From positions 1 through 48,072 of IMG/VR virus record IMGVR_UViG_3300031673_000087: a stretch of 48,072 nt of DNA, one strand, 5' to 3'. The position numbers and the translations under genes are program-made. Under the pieces are notes generated by a model, which was not told the DNA's origin, did not search any database, and saw only the letters and a program-made list of their open reading frames with translations. Source of the stretch: a virus. Below, piece after piece: positions 1 to 48,072 of the stretch (within the stretch, counting starts at the first letter, position 1; every line of letters starts with the position of its first letter).

Positions 1-68
1 GTTTTGAGACACTGTTTCTTTTATGATTTTATGCCCCCTATCCCTATATATATTATTTAATATTATAT

Positions 69-308
69 TTATATATATATACTCTTCTCTTTTATAGTCT
101 TTCTATAAGGTTTACAAACTCCATGACCACAACATGCATAAATCACATCCTTCAACTCTCCTAAACATGCATCATGTCCTTGTTCAGTTGGCATCTTTCC
201 ACATCTTATACATGGTCTTTCTGTTTCAATAGATTCTTTTGTATCTTCATAAACCCAACCATCTTTTTCATAAATAATCAAATGTCCTCTTTTAAAACTC
301 GTGGTCAT
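69..308 (-). CDS. Small Cys-rich protein, possible zinc ribbon
   Basis: A 79-residue protein. Its middle holds a CxxC pair (PCIRCG, about residues 33-36) followed by more Cys and His (CCGHGVC, about 58-64), which looks like a small metal-binding knuckle. The C-terminal end is short and basic. The start ATG overlaps the stop of the HNH gene upstream (ATGA), so the two are translationally coupled. The position between an HNH nuclease and the small terminase (across the window ends) suggests a packaging or late role, but no family is recognised. Function is unknown. Confidence 0.6.
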   Translation of the reverse strand: MTTSFKRGHLIIYEKDGWVYEDTKESIETERPCIRCGKMPTEQGHDACLGELKDVIYACCGHGVCKPYRKTIKEKSIYI

Positions 309-631
309 TTATTCTCTTTCATAGTCTTTCTATTATGACATTTAGTACATAAACTTTGCCAATTCAATTCATCCCAAAAGAGCTGTTCGTTGCCCTTATG
401 AGGTATGATATGATCAACAACTGTTGCCGGCTCATTACACATAGTGCAGAGTGGGTACTGGTTAAGAAATAGAATCCTGGCTTTATTCCATCTGTATGTA
501 TAGCCACGCTGTGTTGCTGTACCTCTTTTATGTTCATATTGCTTCTGGTGTTCATCACAATAGGTATGTCCTAATCTAACGAGTTTATTGCATCGTGGGT
601 AACAACATGCTTTCTTTGGTTTATATGGCAT
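305..631 (-). CDS. HNH endonuclease
   Basis: A 108-residue HNH nuclease. Two zinc-binding CxxC-type pairs (CTMC near 62 and CTKC near 94) frame the beta-beta-alpha-metal core with VVDHIIPH and NWQSLCTKCHNRK. Length and architecture match the HNH proteins that sit directly before the small terminase in HK97-like phages, where they assist terminase cleavage of concatemers. In this window the small terminase is at the far end of the same strand, so the pair becomes adjacent if the contig is circular. The start lies 3 nt after a perfect 12-bp palindrome (CAGGACGTCCTG) that contains the only plausible Shine-Dalgarno (AGGA), so initiation could be modulated by that fold. Confidence 0.9.
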   Translation of the reverse strand: MPYKPKKACCYPRCNKLVRLGHTYCDEHQKQYEHKRGTATQRGYTYRWNKARILFLNQYPLCTMCNEPATVVDHIIPHKGNEQLFWDELNWQSLCTKCHNRKTMKENK

Positions 632-778
632 ATACAGGACGTCCTGATAATAAGCTAAATAACAAAACCGTTGACTCTCCCTAAAGGAAACAATTTGAAG
701 GCGTATTTTGTTTCTTTGCTTGTTATATAATATACGCTTGAGATAGGGTAATTTTATCCTGTATAAACACAGGATGTT
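632..778 (-). promoter_or_regulatory. Structured intergenic region upstream of the HNH gene
   Basis: A 147-nt gap with no convincing gene. On the transcribed strand it contains, in order, a 7-bp perfect hairpin (ATCCTGT/ACAGGAT, 6-nt loop), a longer-range pair GCGTAT/ATACGC, a GTTTCCTTTAGGGAGA segment that recurs in the opposite orientation near 11.3 kb, and the CAGGACGTCCTG palindrome just before the HNH start. None of the stems is followed by a U tract on this strand, so they are not obvious terminators. Confidence 0.4.
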
Positions 779-1060
779 TTATTTAGAATAAACAATACTT
801 TCGATGGTTTTATATTCGAGGTTGTATTTGAGGGCTATATCACAGCAGATCTTATTTGCCTTTTCTTTATTATCTTGACGCTCTTTAAATTCCTGTTTAA
901 TGAGTATATTCCGAATGGGCACGTAGGGAATAAGTTCATGTATATTGATAAGCTGAGGTAAGATCCCCATATCCAGAAGCTCTGCATTGACGATATGCTT
1001 GAGGCGTGATGTTATGAGAAACGCCGAAGCTTGCTGTATGTTTAATTCAGGTTTTGTCAT
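779..1060 (-). CDS. Hypothetical phage protein
   Basis: A 93-residue soluble, mostly helical protein of unknown family. The first ATG of the open frame is ten codons upstream, but MTKPELN at 1060 is chosen because AAGGAA lies at the right distance and the upstream codons fall inside a hairpin. It contains a CC pair (ICCDIALKY, about 73-81) but no recognisable motif. It lies in the group that leads into the HNH nuclease and terminase. Function is not assigned. Confidence 0.55.
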   Translation of the reverse strand: MTKPELNIQQASAFLITSRLKHIVNAELLDMGILPQLINIHELIPYVPIRNILIKQEFKERQDNKEKANKICCDIALKYNLEYKTIESIVYSK

Positions 1061-1075
1061 TATTTCCTTTTTCTG

Positions 1076-1118
1076 AGCGGGACATAACAAATGATTATCT
1101 CATTCATCATATCCCGCT
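1076..1118 (-). promoter_or_regulatory. Hairpin leader before the 1060 gene
   Basis: AGCGGGA pairs with TCCCGCT (7 bp, extendable by a wobble and two A-T pairs) enclosing about 29 nt. It lies just upstream of the AAGGAA ribosome binding site of the next gene. Its loop contains ATGATG opening a 16-codon frame that ends in TAATG, overlapping the next start, so it could be a leader peptide. There is no U tract, so it is not a classical terminator. Confidence 0.4.
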
Positions 1119-1123
1119 TTTGA

Positions 1124-1534
1124 TTATGGTATTAAAAATTTCTGTTGGTCAAATTCTGGCAATAGATTTAATTGCATAGTAATTTGTACTTTTTTTGTGA
1201 ATAGGTTTTTGGATTGTATAACTCTTTTCTGACTTGCTTCCAATTCATCTCCAGTTTCAACTTTATCTTCAGGTTTTGCTATTTTAATGGCAATAATTTT
1301 CCCTCTTTGTTTTTGAGGAATTAGCAAAAAACCTTTTTTAGATAAGTTTTTTCTGATTTTAGGCAAAGCATTTTTTACACCTTTACAATTAGCTTTTATT
1401 GATATACGTCTTGCTCTACCATATACTTCTTCGGCAAGTTCTTCGATATATGACCAATGATTTTCATTTGCATATTCACGCAAAAGAATATTAATTGTTG
1501 ATTGGTCAACTGGTAATTTCTTTTTTTTGGACAT
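1124..1534 (-). CDS. Hypothetical basic protein
   Basis: A 136-residue Lys/Arg-rich protein starting MSKKKKLP. The middle (about residues 20-75) reads like a small helical DNA-binding-type fold (EELAEEVYGRARR, then LPKIRKNLSKKGFLLIP), but no family is certain. The start follows the ParB-like gene by a single base, with a ribosome site inside the end of that gene (AAAAAAGGAG). The pairing with the ParB-like gene suggests a DNA-related role. Function is inferred only from context. Confidence 0.55.
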   Translation of the reverse strand: MSKKKKLPVDQSTINILLREYANENHWSYIEELAEEVYGRARRISIKANCKGVKNALPKIRKNLSKKGFLLIPQKQRGKIIAIKIAKPEDKVETGDELEASQKRVIQSKNLFTKKVQITMQLNLLPEFDQQKFLIP

Positions 1535-1535
1535 T

Positions 1536-2435
1536 TTACTTCTCCTTTTTTAACAATTCCATTGATACTTTAATGAGTTTTTCTATATGAACCATAAAAT
1601 TGTATTTCTGAATAGATGAATCATATTGGCTTGAATTGAAAGTCTTTTTGAATTTGGTTATTTCTTCAAGATTAATAATTAAATCACTTATCTGTTTTGT
1701 ACATTTACTGATTATATCCTCGAATAGAATAAGTTCTTTTTTTTGTTTACTTTCTTTTTCACCAAGCCGTTCTTCTGCAACCGTGATTTTCATTCCAGCT
1801 TCACTGAAATCATCATTGTCAATAATTTTCTTTGCTAATTTCTGTTGGGTTGGTTTATCTGTTATTTTTTCCTTTTTCATAGTATCTGTGAAGCGTTTTG
1901 CATAGGTGGGCTTATCAAATAATTCAACAGCTTCTTTGTCAAGTTCACCGGATTCTTGCAATTTCAGGCGTTCAATGGAATAATAAATAGCTTTTTCGCT
2001 CCATGATTTTCCAAAAAATGAAGCTATTCTTTTTGCCTCTTTTGAATAATTATATTTTTCTTCCCCAAGGAAGAATTTTTTATTTTCATTTAGAAATTTT
2101 CTTGCTACTTTAACCGTTTCATCCAGTATTTTTGTATTCGTTCCCCATGCATCATAATTCTCATTAGCCATTATTTTGAGCATTGTGGCATCGTCAAGCT
2201 CTTTAACTGGAATATCAATTTCATCACCAAGAGCATAAATCTGTTGAAGTGCCTGTAATCTGTGATGACCATAAGCAATTTGGATTTTGCCGTCTCTTTT
2301 ACGGGCAAGAATATTTTCCCAAAAACCAGTTTCATTAATAGAATTAACAAGGTTTTCGACTTTCATTTCATCGATAGGATAATTCTCAATATCTCTGAAT
2401 GGATTAGGTTCTAAATCTTTAATTTTTACTTTCAT
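1536..2435 (-). CDS. ParB-like N-terminal-domain protein
   Basis: A 299-residue protein whose first 90 residues are a ParB/Srx-type domain: KIKDLEPNPFRD, a SINETGFWENILARK segment, then AYGHHRLQAL (the GHHR box) and an acceptance-loop region IPVKELDD. A helical middle (about 100-200) follows and then a coiled C-terminus. Phages often carry such proteins near terminase, where they act in DNA nicking, methyltransferase pairing or packaging rather than chromosome segregation. No ParA partner is visible. The ATG at 2435 is preferred over an upstream in-frame ATG because AGAAAGGATG lies just before it. Confidence 0.8.
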   Translation of the reverse strand: MKVKIKDLEPNPFRDIENYPIDEMKVENLVNSINETGFWENILARKRDGKIQIAYGHHRLQALQQIYALGDEIDIPVKELDDATMLKIMANENYDAWGTNTKILDETVKVARKFLNENKKFFLGEEKYNYSKEAKRIASFFGKSWSEKAIYYSIERLKLQESGELDKEAVELFDKPTYAKRFTDTMKKEKITDKPTQQKLAKKIIDNDDFSEAGMKITVAEERLGEKESKQKKELILFEDIISKCTKQISDLIINLEEITKFKKTFNSSQYDSSIQKYNFMVHIEKLIKVSMELLKKEK

Positions 2436-2481
2436 TTTTTCATCCTTTCTGATTTTCATTTTCTGATATTAGCCAATACAA

Positions 2482-2901
2482 TTATTTATTTCTCCAGTAA
2501 ATGCCTCTCACTTGTCCCTGACTCCATTTATCCGTATATTTTGGTTTAATCCGTCTATTATTCAATTCTCCGGCTATCTGTAGATGCGTTTTGCCTTCTT
2601 TCCTGAGCTGCATTATAAGTGATATTACTATTTGTTCTTCCGGTACAGGTACTATCATATTTCTAAAGTCGTATTTATAACCATATCCGACATTGCCAAC
2701 GTGTTTTTGAAACTCCATTTTACCGTTTATCCACTTTTCAGCCCACTCTGAGAAGACTTTTATACGGTCAACTATTATTTCATTTGATTTATTATGAAAA
2801 AGATTTCCTATTAAATGAGGAAGATCATATTTCTTACAAACTGCACCAATAGGTGTATTATCCTCATCATCGATTCTTTCATAGTCTTTAATGTTGCCCA
2901 T
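2482..2901 (-). CDS. Protein with a serine-recombinase-like 'Recombinase' segment
   Basis: A 139-residue protein. The last 55 residues (EEQIVISLIMQLRKEGKT, LQIAGELNNRRIKP, then KWSQGQVRGIYWRN) match the pattern of the Recombinase domain that follows the catalytic domain in large serine recombinases: helix, IA-LN-GI turn, W...V..I. No catalytic resolvase domain is present, and the N-terminal half is unrelated. It is more likely a small DNA-binding phage protein than a recombinase. The start overlaps the previous stop by one base (TAATG). Confidence 0.5.
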   Translation of the reverse strand: MGNIKDYERIDDEDNTPIGAVCKKYDLPHLIGNLFHNKSNEIIVDRIKVFSEWAEKWINGKMEFQKHVGNVGYGYKYDFRNMIVPVPEEQIVISLIMQLRKEGKTHLQIAGELNNRRIKPKYTDKWSQGQVRGIYWRNK

Positions 2902-3269
2902 TATCTAAACTCCTCCAGTTTAAAAACCCTTATTCTCGGACTCCACCTCTTAGCTATGCCACCTCTATGTAACTTCACCTTTCGCCATCCCCAGACTTCG
3001 AGGCAACCGCCCGGTGTACTCAGCCAGTCAATACATTCCTGTGTACGTTCCTCTGTTAATTTCCGGAGATGCTTTGCATAATCTGTACCGCAGGCTTGAA
3101 TACCGATAAAACCACGCTCAGGATCGAGAACAAGAATATCAATTATGCCAAAGAGGTCTTGCCGTCCACCATGACCAGCCCTGATATACTGATTCCATTT
3201 CTCAACAACGGTACAGATACAACCTTCTTGCTGTCTCAGGTAATTCATGGTACGCTGGACTGGATTCAT
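2901..3269 (-). CDS. Putative PD-(D/E)XK-fold nuclease-like protein
   Basis: A 122-residue protein with the pattern DLFGIIDILVLD, then GFIGIQACG, then a basic helix KHLRKLTEE and EVWGWRKVK. This resembles small PD-(D/E)XK/VRR-NUC-like nucleases, in which D and a [E/Q]xK-like strand form the metal site; here the second element is IQ, with no clear Lys. It could act in recombination or DNA processing, or be a catalytically reduced relative. It overlaps the upstream gene by 4 nt (ATGA). Confidence 0.55.
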   Translation of the reverse strand: MNPVQRTMNYLRQQEGCICTVVEKWNQYIRAGHGGRQDLFGIIDILVLDPERGFIGIQACGTDYAKHLRKLTEERTQECIDWLSTPGGCLEVWGWRKVKLHRGGIAKRWSPRIRVFKLEEFR

Positions 3270-3733
3270 TTCATCTCCTCGTGAATTGAGGAGATGCGTT
3301 CAAGGTTTTCTTTATCATATCTTAATACAGTTTTTAGTGAATCGAAGTAACCTGCATCGTGATAATCCAAGTAATCACCAACACAAAGGTTTTCATCATC
3401 CTCATTATGGCTCATCCAATCAAAGTAGAAACCTCCGTAAGAAGAACCATATCCAAGCTCACCTATGAAACCATACTTTTTATGTTTAAATAAATCCCCT
3501 TCAAACCACCATGTCCCGTCTGGCATCTTAATGCCCTGTTCAAAGGAATCATATTCAATACGATATTCCGGATAGACAAGTATATTCCATCCTGATAGAT
3601 TTTCGGTGCCTATATCTTTGCCATGAACAATAATTATTTCTGAGTCTTTTACGGCTTTATAAGATCTATGCCATTCATATCCCGCAATCTTATTATCTTT
3701 AATCAGCCGTAGCATTAATTCATTCTGTGCCAT
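3266..3733 (-). CDS. Hypothetical acidic protein, YopX-like segment
   Basis: A 155-residue acidic, aromatic-rich protein. WWFEGDLFKHKKYGF is reminiscent of the EGD motif of the YopX family of small phage proteins, but the rest does not clearly fit. The ATG at 3733 is chosen over a GTG two codons earlier because GGGAGGTGACA lies directly upstream. It is coupled by overlap to the nuclease-like gene downstream. Function is unknown. Confidence 0.5.
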   Translation of the reverse strand: MAQNELMLRLIKDNKIAGYEWHRSYKAVKDSEIIIVHGKDIGTENLSGWNILVYPEYRIEYDSFEQGIKMPDGTWWFEGDLFKHKKYGFIGELGYGSSYGGFYFDWMSHNEDDENLCVGDYLDYHDAGYFDSLKTVLRYDKENLERISSIHEEMK

Positions 3734-3808
3734 TGTCACCTCCCTTTAATGATGATTTCACCTTGCCAGTACAATTTCGTGTGGCACGAGTATTGTTATT
3801 TTCATTTC

Positions 3809-4438
3809 TCAATCTCCTCTATAATAACATCCTTCTCCATGAGAAAGACATCTTGTACAATCACTGTTTCTTTCTTCTATTTCATTTACGCACCACCAAC
3901 CATTACACCGTGAACGGACTTTCCCGTGAAATATCATTTGTGCGTACCAAGTATCATAATCGGGATGAGCAATCATTTTATCTGTGGTTTTAGATATTCC
4001 TAATGCTTTACTATAATTCTCCACTGTCAGTCCTATATGTAATCTGTCTGTACTTGGAAGTATTTCCCATAACTTTTTATTTCTCGTAAAGCCATATTGA
4101 GGAATACCATACTCTGCAATCCTTTTTATTACATCTGCAACTTTTTCTGTCATAAAAGATGGACAATCACCCCAACAAAACCATTGTATCATTTTAGCAT
4201 TATACGGTCTATTAGCAAGATAATTATAATCCATCAAAAGTTTATTAAATATCCTTTCAACATCATTTTTTTTAAAGAATGAGAATGCATATTTCTCATG
4301 CTTATTACTAATCATACCGCTTGGACAATTAAGTATACAAGTTTCTGTCGCAAACTCACAAGAACCACCATCCTCTATTTTGCCTATTGGGAAATATATA
4401 GATGGTATATCGGAATCCATGTGTAATATTCTTCTCAT
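3809..4438 (-). CDS. Cys-rich GP88-like protein, possible iron-sulfur protein
   Basis: A 209-residue protein with two cysteine clusters: an N-terminal one (CEFATETCILNC, about residues 27-38) and a C-terminal one (CNGWWC, then CTRCLSHGEGC, about 180-205). Between them are WFCWGDCPSF and IPQYGFTRNKK, which parallel the GDF and YT(R/K)s elements of GP88/radical-SAM-like phage proteins. The clusters suggest a metal or Fe-S cluster. It may be functionally related to the DUF5131 protein at 9204. The start is supported by AAAGGATTAAAG. Confidence 0.55.
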   Translation of the reverse strand: MRRILHMDSDIPSIYFPIGKIEDGGSCEFATETCILNCPSGMISNKHEKYAFSFFKKNDVERIFNKLLMDYNYLANRPYNAKMIQWFCWGDCPSFMTEKVADVIKRIAEYGIPQYGFTRNKKLWEILPSTDRLHIGLTVENYSKALGISKTTDKMIAHPDYDTWYAQMIFHGKVRSRCNGWWCVNEIEERNSDCTRCLSHGEGCYYRGD

Positions 4439-4482
4439 TCTTTAATCCTTTCTCCTTACTGGCTGTTATTGTTTTAATCATC

Positions 4483-4665
4483 TTATTCTCCTTGCTTATA
4501 TCTATCTCTATATTTTTCTGTTGTTAATCTATCAGCATATTCTTGCTGTTTTTCTCTATATTCTTGACGTTTAAGTTCAATAAAACAGTGCTCACACCAT
4601 CCTTTATCATCAAGAGGAACATCTGTCTCACCGCAATTAACACATCCATTATCACTATCCATCAT
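4483..4665 (-). CDS. Small zinc-ribbon protein
   Basis: A 60-residue protein with CVNCG and CEHC pairs (about residues 8-28), a classic treble of CxxC knuckles, followed by a charged helix (KRQEYREKQQEY). The ATGATG at 4665 follows GAAAGGAAAG; an upstream in-frame TTG would run through the hairpin element at 4679..4765 and is rejected. Such proteins are common in phage early regions and may bind nucleic acid or host RNA polymerase. No specific role is visible. Confidence 0.65.
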   Translation of the reverse strand: MMDSDNGCVNCGETDVPLDDKGWCEHCFIELKRQEYREKQQEYADRLTTEKYRDRYKQGE

Positions 4666-4678
4666 CTTTCCTTTCTTT

Positions 4679-4765
4679 GGGGCTGGCAGAAAGCGGTAAG
4701 CATGCAATCCCGTATGAAGACCAGCTGACTCAGCCTGCTTGCGTCTCTTTCAACGCCACAGCCCC
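4679..4765 (-). promoter_or_regulatory. Structured RNA element closed by GGGGCTG/CAGCCCC
   Basis: An 87-nt GC-rich island, clearly richer than its surroundings, fills the gap between the replication gene and the zinc-ribbon gene. A 7-bp perfect stem closes it. Inside are GCGT/ACGC, the perfect palindrome GCTGAGTCAGC and a GCATGC palindrome. It ends 14 nt before the start codon, directly ahead of the GAAAGG ribosome site. The closing stem is shared with elements at 11135..11288 and 47455..47502. Confidence 0.45.
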
Positions 4766-4769
4766 GTTT

Positions 4770-5759
4770 CTATTGGTTATCGTTGACACTTTTTATTACA
4801 AAATCCTTTTTAAATACACCTTCCAATAGCGGTGAATAATGTTCATTAATCCAAGAAACTATATATTGCTTGGGTGTATAAAGTGATATTAATTTATCTG
4901 TTTCGCTAATAAATTTAAGTGGTTTAAACCAAGAGTTTAATGAGTACACATTAATATATTCATCAATCTCTTTAAAATATTTAGGACATGCTTCTTGAAA
5001 AGATTTTAATTCTTTTACCCATTCAGGCTCAGGTATTGGTTGTTCTTTTTCCGGCTTAGGTTCTTTATATTTCTCTATTTTATTTACTCCATCTTTTCTT
5101 AACCATTTTCTAATCATCTTATTGTGATCCGTATAATTTTTACGTCTATTACCTTGAGCCAACCATTCATCAGCATCTTCTATTTTTCCATTTACCATTC
5201 GCTCCCCATAATCTTCAATTAATCCGTCATATTCTTTTTGTGTTAAAAATACTTCATCAAGAAATTTTATCTTTTGAGAGAGTGATTTTTTTTCTTCTTT
5301 ATTCTCATTCTCATTAATATTCACATTAGAATTAATATTATTATTTATATTAATATTATTCAAAGCATTCGAAAGGCTTTCGAACCCTTCTAAAGCGTTC
5401 TCTTTATTATTATTTATAAACAACTTAACAAAGTCGGGTAATTCAGTGTAAATTTTCTCAGCACCAAGCCTCATGTTATCATTTAGTTTTTGATTTTTTA
5501 AAGTATTTTTCATTATAATGTAATTGTTTACATAAAATGCCTTTTTATCAGCCTGAAATTTATTTAAAGTTTTTTCAATAATTGATGTTTTTAATCCTGT
5601 ATTATCTTTCATTCTTTTTTTTGTTATCTCGTAAATACCACAAATATTTGCTAATGGATTTGTTATTAAATAAAGGAATAAAAGCTTTTCTGATATATTT
5701 AATTTTTCTATATATTCATCATCCCAAAAGTGAGTATTCACATATCTATTAGTAGCCAT
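4770..5759 (-). CDS. Phage replication initiator / replisome organiser with C-terminal DnaA_N-like domain
   Basis: A 329-residue protein. The N-terminus (NTHFWDDEYIEKLNISEK, LLFLYLITNP) matches phage replisome-organiser/DnaD-like winged-helix domains that bind the origin. An Asn-rich linker (about 128-155) is encoded by very AT-rich DNA. The C-terminal 60 residues (LNSWFKPLKF, LISLYTPKQYIVSW, INEHY) closely resemble DnaA domain I, which contacts DnaB helicase. No helicase or loader gene is seen, so this protein probably recruits the host helicase. The ribosome site lies inside one of two 26-bp repeats, hinting at autoregulation. Confidence 0.75.
   Translation of the reverse strand: MATNRYVNTHFWDDEYIEKLNISEKLLFLYLITNPLANICGIYEITKKRMKDNTGLKTSIIEKTLNKFQADKKAFYVNNYIIMKNTLKNQKLNDNMRLGAEKIYTELPDFVKLFINNNKENALEGFESLSNALNNININNNINSNVNINENENKEEKKSLSQKIKFLDEVFLTQKEYDGLIEDYGERMVNGKIEDADEWLAQGNRRKNYTDHNKMIRKWLRKDGVNKIEKYKEPKPEKEQPIPEPEWVKELKSFQEACPKYFKEIDEYINVYSLNSWFKPLKFISETDKLISLYTPKQYIVSWINEHYSPLLEGVFKKDFVIKSVNDNQ
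5281..5400. other. Candidate replication origin inside the initiator gene
   Basis: About 120 bp with an almost pure A/T stretch encoding the Asn-rich linker, next to the palindrome TTCGAAAGGCTTTCGAA (5368..5384). Lambdoid phages place their origin in the middle of the initiator gene in the same way (lambda O, established knowledge). No clear DnaA box was found. The assignment is an inference. Confidence 0.45.
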
Positions 5760-5787
5760 TTAAAGCCTTTCGAATCCTTTTAAAGGG
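5372..5787. repeat. Imperfect 26-bp direct repeat pair (iteron-like)
   Basis: Copies at 5372..5397 and 5762..5787 are identical at 22 of 26 positions, with core CTTTCGAA. The first lies inside the initiator gene beside the AT-rich tract; the second lies directly upstream of its start and includes the ribosome binding site. This is the layout expected if the initiator binds both its origin and its own control region. Confidence 0.5.
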
Positions 5788-5788
5788 T

Positions 5789-5944
5789 TTAATCTTTATT
5801 CCTCTTGTTTGTAGCCCTATTAAATGCTTCGAGACAGGCTTCAAGATAACCTGCGAGAATAAAATCAGGCGTATTGCTGTCATTTTCTTTGCCGTGTTTG
5901 TTAATTACATACATTAAATCTTGTACAAATATGCTTGTTTTCAT
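5789..5944 (-). CDS. Small hypothetical protein (51 aa)
   Basis: ATG at 5944 follows AAAGGATTGAGAA, a good ribosome site, and the frame runs 51 codons to TAA. The protein starts MKTSIFVQDLMYVINKH and has a small Cys-containing helical C-terminus. Its start overlaps the end of the small upstream frame at 5941..6072 (ATGA). It precedes the replication initiator by about 30 nt, which hold one of the 26-bp repeats. Function is unknown. Confidence 0.6.
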   Translation of the reverse strand: MKTSIFVQDLMYVINKHGKENDSNTPDFILAGYLEACLEAFNRATNKRNKD

Positions 5945-6072
5945 TTCTCAATCCTTTCTACTGTTTTTCTAAGCACCACACCCGCTCTACTGAATGTGGT
6001 GCTGTCCCGGATAGAAACCGTATGATGATTAAAATGTTTACGGTTTCTGCGACTGTGCCATCCTGTAGGCAC
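5941..6072 (-). CDS. Possible 43-aa basic protein with GTG start
   Basis: An open frame of 43 codons from GTG (6072) to a TGA that overlaps the next ATG (ATGA), the junction type used throughout this genome. The product is very basic and His/Arg-rich (VPTGWHSRRNRKHFNHH). A GGTGA sits about 10 nt upstream. Two strong hairpins lie inside the frame, so the same DNA may be a structured leader instead; both readings are possible. Confidence 0.35.
   Translation of the reverse strand: MPTGWHSRRNRKHFNHHTVSIRDSTTFSRAGVVLRKTVERIEK
5972..6048 (-). promoter_or_regulatory. Two tandem perfect hairpins
   Basis: On the transcribed strand the first hairpin has a 10-bp perfect stem AGAAACCGTA/TACGGTTTCT (6013..6048) and the second a 9-bp perfect stem AGCACCACA/TGTGGTGCT (5972..6003). 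The second ends 27 nt before the ATG of the 51-aa gene. There are no U tracts after either stem. They resemble the other leader hairpins of this genome. Confidence 0.5.
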
Positions 6073-6110
6073 TTTTAAGATTTCACCACTTATTTTTTAA
6101 TTTGTCAGGG

Positions 6111-6392
6111 TTATTTAAAGTTTTCCTTCGGTATCGCAAATTTATAATGTCCGCCTCGTTTACTAAATTGCCAGCATATAAACCAGAACATAGTATTCTC
6201 TCGCAATGCCCCGATTATGTCCTCATTACCTGACGATCCACCCGTATGTAAACAATATGTTCTGTCTCGCTGTTCAAATCCCCAATCAGGCCATTTCCAT
6301 AATGATTTAACATAGTCCATTAAAGACCGTGATTGTTTGTAATCCCAGTTTTTAATCTTTTCGAGTTCTTCGTCTGTAGGGTATTCATTCAT
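6111..6392 (-). CDS. Conserved hypothetical phage protein
   Basis: A 93-residue protein with a TDEELEKIKNW opening, DYVKSLWKWPDWGF, then TGGSSGNEDIIGALREN and FSKRGGHYKF. This combination recurs in many phage early regions as a conserved protein of unknown function (from memory, not searched). It contains no catalytic motif I can name. The start follows GGGACTTTAAAA. It lies directly downstream of the DNA methyltransferase locus. Confidence 0.55.
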   Translation of the reverse strand: MNEYPTDEELEKIKNWDYKQSRSLMDYVKSLWKWPDWGFEQRDRTYCLHTGGSSGNEDIIGALRENTMFWFICWQFSKRGGHYKFAIPKENFK

Positions 6393-6428
6393 TTTTAAAG
6401 TCCCTTTTCATCTGTGATAGTTCGGCTT

Positions 6429-7893
6429 CTATATAAACGCCTCTAATTGTACTATTGATGTACGTTTCTTACTCATCTTATCATAGCCCAAGTCAAAGCC
6501 GATGTAATTACGGCCGTATGCGAGTGCTACCTTGCCGGTAGTACCAGAGCCTATGAATGGGTCGAGTACAAGTCCTGGATGGAATCCTGCGCCACATTGA
6601 CAATCGCTGTAGTCAATAAACTCTTTCGGGATAGTTTCCTTATCCGCAGTATTTCTATATCCTTTTACCGATTGTTCTTCGGGTATCTGTCTTTTGAAAT
6701 CTGTATAGTCTTTTGTAGCTGTTTTCTTATATATCTTCTCTCTCGCCTTCCCACACTTATTACATATCTCTTTTGGACATCCTGCGAGTATCATAGGTGT
6801 GATAAGTTTCTCTGGGAATACGGCAAAATGGTCAAGCCAATCGTCTGTACTACCACATTTAGGGCATTTACGTTTCTCTATTTCTTCACCATATTCTATA
6901 ACAGTAATAGTAACAACCAAATTTCTATCAGTACCCTGAAAAAGTGAATTACATTTATCACAGAAATCGTAATTTGATGGTTGAGTTGGTATATCCCAGA
7001 CACAGCGTTTATTACGTTGCCCATATTTTTCGTTAGCTTCCCCAGATACTATCTCTTGTCTGGTATTTCCCCATCTTTTTCGTGGATTATTTTCTTCATA
7101 GGGTGTGCCTGGTCCACTTCCCTTTTTACTCCAACATTCGTTTCCCCATTTAGATATTTCAAACTGCTGTTCAAAATAATATTTCTGGCTCTTTGTGTAA
7201 AAGTAAACAGGCTCCCAGTCAACAGTGAATCTGTATTTTGAACTCGAGGGCATACAGTTCCGTTTCCACCATACAACTGTATTCCGTTTAATGAATCCAA
7301 GTTCGTCTGTCATCATGAGTGTGAAGCGTTCGGGTATCTGGCAGAGAGATTTGGCGGGAATAGATTCTTCTTGATATGGTTTCTTGTCAGGTACATATAC
7401 CTCTTTTTGCACGTCCTTATTTGCCCATGCGCCCTTACCGCTACCAGCGTACGAGTCTCCAATATTCACAAATACACAGCCCGTTTTCTTCAGCACTCGT
7501 TTTACCTCTACGAATATCTGTTTCAAATGCTGGATGTAGAGTTGGAATGTAGGTTCAAGTCCAAGACTACCACGCCATGCGTTACAGTGGATACAGAATT
7601 GACCTTGTGAACTATTCTTATTTGTTGCTTTCTCACGCCATCCCCTTTTAAATTCTGGATTTCCGGCTTGTAGATTAATTGGCCTTAATTGTTGATTTCC
7701 CCATTCATGCTCACAGTCCGGACCACTATTGTTATTATTGAGGTTATCCCATATCTGCGGCTCAAGTCCGTAATCCCTGAGTCCCCATTTACCAGTAGGG
7801 CGGAGACGTAATAACGCAGTCTATTGACTCGTCATCCAATAATCTCAGCCCTACTCTTGCATCTACCTTATGAGTCTTATTTATCTCAAGCAT
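6429..7893 (-). pseudogene. DNA (N4/N6) methyltransferase, frameshifted in motif IV
   Basis: The gene starts at 7893 (ATG overlapping the previous stop, TAATG) and reads 34 codons to CVITSPPYW, then hits TAA at 7789..7791. The other frame resumes at once with GLRDYGLEPQIWD and runs to the end, including a zinc-knuckle insert (CDKCNS, CPKCGS, CNKCGK), GDSYAGSG and the SAM-binding box DPFIGSGTTG near the C-terminus. Motif order is that of a phage beta-type amino-methyltransferase with SPPYW as catalytic motif. Compared with the usual SPPYWGLRDYG there are about 7 extra bases (net +1). As written the enzyme is split. The downstream part has only non-ATG starts (TTG at 7526). Confidence 0.8.
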
Positions 7894-8474
7894 TATGTAT
7901 TAGCCTCAAAGAATGCTCTTGAGAAGCCTGGCGGTGTGATTGCTCGTGCTTCTTTTCTTGTATGATAGTCTAAATTAACAAGACTTCTCTTTATTCTATC
8001 TCTATCTATTAATGGTTTTAATAAATCCCCGACAATTCTTTTTTTTGGTATTTTAAAATATCCCCATAAGTCAGTTGTTTTAACCCACAAATCACCATAT
8101 TCATAAGCCTTAAATGTGAAAAATGGCTTGCCCAATAATTGTCTCAAAAATCCTCTTGGGTTTTCTAAACACCAGAATTGAAGTTTACTTAAATATCTGC
8201 ATCCCCAAATAAAATCTAAGCAAGCTATCACTAACTCCATACCTTCTCTTAAGTCTCGCTTTTTCTTTGCGGTTTTTTCGTTTCTGGCAATCGAAAATTG
8301 AGTACAATCTGGAGATGCAAATATTCCATAGACTCCTGCGTGCGGCTTTAAATCATATACATCATTCTCAGGCAATGTTATTCTCCGGACATCATAACCA
8401 TTTTTTAGATATTCTTCTGTCCATGCACCCGTACCGGCACAGAGGTCATATATTATTTTTTCACTATTCAGCAT
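7893..8474 (-). CDS. Compact cytosine-C5 methyltransferase-like protein
   Basis: A 193-residue protein with C5-methyltransferase motifs in order: IYDLCAGTGAWTEEY (SAM loop, about 8-22), FASPDCTQFS (motif IV with the Pro-Asp-Cys nucleophile, about 52-61) and CLENPRGFL (ENP in place of ENV, about 103-111). It lacks the target-recognition domain and C-terminal motifs IX-X of full-length enzymes, which are about 300 or more residues. It ends ITPPGFSRAFFEAN. It may be a minimal phage C5-MTase or act on nucleotides or another substrate. It is coupled to the frameshifted methyltransferase downstream. Confidence 0.7.
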   Translation of the reverse strand: MLNSEKIIYDLCAGTGAWTEEYLKNGYDVRRITLPENDVYDLKPHAGVYGIFASPDCTQFSIARNEKTAKKKRDLREGMELVIACLDFIWGCRYLSKLQFWCLENPRGFLRQLLGKPFFTFKAYEYGDLWVKTTDLWGYFKIPKKRIVGDLLKPLIDRDRIKRSLVNLDYHTRKEARAITPPGFSRAFFEANT

Positions 8475-8483
8475 AATCTATTA

Positions 8484-8591
8484 TCAACCCCATATCATAA
8501 AGCCTATGCCAATGCCAAAAAGTATTCCGCATACCAGAAACAGAAATGAATTTAAAACGTATCCTAATACTATGTAGCTATGGTCTGTCAT
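8484..8591 (-). CDS. 35-aa single-pass membrane protein
   Basis: ATG at 8591 overlaps the previous stop (ATGA). The product is one hydrophobic span (VLNSFLFLVCGILFGIGIGF) with a short polar N-terminus. It is too short for a standard holin and is far from the lysis genes. It may be an early membrane-acting peptide. The coupled start and clean hydrophobic profile support a real gene. Confidence 0.5.
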   Translation of the reverse strand: MTDHSYIVLGYVLNSFLFLVCGILFGIGIGFMIWG

Positions 8592-8773
8592 TTGTTTATT
8601 TCTTTCTTTGTTTTATCCCGAAGCTTTTTAAGCTCATGGTCATACTCCCCATTTTTCAGTGCTTTGCGAATACACTTAAGACACAAACCGCTTTTTGTAG
8701 CACCACCATCATGACATCTCACACATTTTTGGTCTAAATTAACAGTAAATGTTGGTATGTTATCTTTACTCAT
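8588..8773 (-). CDS. Small zinc-ribbon protein
   Basis: A 61-residue protein with CVRCHDGG and CLKC (about residues 17-34), a four-Cys zinc knuckle, followed by a highly charged helix. The second ATG (8773) gives better spacing from AAGGG than the ATG two codons upstream. It is in a tight series of small genes: its start overlaps the end of the 53-aa gene upstream, and its stop overlaps the membrane-peptide start. Function is unknown. Confidence 0.6.
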   Translation of the reverse strand: MSKDNIPTFTVNLDQKCVRCHDGGATKSGLCLKCIRKALKNGEYDHELKKLRDKTKKEINK

Positions 8774-8927
8774 CTTCATAACCCTTCGGCTCAGGTATCG
8801 GTTTGGTTGAGAAGTAACCGTTATACTGTTTGAATTTCCATATTCGTATTACATAAGGGTTGTCATCTTTATGTTTTTTATACCAATAATGCCCAGATTT
8901 CTCAGGTTTTGTCTTTGTCCATTTCAT
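8766..8927 (-). CDS. Small hypothetical protein (53 aa)
   Basis: ATG at 8927 follows AAAGGCAACAAG. The product begins MKWTKTKPEKSGHYWYKK and is rich in Trp, Tyr and Lys. The WTKxKPxxxGxYWY pattern is typical of small phage proteins of unknown role that adopt a short beta fold. It overlaps the next gene and is preceded by a hairpin at 8945..8969. Confidence 0.6.
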   Translation of the reverse strand: MKWTKTKPEKSGHYWYKKHKDDNPYVIRIWKFKQYNGYFSTKPIPEPKGYEDE

Positions 8928-8944
8928 CTTGTTGCCTTTCTATT

Positions 8945-8969
8945 GCGGTAGGAAGGAATAGACTACCGC
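8945..8969 (-). promoter_or_regulatory. Leader hairpin
   Basis: A 7-bp perfect stem GCGGTAG/CTACCGC with an 11-nt loop ends 18 nt before the ATG of the 53-aa gene, just ahead of its AGAAAGG ribosome site. It has no U tract. Confidence 0.45.
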
Positions 8970-9010
8970 TAACTTATGCTGTGATTGGTTTTACGGACTA
9001 TTTCCCTTCT

Positions 9011-9202
9011 TTAACAGTTATCATTTGAAAAGCGATCGCAAGTTGAATAATGGATATCGTTATCATCGTGGTCAAAAGTAATAGTCTCATCTCTTTCGCA
9101 ATCATATTCTTCGCCGATTCCTCTGAATTTCGTATATTTACAACGAAAGCACGTATGACCCTTTGTTGACCTGTAATTTTTAGGTGGTAATAATTTTCTC
9201 AT
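9011..9202 (-). CDS. Small Cys-rich protein
   Basis: A 63-residue protein with CFRCKY, a later CERD and a final STCDRF, giving four cysteines spaced for one metal ion. The start at 9202 follows GGAGGATTAAA and lies one base past the DUF5131 stop. An upstream in-frame start exists but has no ribosome site. It is probably a small zinc protein co-expressed with the DUF5131 protein. Confidence 0.6.
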   Translation of the reverse strand: MRKLLPPKNYRSTKGHTCFRCKYTKFRGIGEEYDCERDETITFDHDDNDIHYSTCDRFSNDNC

Positions 9203-9203
9203 T

Positions 9204-9980
9204 TTAATCCTCCGGAAATTCTGCATATATATGCCCGTCAAGTTCTGGCATGTGAATCACTTTCCCGTTTATTTCCATTTGTTTCAGGAAAAAAGGGACA
9301 CCAGCATCAATACACTGGTCTCTTAAATTCCTTATGCAGTCTATATCTACATGCCTGCGATTCTGTCCTGATTCGCAACCACAGATTACCCAACTCAGCT
9401 TGTGAGAAGTCAAGTCAATATTTGATAAACATGGTTCAACACTCACAATCCTCTTGCTTGCCGGTATCTGTAAAAGAATCGGTATCATTTCATCAAGGTC
9501 TTTTTGTGTGGAGACTGAGATGCCGAGCCAGAGATTATTGAACCATGTATTTCTTCTATTAGATTTCATGTATTCTGTGAATTTAATTGCCATATCAGGT
9601 CGTTTTGTTAATATTATAAAAGTATGATAATAACCCGGCGCCATACACAATTCTTTGAATGAACAATCAAAAATAGTATCAAATACTTTCTCTATGAAAT
9701 CAAACGGCACATCCTTATGAAACAGATCGCCCATTGAACACACAAATATTTTGCGAGGTTTTCTCCAATGCAACGGTTTTTCTAAACGGTCATAATGCAA
9801 TAGAACATCGTTAAAATCCATTGTATCATAATTTTCAATATTATGCTTTGCATGTGTGCCAATCCTTATGAAACGATGAGCTATCCGCTCTGCATAGCAG
9901 TTTTGACAGCCTTCACGTATCTTTGTACATCCTGTTACTGGATTCCATACTTCATCACACCATTGTATTTTTGTGCTCAT
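9204..9980 (-). CDS. DUF5131 / phage Gp37-Gp68 family protein
   Basis: A 258-residue protein starting MSTKIQWCDEVWNPVTG and continuing CTKIREGCQNCYAERIA, the three-Cys signature of the DUF5131 (Gp37/Gp68) family, thought to hold an iron-sulfur cluster. Further family blocks are VCSMGDLFH, FIILTKRPD, WLGISVSTQKD, VEPCL and WVICGCESG. The length is normal for the family. Substrate is unknown; the fold is radical-SAM-like. The ATG at 9980 is chosen from AAAGGGAATGAT, and the gene overlaps its upstream neighbour. Confidence 0.85.
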   Translation of the reverse strand: MSTKIQWCDEVWNPVTGCTKIREGCQNCYAERIAHRFIRIGTHAKHNIENYDTMDFNDVLLHYDRLEKPLHWRKPRKIFVCSMGDLFHKDVPFDFIEKVFDTIFDCSFKELCMAPGYYHTFIILTKRPDMAIKFTEYMKSNRRNTWFNNLWLGISVSTQKDLDEMIPILLQIPASKRIVSVEPCLSNIDLTSHKLSWVICGCESGQNRRHVDIDCIRNLRDQCIDAGVPFFLKQMEINGKVIHMPELDGHIYAEFPED

Positions 9981-9981
9981 A

Positions 9982-10227
9982 TCATTCCCTTTCAGCCCGA
10001 ACATATAAGGCTACCCGAAAGTCTTTGCGTGTCCATATTCTGTTTGCTTTTTTAAACTCTTTATACACCTTGTTTTTAAGGATTACAGCTCCTTTATGTG
10101 TTGATGAATAAATATCATTAGCCCAATTTGCATGGCACCATTTACCAGCACTTCTATATTCCACCACATAAATACTTCTTTCACCGGCTTTATCACCTAT
10201 AGATTTTCTCGTATGCAAGTTAATCAT
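9982..10227 (-). CDS. Hypothetical protein
   Basis: An 81-residue basic protein (RSIYVVEYRSAGKWC, then a Lys/Arg-rich C-terminus). It looks like a small beta-rich protein. No family is recognised. Its stop overlaps the ribosome site and start region of the DUF5131 gene, so the two are probably made together. Confidence 0.5.
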   Translation of the reverse strand: MINLHTRKSIGDKAGERSIYVVEYRSAGKWCHANWANDIYSSTHKGAVILKNKVYKEFKKANRIWTRKDFRVALYVRAERE

Positions 10228-10270
10228 TTGATTTGCCCTCTCAATTAATGATAGGATTTGGGTATTTCAA

Positions 10271-10711
10271 TTATTTAACACCGAGCTTTTCCATTTCTTT
10301 TTCATCAATGACCGCTTCTTTACCATTACTACATTTTAATTCAAACACATCAATGGATTTCTCTCCTATCTTAACAAGTTTGCAAGAATCACCAATGAGC
10401 CTGATGTCTAAATCAACATTATCAAACTTAAAGTTGAACTTCTTCTCGCTTGTTTTTATGTCTCGATATTTTATCTTACCCAAGTGTTTGTGAAATATTT
10501 TGAGTACACCCGAGATATACTTCGGATGTTCAATATAAACATAAACTGATAAAGTATAAATGTAGGTATAATAGAACATTGAACTAAATTCATTAACTTT
10601 TTCTAATTCCTGCTTTATTTCATCCATTTTGTAACAGACTTTATCAAGTTTTTTAATCTCTTCAGCCCAAAAGTGATACTCTTTTATTCTTTCTTCAATT
10701 TGAGGATGCAT
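10271..10711 (-). CDS. Hypothetical helical protein
   Basis: A 146-residue protein. The N-terminal 45 residues are a charged helix, probably coiled coil (IEERIKEYHFWAEEIKKL), followed by a Tyr-rich segment (MFYYTYIYTLSVYVYI) and a basic C-terminal half. The start follows GGAGGGACAATAAG inside the end of the upstream gene. It belongs to a run of three genes with near-identical start contexts (10271, 10713, 10927). Function is unknown. Confidence 0.55.
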   Translation of the reverse strand: MHPQIEERIKEYHFWAEEIKKLDKVCYKMDEIKQELEKVNEFSSMFYYTYIYTLSVYVYIEHPKYISGVLKIFHKHLGKIKYRDIKTSEKKFNFKFDNVDLDIRLIGDSCKLVKIGEKSIDVFELKCSNGKEAVIDEKEMEKLGVK

Positions 10712-10712
10712 C

Positions 10713-10925
10713 TTATTGTCCCTCCTCTTTCTCAGGTACATTTTCTATATCACCATATTTTTCAAGTAAAGGTTCAACTTCATCATAAATACTGTATCCT
10801 TTTTCTAATAATACTGCAGCATTATGAAGTTGACTTCTTCCAATTATTACTGCAGACTGAATATTGCTATTCTTAGTCAGATTGATTTCTGCTCCTTGAA
10901 GAGCTTCTAAAATTGATACTGACAT
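10713..10925 (-). CDS. Hypothetical small protein
   Basis: A 70-residue acidic protein (MSVSILEALQGAEINL, then GRSQLHNAAVLLEKGY). The sequence suggests a short helical bundle. The start at 10925 uses GAGGAGGGAAAATAAG. It is translationally coupled on both sides. No family is recognised. Confidence 0.55.
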   Translation of the reverse strand: MSVSILEALQGAEINLTKNSNIQSAVIIGRSQLHNAAVLLEKGYSIYDEVEPLLEKYGDIENVPEKEEGQ

Positions 10926-10926
10926 C

Positions 10927-11118
10927 TTATTTTCCCTCCTCTTTTTCCAGATAAGCATTGATTATTGAGACAACATTATCAATATTGTCATTAATGTAAT
11001 AACCATCTTCTGAAGAAGTATAGATGATTGCACCCGCTGGTATATTATGGTCTTCTAAAACAGCATGGACTTTCTCTGGGTTAATCCATTTGTCACCTAT
11101 TTTTATCAATCTTGACAT
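10927..11118 (-). CDS. Hypothetical small protein
   Basis: A 63-residue protein (MSRLIKIGDKWINPEKV). It could be a small beta-alpha protein. The ATG at 11118 follows AAAAGGACAATAAG and lies directly after a 154-nt structured element. Being the first gene after that element, it is the likeliest target of any cis regulation there. Function is unknown. Confidence 0.55.
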   Translation of the reverse strand: MSRLIKIGDKWINPEKVHAVLEDHNIPAGAIIYTSSEDGYYINDNIDNVVSIINAYLEKEEGK

Positions 11119-11134
11119 CTTATTGTCCTTTTCT

Positions 11135-11288
11135 GCAGGGCTGTCTGGTGTCTGGCCTTTTACCCTCACTGTCCATTCTATCGGGCTTCAACCCTTCTCA
11201 GCTTTCGCTCCAGTCCACCTGATAGATTAAATAGCCTACTCTTTGCTCATTTTTTGCTACCTGTGAGTTGCACCTACAACAGCCCCGC
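11135..11288 (-). ncRNA. Candidate structured RNA / cis-regulatory leader
   Basis: A 154-nt GC-rich region without a convincing gene. Nested pairings on the transcribed strand are: closing stem GCGGGGCTGT/ACAGCCCTGC (10 bp, one wobble), GGTG/CACC, CTCAC/GTGAG, GTAGC/GCTAT, TCTATC/GATAGA, a GGGTT/AGCCC hairpin, and AGC-GAAA-GCT with a GNRA tetraloop. It ends 17 nt before an ATG, just ahead of the ribosome site. The organisation is that of a multi-stem leader RNA. The pairings were found by eye only. Confidence 0.45.
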
Positions 11289-11291
11289 ATT

Positions 11292-11331
11292 TTCTTCTCG
11301 TTATGGTTTCCTTTAGGGGAGATGAGAAGAA
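11292..11331 (-). promoter_or_regulatory. Hairpin after the exonuclease gene
   Basis: An 8-bp perfect stem TTCTTCTC/GAGAAGAA encloses a CTCCCCTAAAGGAAAC segment that also occurs, with one base fewer, near 670 in the other orientation. It lies 4 nt after the exonuclease stop. There is no U tract, so it could be an mRNA-processing or stabilising structure. Confidence 0.4.
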
Positions 11332-11334
11332 TTG

Positions 11335-11982
11335 TTATTTAAAGTTCTTTTCGAGTTCGTATAATTCACGGCAATGTTTAAATACAAGCCAACCATTAGA
11401 AATATCATCCTTGCTCAGCTTGTGATAAGCGAATGCACCTGTTTCTCTGTTTAGGTGTAGTATATATGTTTCTTTAATATTATTGCCTGTTTGTTCTGTA
11501 TAAGCCTTAGCGTATGCGGACACTTGGATTTTATGATTGGGATAAATACCTTTCCCTGTCTTGAAATCCACCAGCCAGAAGGAAACATTTTTCTTTGCAA
11601 TCAAATCAAGAGTACCACCATATTTATATTTTTCACTGACAACTTTGATTTCACTATCAATATATTCAAGTTTATTATCTTTCTCCCAATCAAGGAAACC
11701 GAGAAATCCATTCTCGGCTTTATCAATATCATTTTTGGAATAATCACTCAGGTCCGGCTCAATGCCTTTGATATGACATTCAATTATGTAATGGGTGAGT
11801 GTGCCGATGTTGGCGGCAGTATCCCTGATTTTATTAGGATCGTTTCCTGCAAGAGCCTCACGTCTCGCCCAAGCTATTAGTGCATTTTTGTCCCATCCAA
11901 GTTGTCCCACAACCGTGGTAACGCCCGGAACTCTTGTGCCGTCCTGCGTGGAATATCGGGTATGAGCTTTAATGTTCGACAT
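11335..11982 (-). CDS. PD-(D/E)XK exonuclease (RecB/Cas4-like)
   Basis: A 215-residue nuclease. Conserved elements in order are NIGTLTHYIIECHIKG (GTxxH...E, about 59-74), YGGTLDLIAK (catalytic Asp, about 120-129), WLVDFKTGKG (DxK, about 136-145) and HKIQVSAYAKAY (QxxxY, about 150-161). This is the phage exonuclease pattern. It sits next to a Rad52-like annealing protein, so the pair should form a Red-like recombination system: it degrades DNA ends and the partner anneals the exposed strands. The start follows AAAAGGAGTAATA. Confidence 0.85.
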   Translation of the reverse strand: MSNIKAHTRYSTQDGTRVPGVTTVVGQLGWDKNALIAWARREALAGNDPNKIRDTAANIGTLTHYIIECHIKGIEPDLSDYSKNDIDKAENGFLGFLDWEKDNKLEYIDSEIKVVSEKYKYGGTLDLIAKKNVSFWLVDFKTGKGIYPNHKIQVSAYAKAYTEQTGNNIKETYILHLNRETGAFAYHKLSKDDISNGWLVFKHCRELYELEKNFK

Positions 11983-11993
11983 TATTACTCCTT

Positions 11994-12794
11994 TTAGAAG
12001 GGTAAGTCATCCTCAAATTCTGGTTCTTCTTCTGGGATGTTATTGTTTTTGGGAACAGGTTCTTTTGTTTCTTCTGGATCAGGGAATACATTCTTTAAAA
12101 GGTTTGTGACGTTCACTGAATCCTGGATATAATCAATAACTTTTGAGGCTTCATTTGACGTTAAAGTTTTCATGCTGTCTACGTCATGGTATAGAAAGGC
12201 AGAAACCGCTCTTTTTGCGTTATCACGACTGACTGTGTTCTTGTCGAATATCGCATAGATAGCACCTATTTGTTTCTCGGTTATTTTGCCATCACCAGAT
12301 TGTTTAGGTGATGGATTATTCGGGGGTGAAGTTCCGGTTGGCGGTAAGTTTCCCCCTTTATATTCACCCTTGTAAACATCGAGACCTACTCCGAGAAAGC
12401 TTGCACCCTTGCAGATTGCGTTCGTTCTTGCTCCTTTGTAGGCATCAGCAACGCATGTATGACCTGTTTTTGTGGTGACTATATGCTTTCCGCCCTCACA
12501 AGAAACTGCATGCTTCTCACTGTCAATCATGAACCACAGTTCCGCCAAAACCACAAGTTCCTTTTTGCCGAGTATCCATTCCTTTACATCAAGACCCCAT
12601 CCTATGCCACATAAACCGAATACATTATTGAGCCTCTCGATAACATAATAGGCATCCAGAGTGGTAAGCTTAAAACCTCTTGAATTGTCCGAGCCGTAAG
12701 CCATTTTATCAAAAGACTCATGCAGTTTCTTTTTAAGTTCTTCTAAATTAATTTTCTTTTTAGCCTCTACATTTGCTATTTTGTTCGTTTCCAT
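11994..12794 (-). CDS. Rad52-like single-strand annealing protein with SSB-like tail
   Basis: A 266-residue protein. Residues about 45-150 match the Rad52/Sak-type annealing core: VFGLCGIGWG, CEGGK, then ADAYKGARTNAICKGASFLG and GLDVYKGEY. A Pro/Gly/Asn-rich linker follows, then a small helical domain (ITEKQIGAIYAIF, about 180-235). The protein ends EFEDDLPF, very like the acidic tip of bacterial SSB, which recruits SSB-binding partners. The function would be annealing of strands made by the adjacent exonuclease. The start follows AAAGGAGAGAACG. Confidence 0.75.
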   Translation of the reverse strand: METNKIANVEAKKKINLEELKKKLHESFDKMAYGSDNSRGFKLTTLDAYYVIERLNNVFGLCGIGWGLDVKEWILGKKELVVLAELWFMIDSEKHAVSCEGGKHIVTTKTGHTCVADAYKGARTNAICKGASFLGVGLDVYKGEYKGGNLPPTGTSPPNNPSPKQSGDGKITEKQIGAIYAIFDKNTVSRDNAKRAVSAFLYHDVDSMKTLTSNEASKVIDYIQDSVNVTNLLKNVFPDPEETKEPVPKNNNIPEEEPEFEDDLPF

Positions 12795-13194
12795 CGTTCT
12801 CTCCTTTTTTTATCCAATCCTCCGGAATCTCTTCCATTTCATCATCACCGATTGCTTTTTTTATCTTTCTCTCAGTCAAGATATTGTATGCATCAACCAG
12901 TGTGGCTATGAACATATTGCTTGAAAACTCATAATGCTCATAATAACCGTCTGTCAAATGGAGGCTATCCTGAATATAAATCCGTTCGTATGATTTTATG
13001 CCGGCTTCATCGGTTAAAAGAGTGTGGTTGAAATCAGGACAGTAGTGGCCTATGTACAATTGAATGATTTTTTTAATAATCCATGCACCAATTTTAAAAA
13101 GGTCATGTTTCTTTGTTTCAGATAATGACTTATCACCGTTTACAGAATCACCGACAATATCTAATGCCTTTGATAAATATTCTACTTGGTTCAT
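12760..13194 (-). CDS. Hypothetical protein in recombination operon
   Basis: A 144-residue acidic helical protein (KALDIVGDSV, KIGAWIIKKIIQLYIG). No family is recognised. Its last 35 nt overlap the annealing-protein gene in another frame, so both are expressed from one transcript. The start follows GGAGGGATGTAAA. It may be an accessory recombination or anti-host protein, but only position supports this. Confidence 0.55.
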   Translation of the reverse strand: MNQVEYLSKALDIVGDSVNGDKSLSETKKHDLFKIGAWIIKKIIQLYIGHYCPDFNHTLLTDEAGIKSYERIYIQDSLHLTDGYYEHYEFSSNMFIATLVDAYNILTERKIKKAIGDDEMEEIPEDWIKKGENDGNEQNSKCRG

Positions 13195-13195
13195 T

Positions 13196-13456
13196 TTACA
13201 TCCCTCCTTTATAATCCTTCAAATACATTGCCCTCTCATAATTTGTTTTGAATTTACGTGGCTCTGGAACAGGTTTCTGTTTTTTCCCATTTCCGAAATA
13301 TTCGGAGTCAACCGGGATTCTGATATGTCCGTTAGCAAGCCTGAATGCACCCTCGATAAGATTTTGTTTAAAATGATTGCGGACAGTATGGGTAGATAAG
13401 CCTACTATTACTGCAACCTCTGGGATTGATAAGAATTTTTGCTCAATTGCTATCAT
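13196..13456 (-). CDS. Excisionase/MerR-like winged-helix protein
   Basis: An 86-residue protein. FLSIPEVAVIVGLSTHTVRN (about 8-27), then RLANGHIRIP, is the helix-turn-helix plus wing of the Xis/MerR excisionase-type fold. Its size fits phage excisionases and small early regulators. It is close to the lysogeny region but transcribed with the early genes, which suits an excisionase or early activator. The start follows GGATAATAATA. Confidence 0.65.
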   Translation of the reverse strand: MIAIEQKFLSIPEVAVIVGLSTHTVRNHFKQNLIEGAFRLANGHIRIPVDSEYFGNGKKQKPVPEPRKFKTNYERAMYLKDYKGGM

Positions 13457-13461
13457 TATTA

Positions 13462-13650
13462 TTATCCATTTTTCTTGTATTCTTTTATAGCTTCAACTAA
13501 TTGTGGGAATGCTTTTTTTAATTGCCTGAGCTCATACTTTTTTCCTATTAGAGCCGCAAGCATTTGTGATAAATCAAAATCATTATACTCACCTTGCAAC
13601 CGTATGATATTGAGCCAATCTTCTTTTGTATGGATGTCAACGGCTTTCAT
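13462..13650 (-). CDS. Hypothetical small early protein
   Basis: A 62-residue charged helical protein (KEDWLNIIRLQGEY, then QLVEAIKEYKKN). The ending and size suggest a small DNA- or protein-binding early product. The start abuts the stop of a 19-codon frame upstream (TAAATG). No family is recognised. Confidence 0.5.
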   Translation of the reverse strand: MKAVDIHTKEDWLNIIRLQGEYNDFDLSQMLAALIGKKYELRQLKKAFPQLVEAIKEYKKNG

Positions 13651-13710
13651 TTATACCTCGATGTTTTTGCGGAAGTTTTTAGTGATGGATTGTGGTGATT
13701 TATCTGTCAT
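13651..13710 (-). CDS. Possible 19-aa micro-protein
   Basis: ATG at 13710 opens 19 codons (MTDKSPQSITKNFRKNIEV) ending directly at the next ATG (TAAATG). The tight junction is the only support. The ribosome site is weak. It could be a leader peptide or a remnant. Confidence 0.25.
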   Translation of the reverse strand: MTDKSPQSITKNFRKNIEV

Positions 13711-13751
13711 AATAATCTTAAGTGAATTTCAATTTTCTTTAATGGTATCCC

Positions 13752-13961
13752 TTAAATGAATTTTCTATTACGACAAATAAAATCCCTTAATTTCTTCGCA
13801 GTTTCTATTCCACATTTTGTGCGATTATTTAAGGGATTATAAATTTGAAAATAGCCGACATCCAATTCTCTTGAAAGTGTTCGGCAATCTCTATTTGTTG
13901 CACTCATAATTTTTCTGATTTTTTCTTTTTCCTCGGCATCTAATACATTGCCCTTTCTCAT
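13752..13961 (-). CDS. Cro-like HTH regulator
   Basis: A 69-residue protein, first gene of the leftward early operon. It has a helix-turn-helix (CRTLSRELDVGYFQIYNPL, about 28-46) and a basic C-terminus. The ATG at 13961 is supported by GGGGGATAAT; the longer frame upstream runs through the promoter and is rejected. Its position opposite a repressor gene, across shared half-site repeats, is that of Cro. It is expected to repress the rightward repressor promoter after infection. Confidence 0.7.
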   Translation of the reverse strand: MRKGNVLDAEEKEKIRKIMSATNRDCRTLSRELDVGYFQIYNPLNNRTKCGIETAKKLRDFICRNRKFI

Positions 13962-14016
13962 ATTATCCCCCGGTTTGCTTAAAGAACAAAGTTGTTTGCT
14001 TATTATGTTTGCTCTA

Positions 14017-14045
14017 ATAATATATACAATTTTATACCTTGTCAA
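14017..14045 (-). promoter_or_regulatory. Leftward early promoter
   Basis: TTGACA (14040..14045, minus strand) and TATTAT (14017..14022) are separated by 17 bp, an excellent sigma-70-type promoter. It drives the Cro-like gene and the early operon. Operator half-sites lie immediately downstream of the -10 box. Confidence 0.65.
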
Positions 14046-14095
14046 GATATATTATGAGCAAATGTTAAAATATTGCTTAATAATAAAGAAAACGC

Positions 14096-14125
14096 TTGAC
14101 AAATATAGATAATAGCATATATTAT
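14096..14125 (+). promoter_or_regulatory. Rightward repressor promoter
   Basis: TTGACA at 14096..14101 is followed by overlapping -10 candidates TATATT (16-bp spacer) and TATTAT (18-bp spacer). It would drive the repressor, lipoprotein and integrase. A half-site follows at 14128. Confidence 0.6.
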
Positions 14126-14153
14126 GGTTTGCTTAAAGAGGAGGTGAGCAAAT

Positions 14154-14543
14154 ATGTTGTTTAAAGACATCCTTAAGTCATGGATGAAAACAAAAGATAT
14201 GACTGGCGTGGATTTAGCTAAATTATATGGTTGCAGTTCGGGTTATATTTCACAATTATTACAAGGGAAAAGAAAAAAACCGCATAAGAAAACTATTGAA
14301 AAATTTGCGGAAATATTTGAAATATCGTCATATTTATTTATGAAATATCCGGGTGGTAAACTTATCTGTAAATATTGTATTGAAGAATATAAACATCTTG
14401 AGGAAAATAAAGGCGATGTAGATAATATGATTCGCTATAGAATATTGAAAATTATATGTTCTTTAAATGAATCTGATTTAAAAACAATTCATGAAGTTAT
14501 TAGTAGATTTAGTAAAGATAAAAAAAATAATCAGGAATTATAG
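14154..14543 (+). CDS. Xre/CI-like repressor
   Basis: A 129-residue protein. The N-terminal HTH (TGVDLAKLYGCSSGYISQLL, about 18-37, followed by GKRKKPHKKTIEKFAEIF) is a standard Xre domain. The C-terminal half contains CKYC and a helical region but no LexA-type peptidase dyad, so induction is probably not by RecA-driven self-cleavage. The ribosome site AGGAGG lies in the loop of an operator inverted repeat. It is the lysogeny repressor candidate and is divergent from the Cro-like gene. Confidence 0.75.
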   Translation: MLFKDILKSWMKTKDMTGVDLAKLYGCSSGYISQLLQGKRKKPHKKTIEKFAEIFEISSYLFMKYPGGKLICKYCIEEYKHLEENKGDVDNMIRYRILKIICSLNESDLKTIHEVISRFSKDKKNNQEL

Positions 14544-14566
14544 TATTATTAATGGGGGTGAGAGTG

Positions 14567-15049
14567 ATGAAAAGTAAAATTATTTTAAGATTTATAATAA
14601 TATGCTTGCTTTTTAGTGGGTGTTCGATAACAACTCAAATAAAACCACAAATTGAATATGATGAGAAAATAATTTTAAAGAAAAATTCTTATATTTATAG
14701 GGGTGAAGAATATTATTTCAATAAAAAAGGTCGGGGAATATTAAAAGAATTAACTTTAAATATACCTGAAGCTCAATTTGAATTAAAAGAATATGATAAT
14801 CTTATGAAAACAAAATTATATGAATATGTAATGGTCTCATCGGTTTTTGGATATGGTATATTTTCGTTGGAGAAAAGAGGTGATTATCCAGAAAGCTCAT
14901 TGAAATATGAAAGATATAATACAAATTCAAATATTTGTTTAGGTATTTTAATTTCTTGGGCTATGCTTGATTTTTATAGGGGTTCAAAAGCAGAATATCA
15001 TTTGAGAAAAGCTATAATACTTTATAATAAAACTTTAGATGAAAAATAA
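14567..15049 (+). CDS. Lipoprotein in the lysogeny operon
   Basis: A 160-residue protein with a lipoprotein signal: basic MKSKIILRF, a hydrophobic stretch IIICLLF and lipobox LFSGC (Cys about residue 20). The mature part is charged and has no recognised domain. The ATG at 14567 follows GGGGGTGAGAGTG. It sits between repressor and integrase, so it is made in the prophage state. By analogy with other prophage lipoproteins it may exclude superinfecting phage or alter the host envelope; that is inference. Confidence 0.7.
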   Translation: MKSKIILRFIIICLLFSGCSITTQIKPQIEYDEKIILKKNSYIYRGEEYYFNKKGRGILKELTLNIPEAQFELKEYDNLMKTKLYEYVMVSSVFGYGIFSLEKRGDYPESSLKYERYNTNSNICLGILISWAMLDFYRGSKAEYHLRKAIILYNKTLDEK

Positions 15050-16070
15050 ACCCTCTCTCTTTAAGCGCAAGAACTCTCGATTCTGGTGGTTCTCATGGTA
15101 CACAGATGAAGGACGTATTCAGGGATCATGTCGCAAGCTCAATCTCACAGTTTCAGATTACACAAAAAGCCAAGCTCTTGAAATACTGGTTCAGAAACTC
15201 TCCATAAATGCCCCAGAAACGTCAGAAGTGCCTCAAAAATCGCTTATCTCCCTCAAGGTAGACCTGAGACACAGGTTAATACGTGAAGGTGTCAGAAATA
15301 ACACTATTGAATTATATATGTATTCATTATCTAAACTCATAGAACTATTAGGTGAAGATTATTTATATTCAGATGTGAAGCGTGCCGATGTAAATCAGCT
15401 TCAGGATTATTTGTTTTATCAAAACAGGAGCCCGAACTCTATAAATACATACTGTGCATATCTACACGCCACGTTTGAACGGCTTTATGACGATGAATTG
15501 ATCGAGCGTAATCCGTTTCGTAAATTCAAGCGGTTAAAGGACAGTAGAAACAAGCAGAAATATCTCAATGAAGAAGAACTATCGAGGTTTATGGAAGTAT
15601 TGAAAGGTGAAAAAGAGGCATACCGCAGACTAATTTACATTTATATTTTCACCGGCCGGCGGCGTGGTGAGATATTGGACATTGAACGTAAGGACATCGA
15701 CCTTAAGAATAACTGTTTTAAGGTTATTAATAATAAGGGTAGCGATTTAAAGAAACAGAAATTACCGATACCGTCTGAAATCAGAGAAGATTTTGAGTGG
15801 TTTATGAAAAGGAATCAGTCAAAGAAACCATTCGGGATATTAAAACCTCAGAGCGTATCGCTGATGGTGAAAAGGTATATGAACAAAGCGAAGTTGCCTG
15901 AATCATTGCATCTCCATTCGCTCCGACACTCTTTTGTGAGTCAAGCATCGAAAAATGGTGTTAGTTTATGGGAAATCAAACTTTGGCTGGGACATTCATC
16001 TGTAGTAACGACCGAGATTTATGCTCACGGGGAGGTTGAGAAGACGATTGATATCGGGATAAGGAAATAG
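15039..16070 (+). CDS. Tyrosine recombinase (phage integrase)
   Basis: A 343-residue integrase. An N-terminal arm-type segment (SRFWWFSWYTDEGRI) and a SAM-like core-binding domain (about 75-165) precede the catalytic domain. Catalytic residues are visible: Arg in FTGRRRGEILD, HSLRHSF (HxxR), WLGHSS (H) and EIYAHG (Tyr nucleophile). It overlaps the lipoprotein gene by 11 nt and has no ribosome site of its own, so it depends on coupled translation. It marks the phage as temperate. It is convergent with the methyltransferase at 16071. Confidence 0.92.
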   Translation: MKNKPSLFKRKNSRFWWFSWYTDEGRIQGSCRKLNLTVSDYTKSQALEILVQKLSINAPETSEVPQKSLISLKVDLRHRLIREGVRNNTIELYMYSLSKLIELLGEDYLYSDVKRADVNQLQDYLFYQNRSPNSINTYCAYLHATFERLYDDELIERNPFRKFKRLKDSRNKQKYLNEEELSRFMEVLKGEKEAYRRLIYIYIFTGRRRGEILDIERKDIDLKNNCFKVINNKGSDLKKQKLPIPSEIREDFEWFMKRNQSKKPFGILKPQSVSLMVKRYMNKAKLPESLHLHSLRHSFVSQASKNGVSLWEIKLWLGHSSVVTTEIYAHGEVEKTIDIGIRK

Positions 16071-17045
16071 TTATGCAAATTCTAATTTCAGTTGTTGACG
16101 TTCTTGTTTTATACGTTTATTGGCTATCTCAAATCCTATAAAATTTCTATTTAATTCTTTACAAGCATCTGCCGTTGTGCCTGAACCCATAAAACCATCA
16201 AATACCAAGTCACCCTCATTTGTACTATGTAGAATTATGTTCTTTATTAAATCAATCGGCTTCGGTGTTTTATGCTCATTGCGTTCGGCTATCTCATAAT
16301 TCCAAACAGAATGATGTGTTTTTTGATTGTTAAATGTATATCGCAAATCCTCATATTCTCTACGCAAATCCTCATATTCTCTACGTAAATCTTTATATTC
16401 ACAATACAATTTTTCATAAGATTTCTTAAAAAAACCCGTTTTTGCTTGCAATTCCATGTAGGTTTCTTTTGTTGGAAAACTAAACCCTTTTCCTTGTATA
16501 AAAGAATGTTGATGTTTCGTCCATTTTAAAATATCTTTTATTTTTCCATTTCTTTTTTCGTATTTTTCTCTTTCTCTATTAAGATACCTTTTTATTGTAA
16601 TAAAACTTTCATATTTGGACTTTATTTTTTCTAATCCTGTTTCATCTTGAAATACATAAAACAAAAGGTACTCACATTGTTTAGAATAATTCCTCAAATC
16701 TTCCATAATTACAGCATTTAGTTGATTCCAATAATTATCAAATCGTTTATTCCATGTTATAAACTGTTTAAAAACAAAATCTGTATTATCTTCAAGCCAA
16801 ATCATAAGTCTTGCTATAATAGGCATCTTATTGTGAAATTGATAAAACGAACCATTGTCTTTTAATATCCTCTCATATCCTTTGAATATTTTGCCCATCC
16901 ATTCTATATAATTCGGGATTCTGTCCCAATCAGCTTTTTTAATATTATAAGGCGTATCAGATATAATCAAATCAATACTTTTATCATCAATCTCCGGCAT
17001 CAAATCCAGACAATCACCGCAGTATATTTTATTCAATTCAAGCAT
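16071..17045 (-). CDS. DNA methyltransferase (N6-adenine/N4-cytosine, beta type)
   Basis: A 324-residue enzyme. It begins MLELNKIYCGDCLDLMPEID, then LIISDTPYN (motif IV, DxPY type, about 26-34), a long central target-recognition region, and ends with FDGFMGSGTTADACKEL (SAM motif, about 282-298) and FIGFEIA. Motif order IV...I is the beta class. The central region has a coiled heptad-like repeat REYEDLR encoded by 21-bp direct repeats. It lies at the integrase side of the genome as a single, separately placed gene, possibly a moron protecting DNA from restriction. Confidence 0.88.
   Translation of the reverse strand: MLELNKIYCGDCLDLMPEIDDKSIDLIISDTPYNIKKADWDRIPNYIEWMGKIFKGYERILKDNGSFYQFHNKMPIIARLMIWLEDNTDFVFKQFITWNKRFDNYWNQLNAVIMEDLRNYSKQCEYLLFYVFQDETGLEKIKSKYESFITIKRYLNREREKYEKRNGKIKDILKWTKHQHSFIQGKGFSFPTKETYMELQAKTGFFKKSYEKLYCEYKDLRREYEDLRREYEDLRYTFNNQKTHHSVWNYEIAERNEHKTPKPIDLIKNIILHSTNEGDLVFDGFMGSGTTADACKELNRNFIGFEIANKRIKQERQQLKLEFA
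16342..16404. repeat. 21-bp tandem repeat inside the methyltransferase gene
   Basis: Two exact copies (16342..16362, 16363..16383) and a third diverged copy (16384..16404) encode three successive REYEDLR-type heptads. Copy-number change would alter a coiled segment in whole heptads without a frameshift. Confidence 0.8.
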
Positions 17046-17316
17046 AATCTTCTTTTCTGGATTGGATAATTTTCATATATTTATTAAGGAAATGAGTTAT
17101 GTTGCTTGGAATGATGCCAAAGTAAAGTATATTCTCATTGTAACTTATTGTTTATTATATACTATTATTTTTAGTATAACAAACACTCATACAATATAAC
17201 TAACTTTCTATTATTGAACAAGTAATATTATTTCTGAAAATACAAATTAGCAACATTTTATAGGGGAAAAGTGCCTGAAACCGTCTGAAAAGTATCTGCT
17301 TTAGCAACATAAGATT
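17046..17316. other. AT-rich intergenic region, candidate attP
   Basis: 271 bp without a gene. It contains three copies of AGCAACAT: one inverted (17099..17106) and two direct within TTAGCAACAT (17247..17256 and 17301..17310). The outermost copies form a 10-bp perfect inverted repeat TTATGTTGCT/AGCAACATAA. A TATACTA/TAGTATA hairpin is also present. Repeated short sites in an AT-rich gap near an integrase gene suggest integrase arm sites, but the attachment core cannot be proven from one sequence. Confidence 0.35.
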
Positions 17317-17505
17317 TTATTCCTTCTGATCATCCAGTATCTTATCGAGAGTACCACGTTTATTACTCTTAATTAAAACGTTTCTCATATTATCACATAA
17401 TTTGTTTATAGCATCTTCTATGGTAAGTCCCTCGCCTAATACAACAAGTGACATATCTTCCATCATCCAACGTCCTGATGCTTTATCTTTAGATTTTTTT
17501 ATCAT
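17317..17505 (-). CDS. Hypothetical small protein
   Basis: A 62-residue protein (MIKKSKDKASGRWMMEDMSL, then GLTIEDAINKLCDNM). A short beta segment followed by a helix is suggested. No family is recognised. It is the last gene of the lysis/nucleotide transcript before the candidate attachment region and has two hairpins ahead of its start. Confidence 0.45.
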   Translation of the reverse strand: MIKKSKDKASGRWMMEDMSLVVLGEGLTIEDAINKLCDNMRNVLIKSNKRGTLDKILDDQKE

Positions 17506-17522
17506 TTTCTATTTCTTTATGG

Positions 17523-17595
17523 TAACGAAAAGCAACGGTTTAAAAGCATTTTTCGTTATGATAATGGTAGCTGTTTTATGGGTAGAGTACAGCTA
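17523..17595 (-). promoter_or_regulatory. Two leader hairpins
   Basis: On the transcribed strand come ATAGCTGT..ACAGCTA (7-bp core stem, 17568..17595), then TAACGAAAA/TTTTCGTTA (9-bp perfect stem, 17523..17558). The second ends 17 nt before the ATG of the 62-aa gene. Confidence 0.45.
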
Positions 17596-17635
17596 TCGAA
17601 ACTCCAACTCCTTCCACACATGGTGGGCGAGCTAA

Positions 17636-18290
17636 TCAATTTTTTCTTAATGTATCTTTCCATATTATTTCGTAATTTTTCATTCTCATGGGATGGAGTA
17701 TATAACTATCATTACTATATATACCAAGTCCGAACCCATGTTGCCAATCGGCAATCTTTCCCTCTAAGTATTCCGGGTGCAAGTCGCATAGACAACCGCA
17801 TTCCATCCAATCATAAACACCGCCACGCTTTGTCCTGCAATGCAATCCTATACGATGTGAATGACCAGAAGCACCCGACATACCCTCATCTTCATATTCA
17901 TTCTTTGCGGTATATGCAGAATACTTATTAATCCTCGTTCCGTGTTTCCATATCACGCCTTTGTATACAAAGAATTTGATATACTCAATATGGTACTTCT
18001 TGAACCTGATGAGATTTTCTATCTGGAGTGCGCGAAGGCAGTCGAGTTCTGGTGCCTTATCCCGTATAAATTTCTTTAATCTCTTCATGTGATTACTCTC
18101 AACATGAATTATACGGGAATCCGGGCATCTTTCCCTAAGAATGGCAAAGTATACTACTGTAAAAATCGTGCCATTCATCTGTAACAATTATATCTGGTTT
18201 TACATAAGAACAAAAATCAAATGCGGATCGCACAGCTTTTTTATCTTCAAACGGAACATGCAAGTCATTAAGTTTAACTACAGTTTCCAT
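17636..18290 (-). pseudogene. Metallophosphoesterase, broken by internal deletion/frameshift
   Basis: Two pieces of one calcineurin-like phosphoesterase lie in different frames. From ATG 18290 the first frame reads LNDLHVPFEDKKA (DxH metal motif) and IIVTDEWHDFY (the GDxxD-like position), then stops at TAG 18135. The other frame continues AILRERCPDSRIIHVESNHM (NH motif), KRLKKFIRDKAPEL, GMSGASGHSHRIG (GHxH motif) and MECGCLCDLHP. The segment normally found between DFY and the RERCPDS strand is missing, about 35-40 residues judged from remembered family members. All metal ligands survive, but no single frame encodes them. Confidence 0.75.
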
Positions 18291-18603
18291 TTTCTTTCTC
18301 ATAGATTATGCTCTTGCCAAGTATCATTGCTTCTTTATGCTCTAAAGCAGCACCTTCACTTTGTTCCCATTCAGGAAGCATTACTATTATATCAGAACGG
18401 TTCAGAAGTTCTAAATCACCATCAAGCCAAGTATTATCTTCACATGCACCATCCATAAATGCTGTATTAAGATGCGGGCAAATAACAGCATATCCTCTTG
18501 CCCAATATTTTTTTGCTACCAACCTCGCTTTGTAAATGTTCTCATAAATAGTATCTGGCTTTTTGTTTCCACGATAAGCACCACTTATGTAAACTACTTG
18601 CAT
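18274..18603 (-). CDS. DUF4406 / nucleoside deoxyribosyltransferase-like protein
   Basis: A 109-residue protein with VVYISGAYRG at the N-terminus, ARGYAVICPH, SDIIVMLPEWEQSEGAALEH and AMILGKSIIYE. This is the pattern of DUF4406 and the nucleoside 2-deoxyribosyltransferase superfamily, in which the SxGaxxE region holds the catalytic Glu. It may cleave or exchange a nucleotide base, or bind nucleotides. It overlaps the broken phosphoesterase gene and the Nmad1-like gene, suggesting a nucleotide-directed group. Confidence 0.75.
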   Translation of the reverse strand: MQVVYISGAYRGNKKPDTIYENIYKARLVAKKYWARGYAVICPHLNTAFMDGACEDNTWLDGDLELLNRSDIIVMLPEWEQSEGAALEHKEAMILGKSIIYEKENGNCS

Positions 18604-18887
18604 TCATTCTCCCTTGATGACAATATTAAACAGGAATAAACACCTAAATCAATAAGTGTATCTTTATCAATTTCTTGTCCAGTTTCAATCATTCTAATAA
18701 TACGGACACATTTCAAATACAGACCGCTAATATTTTCTCTCGGAAATCGCCTGGCATTCTCAAGATGATTACCATACTTTTTTCTGCGCTCAAGAAAGAT
18801 TTTGAATTTCTCCCGCAATATCTTTCTAAATGATTTAATATCATCTGGAGAATCTTGTTCGTAAGGCTTGTTAATTCTTGCAAGCAT
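18594..18887 (-). CDS. Nmad1 (DUF1599)-like protein
   Basis: A 97-residue all-helical protein. ERRKKYGNHLENARRF, ISGLYLKCVRIIRMIETG and DTLIDLGVYSCLIL follow the YG...K..R...D...DL..Y scheme of the nucleotide-modification-associated Nmad1/MazG-like helical family. In phages this fold occurs with enzymes for unusual nucleotides. The assignment rests on pattern memory only. Its start uses GGCAGGTAAATA at the end of the holin-like gene. Confidence 0.55.
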   Translation of the reverse strand: MLARINKPYEQDSPDDIKSFRKILREKFKIFLERRKKYGNHLENARRFPRENISGLYLKCVRIIRMIETGQEIDKDTLIDLGVYSCLILSSRENECK

Positions 18888-18890
18888 TAT

Positions 18891-19094
18891 TTACCTGCCA
18901 ATTATAGCTTTTATCCTATCACGAATATCTTTCCATTCATCTTTTGATACTTTTCCATCAGCCAATGCGTCTGAAATAGTATCAATAGCATCAAGAATTT
19001 TTGTTATCTTTAAGCCTAAAGCCGTACCAAGTAAAGCTGTTAAGATAACTGGAACAATATTGTCAATTAAAAGTTGAATAATCCATGCTTTCAT
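18891..19094 (-). CDS. Holin-like small membrane protein
   Basis: A 67-residue protein. The first 30 residues form one hydrophobic segment (WIIQLLIDNIVPVILTALLG), and the rest is a charged amphipathic helix (SKDEWKDIRDRIKAIIG). Size, topology and position next to the lysis genes fit a phage holin. The ATG at 19094 is chosen from AAGGAGAATTAAA; the longer frame has no ribosome site. Confidence 0.6.
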   Translation of the reverse strand: MKAWIIQLLIDNIVPVILTALLGTALGLKITKILDAIDTISDALADGKVSKDEWKDIRDRIKAIIGR

Positions 19095-19095
19095 T

Positions 19096-19515
19096 TTAAT
19101 TCTCCTTAAATACGTTTTCAATTATTACTTGAAATTTATCCGGTAACAATGCAAGTATTTCTCGCATAGCATCCGTTGACTCAAATACTCCGGGCATGTT
19201 ATCTGTACCATTCTTGAATTGCCCCACAGCTATACAACCCTCAAGTTCCCCTACTTTATTTGCTATATGCACTGCAATTTTTAAGCGATCAGGAACGTTT
19301 TTTATATTGATAGCCCATCCTTTTAATTGTTTATTTAATCTGGATGACTGATATTTCTCAGCCCAATATTCACCTGCTGGTATGCAGGATATAAATGGTT
19401 TATTACTTAGCCATGGTCTTTCAAGCGTATAACATGCATATCCTGGCATATATAATATGCCCTGTGTAGCTTCATTATCAGATATAACACGTTTTATATT
19501 AATTATAGATTTCAT
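19096..19515 (-). CDS. DUF5675 family protein in the lysis module
   Basis: A 139-residue protein with GILYMPGYACYTLERPWLSN, FISCIPAGEYW, VPDRLKIAVHIANK and GCIAVGQFK, the DUF5675 family pattern (SCIPaG.Y and GCI.vG). The conserved Cys and His are arranged like L,D-transpeptidase-type catalytic residues, and the gene lies between two holin-type genes. No other endolysin was found in the window, so this is the best lysis-enzyme candidate, although its activity is not established. Confidence 0.75.
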   Translation of the reverse strand: MKSIINIKRVISDNEATQGILYMPGYACYTLERPWLSNKPFISCIPAGEYWAEKYQSSRLNKQLKGWAINIKNVPDRLKIAVHIANKVGELEGCIAVGQFKNGTDNMPGVFESTDAMREILALLPDKFQVIIENVFKEN

Positions 19516-19691
19516 TTTATTAATCCGCTACCTATCACACCGATTAATGCAATTATTATGTACCAGAAAATCTTTTCACGTTCTCGGTGTGTTGCCAGAT
19601 GATTGTCTAATTTTTCATTTATATTCTCGAAGCTTCCAACAATTTCTCTTTCAAGAATTGCTATTCGCTCCCCCAGTGTCTGTCTTGGCAT
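19512..19691 (-). CDS. XhlA-like holin-associated protein
   Basis: A 59-residue protein: a charged coiled-coil N-terminus (TLGERIAILEREIVGSFENI) and a single C-terminal transmembrane segment (WYIIIALIGVIGSGLI). This is the layout of XhlA/hemolysin-type phage lysis proteins. The ATG at 19691 lies inside the end of the 78-aa gene, and the stop overlaps the DUF5675 start (ATGA). It probably assists membrane disruption during lysis. Confidence 0.65.
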   Translation of the reverse strand: MPRQTLGERIAILEREIVGSFENINEKLDNHLATHREREKIFWYIIIALIGVIGSGLIK

Positions 19692-19887
19692 TTTCTTTTT
19701 CCTTCTGTTTTATTTTATCTTCTTGAATTATTTCCTCAAGTATTGTTATCTGATTAATCAAAGCGATTCTACGTTCGCTAAATCTGAATAAATTTGCTTC
19801 AACTTCAGCAAGTTTCATTCTACGGTTTATAAGTTTATCAGTTATCATATTATAAATATCCCATTTTTGTGAATTATGTATTTTCAT
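19651..19887 (-). CDS. Small coiled-coil protein
   Basis: A 78-residue helical protein with heptad-like content (KLINRRMKLAEVEANLF, INQITILEEIIQEDKIKQ) and a polar Gly/Asn/Ser tail. It overlaps the XhlA-like gene by 41 nt in another frame. Between the tail-tip and lysis genes, it may be a tail accessory or lysis-regulatory protein. No family is recognised. Confidence 0.5.
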   Translation of the reverse strand: MKIHNSQKWDIYNMITDKLINRRMKLAEVEANLFRFSERRIALINQITILEEIIQEDKIKQKEKENAKTDTGGANSNS

Positions 19888-19954
19888 CTACATCTATATG
19901 ACCCAGCTTGTTATAAAATATTCTCTTAACACCAACATCGAAAAATGTCTCCTT

Positions 19955-22900
19955 TTAAGTGTCCTGCACGTGACTCGTTATTACTCCATCTTCTACGGTA
20001 AGTGTAAATAATGAGAAATCCGTGGCTGTGAATTGTGCAGTAAAAGTAGAATACGATTGTACCATATCGTCATGGGCAACTTGGTCGGAGTGGGATGCAA
20101 TAGTATGGCTTTCGGCATGATGGTCATCTTCACCGATGCCATCAAGAGAACCATGATCAACTGTTCCTCCTTGTCCCGCTCCACTATGAGCATGCGCATA
20201 AATATTCACACCATCAACAGTACCAGCGCAGGCAATATTACCGTCAACATCCAAATCCTTTGCTGTCCAAATATCACCATCACTATCAATATATACTTTG
20301 GCTACGGTATCAAGTTTCATTGTGAAACGATGACCAACAGCATTGGCTTGAATTATTAGATTACCACTATTTATAGTTACTATATCATTAGCAGGATAAT
20401 CTTGTATTCTTAAATAACCTTCCTCAAGAGCATATCCAAGTCTTACTATCTCATAACCATCGGTGTTATATACGTAATAAAGACCATCAGCACCGCTCAT
20501 TATTGCTCTTTTTCCACTTGCTGCCGTTTGTACTGTTCTCCCGGTAAGAGTTCCAGTCACTATATTATTAGCAGTCAAATAATCCGTTTTTATATAACCA
20601 CCCTCAATGATAGTATACCCTTGCACTTTTGCTGTATTGGTCGCCGTATTAACTGAGGTTTGGTCAGCATCCGGGTCGGTACATTTTGCATCAGTATGTC
20701 CAACTGTTATTGTACCGCTTATTTTAGCGTCTGTTAGTATAGCATTTTTTATCTGTGCCGTTTCTGTAATCAATTCCCCTGTAGTAATTTCATTTGCTGT
20801 AATAGAATGAGCTTGCAATAAACCCGCATGTATAATTTTCCCGCTAAGGGCTGGCTCTACAGTACCCGTTACAGAATCATAATAAGCCATCACAAACATA
20901 TCTATACTTGCGGCGGGTCTTGTAACGCTTGGTAGTAAATCATCTATATCTACATTTCTATCAAAATAGATATATGGAGCTGCCGTTGCCCCTGAATTGA
21001 TTTCATATTTAACACCCTTGTATGTTATAATACCTGTTGTCCACGCAGCCTTACTATCCGCTACAGACCATACAAAACCATGAGGTGCGGGTATTACCCC
21101 TAAGCCAAGACCGACTATTGCGATGGAATCTTCAGGTGCATCTGTAGTTCGCATCATAATATCCCATGGCTGATAAACAAATGTCTGTACTCTTACATAA
21201 TAAGTACCGGCTCCGGGAACGTCTATTTTAATAGGTGAGCCTGTTGCCCAAACAAAACGAGATACTGAATAGGCATCAGCAGAAGCACGCCACCATACAT
21301 AAAATTCAAGTTTATCCTTTCCGAGCACATAATCAGGTATTGTAAATGCCACATTAATCTGAGGCTGATATGTACCGTCATCATTCATTTTGTAAGTTTC
21401 TGTCAGGGTTAAACCTGTTGCTGGCGGTAATTCTGTCCAATCCTCTATAACCGGTATTTCATCATAACCCGAAACAATACCCTCATCACCGTATAATGAT
21501 GAAACATATTCCTCACCCACTATCTCTATTTCATCATTTAGATTTTCATCTGTACTTACAATGCGGAATTTCTTTGATGTCCAATTCGGTATGGTATGAG
21601 TTACTTCACAAAGTTCACCTACCAGTACATGACATTGATTGATTGATACACGGCATTTGAAAGCGTATTGAGCGAGTTTGCCTTTCCAGAGAATATGATT
21701 AGCTATTCGGGAGGCTTGGCTGCGACTATTAATACCATAACAGGGTATCTCTTTTATAACTTCTCCACGTTCCGCTATATCAATCTCATCGTCAACACGG
21801 AGAAATACTTTTCTGAAATCTTTTTCAGGGTCGGTGTAAAGTATTTTAACAACATTCGGGATTTTATCCTTCGGTATCTGTGAATATGAGAAACTTCCGG
21901 CAATGATATTATTGATATCGAGGGCAAAATCAGCATCAACGGATTCGGCTTTTTCTATGCCAAGATGTATTTTACCGTCTTTACTATAGAGAAAACCGCC
22001 AAATGTTGTAAGGATATCTTCAAGATAAGTTTTAATATTATCCAGATCATCAATAACGATATTGCACTCAAAACGCTTTTCATATTTGTTATCCAAATTC
22101 AATATTAAAACATCGCAGTAAGCAGCAACAGTTTTAAATGAATCTACATTCAGATCATCGGAAGTCAAGTCAAGTCCAAGTCTGGTTGTTGTTAAAAGGT
22201 CAAATATTATCCATGCCGGATTTGTGCTGTATTCAACATTCCAATCACTGTTTACGGCATCCCATACTTTTATTTTGCGTCCTTTTATGTAGGCGGTAAA
22301 TTCAGGATTAAATGCATTTGTTAGACGTTCATCTGTAGTATCAATCGTGCAAGCTATGTATGCGGTATTTCTAAAACCGCAGGCTTCACCGCCTGAGAAA
22401 TGAAGAACAAGTGTCGGGGACATATATTCCGATTCTGTCGAAGCAAAAGTCACATAGACATTCGTACCCGGACTCTTTAAAAATAATGTGGCAAAAGAAT
22501 TATTCTGGTAGGCTGTTGTAAGATAAGTTTTTGCAGCAGTATTTAAGTTAAAAGTAACTATTTTATTATTGACTGATAAGGATTGACTGCTGTCAACCGC
22601 ACTCGCATCATCGGCAGGTTTATTATTCCACGTTAAAGTATTCTCAGCCCAATCCGAGGCTGTTGCTGCTGTCCATACCGATATTGCACCATCAGTATGT
22701 GTATATCTTGTCATTACTTTTAATTCTGCGGAATCTATTGTAAGATTGCCCGGAAGTTCACTTAAATCATAGCGTAAATAAGAACGAAGTAATTCAGAAC
22801 CGCCAGAAATTTTTACATGAAGTTCCTTTACAATAAATTCCTGATTCGCATATTCCCAATGAAATGCTGTGTCGGGGAAACCTGAATCGGCATAAGCATC

Positions 22901-23290
22901 GTCTGTCGGTACAAGATTAAAAACACCTTCTTTAAATCTATCATCACCGATTTGTGTTGTTGTGCCTGTATATAGTGTAGCAGCAAATGTAGTAAATTTA
23001 TCAAGAGGCATACCATCTATTCTTATATCCTCAATTTCCTCAATTTCTCCCTCACAAAAAGCCACTGCAAGGTCATATACTGAGGCAATAGTATCTTCCC
23101 TGTATATATTCTGTCCTTTGACTTTACAATGACCATAAACTATCGGAAGGGCACTTTCTTCTGAGATGCGTATTTCATCTTCACGCACTTTATAGACCGG
23201 GGATAGTTTCTTTTTCTTAGGCTTACCAGTCAGCCATTTTGTTATTTTCCATCCGGCAGCCGCTAAAGTTGCAATCGTTGTTGGTTCCAT
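19955..23290 (-). CDS. Tail tip / central fibre protein (lambda J-like) with inserted DNRLRE-like domain
   Basis: A 1111-residue protein, the largest in the genome. The N-terminus (SALPIVYGHCKVKGQNIY, VAFCEGEIEEIEDIRIDG) and the block WIIFDLLTTTRLGLDL match the J/TipJ baseplate hub. Residues about 125-298 are an insertion resembling DNRLRE domains (LRYDLSELPG, TLTWNNKPA, FNLNTAAKTYLT, SPTLVLHF). Fibronectin-like and stalk regions follow, then a fibre tail with His-rich AHAHSGAGQ and DHGSLDGIGEDDHH typical of metal-binding trimeric fibres. It should contact the host receptor. Confidence 0.85.
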   Translation of the reverse strand: MEPTTIATLAAAGWKITKWLTGKPKKKKLSPVYKVREDEIRISEESALPIVYGHCKVKGQNIYREDTIASVYDLAVAFCEGEIEEIEDIRIDGMPLDKFTTFAATLYTGTTTQIGDDRFKEGVFNLVPTDDAYADSGFPDTAFHWEYANQEFIVKELHVKISGGSELLRSYLRYDLSELPGNLTIDSAELKVMTRYTHTDGAISVWTAATASDWAENTLTWNNKPADDASAVDSSQSLSVNNKIVTFNLNTAAKTYLTTAYQNNSFATLFLKSPGTNVYVTFASTESEYMSPTLVLHFSGGEACGFRNTAYIACTIDTTDERLTNAFNPEFTAYIKGRKIKVWDAVNSDWNVEYSTNPAWIIFDLLTTTRLGLDLTSDDLNVDSFKTVAAYCDVLILNLDNKYEKRFECNIVIDDLDNIKTYLEDILTTFGGFLYSKDGKIHLGIEKAESVDADFALDINNIIAGSFSYSQIPKDKIPNVVKILYTDPEKDFRKVFLRVDDEIDIAERGEVIKEIPCYGINSRSQASRIANHILWKGKLAQYAFKCRVSINQCHVLVGELCEVTHTIPNWTSKKFRIVSTDENLNDEIEIVGEEYVSSLYGDEGIVSGYDEIPVIEDWTELPPATGLTLTETYKMNDDGTYQPQINVAFTIPDYVLGKDKLEFYVWWRASADAYSVSRFVWATGSPIKIDVPGAGTYYVRVQTFVYQPWDIMMRTTDAPEDSIAIVGLGLGVIPAPHGFVWSVADSKAAWTTGIITYKGVKYEINSGATAAPYIYFDRNVDIDDLLPSVTRPAASIDMFVMAYYDSVTGTVEPALSGKIIHAGLLQAHSITANEITTGELITETAQIKNAILTDAKISGTITVGHTDAKCTDPDADQTSVNTATNTAKVQGYTIIEGGYIKTDYLTANNIVTGTLTGRTVQTAASGKRAIMSGADGLYYVYNTDGYEIVRLGYALEEGYLRIQDYPANDIVTINSGNLIIQANAVGHRFTMKLDTVAKVYIDSDGDIWTAKDLDVDGNIACAGTVDGVNIYAHAHSGAGQGGTVDHGSLDGIGEDDHHAESHTIASHSDQVAHDDMVQSYSTFTAQFTATDFSLFTLTVEDGVITSHVQDT

Positions 23291-23297
23291 CTATATA

Positions 23298-25112
23298 TCA
23301 ATTCCTATCTGGCTTTTGCGGTAACAATGCAAAGCCTCCCATATTTTGCCAATTATTAAATTTGAATCTGCAATCCTTAGAGTTTTTATTACACCCACGT
23401 TTTATTGTATATGTATCAGTATCCGAAGGTGTATCATCAAGGGGTATGTAAACCTCTACTTTACCCGAAGCGGAAACGGAATCTTTTACTAATCTCTTCT
23501 GACCATCACAAGCACCCGATGTAAATTCTATTGTTCCGTAGTTCCAATAATCGTCAGACTCGGTTCTATTAGTTGTATCAAATATTACAGATGTTGAACA
23601 GCCCACAGTGGCTTCCCCATTAGTTTCTTCTGTGATGTCATTTATTAATTGTCGATTTGCTTTTGTTAATGTTGCTTCAAATATTCTAATATCCGAAAGA
23701 GCCAAATTTCCATAAGTAGCTAAACATCTAAAAAAATCCAGATCGTCAACTGCAAAAATAGTTTGTACATTGATTATAATATTACATCGTGCGGTTGATG
23801 TTAGTGTTGCCGTATATTCATTATTTATATAAGTATAAGAACCGACAAATCCATGTGCTGTTACTATAGAACTATCAATACTTACAGAATGAGCACCACC
23901 AGAATCAAAAGATATAATCGTTTCATTTGCAGAATGAGGATTAACCCAGAGAGATACAGCCTTTAAACTTGCGCTAATATCACCTATATCAACATAATCA
24001 TCCGTACCGTCGGCTTCCATTTCCTCATCTTCAATCTCAAAACGACCTTCTGAGTATGTTGGTATGTGACATATTCTACCATGATTATCATTCCCACTTA
24101 CATCTGCGGTCTGAATTTCTTTTACCGAAACATCGTCAACATAGAAAGACTTGCCGGCATTTGCTGCACTGGTTGGGTGAACATAAACCCGGATAGTTGT
24201 TGATGTTGCATCTACCGTACGAATCCCAGTTAATTTGACCCAACTGCCGTTTGAAAATAATACAGGAGTGAAATCACCATTAAAGAAGAGATAAAAATTT
24301 GATGCTGCTAAATCTAAACCTCTTACCCAAGCAGTAACTTTATATGTTTTACCGATTGTAAGCCCTGATATTGTTTGTCGTATCCCTCCCGATGTTCCGC
24401 TTCCATCTAAGGTAATCTTTCTTGAATATGTTCCGCCATGAGCTTGCTCTGAACTTTGTACATTAGCGGCTGGCGATCCATCATCTGTCCAATCACCGTC
24501 AAATTCCATAGTACCATTTCTTACAAGCTCATCTCCATAAATTTCATGTGCTTTGTCAAGAGGCCACCATCCCACAAGATTATCAACAGGCCCGGAAAAT
24601 CTGTTACATTCCTTACTTCCAAATATATGAGGACAATTCCCTTGATACATACGTTTAGGAATATTCTGATTAATTTTATACATAGGTGAATAAACCATTA
24701 TACCAAATGTATTTTCATCAATCACAGGCGCACCCAGATAGCCCTTGAATACTATCATATAATTACTTGCTGAAGCCAGGTAACCGGCAAACACACGTTT
24801 TATTGTAAGTTTTTTGTTTTGAAATGTGTATGTGCGGAGAAGATAATTAGGACTATCTGTGTCGGCAGGATTAGCATTGTCAAACGTAATATTAACCCTG
24901 TCAACCTCATTTGTCATTGTGTTAAGAATCTTACTGAATTTTATACCCCATGCTTTATAAGTATTCCCGCCAGCAGTAGGGAAATTAACATCTTCATTAT
25001 TATCGGTATAATATTTTGTCAGTCCGTCAAGTTCTATCTCTATTAAATAATGAGGTTGGTTTGTTGAACTCTGAGCAACTGTTTCTATTGTAGCTGATAA
25101 TGTTTTCGGCAT
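23298..25112 (-). CDS. Tail-tip protein (DUF2163/BR0599-like) with CBM- and LamG-like insert
   Basis: A 604-residue protein. Residues 1-175 (PHYLIEIELDG, VDRVNITFDNAN, YQGNCPHIFGSKECNRF) and about 510-604 (CSTSVIFD, GCNKNSKDCRFKFNNWQNMG, GFALLP) are the two halves of a DUF2163/BR0599-type tip protein with its Cys cluster. Between them lie a CBM_4_9-like beta-sandwich (about 195-335: ELVRNGTMEF, AHGGTYSRKITL, KTYKVTAWVRG, FYVDDVSVKE) and a LamG-like domain (about 340-490: DNHGRICHIPTYSEGRFE, VSLWVNPHS). The hub is thus split by sugar-binding-type modules. Confidence 0.75.
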   Translation of the reverse strand: MPKTLSATIETVAQSSTNQPHYLIEIELDGLTKYYTDNNEDVNFPTAGGNTYKAWGIKFSKILNTMTNEVDRVNITFDNANPADTDSPNYLLRTYTFQNKKLTIKRVFAGYLASASNYMIVFKGYLGAPVIDENTFGIMVYSPMYKINQNIPKRMYQGNCPHIFGSKECNRFSGPVDNLVGWWPLDKAHEIYGDELVRNGTMEFDGDWTDDGSPAANVQSSEQAHGGTYSRKITLDGSGTSGGIRQTISGLTIGKTYKVTAWVRGLDLAASNFYLFFNGDFTPVLFSNGSWVKLTGIRTVDATSTTIRVYVHPTSAANAGKSFYVDDVSVKEIQTADVSGNDNHGRICHIPTYSEGRFEIEDEEMEADGTDDYVDIGDISASLKAVSLWVNPHSANETIISFDSGGAHSVSIDSSIVTAHGFVGSYTYINNEYTATLTSTARCNIIINVQTIFAVDDLDFFRCLATYGNLALSDIRIFEATLTKANRQLINDITEETNGEATVGCSTSVIFDTTNRTESDDYWNYGTIEFTSGACDGQKRLVKDSVSASGKVEVYIPLDDTPSDTDTYTIKRGCNKNSKDCRFKFNNWQNMGGFALLPQKPDRN

Positions 25113-25696
25113 TATATCACCTCTATAAGCTCAACACTTCTGATTTCGCCCACGTCTTTATAGATAAAATTATTCTCAAAATAATCATCATTGAATCTTG
25201 TGAAGTATGTGCAATAGGCTGTCAAGGCAACGACCCCGCTTTCTGTCGCAGCCCATGAGCCTGTCGGGACGGAAAGTGTCGCAGCCGTCACGGCGGATAC
25301 AGAAAAAGTTCCATCATTGCCCGCTCCCGAACCGCTAACTCTTACATATAAATCTGTGTTGAACCCCTTTTTAACCCATCCGCTCTGGCTGTCAACTATT
25401 GAATCAGTTCCGGCACCGCCGACAACCATTGTTAGCCGAGTTCCTTTTATCATTTGCATAAAATTGGGGAAATAAAAAGATGTATATGCACCGTAGAGTC
25501 CATCAAAGAATACCCTTATTTCATCTATAACCGTATCAGTAAGAGCTTCAAAAGAAAGTATAAATCTGTGTTTTTTACGACTCCATTTCTTTCGTCTCTG
25601 TTCTTTGCCGGATTCAAATTCTGATACTATAGTATTCCATTCAGTAGCGAATTTTGCTACATCTTGTGGAACCCAATTTATATTCCAGTTAGCCAT
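25112..25696 (-). CDS. Minor tail protein (DUF2460/M-like)
   Basis: A 194-residue protein. The N-terminus (KKHRFILSFEALTDTVIDEI, FFDGLYGAYTSFYFPN) and C-terminus (YCTYFTRFNDDYFENNF, VGEIRSVELIEV) match minor tail proteins that assemble at the tape-measure end of the tail tip. A Gly/Ser/Thr-rich segment (about 95-150) is a probable small beta insertion. Its position between tape measure and hub genes agrees. It overlaps the hub gene by one base. Confidence 0.7.
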   Translation of the reverse strand: MANWNINWVPQDVAKFATEWNTIVSEFESGKEQRRKKWSRKKHRFILSFEALTDTVIDEIRVFFDGLYGAYTSFYFPNFMQMIKGTRLTMVVGGAGTDSIVDSQSGWVKKGFNTDLYVRVSGSGAGNDGTFSVSAVTAATLSVPTGSWAATESGVVALTAYCTYFTRFNDDYFENNFIYKDVGEIRSVELIEVI

Positions 25697-25698
25697 AT

Positions 25699-27462
25699 TT
25701 ATTTACCTAATAATCCGTTCCTATCCATATTTTCGTAAACTATACCTACTATTGCATCAGCACTCGGACCGTCAACTTTTACATAAACATCACCACCATG
25801 TGCTGCCTTTCCAACTTTAGGTATTACTTCTGCGGCAGGCGTTGTTTTCTTACCCAATCCTATTAATGATAGTCCTGTTTCGATAGCTTCACCGAAAAAA
25901 TTCTTACTCTCAAATGTGCGTTCATAAAGACGTTCAGCAACCATATCAGAAATCATACGAGCATAAGAATTGTATACATCCATAAACATATTTTTCATGA
26001 AGTTTCCGAATGACATACCGCCTCGCATCATGTTTTCCATAGTATATGACCATGAGGACTGCATATTCCATGAAAGTGTTTGCCACTGACTTGAAATTTC
26101 CTGTGTTGCGGTTTTTGTGGCTGTTTGTAAGCCGAGTAACTGGCTTTCATAAGTTCTTTTCATTCCCATACCGGCACCGGGGAATCCACCAAGTCTGGGA
26201 TATGCCATTGTTGCAGCTTTTGGAATCATCGGAGCCTTGCCAAAATAATATGGAATTGATGTTATAGCTCCTTGCCCCTCTTGTTTTTCAGGTGTCCATG
26301 TACCTTTATGAATTGCTGGCATTCTCGCATAAGCTTCTTTTCTCATTTGAGTAATTCTTTTTTTCTGTGCTTCATAAGCACTCATTAATGCGTTTTGGTG
26401 TGCTGTATCTCCGCCCCAAGAAGGTAATTTTGTACCATATCTTGTTTTTACTCCATACTGAGCAAATTCTTTCTGCCAATTAGTTATCCCATATTTACTA
26501 TAAAGATTTCCTATAAGTTTCCATCCCTCAATTGCTGCTAAAATAGCTTTCGAGGCTGTTTCTATTGCTTTAAAAACGGAAATTATATCATCCTTATGAC
26601 TCCATATTTTTTCCAATCCACCGACAACCTTATCGGAAAATGTTTGAGCAAGAGCGTTAAACGCACCGGATGTTTTCATTTCATTTATTTTATCAATAAG
26701 TAATTGAACTTTATCTTTTAAATATTTGAATACACCGGCTTCCATAACCGCAATCTTGAATAAATCCCATGCATCTTGAATCATTGACATTAAACCTGAC
26801 CAAGTTGTCGCAAGTTTTGCTGTCGCTCCCCTGAATTGACTATCTAATTTTGTCCAAGCTTGCATTATCATACGCCTTGTTTCTTCTGCCGTATATGCAA
26901 CTCCGGCTTTAAAACCAAGCATAGTAGAGACACCTTTATCCCGGAACATATCGGCAGCAGCAGCGCCGGCTGAATACATTCGGATAATTTGACTTGTCGT
27001 ATCTCTAAATGTCATTTTATAAGCAGCAGCAAGATCGCCAATCATAGGCACCCATTCTTTAATTTCATTGACACCGCCCCTCATAACACCGGCAAGAGAT
27101 GTCACCGATTCCATTATTTCCATGAATTTAAAAGGAACTCTTGCTGCATATTTTTGCATTTCTTGAAATAAACGATTACCTTCAGCCTGCGAACGAAGCA
27201 ACGTACTTAAAATTATCATATATTGTTCTGCTGCATCAGCAGCCCCTATAAATGGTTTTATAACCCATCTATTCAAGGCGTATGCTGTGGCTACTGCAAA
27301 GGCTGTAATAGCCAAGGCAGCCCTTTTGAGATTGATGCTGTCAAATTTCTTTTGCACCTTCTGAGCAAAAGTCTGCGTTGTCTTATGCGCCTTCTTTATT
27401 TTTAAATCATAGTCTTTGTCTCTTAAAGTCAAGGCTATATATATTTCAGATAACTTTGCCAT
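25699..27462 (-). CDS. Tail tape measure protein
   Basis: A 587-residue protein with the TMP N-terminal fold: AALAITAFAVATAYALNRW membrane-like helix, RVPFKFMEIMESVTSLAG, VPMIGDLAAAYKMTFRD and a long helical region including ATAKLATTWSGLMSMIQD. The C-terminus has AAHGGDVYVKVDGPSADAIV. It is short for a tape measure, implying a short siphovirus tail. The gene follows the G/T chaperone frames as in other long-tailed phages and overlaps the T frame by 17 nt. Confidence 0.88.
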   Translation of the reverse strand: MAKLSEIYIALTLRDKDYDLKIKKAHKTTQTFAQKVQKKFDSINLKRAALAITAFAVATAYALNRWVIKPFIGAADAAEQYMIILSTLLRSQAEGNRLFQEMQKYAARVPFKFMEIMESVTSLAGVMRGGVNEIKEWVPMIGDLAAAYKMTFRDTTSQIIRMYSAGAAAADMFRDKGVSTMLGFKAGVAYTAEETRRMIMQAWTKLDSQFRGATAKLATTWSGLMSMIQDAWDLFKIAVMEAGVFKYLKDKVQLLIDKINEMKTSGAFNALAQTFSDKVVGGLEKIWSHKDDIISVFKAIETASKAILAAIEGWKLIGNLYSKYGITNWQKEFAQYGVKTRYGTKLPSWGGDTAHQNALMSAYEAQKKRITQMRKEAYARMPAIHKGTWTPEKQEGQGAITSIPYYFGKAPMIPKAATMAYPRLGGFPGAGMGMKRTYESQLLGLQTATKTATQEISSQWQTLSWNMQSSWSYTMENMMRGGMSFGNFMKNMFMDVYNSYARMISDMVAERLYERTFESKNFFGEAIETGLSLIGLGKKTTPAAEVIPKVGKAAHGGDVYVKVDGPSADAIVGIVYENMDRNGLLGK

Positions 27463-28173
27463 TTTCTATAGTCTCTTTTATAATATGTCGTGCCATTAAA
27501 ACTACTCTTTTAAAACATTCAAGTTGATTTTCAATACTGAATAAATCCATAACTATTTTAAGTGATGCAAAATTTATATCAATCGGATCACCCATACCCG
27601 AAACTATCATCTGATTACAAACTATTGCATATATCTCAAATGCCTCTTTGTTTTCAGGCATTATTTCAGGCATACATTTTTCACAAGGTGGTTCTTTTCT
27701 TTTAGCCACGAATACGGCTTTACATTTGTCACAGGGTGTTTTTTTATAAAGCCACTCTGCGACTTCAATCAGTTTTTTGTTTCAGTCTCCTCTTTTGCTT
27801 TTATTATCTCCGGTATGCTATCAATTTTATCGGAAACAAATTCCATTAATTGTGGGTGTTCACCCATAATCATTGCTTTGTTTTCCGGTGTACATTCGAT
27901 AGGATCCTCGTTGTCATCCTCTAACCCTGTCCACTCCACAATGCAATAATCAGCTACTAATATTTCCTTAAGTTTTTCATCATAAAGAATATCCTTATAG
28001 GGAATACCGCCCTTTGCGAGCATGATTTTTTCCTTTAATAGTGTTTTTGCATTGATTCTTTTTAGAGCAGAAGCATTTAATGGGCGTACCGTTATACCGC
28101 TTTTACTATCTGCCATTTCACCCGGCCACGGGAAAAATACACCGGGGTTCATATCCTTGAGATTTATTTTCAT
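27446..28173 (-). CDS. Tail assembly chaperone G-T fusion made by -1 frameshifting
   Basis: The upstream frame (start 28173) reaches TGA at 27769. Two codons earlier is A AAA AAC, a canonical -1 slippery heptamer; slipping there continues as LIEVAEWLYKKTPCDKC, AVFVAKRKEPPCEKC and on to 27446, giving a fusion of about 242 residues. This is the G/GT tail-chaperone arrangement of lambda and many siphoviruses, just upstream of the tape measure. The T part has two CxxC pairs (CDKC, CEKC), a zinc-like knuckle. The T frame has no convincing start of its own. Confidence 0.85.
27769..28173 (-). CDS. Tail assembly chaperone G
   Basis: A 134-residue zero-frame product: MKINLKDMNPGVFFPWPGEM, then ITVRPLNASALKRI and VADYCIVEWTGLED. 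The segment about 10-30 plus VRPL resembles tail chaperones of HK97-like phages that bind the tape measure during tail growth. The ATG at 28173 follows GGAGGTTGATA. Most ribosomes should stop at 27769 and make this form. Confidence 0.75.
   Translation of the reverse strand: MKINLKDMNPGVFFPWPGEMADSKSGITVRPLNASALKRINAKTLLKEKIMLAKGGIPYKDILYDEKLKEILVADYCIVEWTGLEDDNEDPIECTPENKAMIMGEHPQLMEFVSDKIDSIPEIIKAKEETETKN
27772..27778 (-). promoter_or_regulatory. Slippery heptamer A AAA AAC
   Basis: The zero frame reads ACA AAA AAC TGA. A -1 slip gives AAA AAA then CTG ATT, entering a frame open for more than 300 nt. It is exactly placed at the end of the G gene. A weak stem GTCGCAGAGTGGC may lie downstream, but no strong pseudoknot was identified. 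Confidence 0.8.
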
Positions 28174-28185
28174 TATCAACCTCCA

Positions 28186-28605
28186 TTATGCAAGTTTATC
28201 GAGATAACCATCACGAACACGCATCGTAAAACCAATTTCAGCCACTCCGTTTGCATCGACACTCGGCCCGTCAACACTTTCAACAAAAATAGATGCCGCC
28301 GGACTTGTGGACGGTCCCCAATAACCTGATGAACTATAATAAAGTTTTAAACCGGCAACTGCTGTATCATCAATACAATTTGCTATCACTGTAGCAACCG
28401 GAGTTGCAGCACTATCATAATAACCATGAATTGTTATCGAACCACCATTAAGCGCCCCCCTAAAAAAGGTCTTGTTTTCATCCTGAAAAGCATTACCTTT
28501 TTCAATGATATCCCTTGTTAGACCGGAATAATTCCATGTAGCCATTTGGAATAAAGTTCCTGACGTAACAACAACCTTACAATCTATTCCACCTGTAACT
28601 CCCAT
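28186..28605 (-). CDS. Major tail tube protein
   Basis: A 139-residue beta-rich protein (GGIDCKVVVTSGTLFQMATW, KNKTFFRGAL-like ENKTFFRGALNGGSITIHGY, EIGFTMRVRDGYLDKL). Size and position between tail terminator and chaperone genes are those of tail tube proteins; it would polymerise around the tape measure. Ser/Gly/Ala content is high, as in virion proteins. The start follows AAAGGATAGTAAA. Confidence 0.7.
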   Translation of the reverse strand: MGVTGGIDCKVVVTSGTLFQMATWNYSGLTRDIIEKGNAFQDENKTFFRGALNGGSITIHGYYDSAATPVATVIANCIDDTAVAGLKLYYSSSGYWGPSTSPAASIFVESVDGPSVDANGVAEIGFTMRVRDGYLDKLA

Positions 28606-28621
28606 TTTACTATCCTTTCAT

Positions 28622-29011
28622 TTAATTTTTTGTCATAAATACTTTGTATCTAACTGTACATTGCCAGACATTTTCAACACCTGAATCTGGCATAAAAACA
28701 ACTTCTCTTTTCATTTCTACAAATGCATATCCTGTAATTGTCAAATTACACCCATGGTAAACAGCATCAAGTGCTGTATAAGCAGCAGTAACTTCAGCCC
28801 AATCATCACAGAATAAATTAAACTGGATAATGATTTCTTCATTCTGGCTGCCAAGTTTTAAATTGGATGTTGCCGTTATAAGTTCATAAATACCGTATGG
28901 AAGTTTTGTTCCCTGTTTTGCCTGTGCGGGTTGCAAACTTGTTATTGCTTTTTTTAATGTGGCATCCCCACTATATTTTGTATATATGGCATCAAATAAA
29001 CTATCTATCAT
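28622..29011 (-). CDS. Tail terminator / completion protein (DUF3168-like)
   Basis: A 129-residue protein (SLFDAIYTKYSGDATLKKAI, LPYGIYELITAT, EIIIQFNLFCDDWAEVT, VEMKREVVFMPDSG). The pattern of an N-terminal helix, P(Y)GIYE and a central strand pair fits the DUF3168/gp17-like tail-completion family that caps the tail and joins the head. Gene order agrees. The start follows AAAAGGGGC. Confidence 0.7.
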   Translation of the reverse strand: MIDSLFDAIYTKYSGDATLKKAITSLQPAQAKQGTKLPYGIYELITATSNLKLGSQNEEIIIQFNLFCDDWAEVTAAYTALDAVYHGCNLTITGYAFVEMKREVVFMPDSGVENVWQCTVRYKVFMTKN

Positions 29012-29322
29012 TCAAAAGCCCCTTTTGCAATAACCCTTAATTCATTCTGGCTTGTTTCCGTTGCGATAGAGAGCCATGGGAAAGCACGCATTTTTATAGT
29101 GCCTGTTTCAAGCAATCTCCCAACAAAATAATTCGTTCCTACTCTTGCCTCATCGCCTTCTATTTCATATCTTATTGACTCACTTGTATCACCAGAACGC
29201 TTATGCACGATTTCTTTTGCCCGCTCAACTAATAATTCAGACATATTTACAAGAGCTTCTCTTTTTGCCCTATTTTTTGCTTTCAATATTTCTCTTGAAT
29301 AATCTTTTACTATCGCTTTCAT
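29008..29322 (-). CDS. HK97 gp10-like tail-joining protein
   Basis: A 104-residue protein (MSELLVERAKEIVHKRSGDT, SIRYEIEGDEARVGTNYFVG, LETGTIKMRAFPWL). RSGxTxxSIRY and VGTxxxxgxxLETGTxxMxAxPwL are the signature of the HK97 gp10-like family at the head-tail joint. It overlaps its neighbours on both sides (ATGA-type). Confidence 0.85.
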   Translation of the reverse strand: MKAIVKDYSREILKAKNRAKREALVNMSELLVERAKEIVHKRSGDTSESIRYEIEGDEARVGTNYFVGRLLETGTIKMRAFPWLSIATETSQNELRVIAKGAFE

Positions 29323-29642
29323 TTGATTTCTTCACACATAAATATTAATTCTCTGTTCAATTCAATTGTATTAATAACAGATTTTATTTTATAAATCCTG
29401 TCGCCCCATTTAATACGCCATGTACCGTCAATACTATTGCTGAAATACCGTATAGTGATTCGTGTTGTAACTTCTTCTTGAATCTGTTTTGCAGCAAGAT
29501 ATTCCCTGCCCGTCAATGGTTCAATAGCTGCAGGTACATTTTTTATTGTATCAACATAGGTTATTAATTCTTCACCACTTGAACCTGTTGTTGTTGTCGG
29601 CACCTGAAATATTATTGTATGCCTTAATTGTCCTGCTTGCAT
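29319..29642 (-). CDS. Head closure protein (SPP1 gp16-like)
   Basis: A 107-residue protein (MQAGQLRHTIIFQ, YVDTIKNVPAAIEPLTGREY, TTRITIRYFSN, RIKWGDRIYKIKSV). This is the head-tail adaptor family that seals the connector after packaging. It overlaps the connector gene by 19 nt. Length is normal. Confidence 0.85.
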   Translation of the reverse strand: MQAGQLRHTIIFQVPTTTTGSSGEELITYVDTIKNVPAAIEPLTGREYLAAKQIQEEVTTRITIRYFSNSIDGTWRIKWGDRIYKIKSVINTIELNRELIFMCEEIK

Positions 29643-30223
29643 GTGAATATCCTATATGGTATTGTTAGCCGTTCAATCGTATTAAGTTTTTGAATGCTTC
29701 TTATTGCAACAGTATCTTCACGGTTCTCATACATCTCGGCTATCATAACTTTCATAGCCTGTTTTATGTTTTCGGGGACATCTGATTGTTTAGTTCCGTA
29801 CCCAGCAACAAATGTTGTTTTTATAGGATTATTGGTTGCGAGTGTAGTTGAAGGCCATATCTCCCCATAATTCAGTACAGCTCTTCCCGGCTCGCTTACC
29901 GTATCAACATCATAACAACTTGAGCTTAATGTTGCTGCTGTTCCTCCGCTGTCTGTATAAATAATACTTGTAACCGATATTAACGGAGGGCGTGGTATAA
30001 GCAAGGCATTACCATCGGGAAACCAATCGAGATAATACTCAAATGTTTGTTGCAATAACGCACGTTTTAATAAAACATCTTCCGTATATACCGTAGCAGC
30101 TTTTATTAAACTTTTTAAATAAACATCCTGATCACTCTCATCAACATTTAGCCGTAAATGTTCTTTTGCTTCTTTGATAGTAACAGGTTCTATAGTTGGA
30201 GCTGTATTTACTTTTAATTTCAT
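29624..30223 (-). CDS. Head-tail connector protein (gp6-like)
   Basis: A 199-residue protein: APTIEPVTIKEAKEHLRLNV, LKSLIKAATVYTEDVLLKRA, LLQQTFEYYLDWFP, LPRPPL-like LLIPRPPLISVTSIIYTD and VPENIKQAMKVMIAEMYENR. These are the HK97 gp6-like connector blocks that bind beneath the portal. It overlaps upstream and downstream genes. Confidence 0.85.
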   Translation of the reverse strand: MKLKVNTAPTIEPVTIKEAKEHLRLNVDESDQDVYLKSLIKAATVYTEDVLLKRALLQQTFEYYLDWFPDGNALLIPRPPLISVTSIIYTDSGGTAATLSSSCYDVDTVSEPGRAVLNYGEIWPSTTLATNNPIKTTFVAGYGTKQSDVPENIKQAMKVMIAEMYENREDTVAIRSIQKLNTIERLTIPYRIFTCKQDN

Positions 30224-30582
30224 TATAAATTCTCCACTGCATCAATTCTTCTATTAAATTCATTGTCAAGCCTTGTTCGTACAGTATTATCCAATGTTGC
30301 GCTAAAAGTTAAATCATAAGTACCGGTTGTAAGCGTAGCCGGATATTTCAAGTATACTGTTACAACATTGGAAGATAGGCTCGCACCTTTTACCATTTCT
30401 GCAGTTGCATCCGTACCATCCTGGTCTTCTACTGTTACAGAAATACTTGCGATATTAGTTCCATAAGGGATAGCCCCATCATTCAAACTTGCTGTGCTGC
30501 ATGGCTCAAATTCAAATCTATATGGCACATAATTATCGTTGGGTCTCAGGACGATTCTTTCACTACCTTTAATATCTGGCAT
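30223..30582 (-). CDS. Virion-like beta-rich protein
   Basis: A 119-residue protein (GSERIVLRPNDNYVPYRFEF, SISVTVEDQDGTDATAEMV, TGTYDLTFSATLDNTVRTRL). It looks like a single immunoglobulin-like or BppU-N-type beta domain, as found in phage head-fibre or upper-tail accessory proteins. Placed with structural genes it is probably a virion component. Exact family is uncertain. Confidence 0.5.
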   Translation of the reverse strand: MPDIKGSERIVLRPNDNYVPYRFEFEPCSTASLNDGAIPYGTNIASISVTVEDQDGTDATAEMVKGASLSSNVVTVYLKYPATLTTGTYDLTFSATLDNTVRTRLDNEFNRRIDAVENL

Positions 30583-30597
30583 TATTTATCCCTCCCA

Positions 30598-31098
30598 TTA
30601 TACGCCATCATCAGCACCTGAGAGCGTGTATGTTATTTTTAACAAATCATCATCTACACAATGCCGGACTGATGCAAATTTAGAACCGCACCAGAGTACA
30701 TCAGCAGCTACCGTACTTCCTTTTGTGGCAGCACTTACAATCGCAGCACCATAAATCGTGGCGTTGGCATTCATTGTGAATGTAGCCTTATTCCCATTTG
30801 TAACTTCTTTTCCAGAAGCAGCGCCCTCTAAATATTCAGGTCGTGTCGCTTCATCATATTCGGTGTTTTCAGTATATTGAGGAGCTGCATGAGTATCGGC
30901 TGAAGCCGTTGTTGTATTCGTATCAAAAATACAAACATACCATGTAGGCTCATTATCGTCATGGAAAAGAGAATCGAGAGCTTTGTTTACACCCTCATTT
31001 GTGGTTAAATTTTTGCCCTCTGTCTCGCCTATTAGTTTCCCATCTCTCCAATGCTCACAATTAAAAACACCACCAAATTTCATTCCACTTTTATTCAT
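30598..31098 (-). CDS. Virion-like structural protein
   Basis: A 166-residue protein (GGVFNCEHWRDGKLIGETEG, NLTTNEGVNKALDSLFHDDN, PTWYVCIFDTN, ATIYGAAIVSAATKGS). The sequence is rich in Ala, Thr and Asn, as in capsid decoration or fibre proteins. Similar proteins occur among structural genes of uncultured phages, from memory. Start GGGGGTTATAGATA. No enzymatic motif was seen. Confidence 0.5.
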   Translation of the reverse strand: MNKSGMKFGGVFNCEHWRDGKLIGETEGKNLTTNEGVNKALDSLFHDDNEPTWYVCIFDTNTTTASADTHAAPQYTENTEYDEATRPEYLEGAASGKEVTNGNKATFTMNANATIYGAAIVSAATKGSTVAADVLWCGSKFASVRHCVDDDLLKITYTLSGADDGV

Positions 31099-31114
31099 TA
31101 TCTATAACCCCCTG

Positions 31115-32842
31115 TTATTCAAAGTAAAAATCTCTGTCATCCGCCTCGAAATGAAACGGTCTTTTTGATAATACTATATAATAGTCTTTATTTTTTGCCT
31201 TAAATTTAAATAAAGCTCCAGTCGTATTTACATAAACAACTTCAAGAGTATCGCCGAACCTGATTCCATCAGAAAGAGCAATATTAAATTCACCAACAAC
31301 AGTCGCACTATCACCGAATTTCATCCCATCAGTTAAAGTAACTACATAGGGACCGGCACTTTTAAGCAAATCACCAAACTTAACACCATCGGCAAGTGAT
31401 ACATTCATTTCTTTTAATACTGAAAGTGTATCTCCAAACTTCATGCCGTCTAATAAAATCAGATTCATTTCCTGAATCACGGCAAGCAATTCCCCAAACT
31501 TTATGCCATCGGTTAATGCGGAATTAAATTCCATATTGTTTAATAAAACTTCCCCCAATTTCATCCCATCTGTCAATGCTATTACATAGGGACCGGCACT
31601 TGTCAATACATCGCCGAACTTAATGCCGTCTGTTTGTGATAAACCAAACTCACCTATATTTAATAAACTATCTCCCAACAATATTCCATCTGTTAATGTA
31701 TCCTCATAAGTAGTACCACCACCACTAATTAATTCTTCACTTCCAAAATCCAGTAAATTATCTATTGCTGTTTCGCTTCCCGCCTTTGCCCATGCTGCTG
31801 ACCTTGCGATGCCTACCGAAACACGGGCTTCATCTATTAAACCTGTATAAAATAGACTCCAGCTTGGACCACCAGTAGAATCTCTTGCGCCAAGTGCAAA
31901 ATATATAGAACTATCTAAATCATCTTCAGATATCGCAGTTGGGTCACCTATATCTGTTTGAACTGCTCCATCAACGTATATTTTCAAACCCGTTGCACTA
32001 TCTCTATCACATACTCCCATAATCCAATGCTCTGCGTTATCGTTTAAGGCATTGTTGGAAAATACCTGTATACCAGTTCCTGCTGTTCTAATTTGCATAC
32101 ATACTTTATCATCTGAATTAAGGACATATAAACCATATCCAGGATTACCGGACAGATAACCTTTTCCCATAATAGCAGCATAATCCGCACTTTGGTCTCC
32201 GGTATATTTAATCAATGCTTCAAGGGTTATGTCATTTAATCCAATATCTAAAGAAGCATGGTCTCCCATACTGATATATTCACCAGTTCCGCTAAAGTCC
32301 TGTCCCTCACCTCCAGGAGTTCCAGTTGTAAGCGTAGGTTCCCCAGCACCTTTCTTTGTTCCATCTGCATCCTCTGCTGTGCTATCTCTAACATGAGAGC
32401 TATCAGGGTCATCCCGTAAATGTGTTGCAAGCTTATAATAGCTATCCCAGACATTCTCGGCTACTGCATCATTCGGGTCGCCAACATAAGTGTCATTATC
32501 GGCTTGTGCAGAATCATAATACAGGTATAAATCCGTATCACTACTGGAACTTATAGCATCCGCACCCGCAACCTTAACCCATAGCCATGCCTGTTCGCCG
32601 CCATCATCCCACTTCACAATCTCAACATATAATTGAGTCGTACCATCATCCTTCGTTACAGCAATTTTCTTCCTATTTGCATCATCGGTAAGTTCATCAA
32701 ACACAAAAGAAATGTCATCACTGTTACGTCCGGATGATATACTTATATAAATGAGAATGGGAAAGTCGGTCAAATTAGCGTCTATATCAGTATTGTCAAT
32801 GGTAAGCTTTACACGCTTTGCCCATGTTCCGAGCCATGCCAT
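31115..32842 (-). CDS. DUF2341-LamG protein with eight 20-residue repeats
   Basis: A 575-residue protein with three parts. Residues 1-115 resemble DUF2341 (WAKRVKLTIDNTDIDANLTD, FPILIYI, LYLYYDSAQADND). Residues about 175-365 form a LamG/concanavalin-like domain (DFSGTGEYISMGDHASLDIG, ITLEALIKYTGD, HWIMGVCDRDSATGLKIYVD, GLIDEARVSVG). Residues 384-543 are eight tandem 20-residue repeats of the form xDGxxFGDxL. A conserved-looking C-terminal cap follows (KFKAKNKDYYIVL, FHFEADDRDFYF). It is probably a head or tail surface fibre able to bind carbohydrate. Confidence 0.75.
   Translation of the reverse strand: MAWLGTWAKRVKLTIDNTDIDANLTDFPILIYISISSGRNSDDISFVFDELTDDANRKKIAVTKDDGTTQLYVEIVKWDDGGEQAWLWVKVAGADAISSSSDTDLYLYYDSAQADNDTYVGDPNDAVAENVWDSYYKLATHLRDDPDSSHVRDSTAEDADGTKKGAGEPTLTTGTPGGEGQDFSGTGEYISMGDHASLDIGLNDITLEALIKYTGDQSADYAAIMGKGYLSGNPGYGLYVLNSDDKVCMQIRTAGTGIQVFSNNALNDNAEHWIMGVCDRDSATGLKIYVDGAVQTDIGDPTAISEDDLDSSIYFALGARDSTGGPSWSLFYTGLIDEARVSVGIARSAAWAKAGSETAIDNLLDFGSEELISGGGTTYEDTLTDGILLGDSLLNIGEFGLSQTDGIKFGDVLTSAGPYVIALTDGMKLGEVLLNNMEFNSALTDGIKFGELLAVIQEMNLILLDGMKFGDTLSVLKEMNVSLADGVKFGDLLKSAGPYVVTLTDGMKFGDSATVVGEFNIALSDGIRFGDTLEVVYVNTTGALFKFKAKNKDYYIVLSKRPFHFEADDRDFYFE
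31214..31693. repeat. Eight 60-bp repeats encoding xDGxxFGD units
   Basis: Each unit is exactly 60 bp (20 codons) with an invariant DG and mostly FGD. Units 2 and 6 share SAGPYV, showing internal duplication of more than one unit. DNA identity between units is moderate, so the array is not recent throughout. Confidence 0.85.
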
Positions 32843-32845
32843 TAA

Positions 32846-33073
32846 TTACACCTCTTTAACGGTAGCAGTTCTTAATGTCCTTAACTGAACTACAATAGAT
32901 TTCTTTTCTTCCTCAAGAGCATATTGCTTTTTGTTAAATACTGCCGAAGCAACTACACGTTCATCATTAACAGTGGCTAAAGCACCGTCTATTGCTTGTA
33001 ACTTCTGCATGAGGTCAGATGCTTCTAATTTCTGTTCTTGTGTCAATTCAATAAAACTAATTTCCGTTGTCAT
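32846..33073 (-). CDS. Small coiled-coil protein in structural operon
   Basis: A 75-residue helical protein (ELTQEQKLEASDLMQKLQAI, FNKKQYALEEEKKSIVVQLR). It is predicted to form a helical hairpin or trimer. Genes of this size next to fibre genes often encode chaperones or fibre-attachment peptides. The start follows AGGAGATAAAA. Confidence 0.5.
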   Translation of the reverse strand: MTTEISFIELTQEQKLEASDLMQKLQAIDGALATVNDERVVASAVFNKKQYALEEEKKSIVVQLRTLRTATVKEV

Positions 33074-33075
33074 TT

Positions 33076-33288
33076 TTATCTCCTAAAGAATTTGGCTGTT
33101 CTACCCTTCGGTTTCGGCATTATCGCCTTCTCTGGCGGTTCAAGCATTGCGGTTTCGAAATCTTTCTTTTGGCACTCTGGACAAATATCATAATTGTTTT
33201 TTTTGTTTCTGATTGCCGCTAATAATGAAGCATCAATTGTATTAAAGATTTTACCGCATTTTAAACATTTTGCATCTGTTGGTTTCAT
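33076..33288 (-). CDS. Zinc-ribbon protein in structural operon
   Basis: A 70-residue protein with CLKCGKIF (about 8-15) and CPEC (about 36-39), a classical zinc ribbon, and a basic Pro/Lys-rich tail (KPKGRTAKFFRR). Its stop overlaps the coiled-coil gene region and its start overlaps the upstream stop by one base. It may be a late regulator or assembly factor. No family is assigned. Confidence 0.6.
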   Translation of the reverse strand: MKPTDAKCLKCGKIFNTIDASLLAAIRNKKNNYDICPECQKKDFETAMLEPPEKAIMPKPKGRTAKFFRR

Positions 33289-33617
33289 TACTGGTCATCG
33301 CTCCAAATAACAGTTAAACCGTAACGTGTTGCACACTTCATATCAATATCAATAGCATCACCAGATTGCAGTTTTACAGAATTTGTTGGCTGATAATGAT
33401 AATAGCTCTGTGCGCTCATTAACTGGGCATTCATTTTCATATCATAAGCCGCACCAGCATTTGAATTAATTGTTGTTATAACAGATGCCGCCGTACTTGT
33501 GGCCGCAAGATTTAACATAAATTCGTTAAATTGCCAAACACCAGTTGTCAGATTTTCCGGCGCCACCGAAGTATCAATTGTTGCTATTCCGGTTACTTCT
33601 ATAAAATGTCTTGACAT
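33288..33617 (-). CDS. Virion-like protein
   Basis: A 109-residue beta-rich protein (FIEVTGIATIDTSVAPENLT, LQSGDAIDIDMKCATRYGLT). It resembles small decoration-type phage proteins. It has a strong ribosome site (GGAGGTAAATAAT) that overlaps the end of the glycosyltransferase gene, so the sugar cluster and virion genes share one transcript. Function is inferred from position. Confidence 0.45.
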   Translation of the reverse strand: MSRHFIEVTGIATIDTSVAPENLTTGVWQFNEFMLNLAATSTAASVITTINSNAGAAYDMKMNAQLMSAQSYYHYQPTNSVKLQSGDAIDIDMKCATRYGLTVIWSDDQ

Positions 33618-33618
33618 A

Positions 33619-34674
33619 TTATTTACCTCCGTTCAATACTTCTTCATAAAGACTTTCTATTTGTTCAACTTGTTTGCTCATTAAAAATTCATTTCTCAAT
33701 TTCAATACATTTTTTCTTAATCTTCTTACATCACCAATCTGATCCTTCAAATTATCAAGGCTCTCAAGATTAACACCACATTTATGCTCAGTAACAAATT
33801 TACCAGCTTCTTTTGCATTGTAACATATTGGCACGACTCCCTGGGACATATATTCAAAAAGTTTATTCGGCATCGCTAACTGCATTAATGGTGTATTGAT
33901 AGGACATCCGACAAAGCCAAGTCCATGTGGTCTTAATCCTGAAAGCATTGCCGGATACATTACGGGCTGTCCTACATATATTCCCATCATTTCATAAGCT
34001 TCCTGCTGTTGTGGTGTTGCCGCAAAGATGGTTACCGCAAAACCCTGTTCCCTGAATTTTGCAAATATGCCTGTTAGATTTCTTATATTAACAACAACTT
34101 TTTGAGGAGAATTTTCGTATGGTTGTGGTTTGCTCTTAGAATCTATTCCACCTTCATAAACAATGGATTGGAAACTTGGATTCTTTATTATGTCTTTATC
34201 GGAAGATACAAATTGCTCATCCATCCAGCAGTATATCACACGGCTTGGTAAACCATTCCCGTGTTCTTTTTCAGCAAATTCTCTTATCGGTTCGCTCACA
34301 TGGATAATCCCGTCTGCTGCTGCAAATGCCTCAACCTCTTCTCCTTCTGCGTGATTATGCCATCTGAGACTTTCAAGATCGTGAACATCATAAATAACAG
34401 GTCGTCCCTTAGAAACTTCCCGTGTCGCTGCTACTAACCAATCAGGTTCGTTGTGAACATGAAATATATCGGCACTTGAATTTAATATTATTCTCCGCAG
34501 CTGGTTTTTATCATTATAGAGAATAGGAGTATCAAAAAAATGATAACCAAAAGGTACTTGATTGGCTATTAAATCTACTATATGCCCCCGTTTCATTAAT
34601 GCAAGCGATTCTTTTATCACTCTTATACAGCCGTGTTGAGCTACCATTGCAATATGTAATTTGCCGTTTTCCAT
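33619..34674 (-). CDS. Glycosyltransferase (GT-B, GT4-like)
   Basis: A 351-residue enzyme. The N-terminal Rossmann-like half has HIAMVAQHGCIRVIKESLAL, DIFHVHNEPDW and VIYDVHDLESLRWH; the C-terminal half has KVVVNIRNLTGIFAKF, then a donor-site region GFVGCPINTPLMQLAMPNKL followed by FEYMSQGVVPICYNA. The PNKLFEYMSQGVVPI block is the GT4 E-x7-E-type donor motif. It likely transfers a sugar from a nucleotide donor. It overlaps the upstream glycosyltransferase by TAATG. Confidence 0.85.
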   Translation of the reverse strand: MENGKLHIAMVAQHGCIRVIKESLALMKRGHIVDLIANQVPFGYHFFDTPILYNDKNQLRRIILNSSADIFHVHNEPDWLVAATREVSKGRPVIYDVHDLESLRWHNHAEGEEVEAFAAADGIIHVSEPIREFAEKEHGNGLPSRVIYCWMDEQFVSSDKDIIKNPSFQSIVYEGGIDSKSKPQPYENSPQKVVVNIRNLTGIFAKFREQGFAVTIFAATPQQQEAYEMMGIYVGQPVMYPAMLSGLRPHGLGFVGCPINTPLMQLAMPNKLFEYMSQGVVPICYNAKEAGKFVTEHKCGVNLESLDNLKDQIGDVRRLRKNVLKLRNEFLMSKQVEQIESLYEEVLNGGK

Positions 34675-35687
34675 TAATAAGCTCCATTAATAAGATTTTT
34701 ATAGACGGTTTCCCATAAACGCCCTGATGTTGCCGGTATACTGTGATATCTTTCAGCCCAATCTCTATGAAGCATTTTTCTTTCTTTTATTTCCGCATCG
34801 GGCATATCACATATTTCTTTTATTCTTTGTTCAAGCATTTCCTTATCATTTGCAATAAAAAGAGGCGGTATATTATTATATTCCTTTTTATAAATATCCT
34901 GTCGTATAGAATTGGTTATCACGAGTTTGCCAAGCGCAGCAGCTTCAAGGGCAGTATTGCCCCATTCTCCGAAGGGTTTACCCCTCAACTCCGGTTGTAT
35001 GGTTTCGATTATCACATCACATTTTCTCATACGCTCTATATTTTCGTACCAATATATTTGTTCATTATGAAGCCCCTGCAGCCCAACATATTCAAATCGC
35101 TTTCCATATTCCGTTTTCTTTAATTTTTCTAAAACATCAATTATTATCTTTGTGCCTTTTGCTGTCCAATCGCTCGGAAAATGTCCTATAATGAGTTTAC
35201 CCTTTCCGCAGGTATTAAAATCTTTAGGTTTTATGTAATCTGTATCTACCGGATAATAAACAAGATGTTCATTCTTTGCACCGTAACCAAGCAATGTGGG
35301 GAATTGTATTATTGCAGCATCGGCGAATTGGTTGAATAATTTATTAACTGCTTCGGATTCAAGTCTATAGGTTGTACCGCCGTGTTGTACAACTACTTTT
35401 TTGGTTCTTAAATCTACCCCTGTATCAATAAGGGTACTGGCAATAAAATGAATAATATCGGCTTTCTTTGCGAGATATTGAAGTTCCGGGACTCTTACAA
35501 CTACGGGAAACCAAGCCAAGGGTTTCTTCTCAGCTATTGCCTGATGAATGGCAGCCTGTTCTGGATAATTAAATTTATGTAAATTTCCTTTAAAATATGT
35601 CACATTTAAACCAAGATGTTTCAGGCATCTACTGAAACGATAACCCGTGTTTGCCCAATCATTGTAAGTCAGCATAAGAACATTCAT
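34674..35687 (-). CDS. Glycosyltransferase-like protein (GT-B fold)
   Basis: A 337-residue enzyme: MNVLMLTYNDWANTGYRF at the N-terminus, DIIHFIASTLIDTG, VVQHGGTTYR, IGHFPSDWTAKGT, then a donor region ELRGKPFGEWGNTALEAAAL (GNTALEAAALGKLVI). The E-containing motif is GT4-like. It overlaps its neighbours by 1-4 nt in a tight operon of sugar enzymes. Acceptor and donor cannot be told from sequence. Confidence 0.8.
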   Translation of the reverse strand: MNVLMLTYNDWANTGYRFSRCLKHLGLNVTYFKGNLHKFNYPEQAAIHQAIAEKKPLAWFPVVVRVPELQYLAKKADIIHFIASTLIDTGVDLRTKKVVVQHGGTTYRLESEAVNKLFNQFADAAIIQFPTLLGYGAKNEHLVYYPVDTDYIKPKDFNTCGKGKLIIGHFPSDWTAKGTKIIIDVLEKLKKTEYGKRFEYVGLQGLHNEQIYWYENIERMRKCDVIIETIQPELRGKPFGEWGNTALEAAALGKLVITNSIRQDIYKKEYNNIPPLFIANDKEMLEQRIKEICDMPDAEIKERKMLHRDWAERYHSIPATSGRLWETVYKNLINGAY

Positions 35688-37015
35688 GTGGTTTTCCTTT
35701 CAAGCCAGTAAAGATTTCTGTTATTTGCTATTCCATAAAATTTAAGATTAAATCCTTTTAAAAATATCACTTTGAATTTTGTATCACCTATATACCAGTA
35801 TTTCTTTCCCCGTTGTTTCGCTTCTCTATATCGGTCTGCTGTTGCCGTTGTCAATATTATATCTTTATAATTCAGGCATAGTTCATAAAGTTTATGATAA
35901 TCTACAGGTAAATCCTCGGCAGCGAGAAAAACAAATATATCGCCAGGGATATGTTTACCATCGAATATGTCTTTAGCAATAAGATGAGGAGCATATCCAA
36001 GAGCATTAAACATAACCTTGCCAACTTCTATAAACTTCGGTTCTATATCCGCCCCGATATATTTAAGATTATTGGGTTCTGTCAAATACATTCCCAGAAG
36101 TCCAATACTACAACCGGCATCAACAAGAGTTATTAATTCTCTATATCTGTCGGCAGCGATTCTCATTATTATTTCCTGTGCTTTTAATAAATGAGCGGTG
36201 TTTTCGATCCATTGTTGTGAATAAGTTGTCAATCTGTTTTGAAATTTTGACTGGATTATATGTATATTCTGCGTATTGACAGGTAATCCGCCAAGTTTTT
36301 TGGTATAAATAGCGTCTTGATTCCTCCAGAAAACTTCTTCTGTGGTATGGTAATGAACTGGATGTGTTTGTATATAAGCCGGCATATCATCTTTTATACA
36401 ATCAAAATATTCCATAGGGCTTTTTAATACATGACCACTAAATAACTTACCGCCACTATCTGACATCACGGTTGGTTTAACTTTATGAAAACAGGCTGTC
36501 TTAAAACTCATTGGTAATTTCGGTTCATAAGTTGAATTTGTTTCTATATCACGGTTTGTATATTCCGGGACTGGCACAATTCTTGAATCATAAAAATGCC
36601 CGACAATGGAATGCGGATTCATTCCTTCTTTTCTCATTGTCCCGACATCTTTTAAATATTGTTCCCATGCTTCGTCTGGCGGGTAATCATAAGCCACATT
36701 TATATGAAGTCCAAAACCGAAACCATCACCTCGATATTCATTGTAAAGTTCTTTTATATCATCTATGCTATATGAGGGACTATGAATATCCACATATACT
36801 ACACTGTTCAAACCAAATCTTCTTTCAAGTTCAAGCATACACCATGCTGTTTTTATATCGAAATCAATATCATGCCGGATTATTATATTCTTTTCTTTAC
36901 AGTATTTGAGCCATTTCTTATAGCTTCGTATACCGTTTTCAGAATTTTGCTGGTCTATACCAAATCTATCAAGATATTTTCGGGGTTTTAATTTAGTTTT
37001 TGTTAACATTACCAT
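35684..37015 (-). CDS. Polysaccharide deacetylase-like / SAM methyltransferase fusion
   Basis: A 443-residue two-domain protein. Residues about 40-260 resemble the polysaccharide-deacetylase (NodB-like) barrel: IIIRHDIDFDIKTAW (metal-binding HD), GLHINVAYDYPP and AYIQTHPVHYH (second metal His). Residues about 290-440 form a Rossmann methyltransferase with LVDAGCSIGLLGMYL (SAM loop), YIGADIEPKF and IFVFLAAEDLP. The fusion suggests successive deacetylation and methylation or related trimming of one sugar. It overlaps both neighbours. Confidence 0.65.
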   Translation of the reverse strand: MVMLTKTKLKPRKYLDRFGIDQQNSENGIRSYKKWLKYCKEKNIIIRHDIDFDIKTAWCMLELERRFGLNSVVYVDIHSPSYSIDDIKELYNEYRGDGFGFGLHINVAYDYPPDEAWEQYLKDVGTMRKEGMNPHSIVGHFYDSRIVPVPEYTNRDIETNSTYEPKLPMSFKTACFHKVKPTVMSDSGGKLFSGHVLKSPMEYFDCIKDDMPAYIQTHPVHYHTTEEVFWRNQDAIYTKKLGGLPVNTQNIHIIQSKFQNRLTTYSQQWIENTAHLLKAQEIIMRIAADRYRELITLVDAGCSIGLLGMYLTEPNNLKYIGADIEPKFIEVGKVMFNALGYAPHLIAKDIFDGKHIPGDIFVFLAAEDLPVDYHKLYELCLNYKDIILTTATADRYREAKQRGKKYWYIGDTKFKVIFLKGFNLKFYGIANNRNLYWLERKTT

Positions 37016-37587
37016 TATTTTCTCACCATCACAATACGTTCATTATTGCCAGATTTTAAAACCACTGATAAAATTGTATTCTTAAATTGTGCCTTTCGTA
37101 TAAAATCAATCATCACCTCATTCGTAAAACCCCACTGATGATGTTTATTATACCTACCATAGATTAAATGCGGTTTGTTTCTCTCTATGTACCATATCAC
37201 CAGCGCACCCTTGCTTTTCAATACCCGATAAGCCTCATTAATAGCAAGTTGCGGGTCTATCATGTGATCAATAGTGCTTGCAAAAAGTACACATTCAAAA
37301 GTTTCATTATCAAATGGTAAATCCTCACCGGTACCGCAAATAAAATCAAACTCTCTATCAACCTCATCTTTAAATGGATCGATGCCATAAAACTGTATAT
37401 TCGGCTGGTCTTTCATGTATGCCGGTTCTGGCAATAACCCACATCCGACATCAAGGCATCTCCCTTCAATATTATCTCTTAGAAAAACGCCGACCTCATG
37501 AGCCTCTTCACAATCATCAACAGAAAACACTCCAGCTGGTGATTTCTCATAGGCTTCATGCTCGACAGTTTGTAACTGTTCCCACAT
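37015..37587 (-). CDS. Class I SAM-dependent methyltransferase
   Basis: A 190-residue enzyme: GRCLDVGCGLLPEPAYM (SAM motif I, about 54-70), FYGIDPFKDE (motif II), CGTGEDLPFDNETFECVLFA (motif III/IV) and AYRVLKSKGALVIW (post II). It is typical of small-molecule or sugar O-methyltransferases rather than DNA enzymes. The ATG at 37587 with AAAGGGTGA is chosen over a start 20 codons earlier. It overlaps the epimerase gene by 32 nt. Confidence 0.85.
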   Translation of the reverse strand: MWEQLQTVEHEAYEKSPAGVFSVDDCEEAHEVGVFLRDNIEGRCLDVGCGLLPEPAYMKDQPNIQFYGIDPFKDEVDREFDFICGTGEDLPFDNETFECVLFASTIDHMIDPQLAINEAYRVLKSKGALVIWYIERNKPHLIYGRYNKHHQWGFTNEVMIDFIRKAQFKNTILSVVLKSGNNERIVMVRK

Positions 37588-38515
37588 ATTCACCCTTTTT
37601 TTGTCGAGTTCTATATTTCTGTGTATACCATTCAATAACTTTTTCAAGTTCCCCCGCTAAATCGTTGTTATATTCAAACCCTAAATTACCTTTTTCAAAT
37701 TTAAATCTTTTTATATCACCTTTCTTTGCGGATGCATATTCGATATTTCTTATCCTGTTCGGCATAAGCTTATAAATAAGCCATGCAAGATCATTTATTG
37801 CTATTCTCACATCTGAAACCACATTATGAATTGTGTGTCTTAGATAACCATTTTCCGATACTGCAAAATTAGCTTTCACTACATCATTGACTGATGTAAA
37901 ATGACGCTCCTGTTCACCACTGCCATAAATTATTACAGGCTTTCCTTCCCATATTCTCTTTATAAAAATCGGTATAACTCCACCGTTATCGGAATCATCC
38001 TGACGTGTCCCATATACATGATAATACCGAAGAATCGTATATTTGAAATCGGGATAATATTCATGCATTACGCTTAAATATTTTTCAGCCGTCATTTTAC
38101 TTGTACCATAAAACGACACCGGATAATTATTGTTCACCGAACCCGTCGAAGCATGAATAACTTTCTTTACCCCATATTCCTGTGCAGCTCTGAATACATT
38201 CAAAGAACCCCATGCGTTTGTCATTAAATCAACATAAGGGTCGTTTCTGCAAACCGTACATTTTGATGCAGCATTATGAAACACTACATCTACACCTTTG
38301 AAGTGATGGGATATGGCTTTATAATCGCTTATATCTGCTTTTATAAGTTTACATTGTTTAAGAACCCAAAAAGGCTTTAAATTCTCCATTAATCCGGTTT
38401 TAAAGTTGTCAATAACAACTATTTCTTTCCCTTGTTTAACAAGTTCCTCGCAAATATGACTTCCTATGAAGCCAGCACCACCGGTTATAAGATATTTGTT
38501 ATATTTTAACACCAT
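37556..38515 (-). CDS. NAD-dependent nucleotide-sugar epimerase/dehydratase
   Basis: A 319-residue extended short-chain dehydrogenase. Visible are LITGGAGFIGSHICEEL (NAD loop GxxGxxG), VVFHNAASKCTV, the Ser of ASTGSVNN, catalytic SFYGTSKMTAEKYL (YxxxK), and LRYYHVYGTRQDDSDNGGVI. The family includes UDP-glucose 4-epimerase and nucleotide-sugar dehydratases; the exact reaction is unresolved. It is first in the sugar cluster, after a virion gene. ATG 38515 follows GTGAGGGAT. Confidence 0.88.
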   Translation of the reverse strand: MVLKYNKYLITGGAGFIGSHICEELVKQGKEIVVIDNFKTGLMENLKPFWVLKQCKLIKADISDYKAISHHFKGVDVVFHNAASKCTVCRNDPYVDLMTNAWGSLNVFRAAQEYGVKKVIHASTGSVNNNYPVSFYGTSKMTAEKYLSVMHEYYPDFKYTILRYYHVYGTRQDDSDNGGVIPIFIKRIWEGKPVIIYGSGEQERHFTSVNDVVKANFAVSENGYLRHTIHNVVSDVRIAINDLAWLIYKLMPNRIRNIEYASAKKGDIKRFKFEKGNLGFEYNNDLAGELEKVIEWYTQKYRTRQKKGEYVGTVTNCRA

Positions 38516-38530
38516 ATCCCTCACTTTTTA

Positions 38531-38923
38531 TTAAGTTCCGACCGCAAGCCAGCTCAACGAACCAGCAACATTAGCCACAGCAATAGTACCCGCTGTGGCA
38601 TCTGTTCTGAAACGGTAAGCAGTAAGCGTACCCCCGGAGATTTTATAAGTCAGGACAGTTCCTTCCATCGCTGGCGTTGCATTACAACCTTCTGTCGTTA
38701 AGGCACAGCCTGCTATCGTTGTCAGCCCAGTCGTGATTGCAACTGAAGCTGTCGCAACGCTTGTTCCTCTTGCCAACTTATAATTACCGGCTATTCCCAC
38801 TACAGTCTTGTTGAAATCAAAATTATGATTATCAGCAGGACTGATAACGGCAATAGATTTATTAAGAGATGCGTCTTTTATTACGGTCTTCCCTAAAGAA
38901 GCTTCGTATTTAATATTGTGCAT
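38531..38923 (-). CDS. Virion-like protein, possible decoration protein
   Basis: A 130-residue Ala/Thr/Gly-rich protein (LARGTSVATASVAITTGLTT, TDATAGTIAVANVAGSLSW). Composition and position right after the capsid region suggest a capsid decoration or head-fibre protein. The ATG at 38923 follows TAAGGAGGTGTCTGAT. No family is certain. Confidence 0.5.
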   Translation of the reverse strand: MHNIKYEASLGKTVIKDASLNKSIAVISPADNHNFDFNKTVVGIAGNYKLARGTSVATASVAITTGLTTIAGCALTTEGCNATPAMEGTVLTYKISGGTLTAYRFRTDATAGTIAVANVAGSLSWLAVGT

Positions 38924-38936
38924 ATCAGACACCTCC

Positions 38937-39413
38937 TTAGACTATTGCAGTCTTGGTTGTAGCTTTCTGATATCTCGCACCGCTCAATATGGCTATAATA
39001 TCTACATACGTAACAGCGCCCGGATCCTCAACCGTAACCTGCAAGCTTGGATACCCGTCGGTAAGTTCAGAGTCGTCAATTTCTATAACAGCAAATTGAC
39101 TGACTGTTGCACCAACCCTCAGACCGGCAGCTGTTGCAGTTCCTCTCGCCTCAAGAGTATCACCGGTAGTTGTTCTTTCCCGATAATATCCAAATGCAAT
39201 CGGCGTTGAATTTGTCGGAGTAAAATCATCGCACTCATCAACTGTCACACGTACAGAAGCACCAACGGTATTTCCGCCCGTTCTGACAATAATAGATGCA
39301 TGAGCATAATCCTCAAGAGTAAACACATCACTAACAGCGCCCCCGTCCACATTCTGTGAAGGGAGAATATTAACAACATGACCTTCTTCAGCTAAATTAA
39401 TTCCAGCTTTCAT
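38937..39413 (-). CDS. Virion-like protein after the capsid gene
   Basis: A 158-residue beta-rich protein (HVVNILPSQNVDGGAVSDVF, YAHASIIVRTGGNTVGASVR, EARGTATAAGLRVG). Proteins of this type directly follow HK97 capsid genes in other phages, probably as structural or decoration proteins. A strong ribosome site (GGGAGGAATAAATA) implies abundant synthesis. The family is unresolved. Confidence 0.5.
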   Translation of the reverse strand: MKAGINLAEEGHVVNILPSQNVDGGAVSDVFTLEDYAHASIIVRTGGNTVGASVRVTVDECDDFTPTNSTPIAFGYYRERTTTGDTLEARGTATAAGLRVGATVSQFAVIEIDDSELTDGYPSLQVTVEDPGAVTYVDIIAILSGARYQKATTKTAIV

Positions 39414-39432
39414 TATTTATTCCTCCCTTCTA

Positions 39433-40746
39433 TTAACGAGATGCAAGTTTAATGAATGCACTTTGTGTATTGTCTCCTTTATATGGAGTTATTGCTGATT
39501 CATATAAAGGTTGACCATTTACACGGTATACAAATCTCAATATCGATTCATCATAGAGAAATCTAACATGAATCGAGCTTGCCTGTTGTATACCACCCTT
39601 GTCGATTGTGATATATTTGCTCATATCAACGAGCATAATATCACCGACTGTTCCGAGTGTTTCCGCCTGTTCAATCGGCGTAATCGGTCTACCAAGTAAT
39701 GACCCAAAGGGTGCATTAGAAAGTCCGCCCGCCGGAATAAACATCGGCACTCCACCAGCACCAACCGAATGGCTAAGCTGGAAAATCTGAGGCCAGCAAT
39801 CCTGATTAATAAGCCATTCAGAACGTGGCAAAGAACCCGCAAACATTCTTGCATACATCTTTTCAATATTCTCAGCTTTTATAGTTGTTGCTGTTTGATT
39901 CGTCTCTTTCCCAACTGAAATTGTGCAACCGGCACTCTTAATACCAAGTGGCTGTCCTACACCCGTGCCTTCAAAAATAGCGCAATCAAGTTTAAACCCG
40001 ATTTCTTCACGGAATCCTTCAGTTACCCATGCTTCAAGAGCTGTAGTATCTTCGATAAGCTCATCAGTCAGATAAACAAGACCGATAAGTTTCTGGAGAC
40101 TAAGTTCCATTACACGGAATTTGGGATCACTCTTTGTTTTCAGAGCAGCTTCGGCCGCCCAGTAACAACGAATACCGCCCCACCTGTAACCGTCTTTTCT
40201 GCTTGTTTCGTCTATACCATAGCCTTTTAAGCTATTGGCAGTTGCAGAAATCGGCATACGCTTTACTTTTCTGGAAAGTATACCAGTTTCATGAGCTACC
40301 TCTACAAGTTTGCCGGCGAAATCCTGTTGAATTAAATATCCACCATCGCTTGGCACACCTTCGCTCATACCGGACGCTCTCTGCTCTATCAATCTTTTAT
40401 CAACAGGGCCGACAGCGGCTTGTCCTACTATCTTACCGGCATAAACTACGGCACTCATAAAATCACCCATAGACTTAAAGCGGTTTTCCCCTCCACCGTC
40501 TGGATTACCTTGAATATTTTCCAGATAAGGTTTTGAGGTCGGCTCTTTGAGAAAATCACCTGTTTTCCGGATACGTTCCTCCGTGGAAATCTTTTCAGAA
40601 AGCTCATCAATCTCATCTAAGATTTTAGTAGCTTCCTCGATTTCCTCTTTGGTTTTATCACGTTTTTCCTTTTCACAAGTTTTTTTCATCTCATCGAGCT
40701 TTTCCCACTTCGCAGTCCTTTCACCTATAAGCTCTTCTGTATTCAT
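39433..40746 (-). CDS. HK97-fold major capsid protein
   Basis: A 437-residue protein. The first about 100 residues are a charged coiled-coil delta/scaffold domain (LDEMKKTCEKEKRDKTKEEI). The HK97 core follows: LIQQDFAGKLVEVAHETGIL, LVYLTDELIEDTTALEAWVT, FEGTGVGQPLGI, SEWLINQDCWPQIFQL, GRPITPIEQAETLGTVGD and a C-terminal VRFLYDESILRFVYRVNGQP. The order protease then capsid agrees. ATG 40746 follows GAGGTTTAAA. Confidence 0.92.
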   Translation of the reverse strand: MNTEELIGERTAKWEKLDEMKKTCEKEKRDKTKEEIEEATKILDEIDELSEKISTEERIRKTGDFLKEPTSKPYLENIQGNPDGGGENRFKSMGDFMSAVVYAGKIVGQAAVGPVDKRLIEQRASGMSEGVPSDGGYLIQQDFAGKLVEVAHETGILSRKVKRMPISATANSLKGYGIDETSRKDGYRWGGIRCYWAAEAALKTKSDPKFRVMELSLQKLIGLVYLTDELIEDTTALEAWVTEGFREEIGFKLDCAIFEGTGVGQPLGIKSAGCTISVGKETNQTATTIKAENIEKMYARMFAGSLPRSEWLINQDCWPQIFQLSHSVGAGGVPMFIPAGGLSNAPFGSLLGRPITPIEQAETLGTVGDIMLVDMSKYITIDKGGIQQASSIHVRFLYDESILRFVYRVNGQPLYESAITPYKGDNTQSAFIKLASR

Positions 40747-40757
40747 TTTAAACCTCA

Positions 40758-41453
40758 TTATTTCTTAATTTTTAGTTGTGTTTCTTTAATACGCAAATTC
40801 AGGTTGTCATTTGCGAGCTTCTGCTTCGCAATTTCTTCCTCTTCGGCAAGCATCTGCTGTGCCGGCACTTCTTTTTCCTTATTAAAATTCTCAAGTGACC
40901 TTAATGCCACAGATGTATCTGGATATGCAGGATATGTCACGGGTGACACATCGAGTAAATCAACCTCGACAAGTGTTCTTTCCGCAGACCCATCTTTTTT
41001 GTATACCCAATCATCTTCTATTGTGCGGAATGCAAAACTTTGTTGTGTTATATCACCACGCTCTATGGAAACCATTATATCCCGTGCGTTCTGTGTGTCC
41101 GGCGGAATGACTTCCATAAACAGTCCGGTATCATCTTCTTTTAGTTTCAATGTCTTGGCTTTTGTCCTGCCAAGAACGATATTCGGATCGTGATTAAACA
41201 ATGCCCGTATATCGCTTTTCTTAATTGTTTTCTCAAAAGCACCGGGATTTATTTTCTCACGGAATCCCATTAAATCAGATGACCATTTATCAAATACCGC
41301 AGCATACCCGACTATCTTTTTCACTCCATTTTCATCTGCAGCTACACGCAGTTCGGTCGTTATATTCCTTTTTTCGATATGTTCTATCTCACTGTCCCCT
41401 TTTTTATTTCTTCTGTTTCCTATTTTATCCAAAATAAAATTAGTTGAAAGCAT
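40758..41453 (-). CDS. HK97-family prohead protease
   Basis: A 231-residue U35-type serine protease: IVGYAAVFDKWSSDLMGFRE, KINPGAFEKTI, ALFNHDPNIVLGRTKAKTLK (catalytic His in NHD) and ERGDITQQSFAFRT (catalytic Ser), followed by LLDVSPVTYPAYPDTSVALR. It cleaves the capsid delta domain and itself. ATG 41453 follows a GGGGG run; a start 16 codons upstream is inside the preceding gene. A charged helical C-terminus may act as scaffold. Confidence 0.9.
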   Translation of the reverse strand: MLSTNFILDKIGNRRNKKGDSEIEHIEKRNITTELRVAADENGVKKIVGYAAVFDKWSSDLMGFREKINPGAFEKTIKKSDIRALFNHDPNIVLGRTKAKTLKLKEDDTGLFMEVIPPDTQNARDIMVSIERGDITQQSFAFRTIEDDWVYKKDGSAERTLVEVDLLDVSPVTYPAYPDTSVALRSLENFNKEKEVPAQQMLAEEEEIAKQKLANDNLNLRIKETQLKIKK

Positions 41454-42186
41454 CACAAAACCCCCTTTTTTCTCTGTTAATAACCCATTCGGGTACACCA
41501 ATCATTGCTGCAAATTTTTTCCAAAGCTTTTTGCTGTCATCTTTCCCAACTCTGTTTTTGAGAGGGATTTTTGAGATGTAGTTCACAATTGGTTCATGAA
41601 GAAATATCCAATCTATATTCACACCTACCTTTTTAGCTGATTCGTACATAGGAGATAAATGTTTCTCTTCAAGCCGATTCCAAAAATATTCAAACGCTAT
41701 ATCTATTTTTGGAAATTCTGTATTCCTGTGACTATGCCACCAATAACCACCCATTAGCTCATCTATCCCATCTGTAGCTAAAAGAAATTGGGAGAAACAA
41801 GAAACAAACTTTAAGGCAAGATATACTGAACTATCTCCTGGAAATTTATCCTTTATTAATTCTCTTGCTACAGAGATATTTCTTTTATCTGGAATCCATA
41901 TTTTTATATTTAAATCTTTTTCTTTCGCTAATTTTATAGCAGAAAAAACATCAGGGTGTTCACAGGAACTACCAATCGTAAAACATGTTATCCCTGGTTT
42001 AATTTCTTTCAAAAGAAGCGCAAGAATAGAACTATCAACTCCTCCGCTTAAAAGCATACTCGGATTTTTAATATCTCCCATAGATTCCTGAATTTCGTGC
42101 TTCAGAATTACATAGAGTTCATCTAAATCGTAAGGTTCTGGGCTAATCTTCCAATTGCCTATTTGCGCAGGGTATCGTCTCGCCAT
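41440..42186 (-). CDS. Asparagine-synthase-like PP-loop enzyme lacking the glutaminase domain
   Basis: A 248-residue protein. PSMLLSGGVDSSILALLL is the ATP-pyrophosphatase PP-loop (SGGxDSS) and ATDGIDELMGGYWW is the Asn_synthase signature; REKRGFCDAF at the end also fits the family. The N-terminal glutamine amidohydrolase domain of AsnB is missing, so it must use ammonia, a partner or a different substrate. Located directly before the prohead protease, it may adenylate and amidate a carboxyl group on a sugar or virion component. ATG 42186 follows AGGAGG. Confidence 0.75.
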   Translation of the reverse strand: MARRYPAQIGNWKISPEPYDLDELYVILKHEIQESMGDIKNPSMLLSGGVDSSILALLLKEIKPGITCFTIGSSCEHPDVFSAIKLAKEKDLNIKIWIPDKRNISVARELIKDKFPGDSSVYLALKFVSCFSQFLLATDGIDELMGGYWWHSHRNTEFPKIDIAFEYFWNRLEEKHLSPMYESAKKVGVNIDWIFLHEPIVNYISKIPLKNRVGKDDSKKLWKKFAAMIGVPEWVINREKRGFCDAFN

Positions 42187-42463
42187 CCGCAATTGCCTCC
42201 TCATTAGACCAATAGATATCTTGGTCATCCTTTAAACCAGTCAAACAATGATGTATCTTTCCATCATCCCCTTTAATGTGATTTATCTCGTATAGGTTTC
42301 CCAAATGGTCAACCATAAAACAATGATGAATTATCTCTTCTCCAGTATCCCCGTCAACATGAATATGATGAATCAGATATTCCCAATCCTCAAGCCCTTC
42401 TCCTTCTTCTGCTTTTAGTCTATTCAAAAAAGACTCGACTCTTTCTCTCAATTTTTCTTCCAT
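42143..42463 (-). CDS. Hypothetical acidic His-rich protein paired with the PP-loop enzyme
   Basis: A 106-residue acidic protein with paired histidines (YLIHHIHVDGD, EIIHHCFMVDH, KIHHCLTGL). The repeated HH/HHC spacing hints at metal binding. It overlaps the PP-loop gene by 44 nt, so the two are co-translated and may act together. ATG 42463 follows AGAAGGATAATAAA. No known family. Confidence 0.5.
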   Translation of the reverse strand: MEEKLRERVESFLNRLKAEEGEGLEDWEYLIHHIHVDGDTGEEIIHHCFMVDHLGNLYEINHIKGDDGKIHHCLTGLKDDQDIYWSNEEAIADGETIPCANRQLED

Positions 42464-42483
42464 TTTATTATCCTTCTGTATAT

Positions 42484-42522
42484 CTATTTTCTTTTCTTCT
42501 TTTTCCCTTTTCCGCAAGGCAT
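42484..42522 (-). CDS. Possible 12-aa Lys-rich micro-protein
   Basis: AAAGGAGATAAG, an excellent ribosome site, precedes an ATG opening 12 codons (MPCGKGKKKKRK). It is the first open frame after the terminator at 42547. Short basic peptides of this kind occur in phages. It could also serve as a leader that couples translation to the next gene. Confidence 0.35.
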   Translation of the reverse strand: MPCGKGKKKKRK

Positions 42523-42546
42523 CTTATCTCCTTTGGGCAAACAAAA

Positions 42547-42582
42547 AACGGCAATGTGATGGTGTGGCACCACACTGCCGTT
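42547..42582 (-). terminator. Factor-independent terminator after the portal gene
   Basis: AACGGCAGTGTG pairs with CACATTGCCGTT (12 bp, one mismatch), with an inner GGTG/CACC, followed on the minus strand by TTTTTTGTTTG. It lies about 55 nt after the portal-MuF stop. It would reduce readthrough from packaging genes into the PP-loop, protease and capsid genes, which would then need partial readthrough or another promoter. Confidence 0.75.
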
Positions 42583-42637
42583 TAATGTTTCTTAGCTATC
42601 GCACGCCTGCAGGACGCTTGACAGAACCCTTGTTATT

Positions 42638-44638
42638 TTAAATAATTGCTATTATTGTACATTCACATCCATCATGCAGAGGCGGATGACTCTTATTCTG
42701 ATAGGTGAGCATAGGACCGCTTCCGCCTTCGGGATTTAATTGTTCACCCTTATTAATAAAATCTCCCTGTATTCCGACTATCCTGCCATTCATTTCAATA
42801 CAATATGGACAGGGATGTATACCGGCAGCAATCCATTTCATGCTCATAACACCAGCAGTCAGATAAACAGCTTTAGAAAATGCCGAACTTGACTCGATAA
42901 CCTGTCTGCCCGCTTCTTTTTCCGGTCGTTTCTCCCGCCATTCTCCAACTCTTGCCAGTATTAATTCGGATACATCATCTTCTTTGGGGGTTTCCCTTAT
43001 TATTTTGTTTATCTGATTCTTAGAAGAATTTATATAGTTAAAAGAATAAACATTTTCATAATCTGCTACAAATTTCTCAAGTTCCGGTGTCATCTGTGGC
43101 TCATTACCTATTTCCTGATTCGCTTCTATTTGCACAACATCCGCATAAGCCATGAAAATTGACAGCATATTTTTCTCTATTGATTCAGGCATCTTCACAT
43201 AATAATCATTCAACCATTCAACAAAATCATTTGTTACACCATATTTAATATATTTTTTCACTGCCCGTGTTATCGCAATGTTTTCCATGCCAACAATTCG
43301 AGAAACAGCATCGGAGAATAAACGTTTATTCACTTCCGCAAGCCGTTTTCTACCTTGTATGGAACGTATTTGTATGGGTGTTATTATTCTAAAAGACTTT
43401 TCTTCCTTTTCATCTTTTTTTGTGAAAGTTGGCATCTGGGGACGTTCATCACCCACTTTTATCATATTAAGCGGTACATAATGTTCATCTCCGCCATCGA
43501 ATGGGTTTTTATCTTCGAGTTCACGAATATCGTTTTGCGAATAAGCACCTATCATGAACATCTTATTATAAAACTCTCCTCGTGATAATGTATCGCCTCT
43601 TAATATCCCATCCATATTATGTTTTGAGAAATATTTGCCTCTGTCTTTTTCAGGCAGAAGTTCACTGTCTATTTTCTGTTCCCAGTAAACAGCATGTGGC
43701 AGTATTGTATCTTTTGCCCATTCAATATCGAGATGTTCGATATTCGAGTATGTTGCTCTATCCAATAATCCAATTTTATTGGGCGGAACATCAAAAAGTC
43801 CGCATATATCCACTGCTTGAAAATTCCTTGTCTCAAGAAACTGTGCATCGTCAGGCGGTATACCGATTTGTTTCCATGACATACCTTCCTCAAGAATAAG
43901 CATGCCTAACATTTTAGCACCCGCTATTTGTTCACTCACGCTTTTCTTTATATTATCTCTTGCACCCTCGGTTAGTTTCCCAGGGTGTTCGAGAATACCT
44001 GTTGCTTTCGCTGCGTTACTGAAAAATTTACTGCCAAATTTCTCCGTTGCCTTAGCAAGTCCTAAACATTCTCGTGCCTGCGATATTCGGGAAAGTCCTA
44101 TAAATCCGTCAAGAGATAAATCCCTCAAATGCCAGACATCTTTTTGCTGAAAAGTTATCGTCTGCCCATCGTTCATTGTATATTCGTATGTTATTATTCC
44201 ATTATCACGTTTTGGCGTCATTCTGTCCGGCCTGAATGGCCACAATTCTATAATCTGTCCTAAACCGTTTCTTATTATCTGTGCATAAGCGTTGCCCCAC
44301 AAAAGATAATGTCCCTTCAATGTCTTTCTAAATTCTGTTGCGGTCATCTGTGGGTTTGCTCTAACATGGAGTATATACTGCAAATGATGATCTGGCGTTT
44401 TCTCTTTACCCCCATTCGGCAAATATTTATATATATTCAGAGGTAAAGTGCTTAATGTTTTGCTTATCTTGTCTACGCATTTAAAAACCGTTGTTATCTG
44501 TAAAGAATTTTCTTGTGTTATCTTCTGTCCTGCCGTTGAATATTCCCCCGGCGGATCATCACCTGCGAGGAACTCCTTGTTATGACCAGCCCACTCATCT
44601 TCTGACCGCTTTTCGTATATCCTCGCTAATAGTCCCAT
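42638..44638 (-). CDS. Portal protein fused to a MuF-like domain
   Basis: A 666-residue protein. Residues 1 to about 395 are an HK97-type portal (ITTVFKCVDKISKTLSTLPL, LWGNAYAQIIRNGLGQIIEL, GFIGLSRISQARECLGLA, ATGILEHPGKLTEGA, LDRATYSNIEHLDIEWAKDT). The last about 250 residues are a head-morphogenesis MuF/gp7-like region ending HPCPYCIEMNGRIVG and HPPLHDGCECTIIAI. Portal and MuF are usually separate genes; here they are one chain. It forms the DNA-packaging channel and its attached minor head domain. Confidence 0.88.
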   Translation of the reverse strand: MGLLARIYEKRSEDEWAGHNKEFLAGDDPPGEYSTAGQKITQENSLQITTVFKCVDKISKTLSTLPLNIYKYLPNGGKEKTPDHHLQYILHVRANPQMTATEFRKTLKGHYLLWGNAYAQIIRNGLGQIIELWPFRPDRMTPKRDNGIITYEYTMNDGQTITFQQKDVWHLRDLSLDGFIGLSRISQARECLGLAKATEKFGSKFFSNAAKATGILEHPGKLTEGARDNIKKSVSEQIAGAKMLGMLILEEGMSWKQIGIPPDDAQFLETRNFQAVDICGLFDVPPNKIGLLDRATYSNIEHLDIEWAKDTILPHAVYWEQKIDSELLPEKDRGKYFSKHNMDGILRGDTLSRGEFYNKMFMIGAYSQNDIRELEDKNPFDGGDEHYVPLNMIKVGDERPQMPTFTKKDEKEEKSFRIITPIQIRSIQGRKRLAEVNKRLFSDAVSRIVGMENIAITRAVKKYIKYGVTNDFVEWLNDYYVKMPESIEKNMLSIFMAYADVVQIEANQEIGNEPQMTPELEKFVADYENVYSFNYINSSKNQINKIIRETPKEDDVSELILARVGEWREKRPEKEAGRQVIESSSAFSKAVYLTAGVMSMKWIAAGIHPCPYCIEMNGRIVGIQGDFINKGEQLNPEGGSGPMLTYQNKSHPPLHDGCECTIIAII

Positions 44639-44641
44639 TTT

Positions 44642-44791
44642 TTATAATCTCGCTGTTAATATTCCTAATATTATTATTATTAAACCTGTAATACTATAAG
44701 CTAACCATGGTTTGAATAAATAAAATCCAATAAATAATGAAACAATACCTATAATTACTATTATCTCACTTATTCCTATCCATTTTCTCAT
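44642..44791 (-). CDS. 49-aa two-pass membrane protein
   Basis: ATG at 44791 overlaps the terL stop (ATGA). The product has two hydrophobic segments (IIVIIGIVSLFIGFYLF and YSITGLIIIILGILTA) separated by KPW. It sits between terL and portal, where a membrane protein is not expected. It could affect host envelope, entry exclusion or lysis. No family is recognised. Confidence 0.6.
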   Translation of the reverse strand: MRKWIGISEIIVIIGIVSLFIGFYLFKPWLAYSITGLIIIILGILTARL

Positions 44792-46359
44792 ACCATTATC
44801 AAACCTCTATTATCATATACACTCGTTGCGCCCCATTCTCTCGACATACGTTCCAATGCCATAATAAGCGCCACAATACCATCTATCTTTCCCTGTGAAT
44901 TTCTCTTGTCCGGTTTATAATTACCCGCCTCATCCATTTTCACCACAATATTGTCCATCATCCATCTTAATACCGGGTTATTGCCATGGTGTATTTTACC
45001 CTTCAGAACTTTGCTTTCAAAATCTTTTACAGGTGTTGCCATGCTGATAAAACCCATTCCCATGACCGCAACATTAGTGACCCCGGATAATTCGTCCTCC
45101 AATTCCATCGCAAGCTGATAACCCTGAAAAAGCCTATCTATATTCATGCTCTGCAGGTTAAATTTCTTAGCATCTTCTAATATCTGTTTCTTTACAAAAT
45201 TATAATCTATCGCATTCCCCGGTGTTGTGAGTAAATAACCCTCTTGTTTCCATGTTCTGTATTGATTCTGATATTTATTGCTTGTTTCATAAAGTCTTTC
45301 TTCAGGACACCAAAACCGTGCCAAAACATCTATATCGTCCGAATCGCCATAAGGAAAAATCATTACCCACGCTGTTATATCACTCACTGCTGATAAATCC
45401 AGTCCGCCATAACATATTTTACCTATAAGATTCTCTTCATTTACTTCATCTTTTACCCTATCCCAGAGTGCAAGGTCGATCCACCGTGTTGATTGCTGTG
45501 TCCATTGATTTAAACGTAACCGTCTGAATGTATTTTGTTTCGCCGGGATCTCTTTCGCCTCCCGGTATGCGGTTCTCACTTTTTCGATGTCAATTATTTT
45601 GTCCATGCTTGGATTGACTTTATACCAGTTTTCTTCACTTTCCCAATTTTCACTCTCCGGTAAACCGTAAACAACGGAATAGAAATGCGGATCATCTATT
45701 ATTTCTTTTCTAACTTTCTCCGCATATTGATGTATTTCCCAGCATATTGATTCCCTGTCATACCCGGCTGTTGTAATAGCAAAAATAAGTTGTTGTACTC
45801 TTGCATCTCCCGAACCTTCTGTTAATACATCCCATAAATCACGTTTTGCCTGCGTATGCAGTTCGTCAAATATCACTCCATGAGTATTAAACCCATGTTT
45901 GTTTGGAACATCGGCACTCAACACATGATAAAAACTGTTTGTAGAAGGTACTACAATCCTTTTTCGTGAATCTATAATCCTGCAATTATCATCAAGCGTT
46001 TTATTGTATCGTACCATCTGTGCCGCAACATCAAAAACAATAGCAGCCTGTTCTCTATCTGATGCTGCACTATAAACTTCTGCTCCGGGTTCACGGTCTG
46101 CAAATAAGAGATATAATGCTATTGTGGCCGCAAGTTCACTCTTACCATTCTTTTTTGGTATCTCTACATAACATTTTCTTATTATCCTGTGTCCATTTTC
46201 ATTAATAGTGCCAAATATTTTCCGTATAAGTTCATCTTGCCAATCAAAAAGAATAAAGGGTTTGCCTGCCCATTTGCCTTTCGTATGTTTTAATTGCTGT
46301 ATAAAATCTACCGCATGTTGCGCCCTGTGTTCAGGATTTAAAAAATCATAGTTATTCAT
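44788..46359 (-). CDS. terL: Terminase large subunit
   Basis: A 523-residue packaging ATPase-nuclease. YVEIPKKNGKSELAATIALY (Walker A), GVIFDELHTQAKRDLWD (Walker B), LIFAITTAGYDRESICWEIH (coupling motif), then the nuclease domain ICYGGLDLSAVSDITAW (first metal Asp) and QGKIDGIVALIMALERM. It matches the HK97/P27-partner family. The ATG at 46359 (MNNYDFLNPEHRAQH) overlaps the wecB stop by 8 nt; a longer frame upstream would lie inside wecB and is rejected. Confidence 0.93.
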   Translation of the reverse strand: MNNYDFLNPEHRAQHAVDFIQQLKHTKGKWAGKPFILFDWQDELIRKIFGTINENGHRIIRKCYVEIPKKNGKSELAATIALYLLFADREPGAEVYSAASDREQAAIVFDVAAQMVRYNKTLDDNCRIIDSRKRIVVPSTNSFYHVLSADVPNKHGFNTHGVIFDELHTQAKRDLWDVLTEGSGDARVQQLIFAITTAGYDRESICWEIHQYAEKVRKEIIDDPHFYSVVYGLPESENWESEENWYKVNPSMDKIIDIEKVRTAYREAKEIPAKQNTFRRLRLNQWTQQSTRWIDLALWDRVKDEVNEENLIGKICYGGLDLSAVSDITAWVMIFPYGDSDDIDVLARFWCPEERLYETSNKYQNQYRTWKQEGYLLTTPGNAIDYNFVKKQILEDAKKFNLQSMNIDRLFQGYQLAMELEDELSGVTNVAVMGMGFISMATPVKDFESKVLKGKIHHGNNPVLRWMMDNIVVKMDEAGNYKPDKRNSQGKIDGIVALIMALERMSREWGATSVYDNRGLIMV

Positions 46360-47428
46360 TGATAAAACCGGTTTCAAGAATATTAATAATTTTGTCTGCT
46401 GCATGACCATCGCCATACAATAATCCCTGACTACCATTGATTTTATGTGAGCCGGAATAATCTTTATATAATATATTCCAGCCACTTTCCACTGTTTCTG
46501 TCCACTCGGTTTCTTCCCGCAAGGTAATACAGGGAACTTTGAGCCAATAGGCTTCTTTTTGCATTCCTCCTGAATCAGTGAGAAGAAGTTTGCTGTTTTT
46601 TAATAACATTATCGAATCAAAATAGCTTACAGGATCAATAATTTTTATATTATCGGCAAATGTATGTTTTATAAAATAATCATTATAAATATTCATACTT
46701 CTGGGATGCATCGGGAAGATGATTTCTTTATCATTTGCCACACTATTAACAAATGAAATTATTTCCTTGAACTTTTCTATGTTGTCTGTATTTTCGGGAC
46801 GGTGAATAGTGAGCACCCCATATTCCTTTTCCCGCAATCCTAAGCTATCGATAATATCGGATTTCTTCTCAGCGATTTCTTTTGCGTTGAGTAAAACATC
46901 ATACATGACATCGCCGGTATTAATCCCGTTAGTAATTCCTTCTATTTTAAGTTGCTTTACAGCATTCTCGCTCGAGCAAAAAAGATATGTCGATATGTGG
47001 TCGGTCAATATTCTATTTATTTCTTCTGGCATATATTTATTAAAACTTCTCAAACCAGCCTCCACATGAGCAACAGGAATATGAAGTTTTACTGCAGCAA
47101 GCATACCCCCAAGTGTTGAGTTTGTATCGCCATATACAATTACAACATCGGGTCTTTCCTCAAACAAAACCTCTTCTGTTTTCTTAAGGATTTCTGCGGT
47201 CTGTCTCCCATGAGTGCCGGAACCAACACAAAGGTAATAATCCGGGACTTTCATGCTGAATCCATCAAAAAATATCTTCGACATATTGTAATCATAATGC
47301 TGACCCGTATGAACCAATACATCGTTAATTCTGGCATCTGTTTGTATATTAAAACGCACAATAGCATTTGATATTGGAAAGTATTTGATAAATTGAGGTC
47401 TTGCTCCAACAATATTGATTATCTTCAT
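46352..47428 (-). CDS. wecB: UDP-N-acetylglucosamine 2-epimerase (non-hydrolysing)
   Basis: A 358-residue enzyme with the full WecB signature: NIVGARPQFIKYFPI, VLVHTGQHYDYNMS, VIVYGDTNSTLGGMLA, VAHVEAGLRSFNKYMPEEIN (PEExNR), LTIHRPENTD, FPMHPRS, LLLTDSGGMQKEAYWL, TLREETEWTETVESGW. It converts UDP-GlcNAc to UDP-ManNAc, a precursor for surface polysaccharides. It lies between terS and terL and overlaps terL by 8 nt. ATG 47428 (AGGAAAG upstream) is used; an in-frame start 19 codons earlier falls in a hairpin element. Confidence 0.93.
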   Translation of the reverse strand: MKIINIVGARPQFIKYFPISNAIVRFNIQTDARINDVLVHTGQHYDYNMSKIFFDGFSMKVPDYYLCVGSGTHGRQTAEILKKTEEVLFEERPDVVIVYGDTNSTLGGMLAAVKLHIPVAHVEAGLRSFNKYMPEEINRILTDHISTYLFCSSENAVKQLKIEGITNGINTGDVMYDVLLNAKEIAEKKSDIIDSLGLREKEYGVLTIHRPENTDNIEKFKEIISFVNSVANDKEIIFPMHPRSMNIYNDYFIKHTFADNIKIIDPVSYFDSIMLLKNSKLLLTDSGGMQKEAYWLKVPCITLREETEWTETVESGWNILYKDYSGSHKINGSQGLLYGDGHAADKIINILETGFINE

Positions 47429-47454
47429 ATTTATAATTCTTTCCTGTTTAGGAT

Positions 47455-47502
47455 GGGGCTGAAGCGCCGGCATTAGGCTCACCACACCTATACTTCAGCC
47501 CC
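47455..47502 (-). promoter_or_regulatory. Hairpin element closed by GGGGCTGAAG/CTTCAGCCCC
   Basis: A 10-bp perfect stem encloses 28 nt with inner TAGG/CCTA. It is preceded by CAGCC/GGCTG (6-nt loop). It fills the terS-wecB gap and ends about 26 nt before the wecB start, ahead of AGGAAAG. It lacks a U tract. The closing stem is shared with elements at 4679 and 11135. Confidence 0.5.
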
Positions 47503-47527
47503 GCAGCCTGCTGTGGCTGGCTAAATA

Positions 47528-48034
47528 TTATCCTGTCATACCAATTATATCTCCCATCAGGTCTTTCGATTTCTTCTTTAAACCTGATTGTAGTTTTGGT
47601 CTCGCTACCGGTGATAAGCCAAGTTCACTTGCATACATTCTTAATTGCTGTAATACATGTCTTGCCTCCACAACAGCAGGATTTATCACTTTCTTGGTCA
47701 AGAATACATCACCTTTCTTGTTCAAATACTCTATTTCGATAAAAATGCCGTCAGTTTTGATATTCTGTTCTAATTCTACCCATCTGGCATAGTCCTGGCA
47801 GTAACCCGCAACCACAACCATGTCTAATTGTGATATTATCCCGACAACCTCAAGTTCCCTCGTGATCCTATCCCACTCTATCTTTGCAATATCAGAAAGA
47901 TGTGGTGGACATGGAGGAATATCAATCATAGGCTCCGGTTCAAGCTCATTCAATGGTCTTTTGCCCGGATTACCCTCTAATCTCTTAATGTTTGTCGGTT
48001 TTGGCTTTCTTCCTGGCACTTTCATCAACTCCAT
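47528..48034 (-). CDS. terS: Terminase small subunit (P27 family)
   Basis: A 168-residue protein: KVPGRKPKPTNIKRLEGNPG, PPCPPHLSDIAKIEWDRITR, VVAGYCQDYARWVELEQ, NPAVVEARHVLQQLRMYASE and LGLSPVARPKL are the P27-type small-terminase blocks. It binds phage DNA and recruits the large subunit. The ATG at 48034 has no ribosome site; the second ATG (48025) has GGAG only 3 nt upstream, so the true start is uncertain by three codons. Confidence 0.9.
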   Translation of the reverse strand: MELMKVPGRKPKPTNIKRLEGNPGKRPLNELEPEPMIDIPPCPPHLSDIAKIEWDRITRELEVVGIISQLDMVVVAGYCQDYARWVELEQNIKTDGIFIEIEYLNKKGDVFLTKKVINPAVVEARHVLQQLRMYASELGLSPVARPKLQSGLKKKSKDLMGDIIGMTG

Positions 48035-48072
48035 ATATAGAAAATTTCATTTAGCGATTTCTATAGGAAAAC

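Follow-up and report, generated by a model that had tools for sequence, protein, structure and literature searches.

Structured non-coding folds have been described in phages by comparative genomics, where, in the available text of PMC2864571, the defining evidence for the motifs is covariation across many copies. One established route to such RNAs in AT-rich genomes is to rank the gaps between genes by their length and GC (PMC6429828). Two further systems invite comparison with the locus described here. One is the TPP riboswitch (RF00059), with its P3 hairpin, CUGAGA box and pyrophosphate-binding P4/P5 half. The other is the bacterial MITE, which the available parts of PMC10969869 and PMC2229807 present as short and non-coding, with inverted ends and a flanking direct repeat.

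Here we analyse a non-coding island in the virus record IMGVR_UViG_3300031673_000087, all 48,072 bp of which form the window. Like the phage motifs it is predicted to fold, but it is a single known copy. It resembles a MITE in length and non-coding character, and possibly in its inverted ends and flanking repeat, and differs in being single-copy and in the weak significance of that repeat. With a predicted TPP riboswitch of one Bacillota genome it shares 28 of 30 nucleotides in the P3-CUGAGA region, although it lacks both a covariance-model match and the pyrophosphate-binding half, and the genes around it are unrelated to thiamine.

Results

Genomic setting

The majority of genes in the record lie on the minus strand, and the phage looks temperate, with an integrase at 15039-16070. 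The large terminase shares ~51-53% identity with its counterparts in phages of Lachnospiraceae and related genera, while relatives of the exonuclease were found mostly in Clostridia MAGs; a host among the Clostridia is therefore likely. A further IMG/VR contig (L056, IMGVR_UViG_3300031565_000338) matches the window at 100% identity across the 19,000 compared bases (23092-42091), and is thus a fragment of the same phage.

A frame at ~46330-47430 (-), flanked by the two terminase genes, small and large, resembles a UDP-GlcNAc 2-epimerase (MKIINIVGARPQFIKYFPI...; named from sequence alone), and a relative, L054, carries ~1.2 kb less at this position. The DNA methylase gene (PF01555) at 7526-7880 (-) looks broken in this record: its N-terminal part is out of frame with the remainder, the ITSPPYW motif running into a stop close to 7790 before the protein resumes in another frame.

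The island occupies a gap within an early, recombination-type gene block that is read on the minus strand and also holds the methylase gene (Table 1). This gap extends for 216 nt (11119-11334) from the exonuclease stop to the next start codon, and is the longest on the minus-strand early side except for 17046-17635. The exonuclease scores E 4e-4 against Pfam PDDEXK_1, just under the family cut-off. Downstream lies a run of small ORFan genes in the same direction as the exonuclease; for the 63-aa product of the first, neither a PHROG nor a viral relative was found. Three successive small-gene starts on the minus strand have similar contexts (10709-10733, GAGGAGGGACAATAAGATG; 10923-10947, GAGGAGGGAAAATAAGATG; 11116-11131, AAAAGGACAATAAGATG), and at two of the three the end of the preceding gene overlaps the ribosome-binding site. 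Within the gap, neither a promoter nor a terminator was seen on the minus strand, and both flanking genes share one direction, in keeping with an intercistronic element.

Table 1 Features of the exonuclease-proximal gap and its surroundings
Feature	Position	Strand	Basis or remark
Rad52-like annealing protein, upstream of exonuclease	11994-12794	minus-strand block	family match at cut-off edge
PD-(D/E)XK exonuclease gene, directly upstream of gap	11335..11982	-	phrog_298, E 1.6e-33
Upstream hairpin UUCUUCUC / GAGAAGAA, same gap	11292..11331	-	predicted in context, z -2.3
Structured non-coding island, 156 nt	11134..11289	-	folding, stem uniqueness
P1, closing stem, 12 bp with two G-U	11278-11289 with 11134-11145	-	folding
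P2, GGUG / CACC	11271-11274 / 11147-11150	-	pair probabilities 0.96-1.0
P3, CUCAC / GUGAG, inside P2	11263-11267 / 11165-11169	-	pair probabilities 0.96-1.0
P4 hairpin, GGUAGC / GCUAUU, 20-nt A-rich loop	11230..11261	-	pair probabilities 0.66-0.88
P5 arm, UCUAUC / GAUAGA, plus inner helices	11177..11226	-	pair probabilities 0.73-0.98
AGC-GAAA-GCU tetraloop hairpin, within P5 arm	11200-11209	-	predicted fold
P6, small hairpin GGU-AAAAG-GCC	11154..11164	-	pair probabilities 0.95-0.97
GAAAA repeat, directly after the 12-bp end and directly before the opposite end	11129..11133 and 11290-11294	-	possible target-site duplication
Shine-Dalgarno AAAGGA of next small gene, directly behind P1	11126..11131	-	sequence
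63-aa ORFan gene, directly downstream of gap, ATG at 11118	10927..11118	-	ORF

Composition and predicted fold

The island core has a GC content of 0.506, compared with 0.366 for the whole window. As sorting of gaps by length and GC recovers structured RNAs, a GC island in an AT-rich phage counts towards such an RNA. The initial annotation had reported a gene-free, GC-rich island ending at a ribosome-binding site, and all three properties hold; the relevant strand is, however, the minus strand, the sense of the early operon. On this strand nine helices are predicted, with pair probabilities mostly 0.8-1.0 and those of P1 at 0.95-1.0, the terminal U-A pair excepted. The prediction reproduces the GAAA tetraloop hairpin previously proposed. 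The proposed closing stem is likewise present, although with 12 bp including two G-U pairs rather than 10 bp.

The thermodynamic folding check suggested in the initial annotation reveals a minus-strand excess over shuffled sequences. The 154-nt island has an MFE of -50.1 kcal/mol (z -3.68, none of 200 shuffles as good; z -3.56 with 400 shuffles), compared with -37.8 (z -1.70, about -1.7 to -1.8) on the plus strand. A z of -3.56 would rank about 7th among the 312 non-overlapping 154-nt minus-strand windows, i.e. within the upper 2-3%. On neither strand of the window is there a 12-bp stem other than P1 that has 7 or more GC pairs and spans 100-250 nt; shuffled windows contain 0.14 such stems per strand. 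The excess over shuffles is larger for other gaps (z -4.8 for 5945-6094; z -4.4 for 42518-42637). The island thus folds better than chance, yet not uniquely so within this phage.

These two gaps have features of their own. The gene-free gap 5945-6110 (-) contains three strong hairpins (GUGCC..GGCAC, AGAAACCGUA..UACGGUUUCU and GCACCACAUUC..GGGUGUGGUGC; 0/200 shuffles) and gave no credible match in Rfam. At 42518-42637 (-), a very stable hairpin AAACGGCAGUGUGGUG / CACCAUCACAUUGCCGUUU with U's behind it immediately precedes the 42143-42517 gene and is terminator-like.

Coding potential

The ATG-initiated frame of the island has an LLR per codon of -0.149, below the range of -0.016 to 0.243 found in the small genes of the phage. 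GC at the three codon positions is flat (0.46, 0.47, 0.51) compared with 0.46, 0.36 and 0.29 in genes. Pfam and PHROGs gave no match to the island frames tested, and tblastn of the island in phages returned a sole match at E 10. A protein-coding gene was rejected on the absence of codon bias and of any protein family in those frames. A reading frame containing one stop begins with an ATG (11290) and extends to a TAA directly ahead of the next start codon.

Search for relatives

BLAST in phages and plasmids gave nothing beyond short chance matches. Exact 19-mers had zero matches in IMG/VR, a search from which the record of the window itself may be missing. A degenerate GNRA pattern found 13 loci there, none of which matched the covariance model. 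Among ~20 exonuclease-bearing relatives (viral contigs and genomic loci), none with readable sequence has the island; wherever the downstream sequence is readable, the next gene lies directly or closely behind the exonuclease. The single-sequence covariance model, applied to loci as well as to 19 virus records and 404 genomes, gave chance-level matches only. The best of these falls inside a 457-aa ORF, read as a UvrC homologue, and was dismissed as chance; a 23-nt match in genome G144 was dismissed as part of a zinc-ribbon codon run. The whole genomes sampled, ~1,300 in partly overlapping draws and mainly from Bacillota and Clostridia, yielded no homologue by BLAST or the covariance model.

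Rfam searches with 601, 182 and 53 nt, at the gathering score and at E <= 10, gave nothing credible. The best match to RF02003 (Group II intron domain I) is at chance level (8.7 bits, E 7.8, sense strand), and a Group II intron fragment was rejected, since 30 Clostridia loci retrieved with RF02003 show no significant sequence similarity to the island. Hammerhead-like letters noticed by eye near CUGAGAA were dropped, two core positions being off the consensus, as was a retron, with no reverse transcriptase among the proteins scanned.

A TPP-like stretch in the P5 arm

A 30-nt stretch, GGAGCGAAAGCUGAGAAGGGUUGAAGCCCG (11182-11211, query 79-108), provides the best match outside this phage, 28/30, which lies in a Bacillota genome (G568) with E 6.7e-6 for that genome, or ~0.007 by multiplication over ~1,086 BLAST-searched genomes. 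The matched site is the P3 hairpin with the CUGAGA box in what is predicted to be a TPP riboswitch, whose 41.5 bits do not reach the gathering score of 54.3. The orthologous site in a second, related Bacillota genome is 90% identical over 31 nt, with a TPP score of 43.8 bits. The loci L070 (1489-1586) and L101 (1488-1586) hold orthologous TPP riboswitches with scores under the Rfam gathering threshold; the gene that follows in L070 is a HAD-like phosphatase frame.

In the island, CUGAGA stands next to a P3-like hairpin, and GGAGCGAAAGCUGAGAA at 11195-11211 (-) aligns to the TPP loci. TPP-like local pairing of the P5 arm is predicted to cost 2.3 kcal/mol. The TPP covariance model itself gave no match at E <= 10 on 601, 182 or 53 nt, and the pattern of the pyrophosphate-sensing half (GAUnnGGnUAAUnCC) is absent from both strands of the window. 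Membership of the TPP family fails, and the stretch is treated as a putative convergence or fragment.

Discussion

The position of the island, its strand preference, its predicted fold and its lack of a coding signal were all established by computation. Folding excess on the sense strand, high pair probabilities, elevated GC and the absence of codon signal support a structured RNA. Our tentative interpretation, quite possible in our judgement, is an intercistronic structured RNA element on the sense strand of the early operon. The earlier proposal of an uncharacterised phage RNA fits insofar as the island is a non-coding structured candidate that folds on the sense strand, shows no codon signal and matches no Rfam class.

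In the proposed model, the island would be transcribed from the minus strand within a polycistronic early mRNA. Its branched nine-helix fold, closed by the 12-bp stem, would lie between the recombination genes (annealing protein and exonuclease) and the small-gene block. Such a compact fold could separate two translated segments, and may protect or mark the 3' end of the exonuclease message. The downstream ribosome-binding site would be held just outside P1 and remain mostly open, and opening of P1 would allow it to re-pair in part. When the 5' strand of P1 is kept open, the central Shine-Dalgarno bases are predicted to be unpaired with a probability of ~0.2, down from ~0.9/0.7. Transcription, processing and a regulatory effect on translation are inferred. 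Against an RNA element stand the lack of a homologue and therefore of covariation, a z within the upper 2-3% for this phage, relatives that lack the island, and the failure to detect a promoter, terminator or expression platform of its own.

Absence from relatives is also what would be expected of a MITE-like or other small mobile DNA inserted before the ribosome-binding site, the fold being a by-product of its inverted repeats. The foreign-looking GC, 12-bp ends unique in the window and 5-bp direct repeats placed exactly at both ends fit such an insertion. Repeats of 5 bp with this spacing are found at 0.19% of positions, but the figure rises to 5.7% where the flanks on both sides consist of purines alone. 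This is the case here, next to a Shine-Dalgarno, and makes the repeat only weakly unlikely (0.057). As DNA, the inverted ends TGCGGGGCTGT...ACAGCCCTGCA contain one mismatch in 11; in the sense RNA the mismatched bases form a G-U pair, and the internal branched fold exceeds what a simple MITE needs. No second copy of the island was found in the window or the searched genomes, nor were transposase ends related to those of the island. We consider a mobile insertion somewhat unlikely.

It is unlikely that the island is neutral non-coding filler, such as a decayed insertion or gene remnant, with a folding excess that is a chance extreme of a 48-kb window. The rank of its z of -3.6 (about 7 of 312 windows), the failure to find conservation anywhere and the one-stop frame would be consistent with this. 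However, the island combines high GC with a 12-bp stem that is unique, a well-defined ensemble and a bias towards the sense strand, and the codon statistics oppose a recent gene remnant.

A trans-acting small RNA processed from the early operon, acting for example on host or defence RNAs, would fit a self-contained fold closed by a 12-bp stem and a gene block that also has methylase and recombination genes. With neither a promoter or terminator of its own nor homologues found, this appears distinctly improbable.

The initial annotation also raised a riboswitch-like regulator of the small early genes, a role that finds no support. A ligand-binding leader, possibly with a TPP-like pyrimidine pocket (GNRA-capped P3 then CUGAGA), could draw on the matches in the two Bacillota genomes and on the small predicted cost of TPP-like pairing. 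Nevertheless, even when the short stretch was searched by itself, no riboswitch model in Rfam matched at E <= 10, leaving no ligand family match; no homologue was found that could show covariation, and the TPP P4-P5 half is absent. There is no terminator or U-run, and the Shine-Dalgarno is mostly unpaired in the ground state, its last two bases excepted. We thus regard riboswitch action as very doubtful. A new Clostridia-phage RNA class, in which a captured or reinvented CUGAGA/GNRA half of TPP within the 12-bp closed fold would sense a pyrimidine or other ligand in early infection, is scarcely credible.

As one unreplicated sequence, the intercistronic RNA element matters mainly as a candidate. 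Should the fold be real and used, the early operon of a phage would gain a structured RNA where none was described, and the TPP-like stretch would raise the question of how pieces of riboswitches enter phages.
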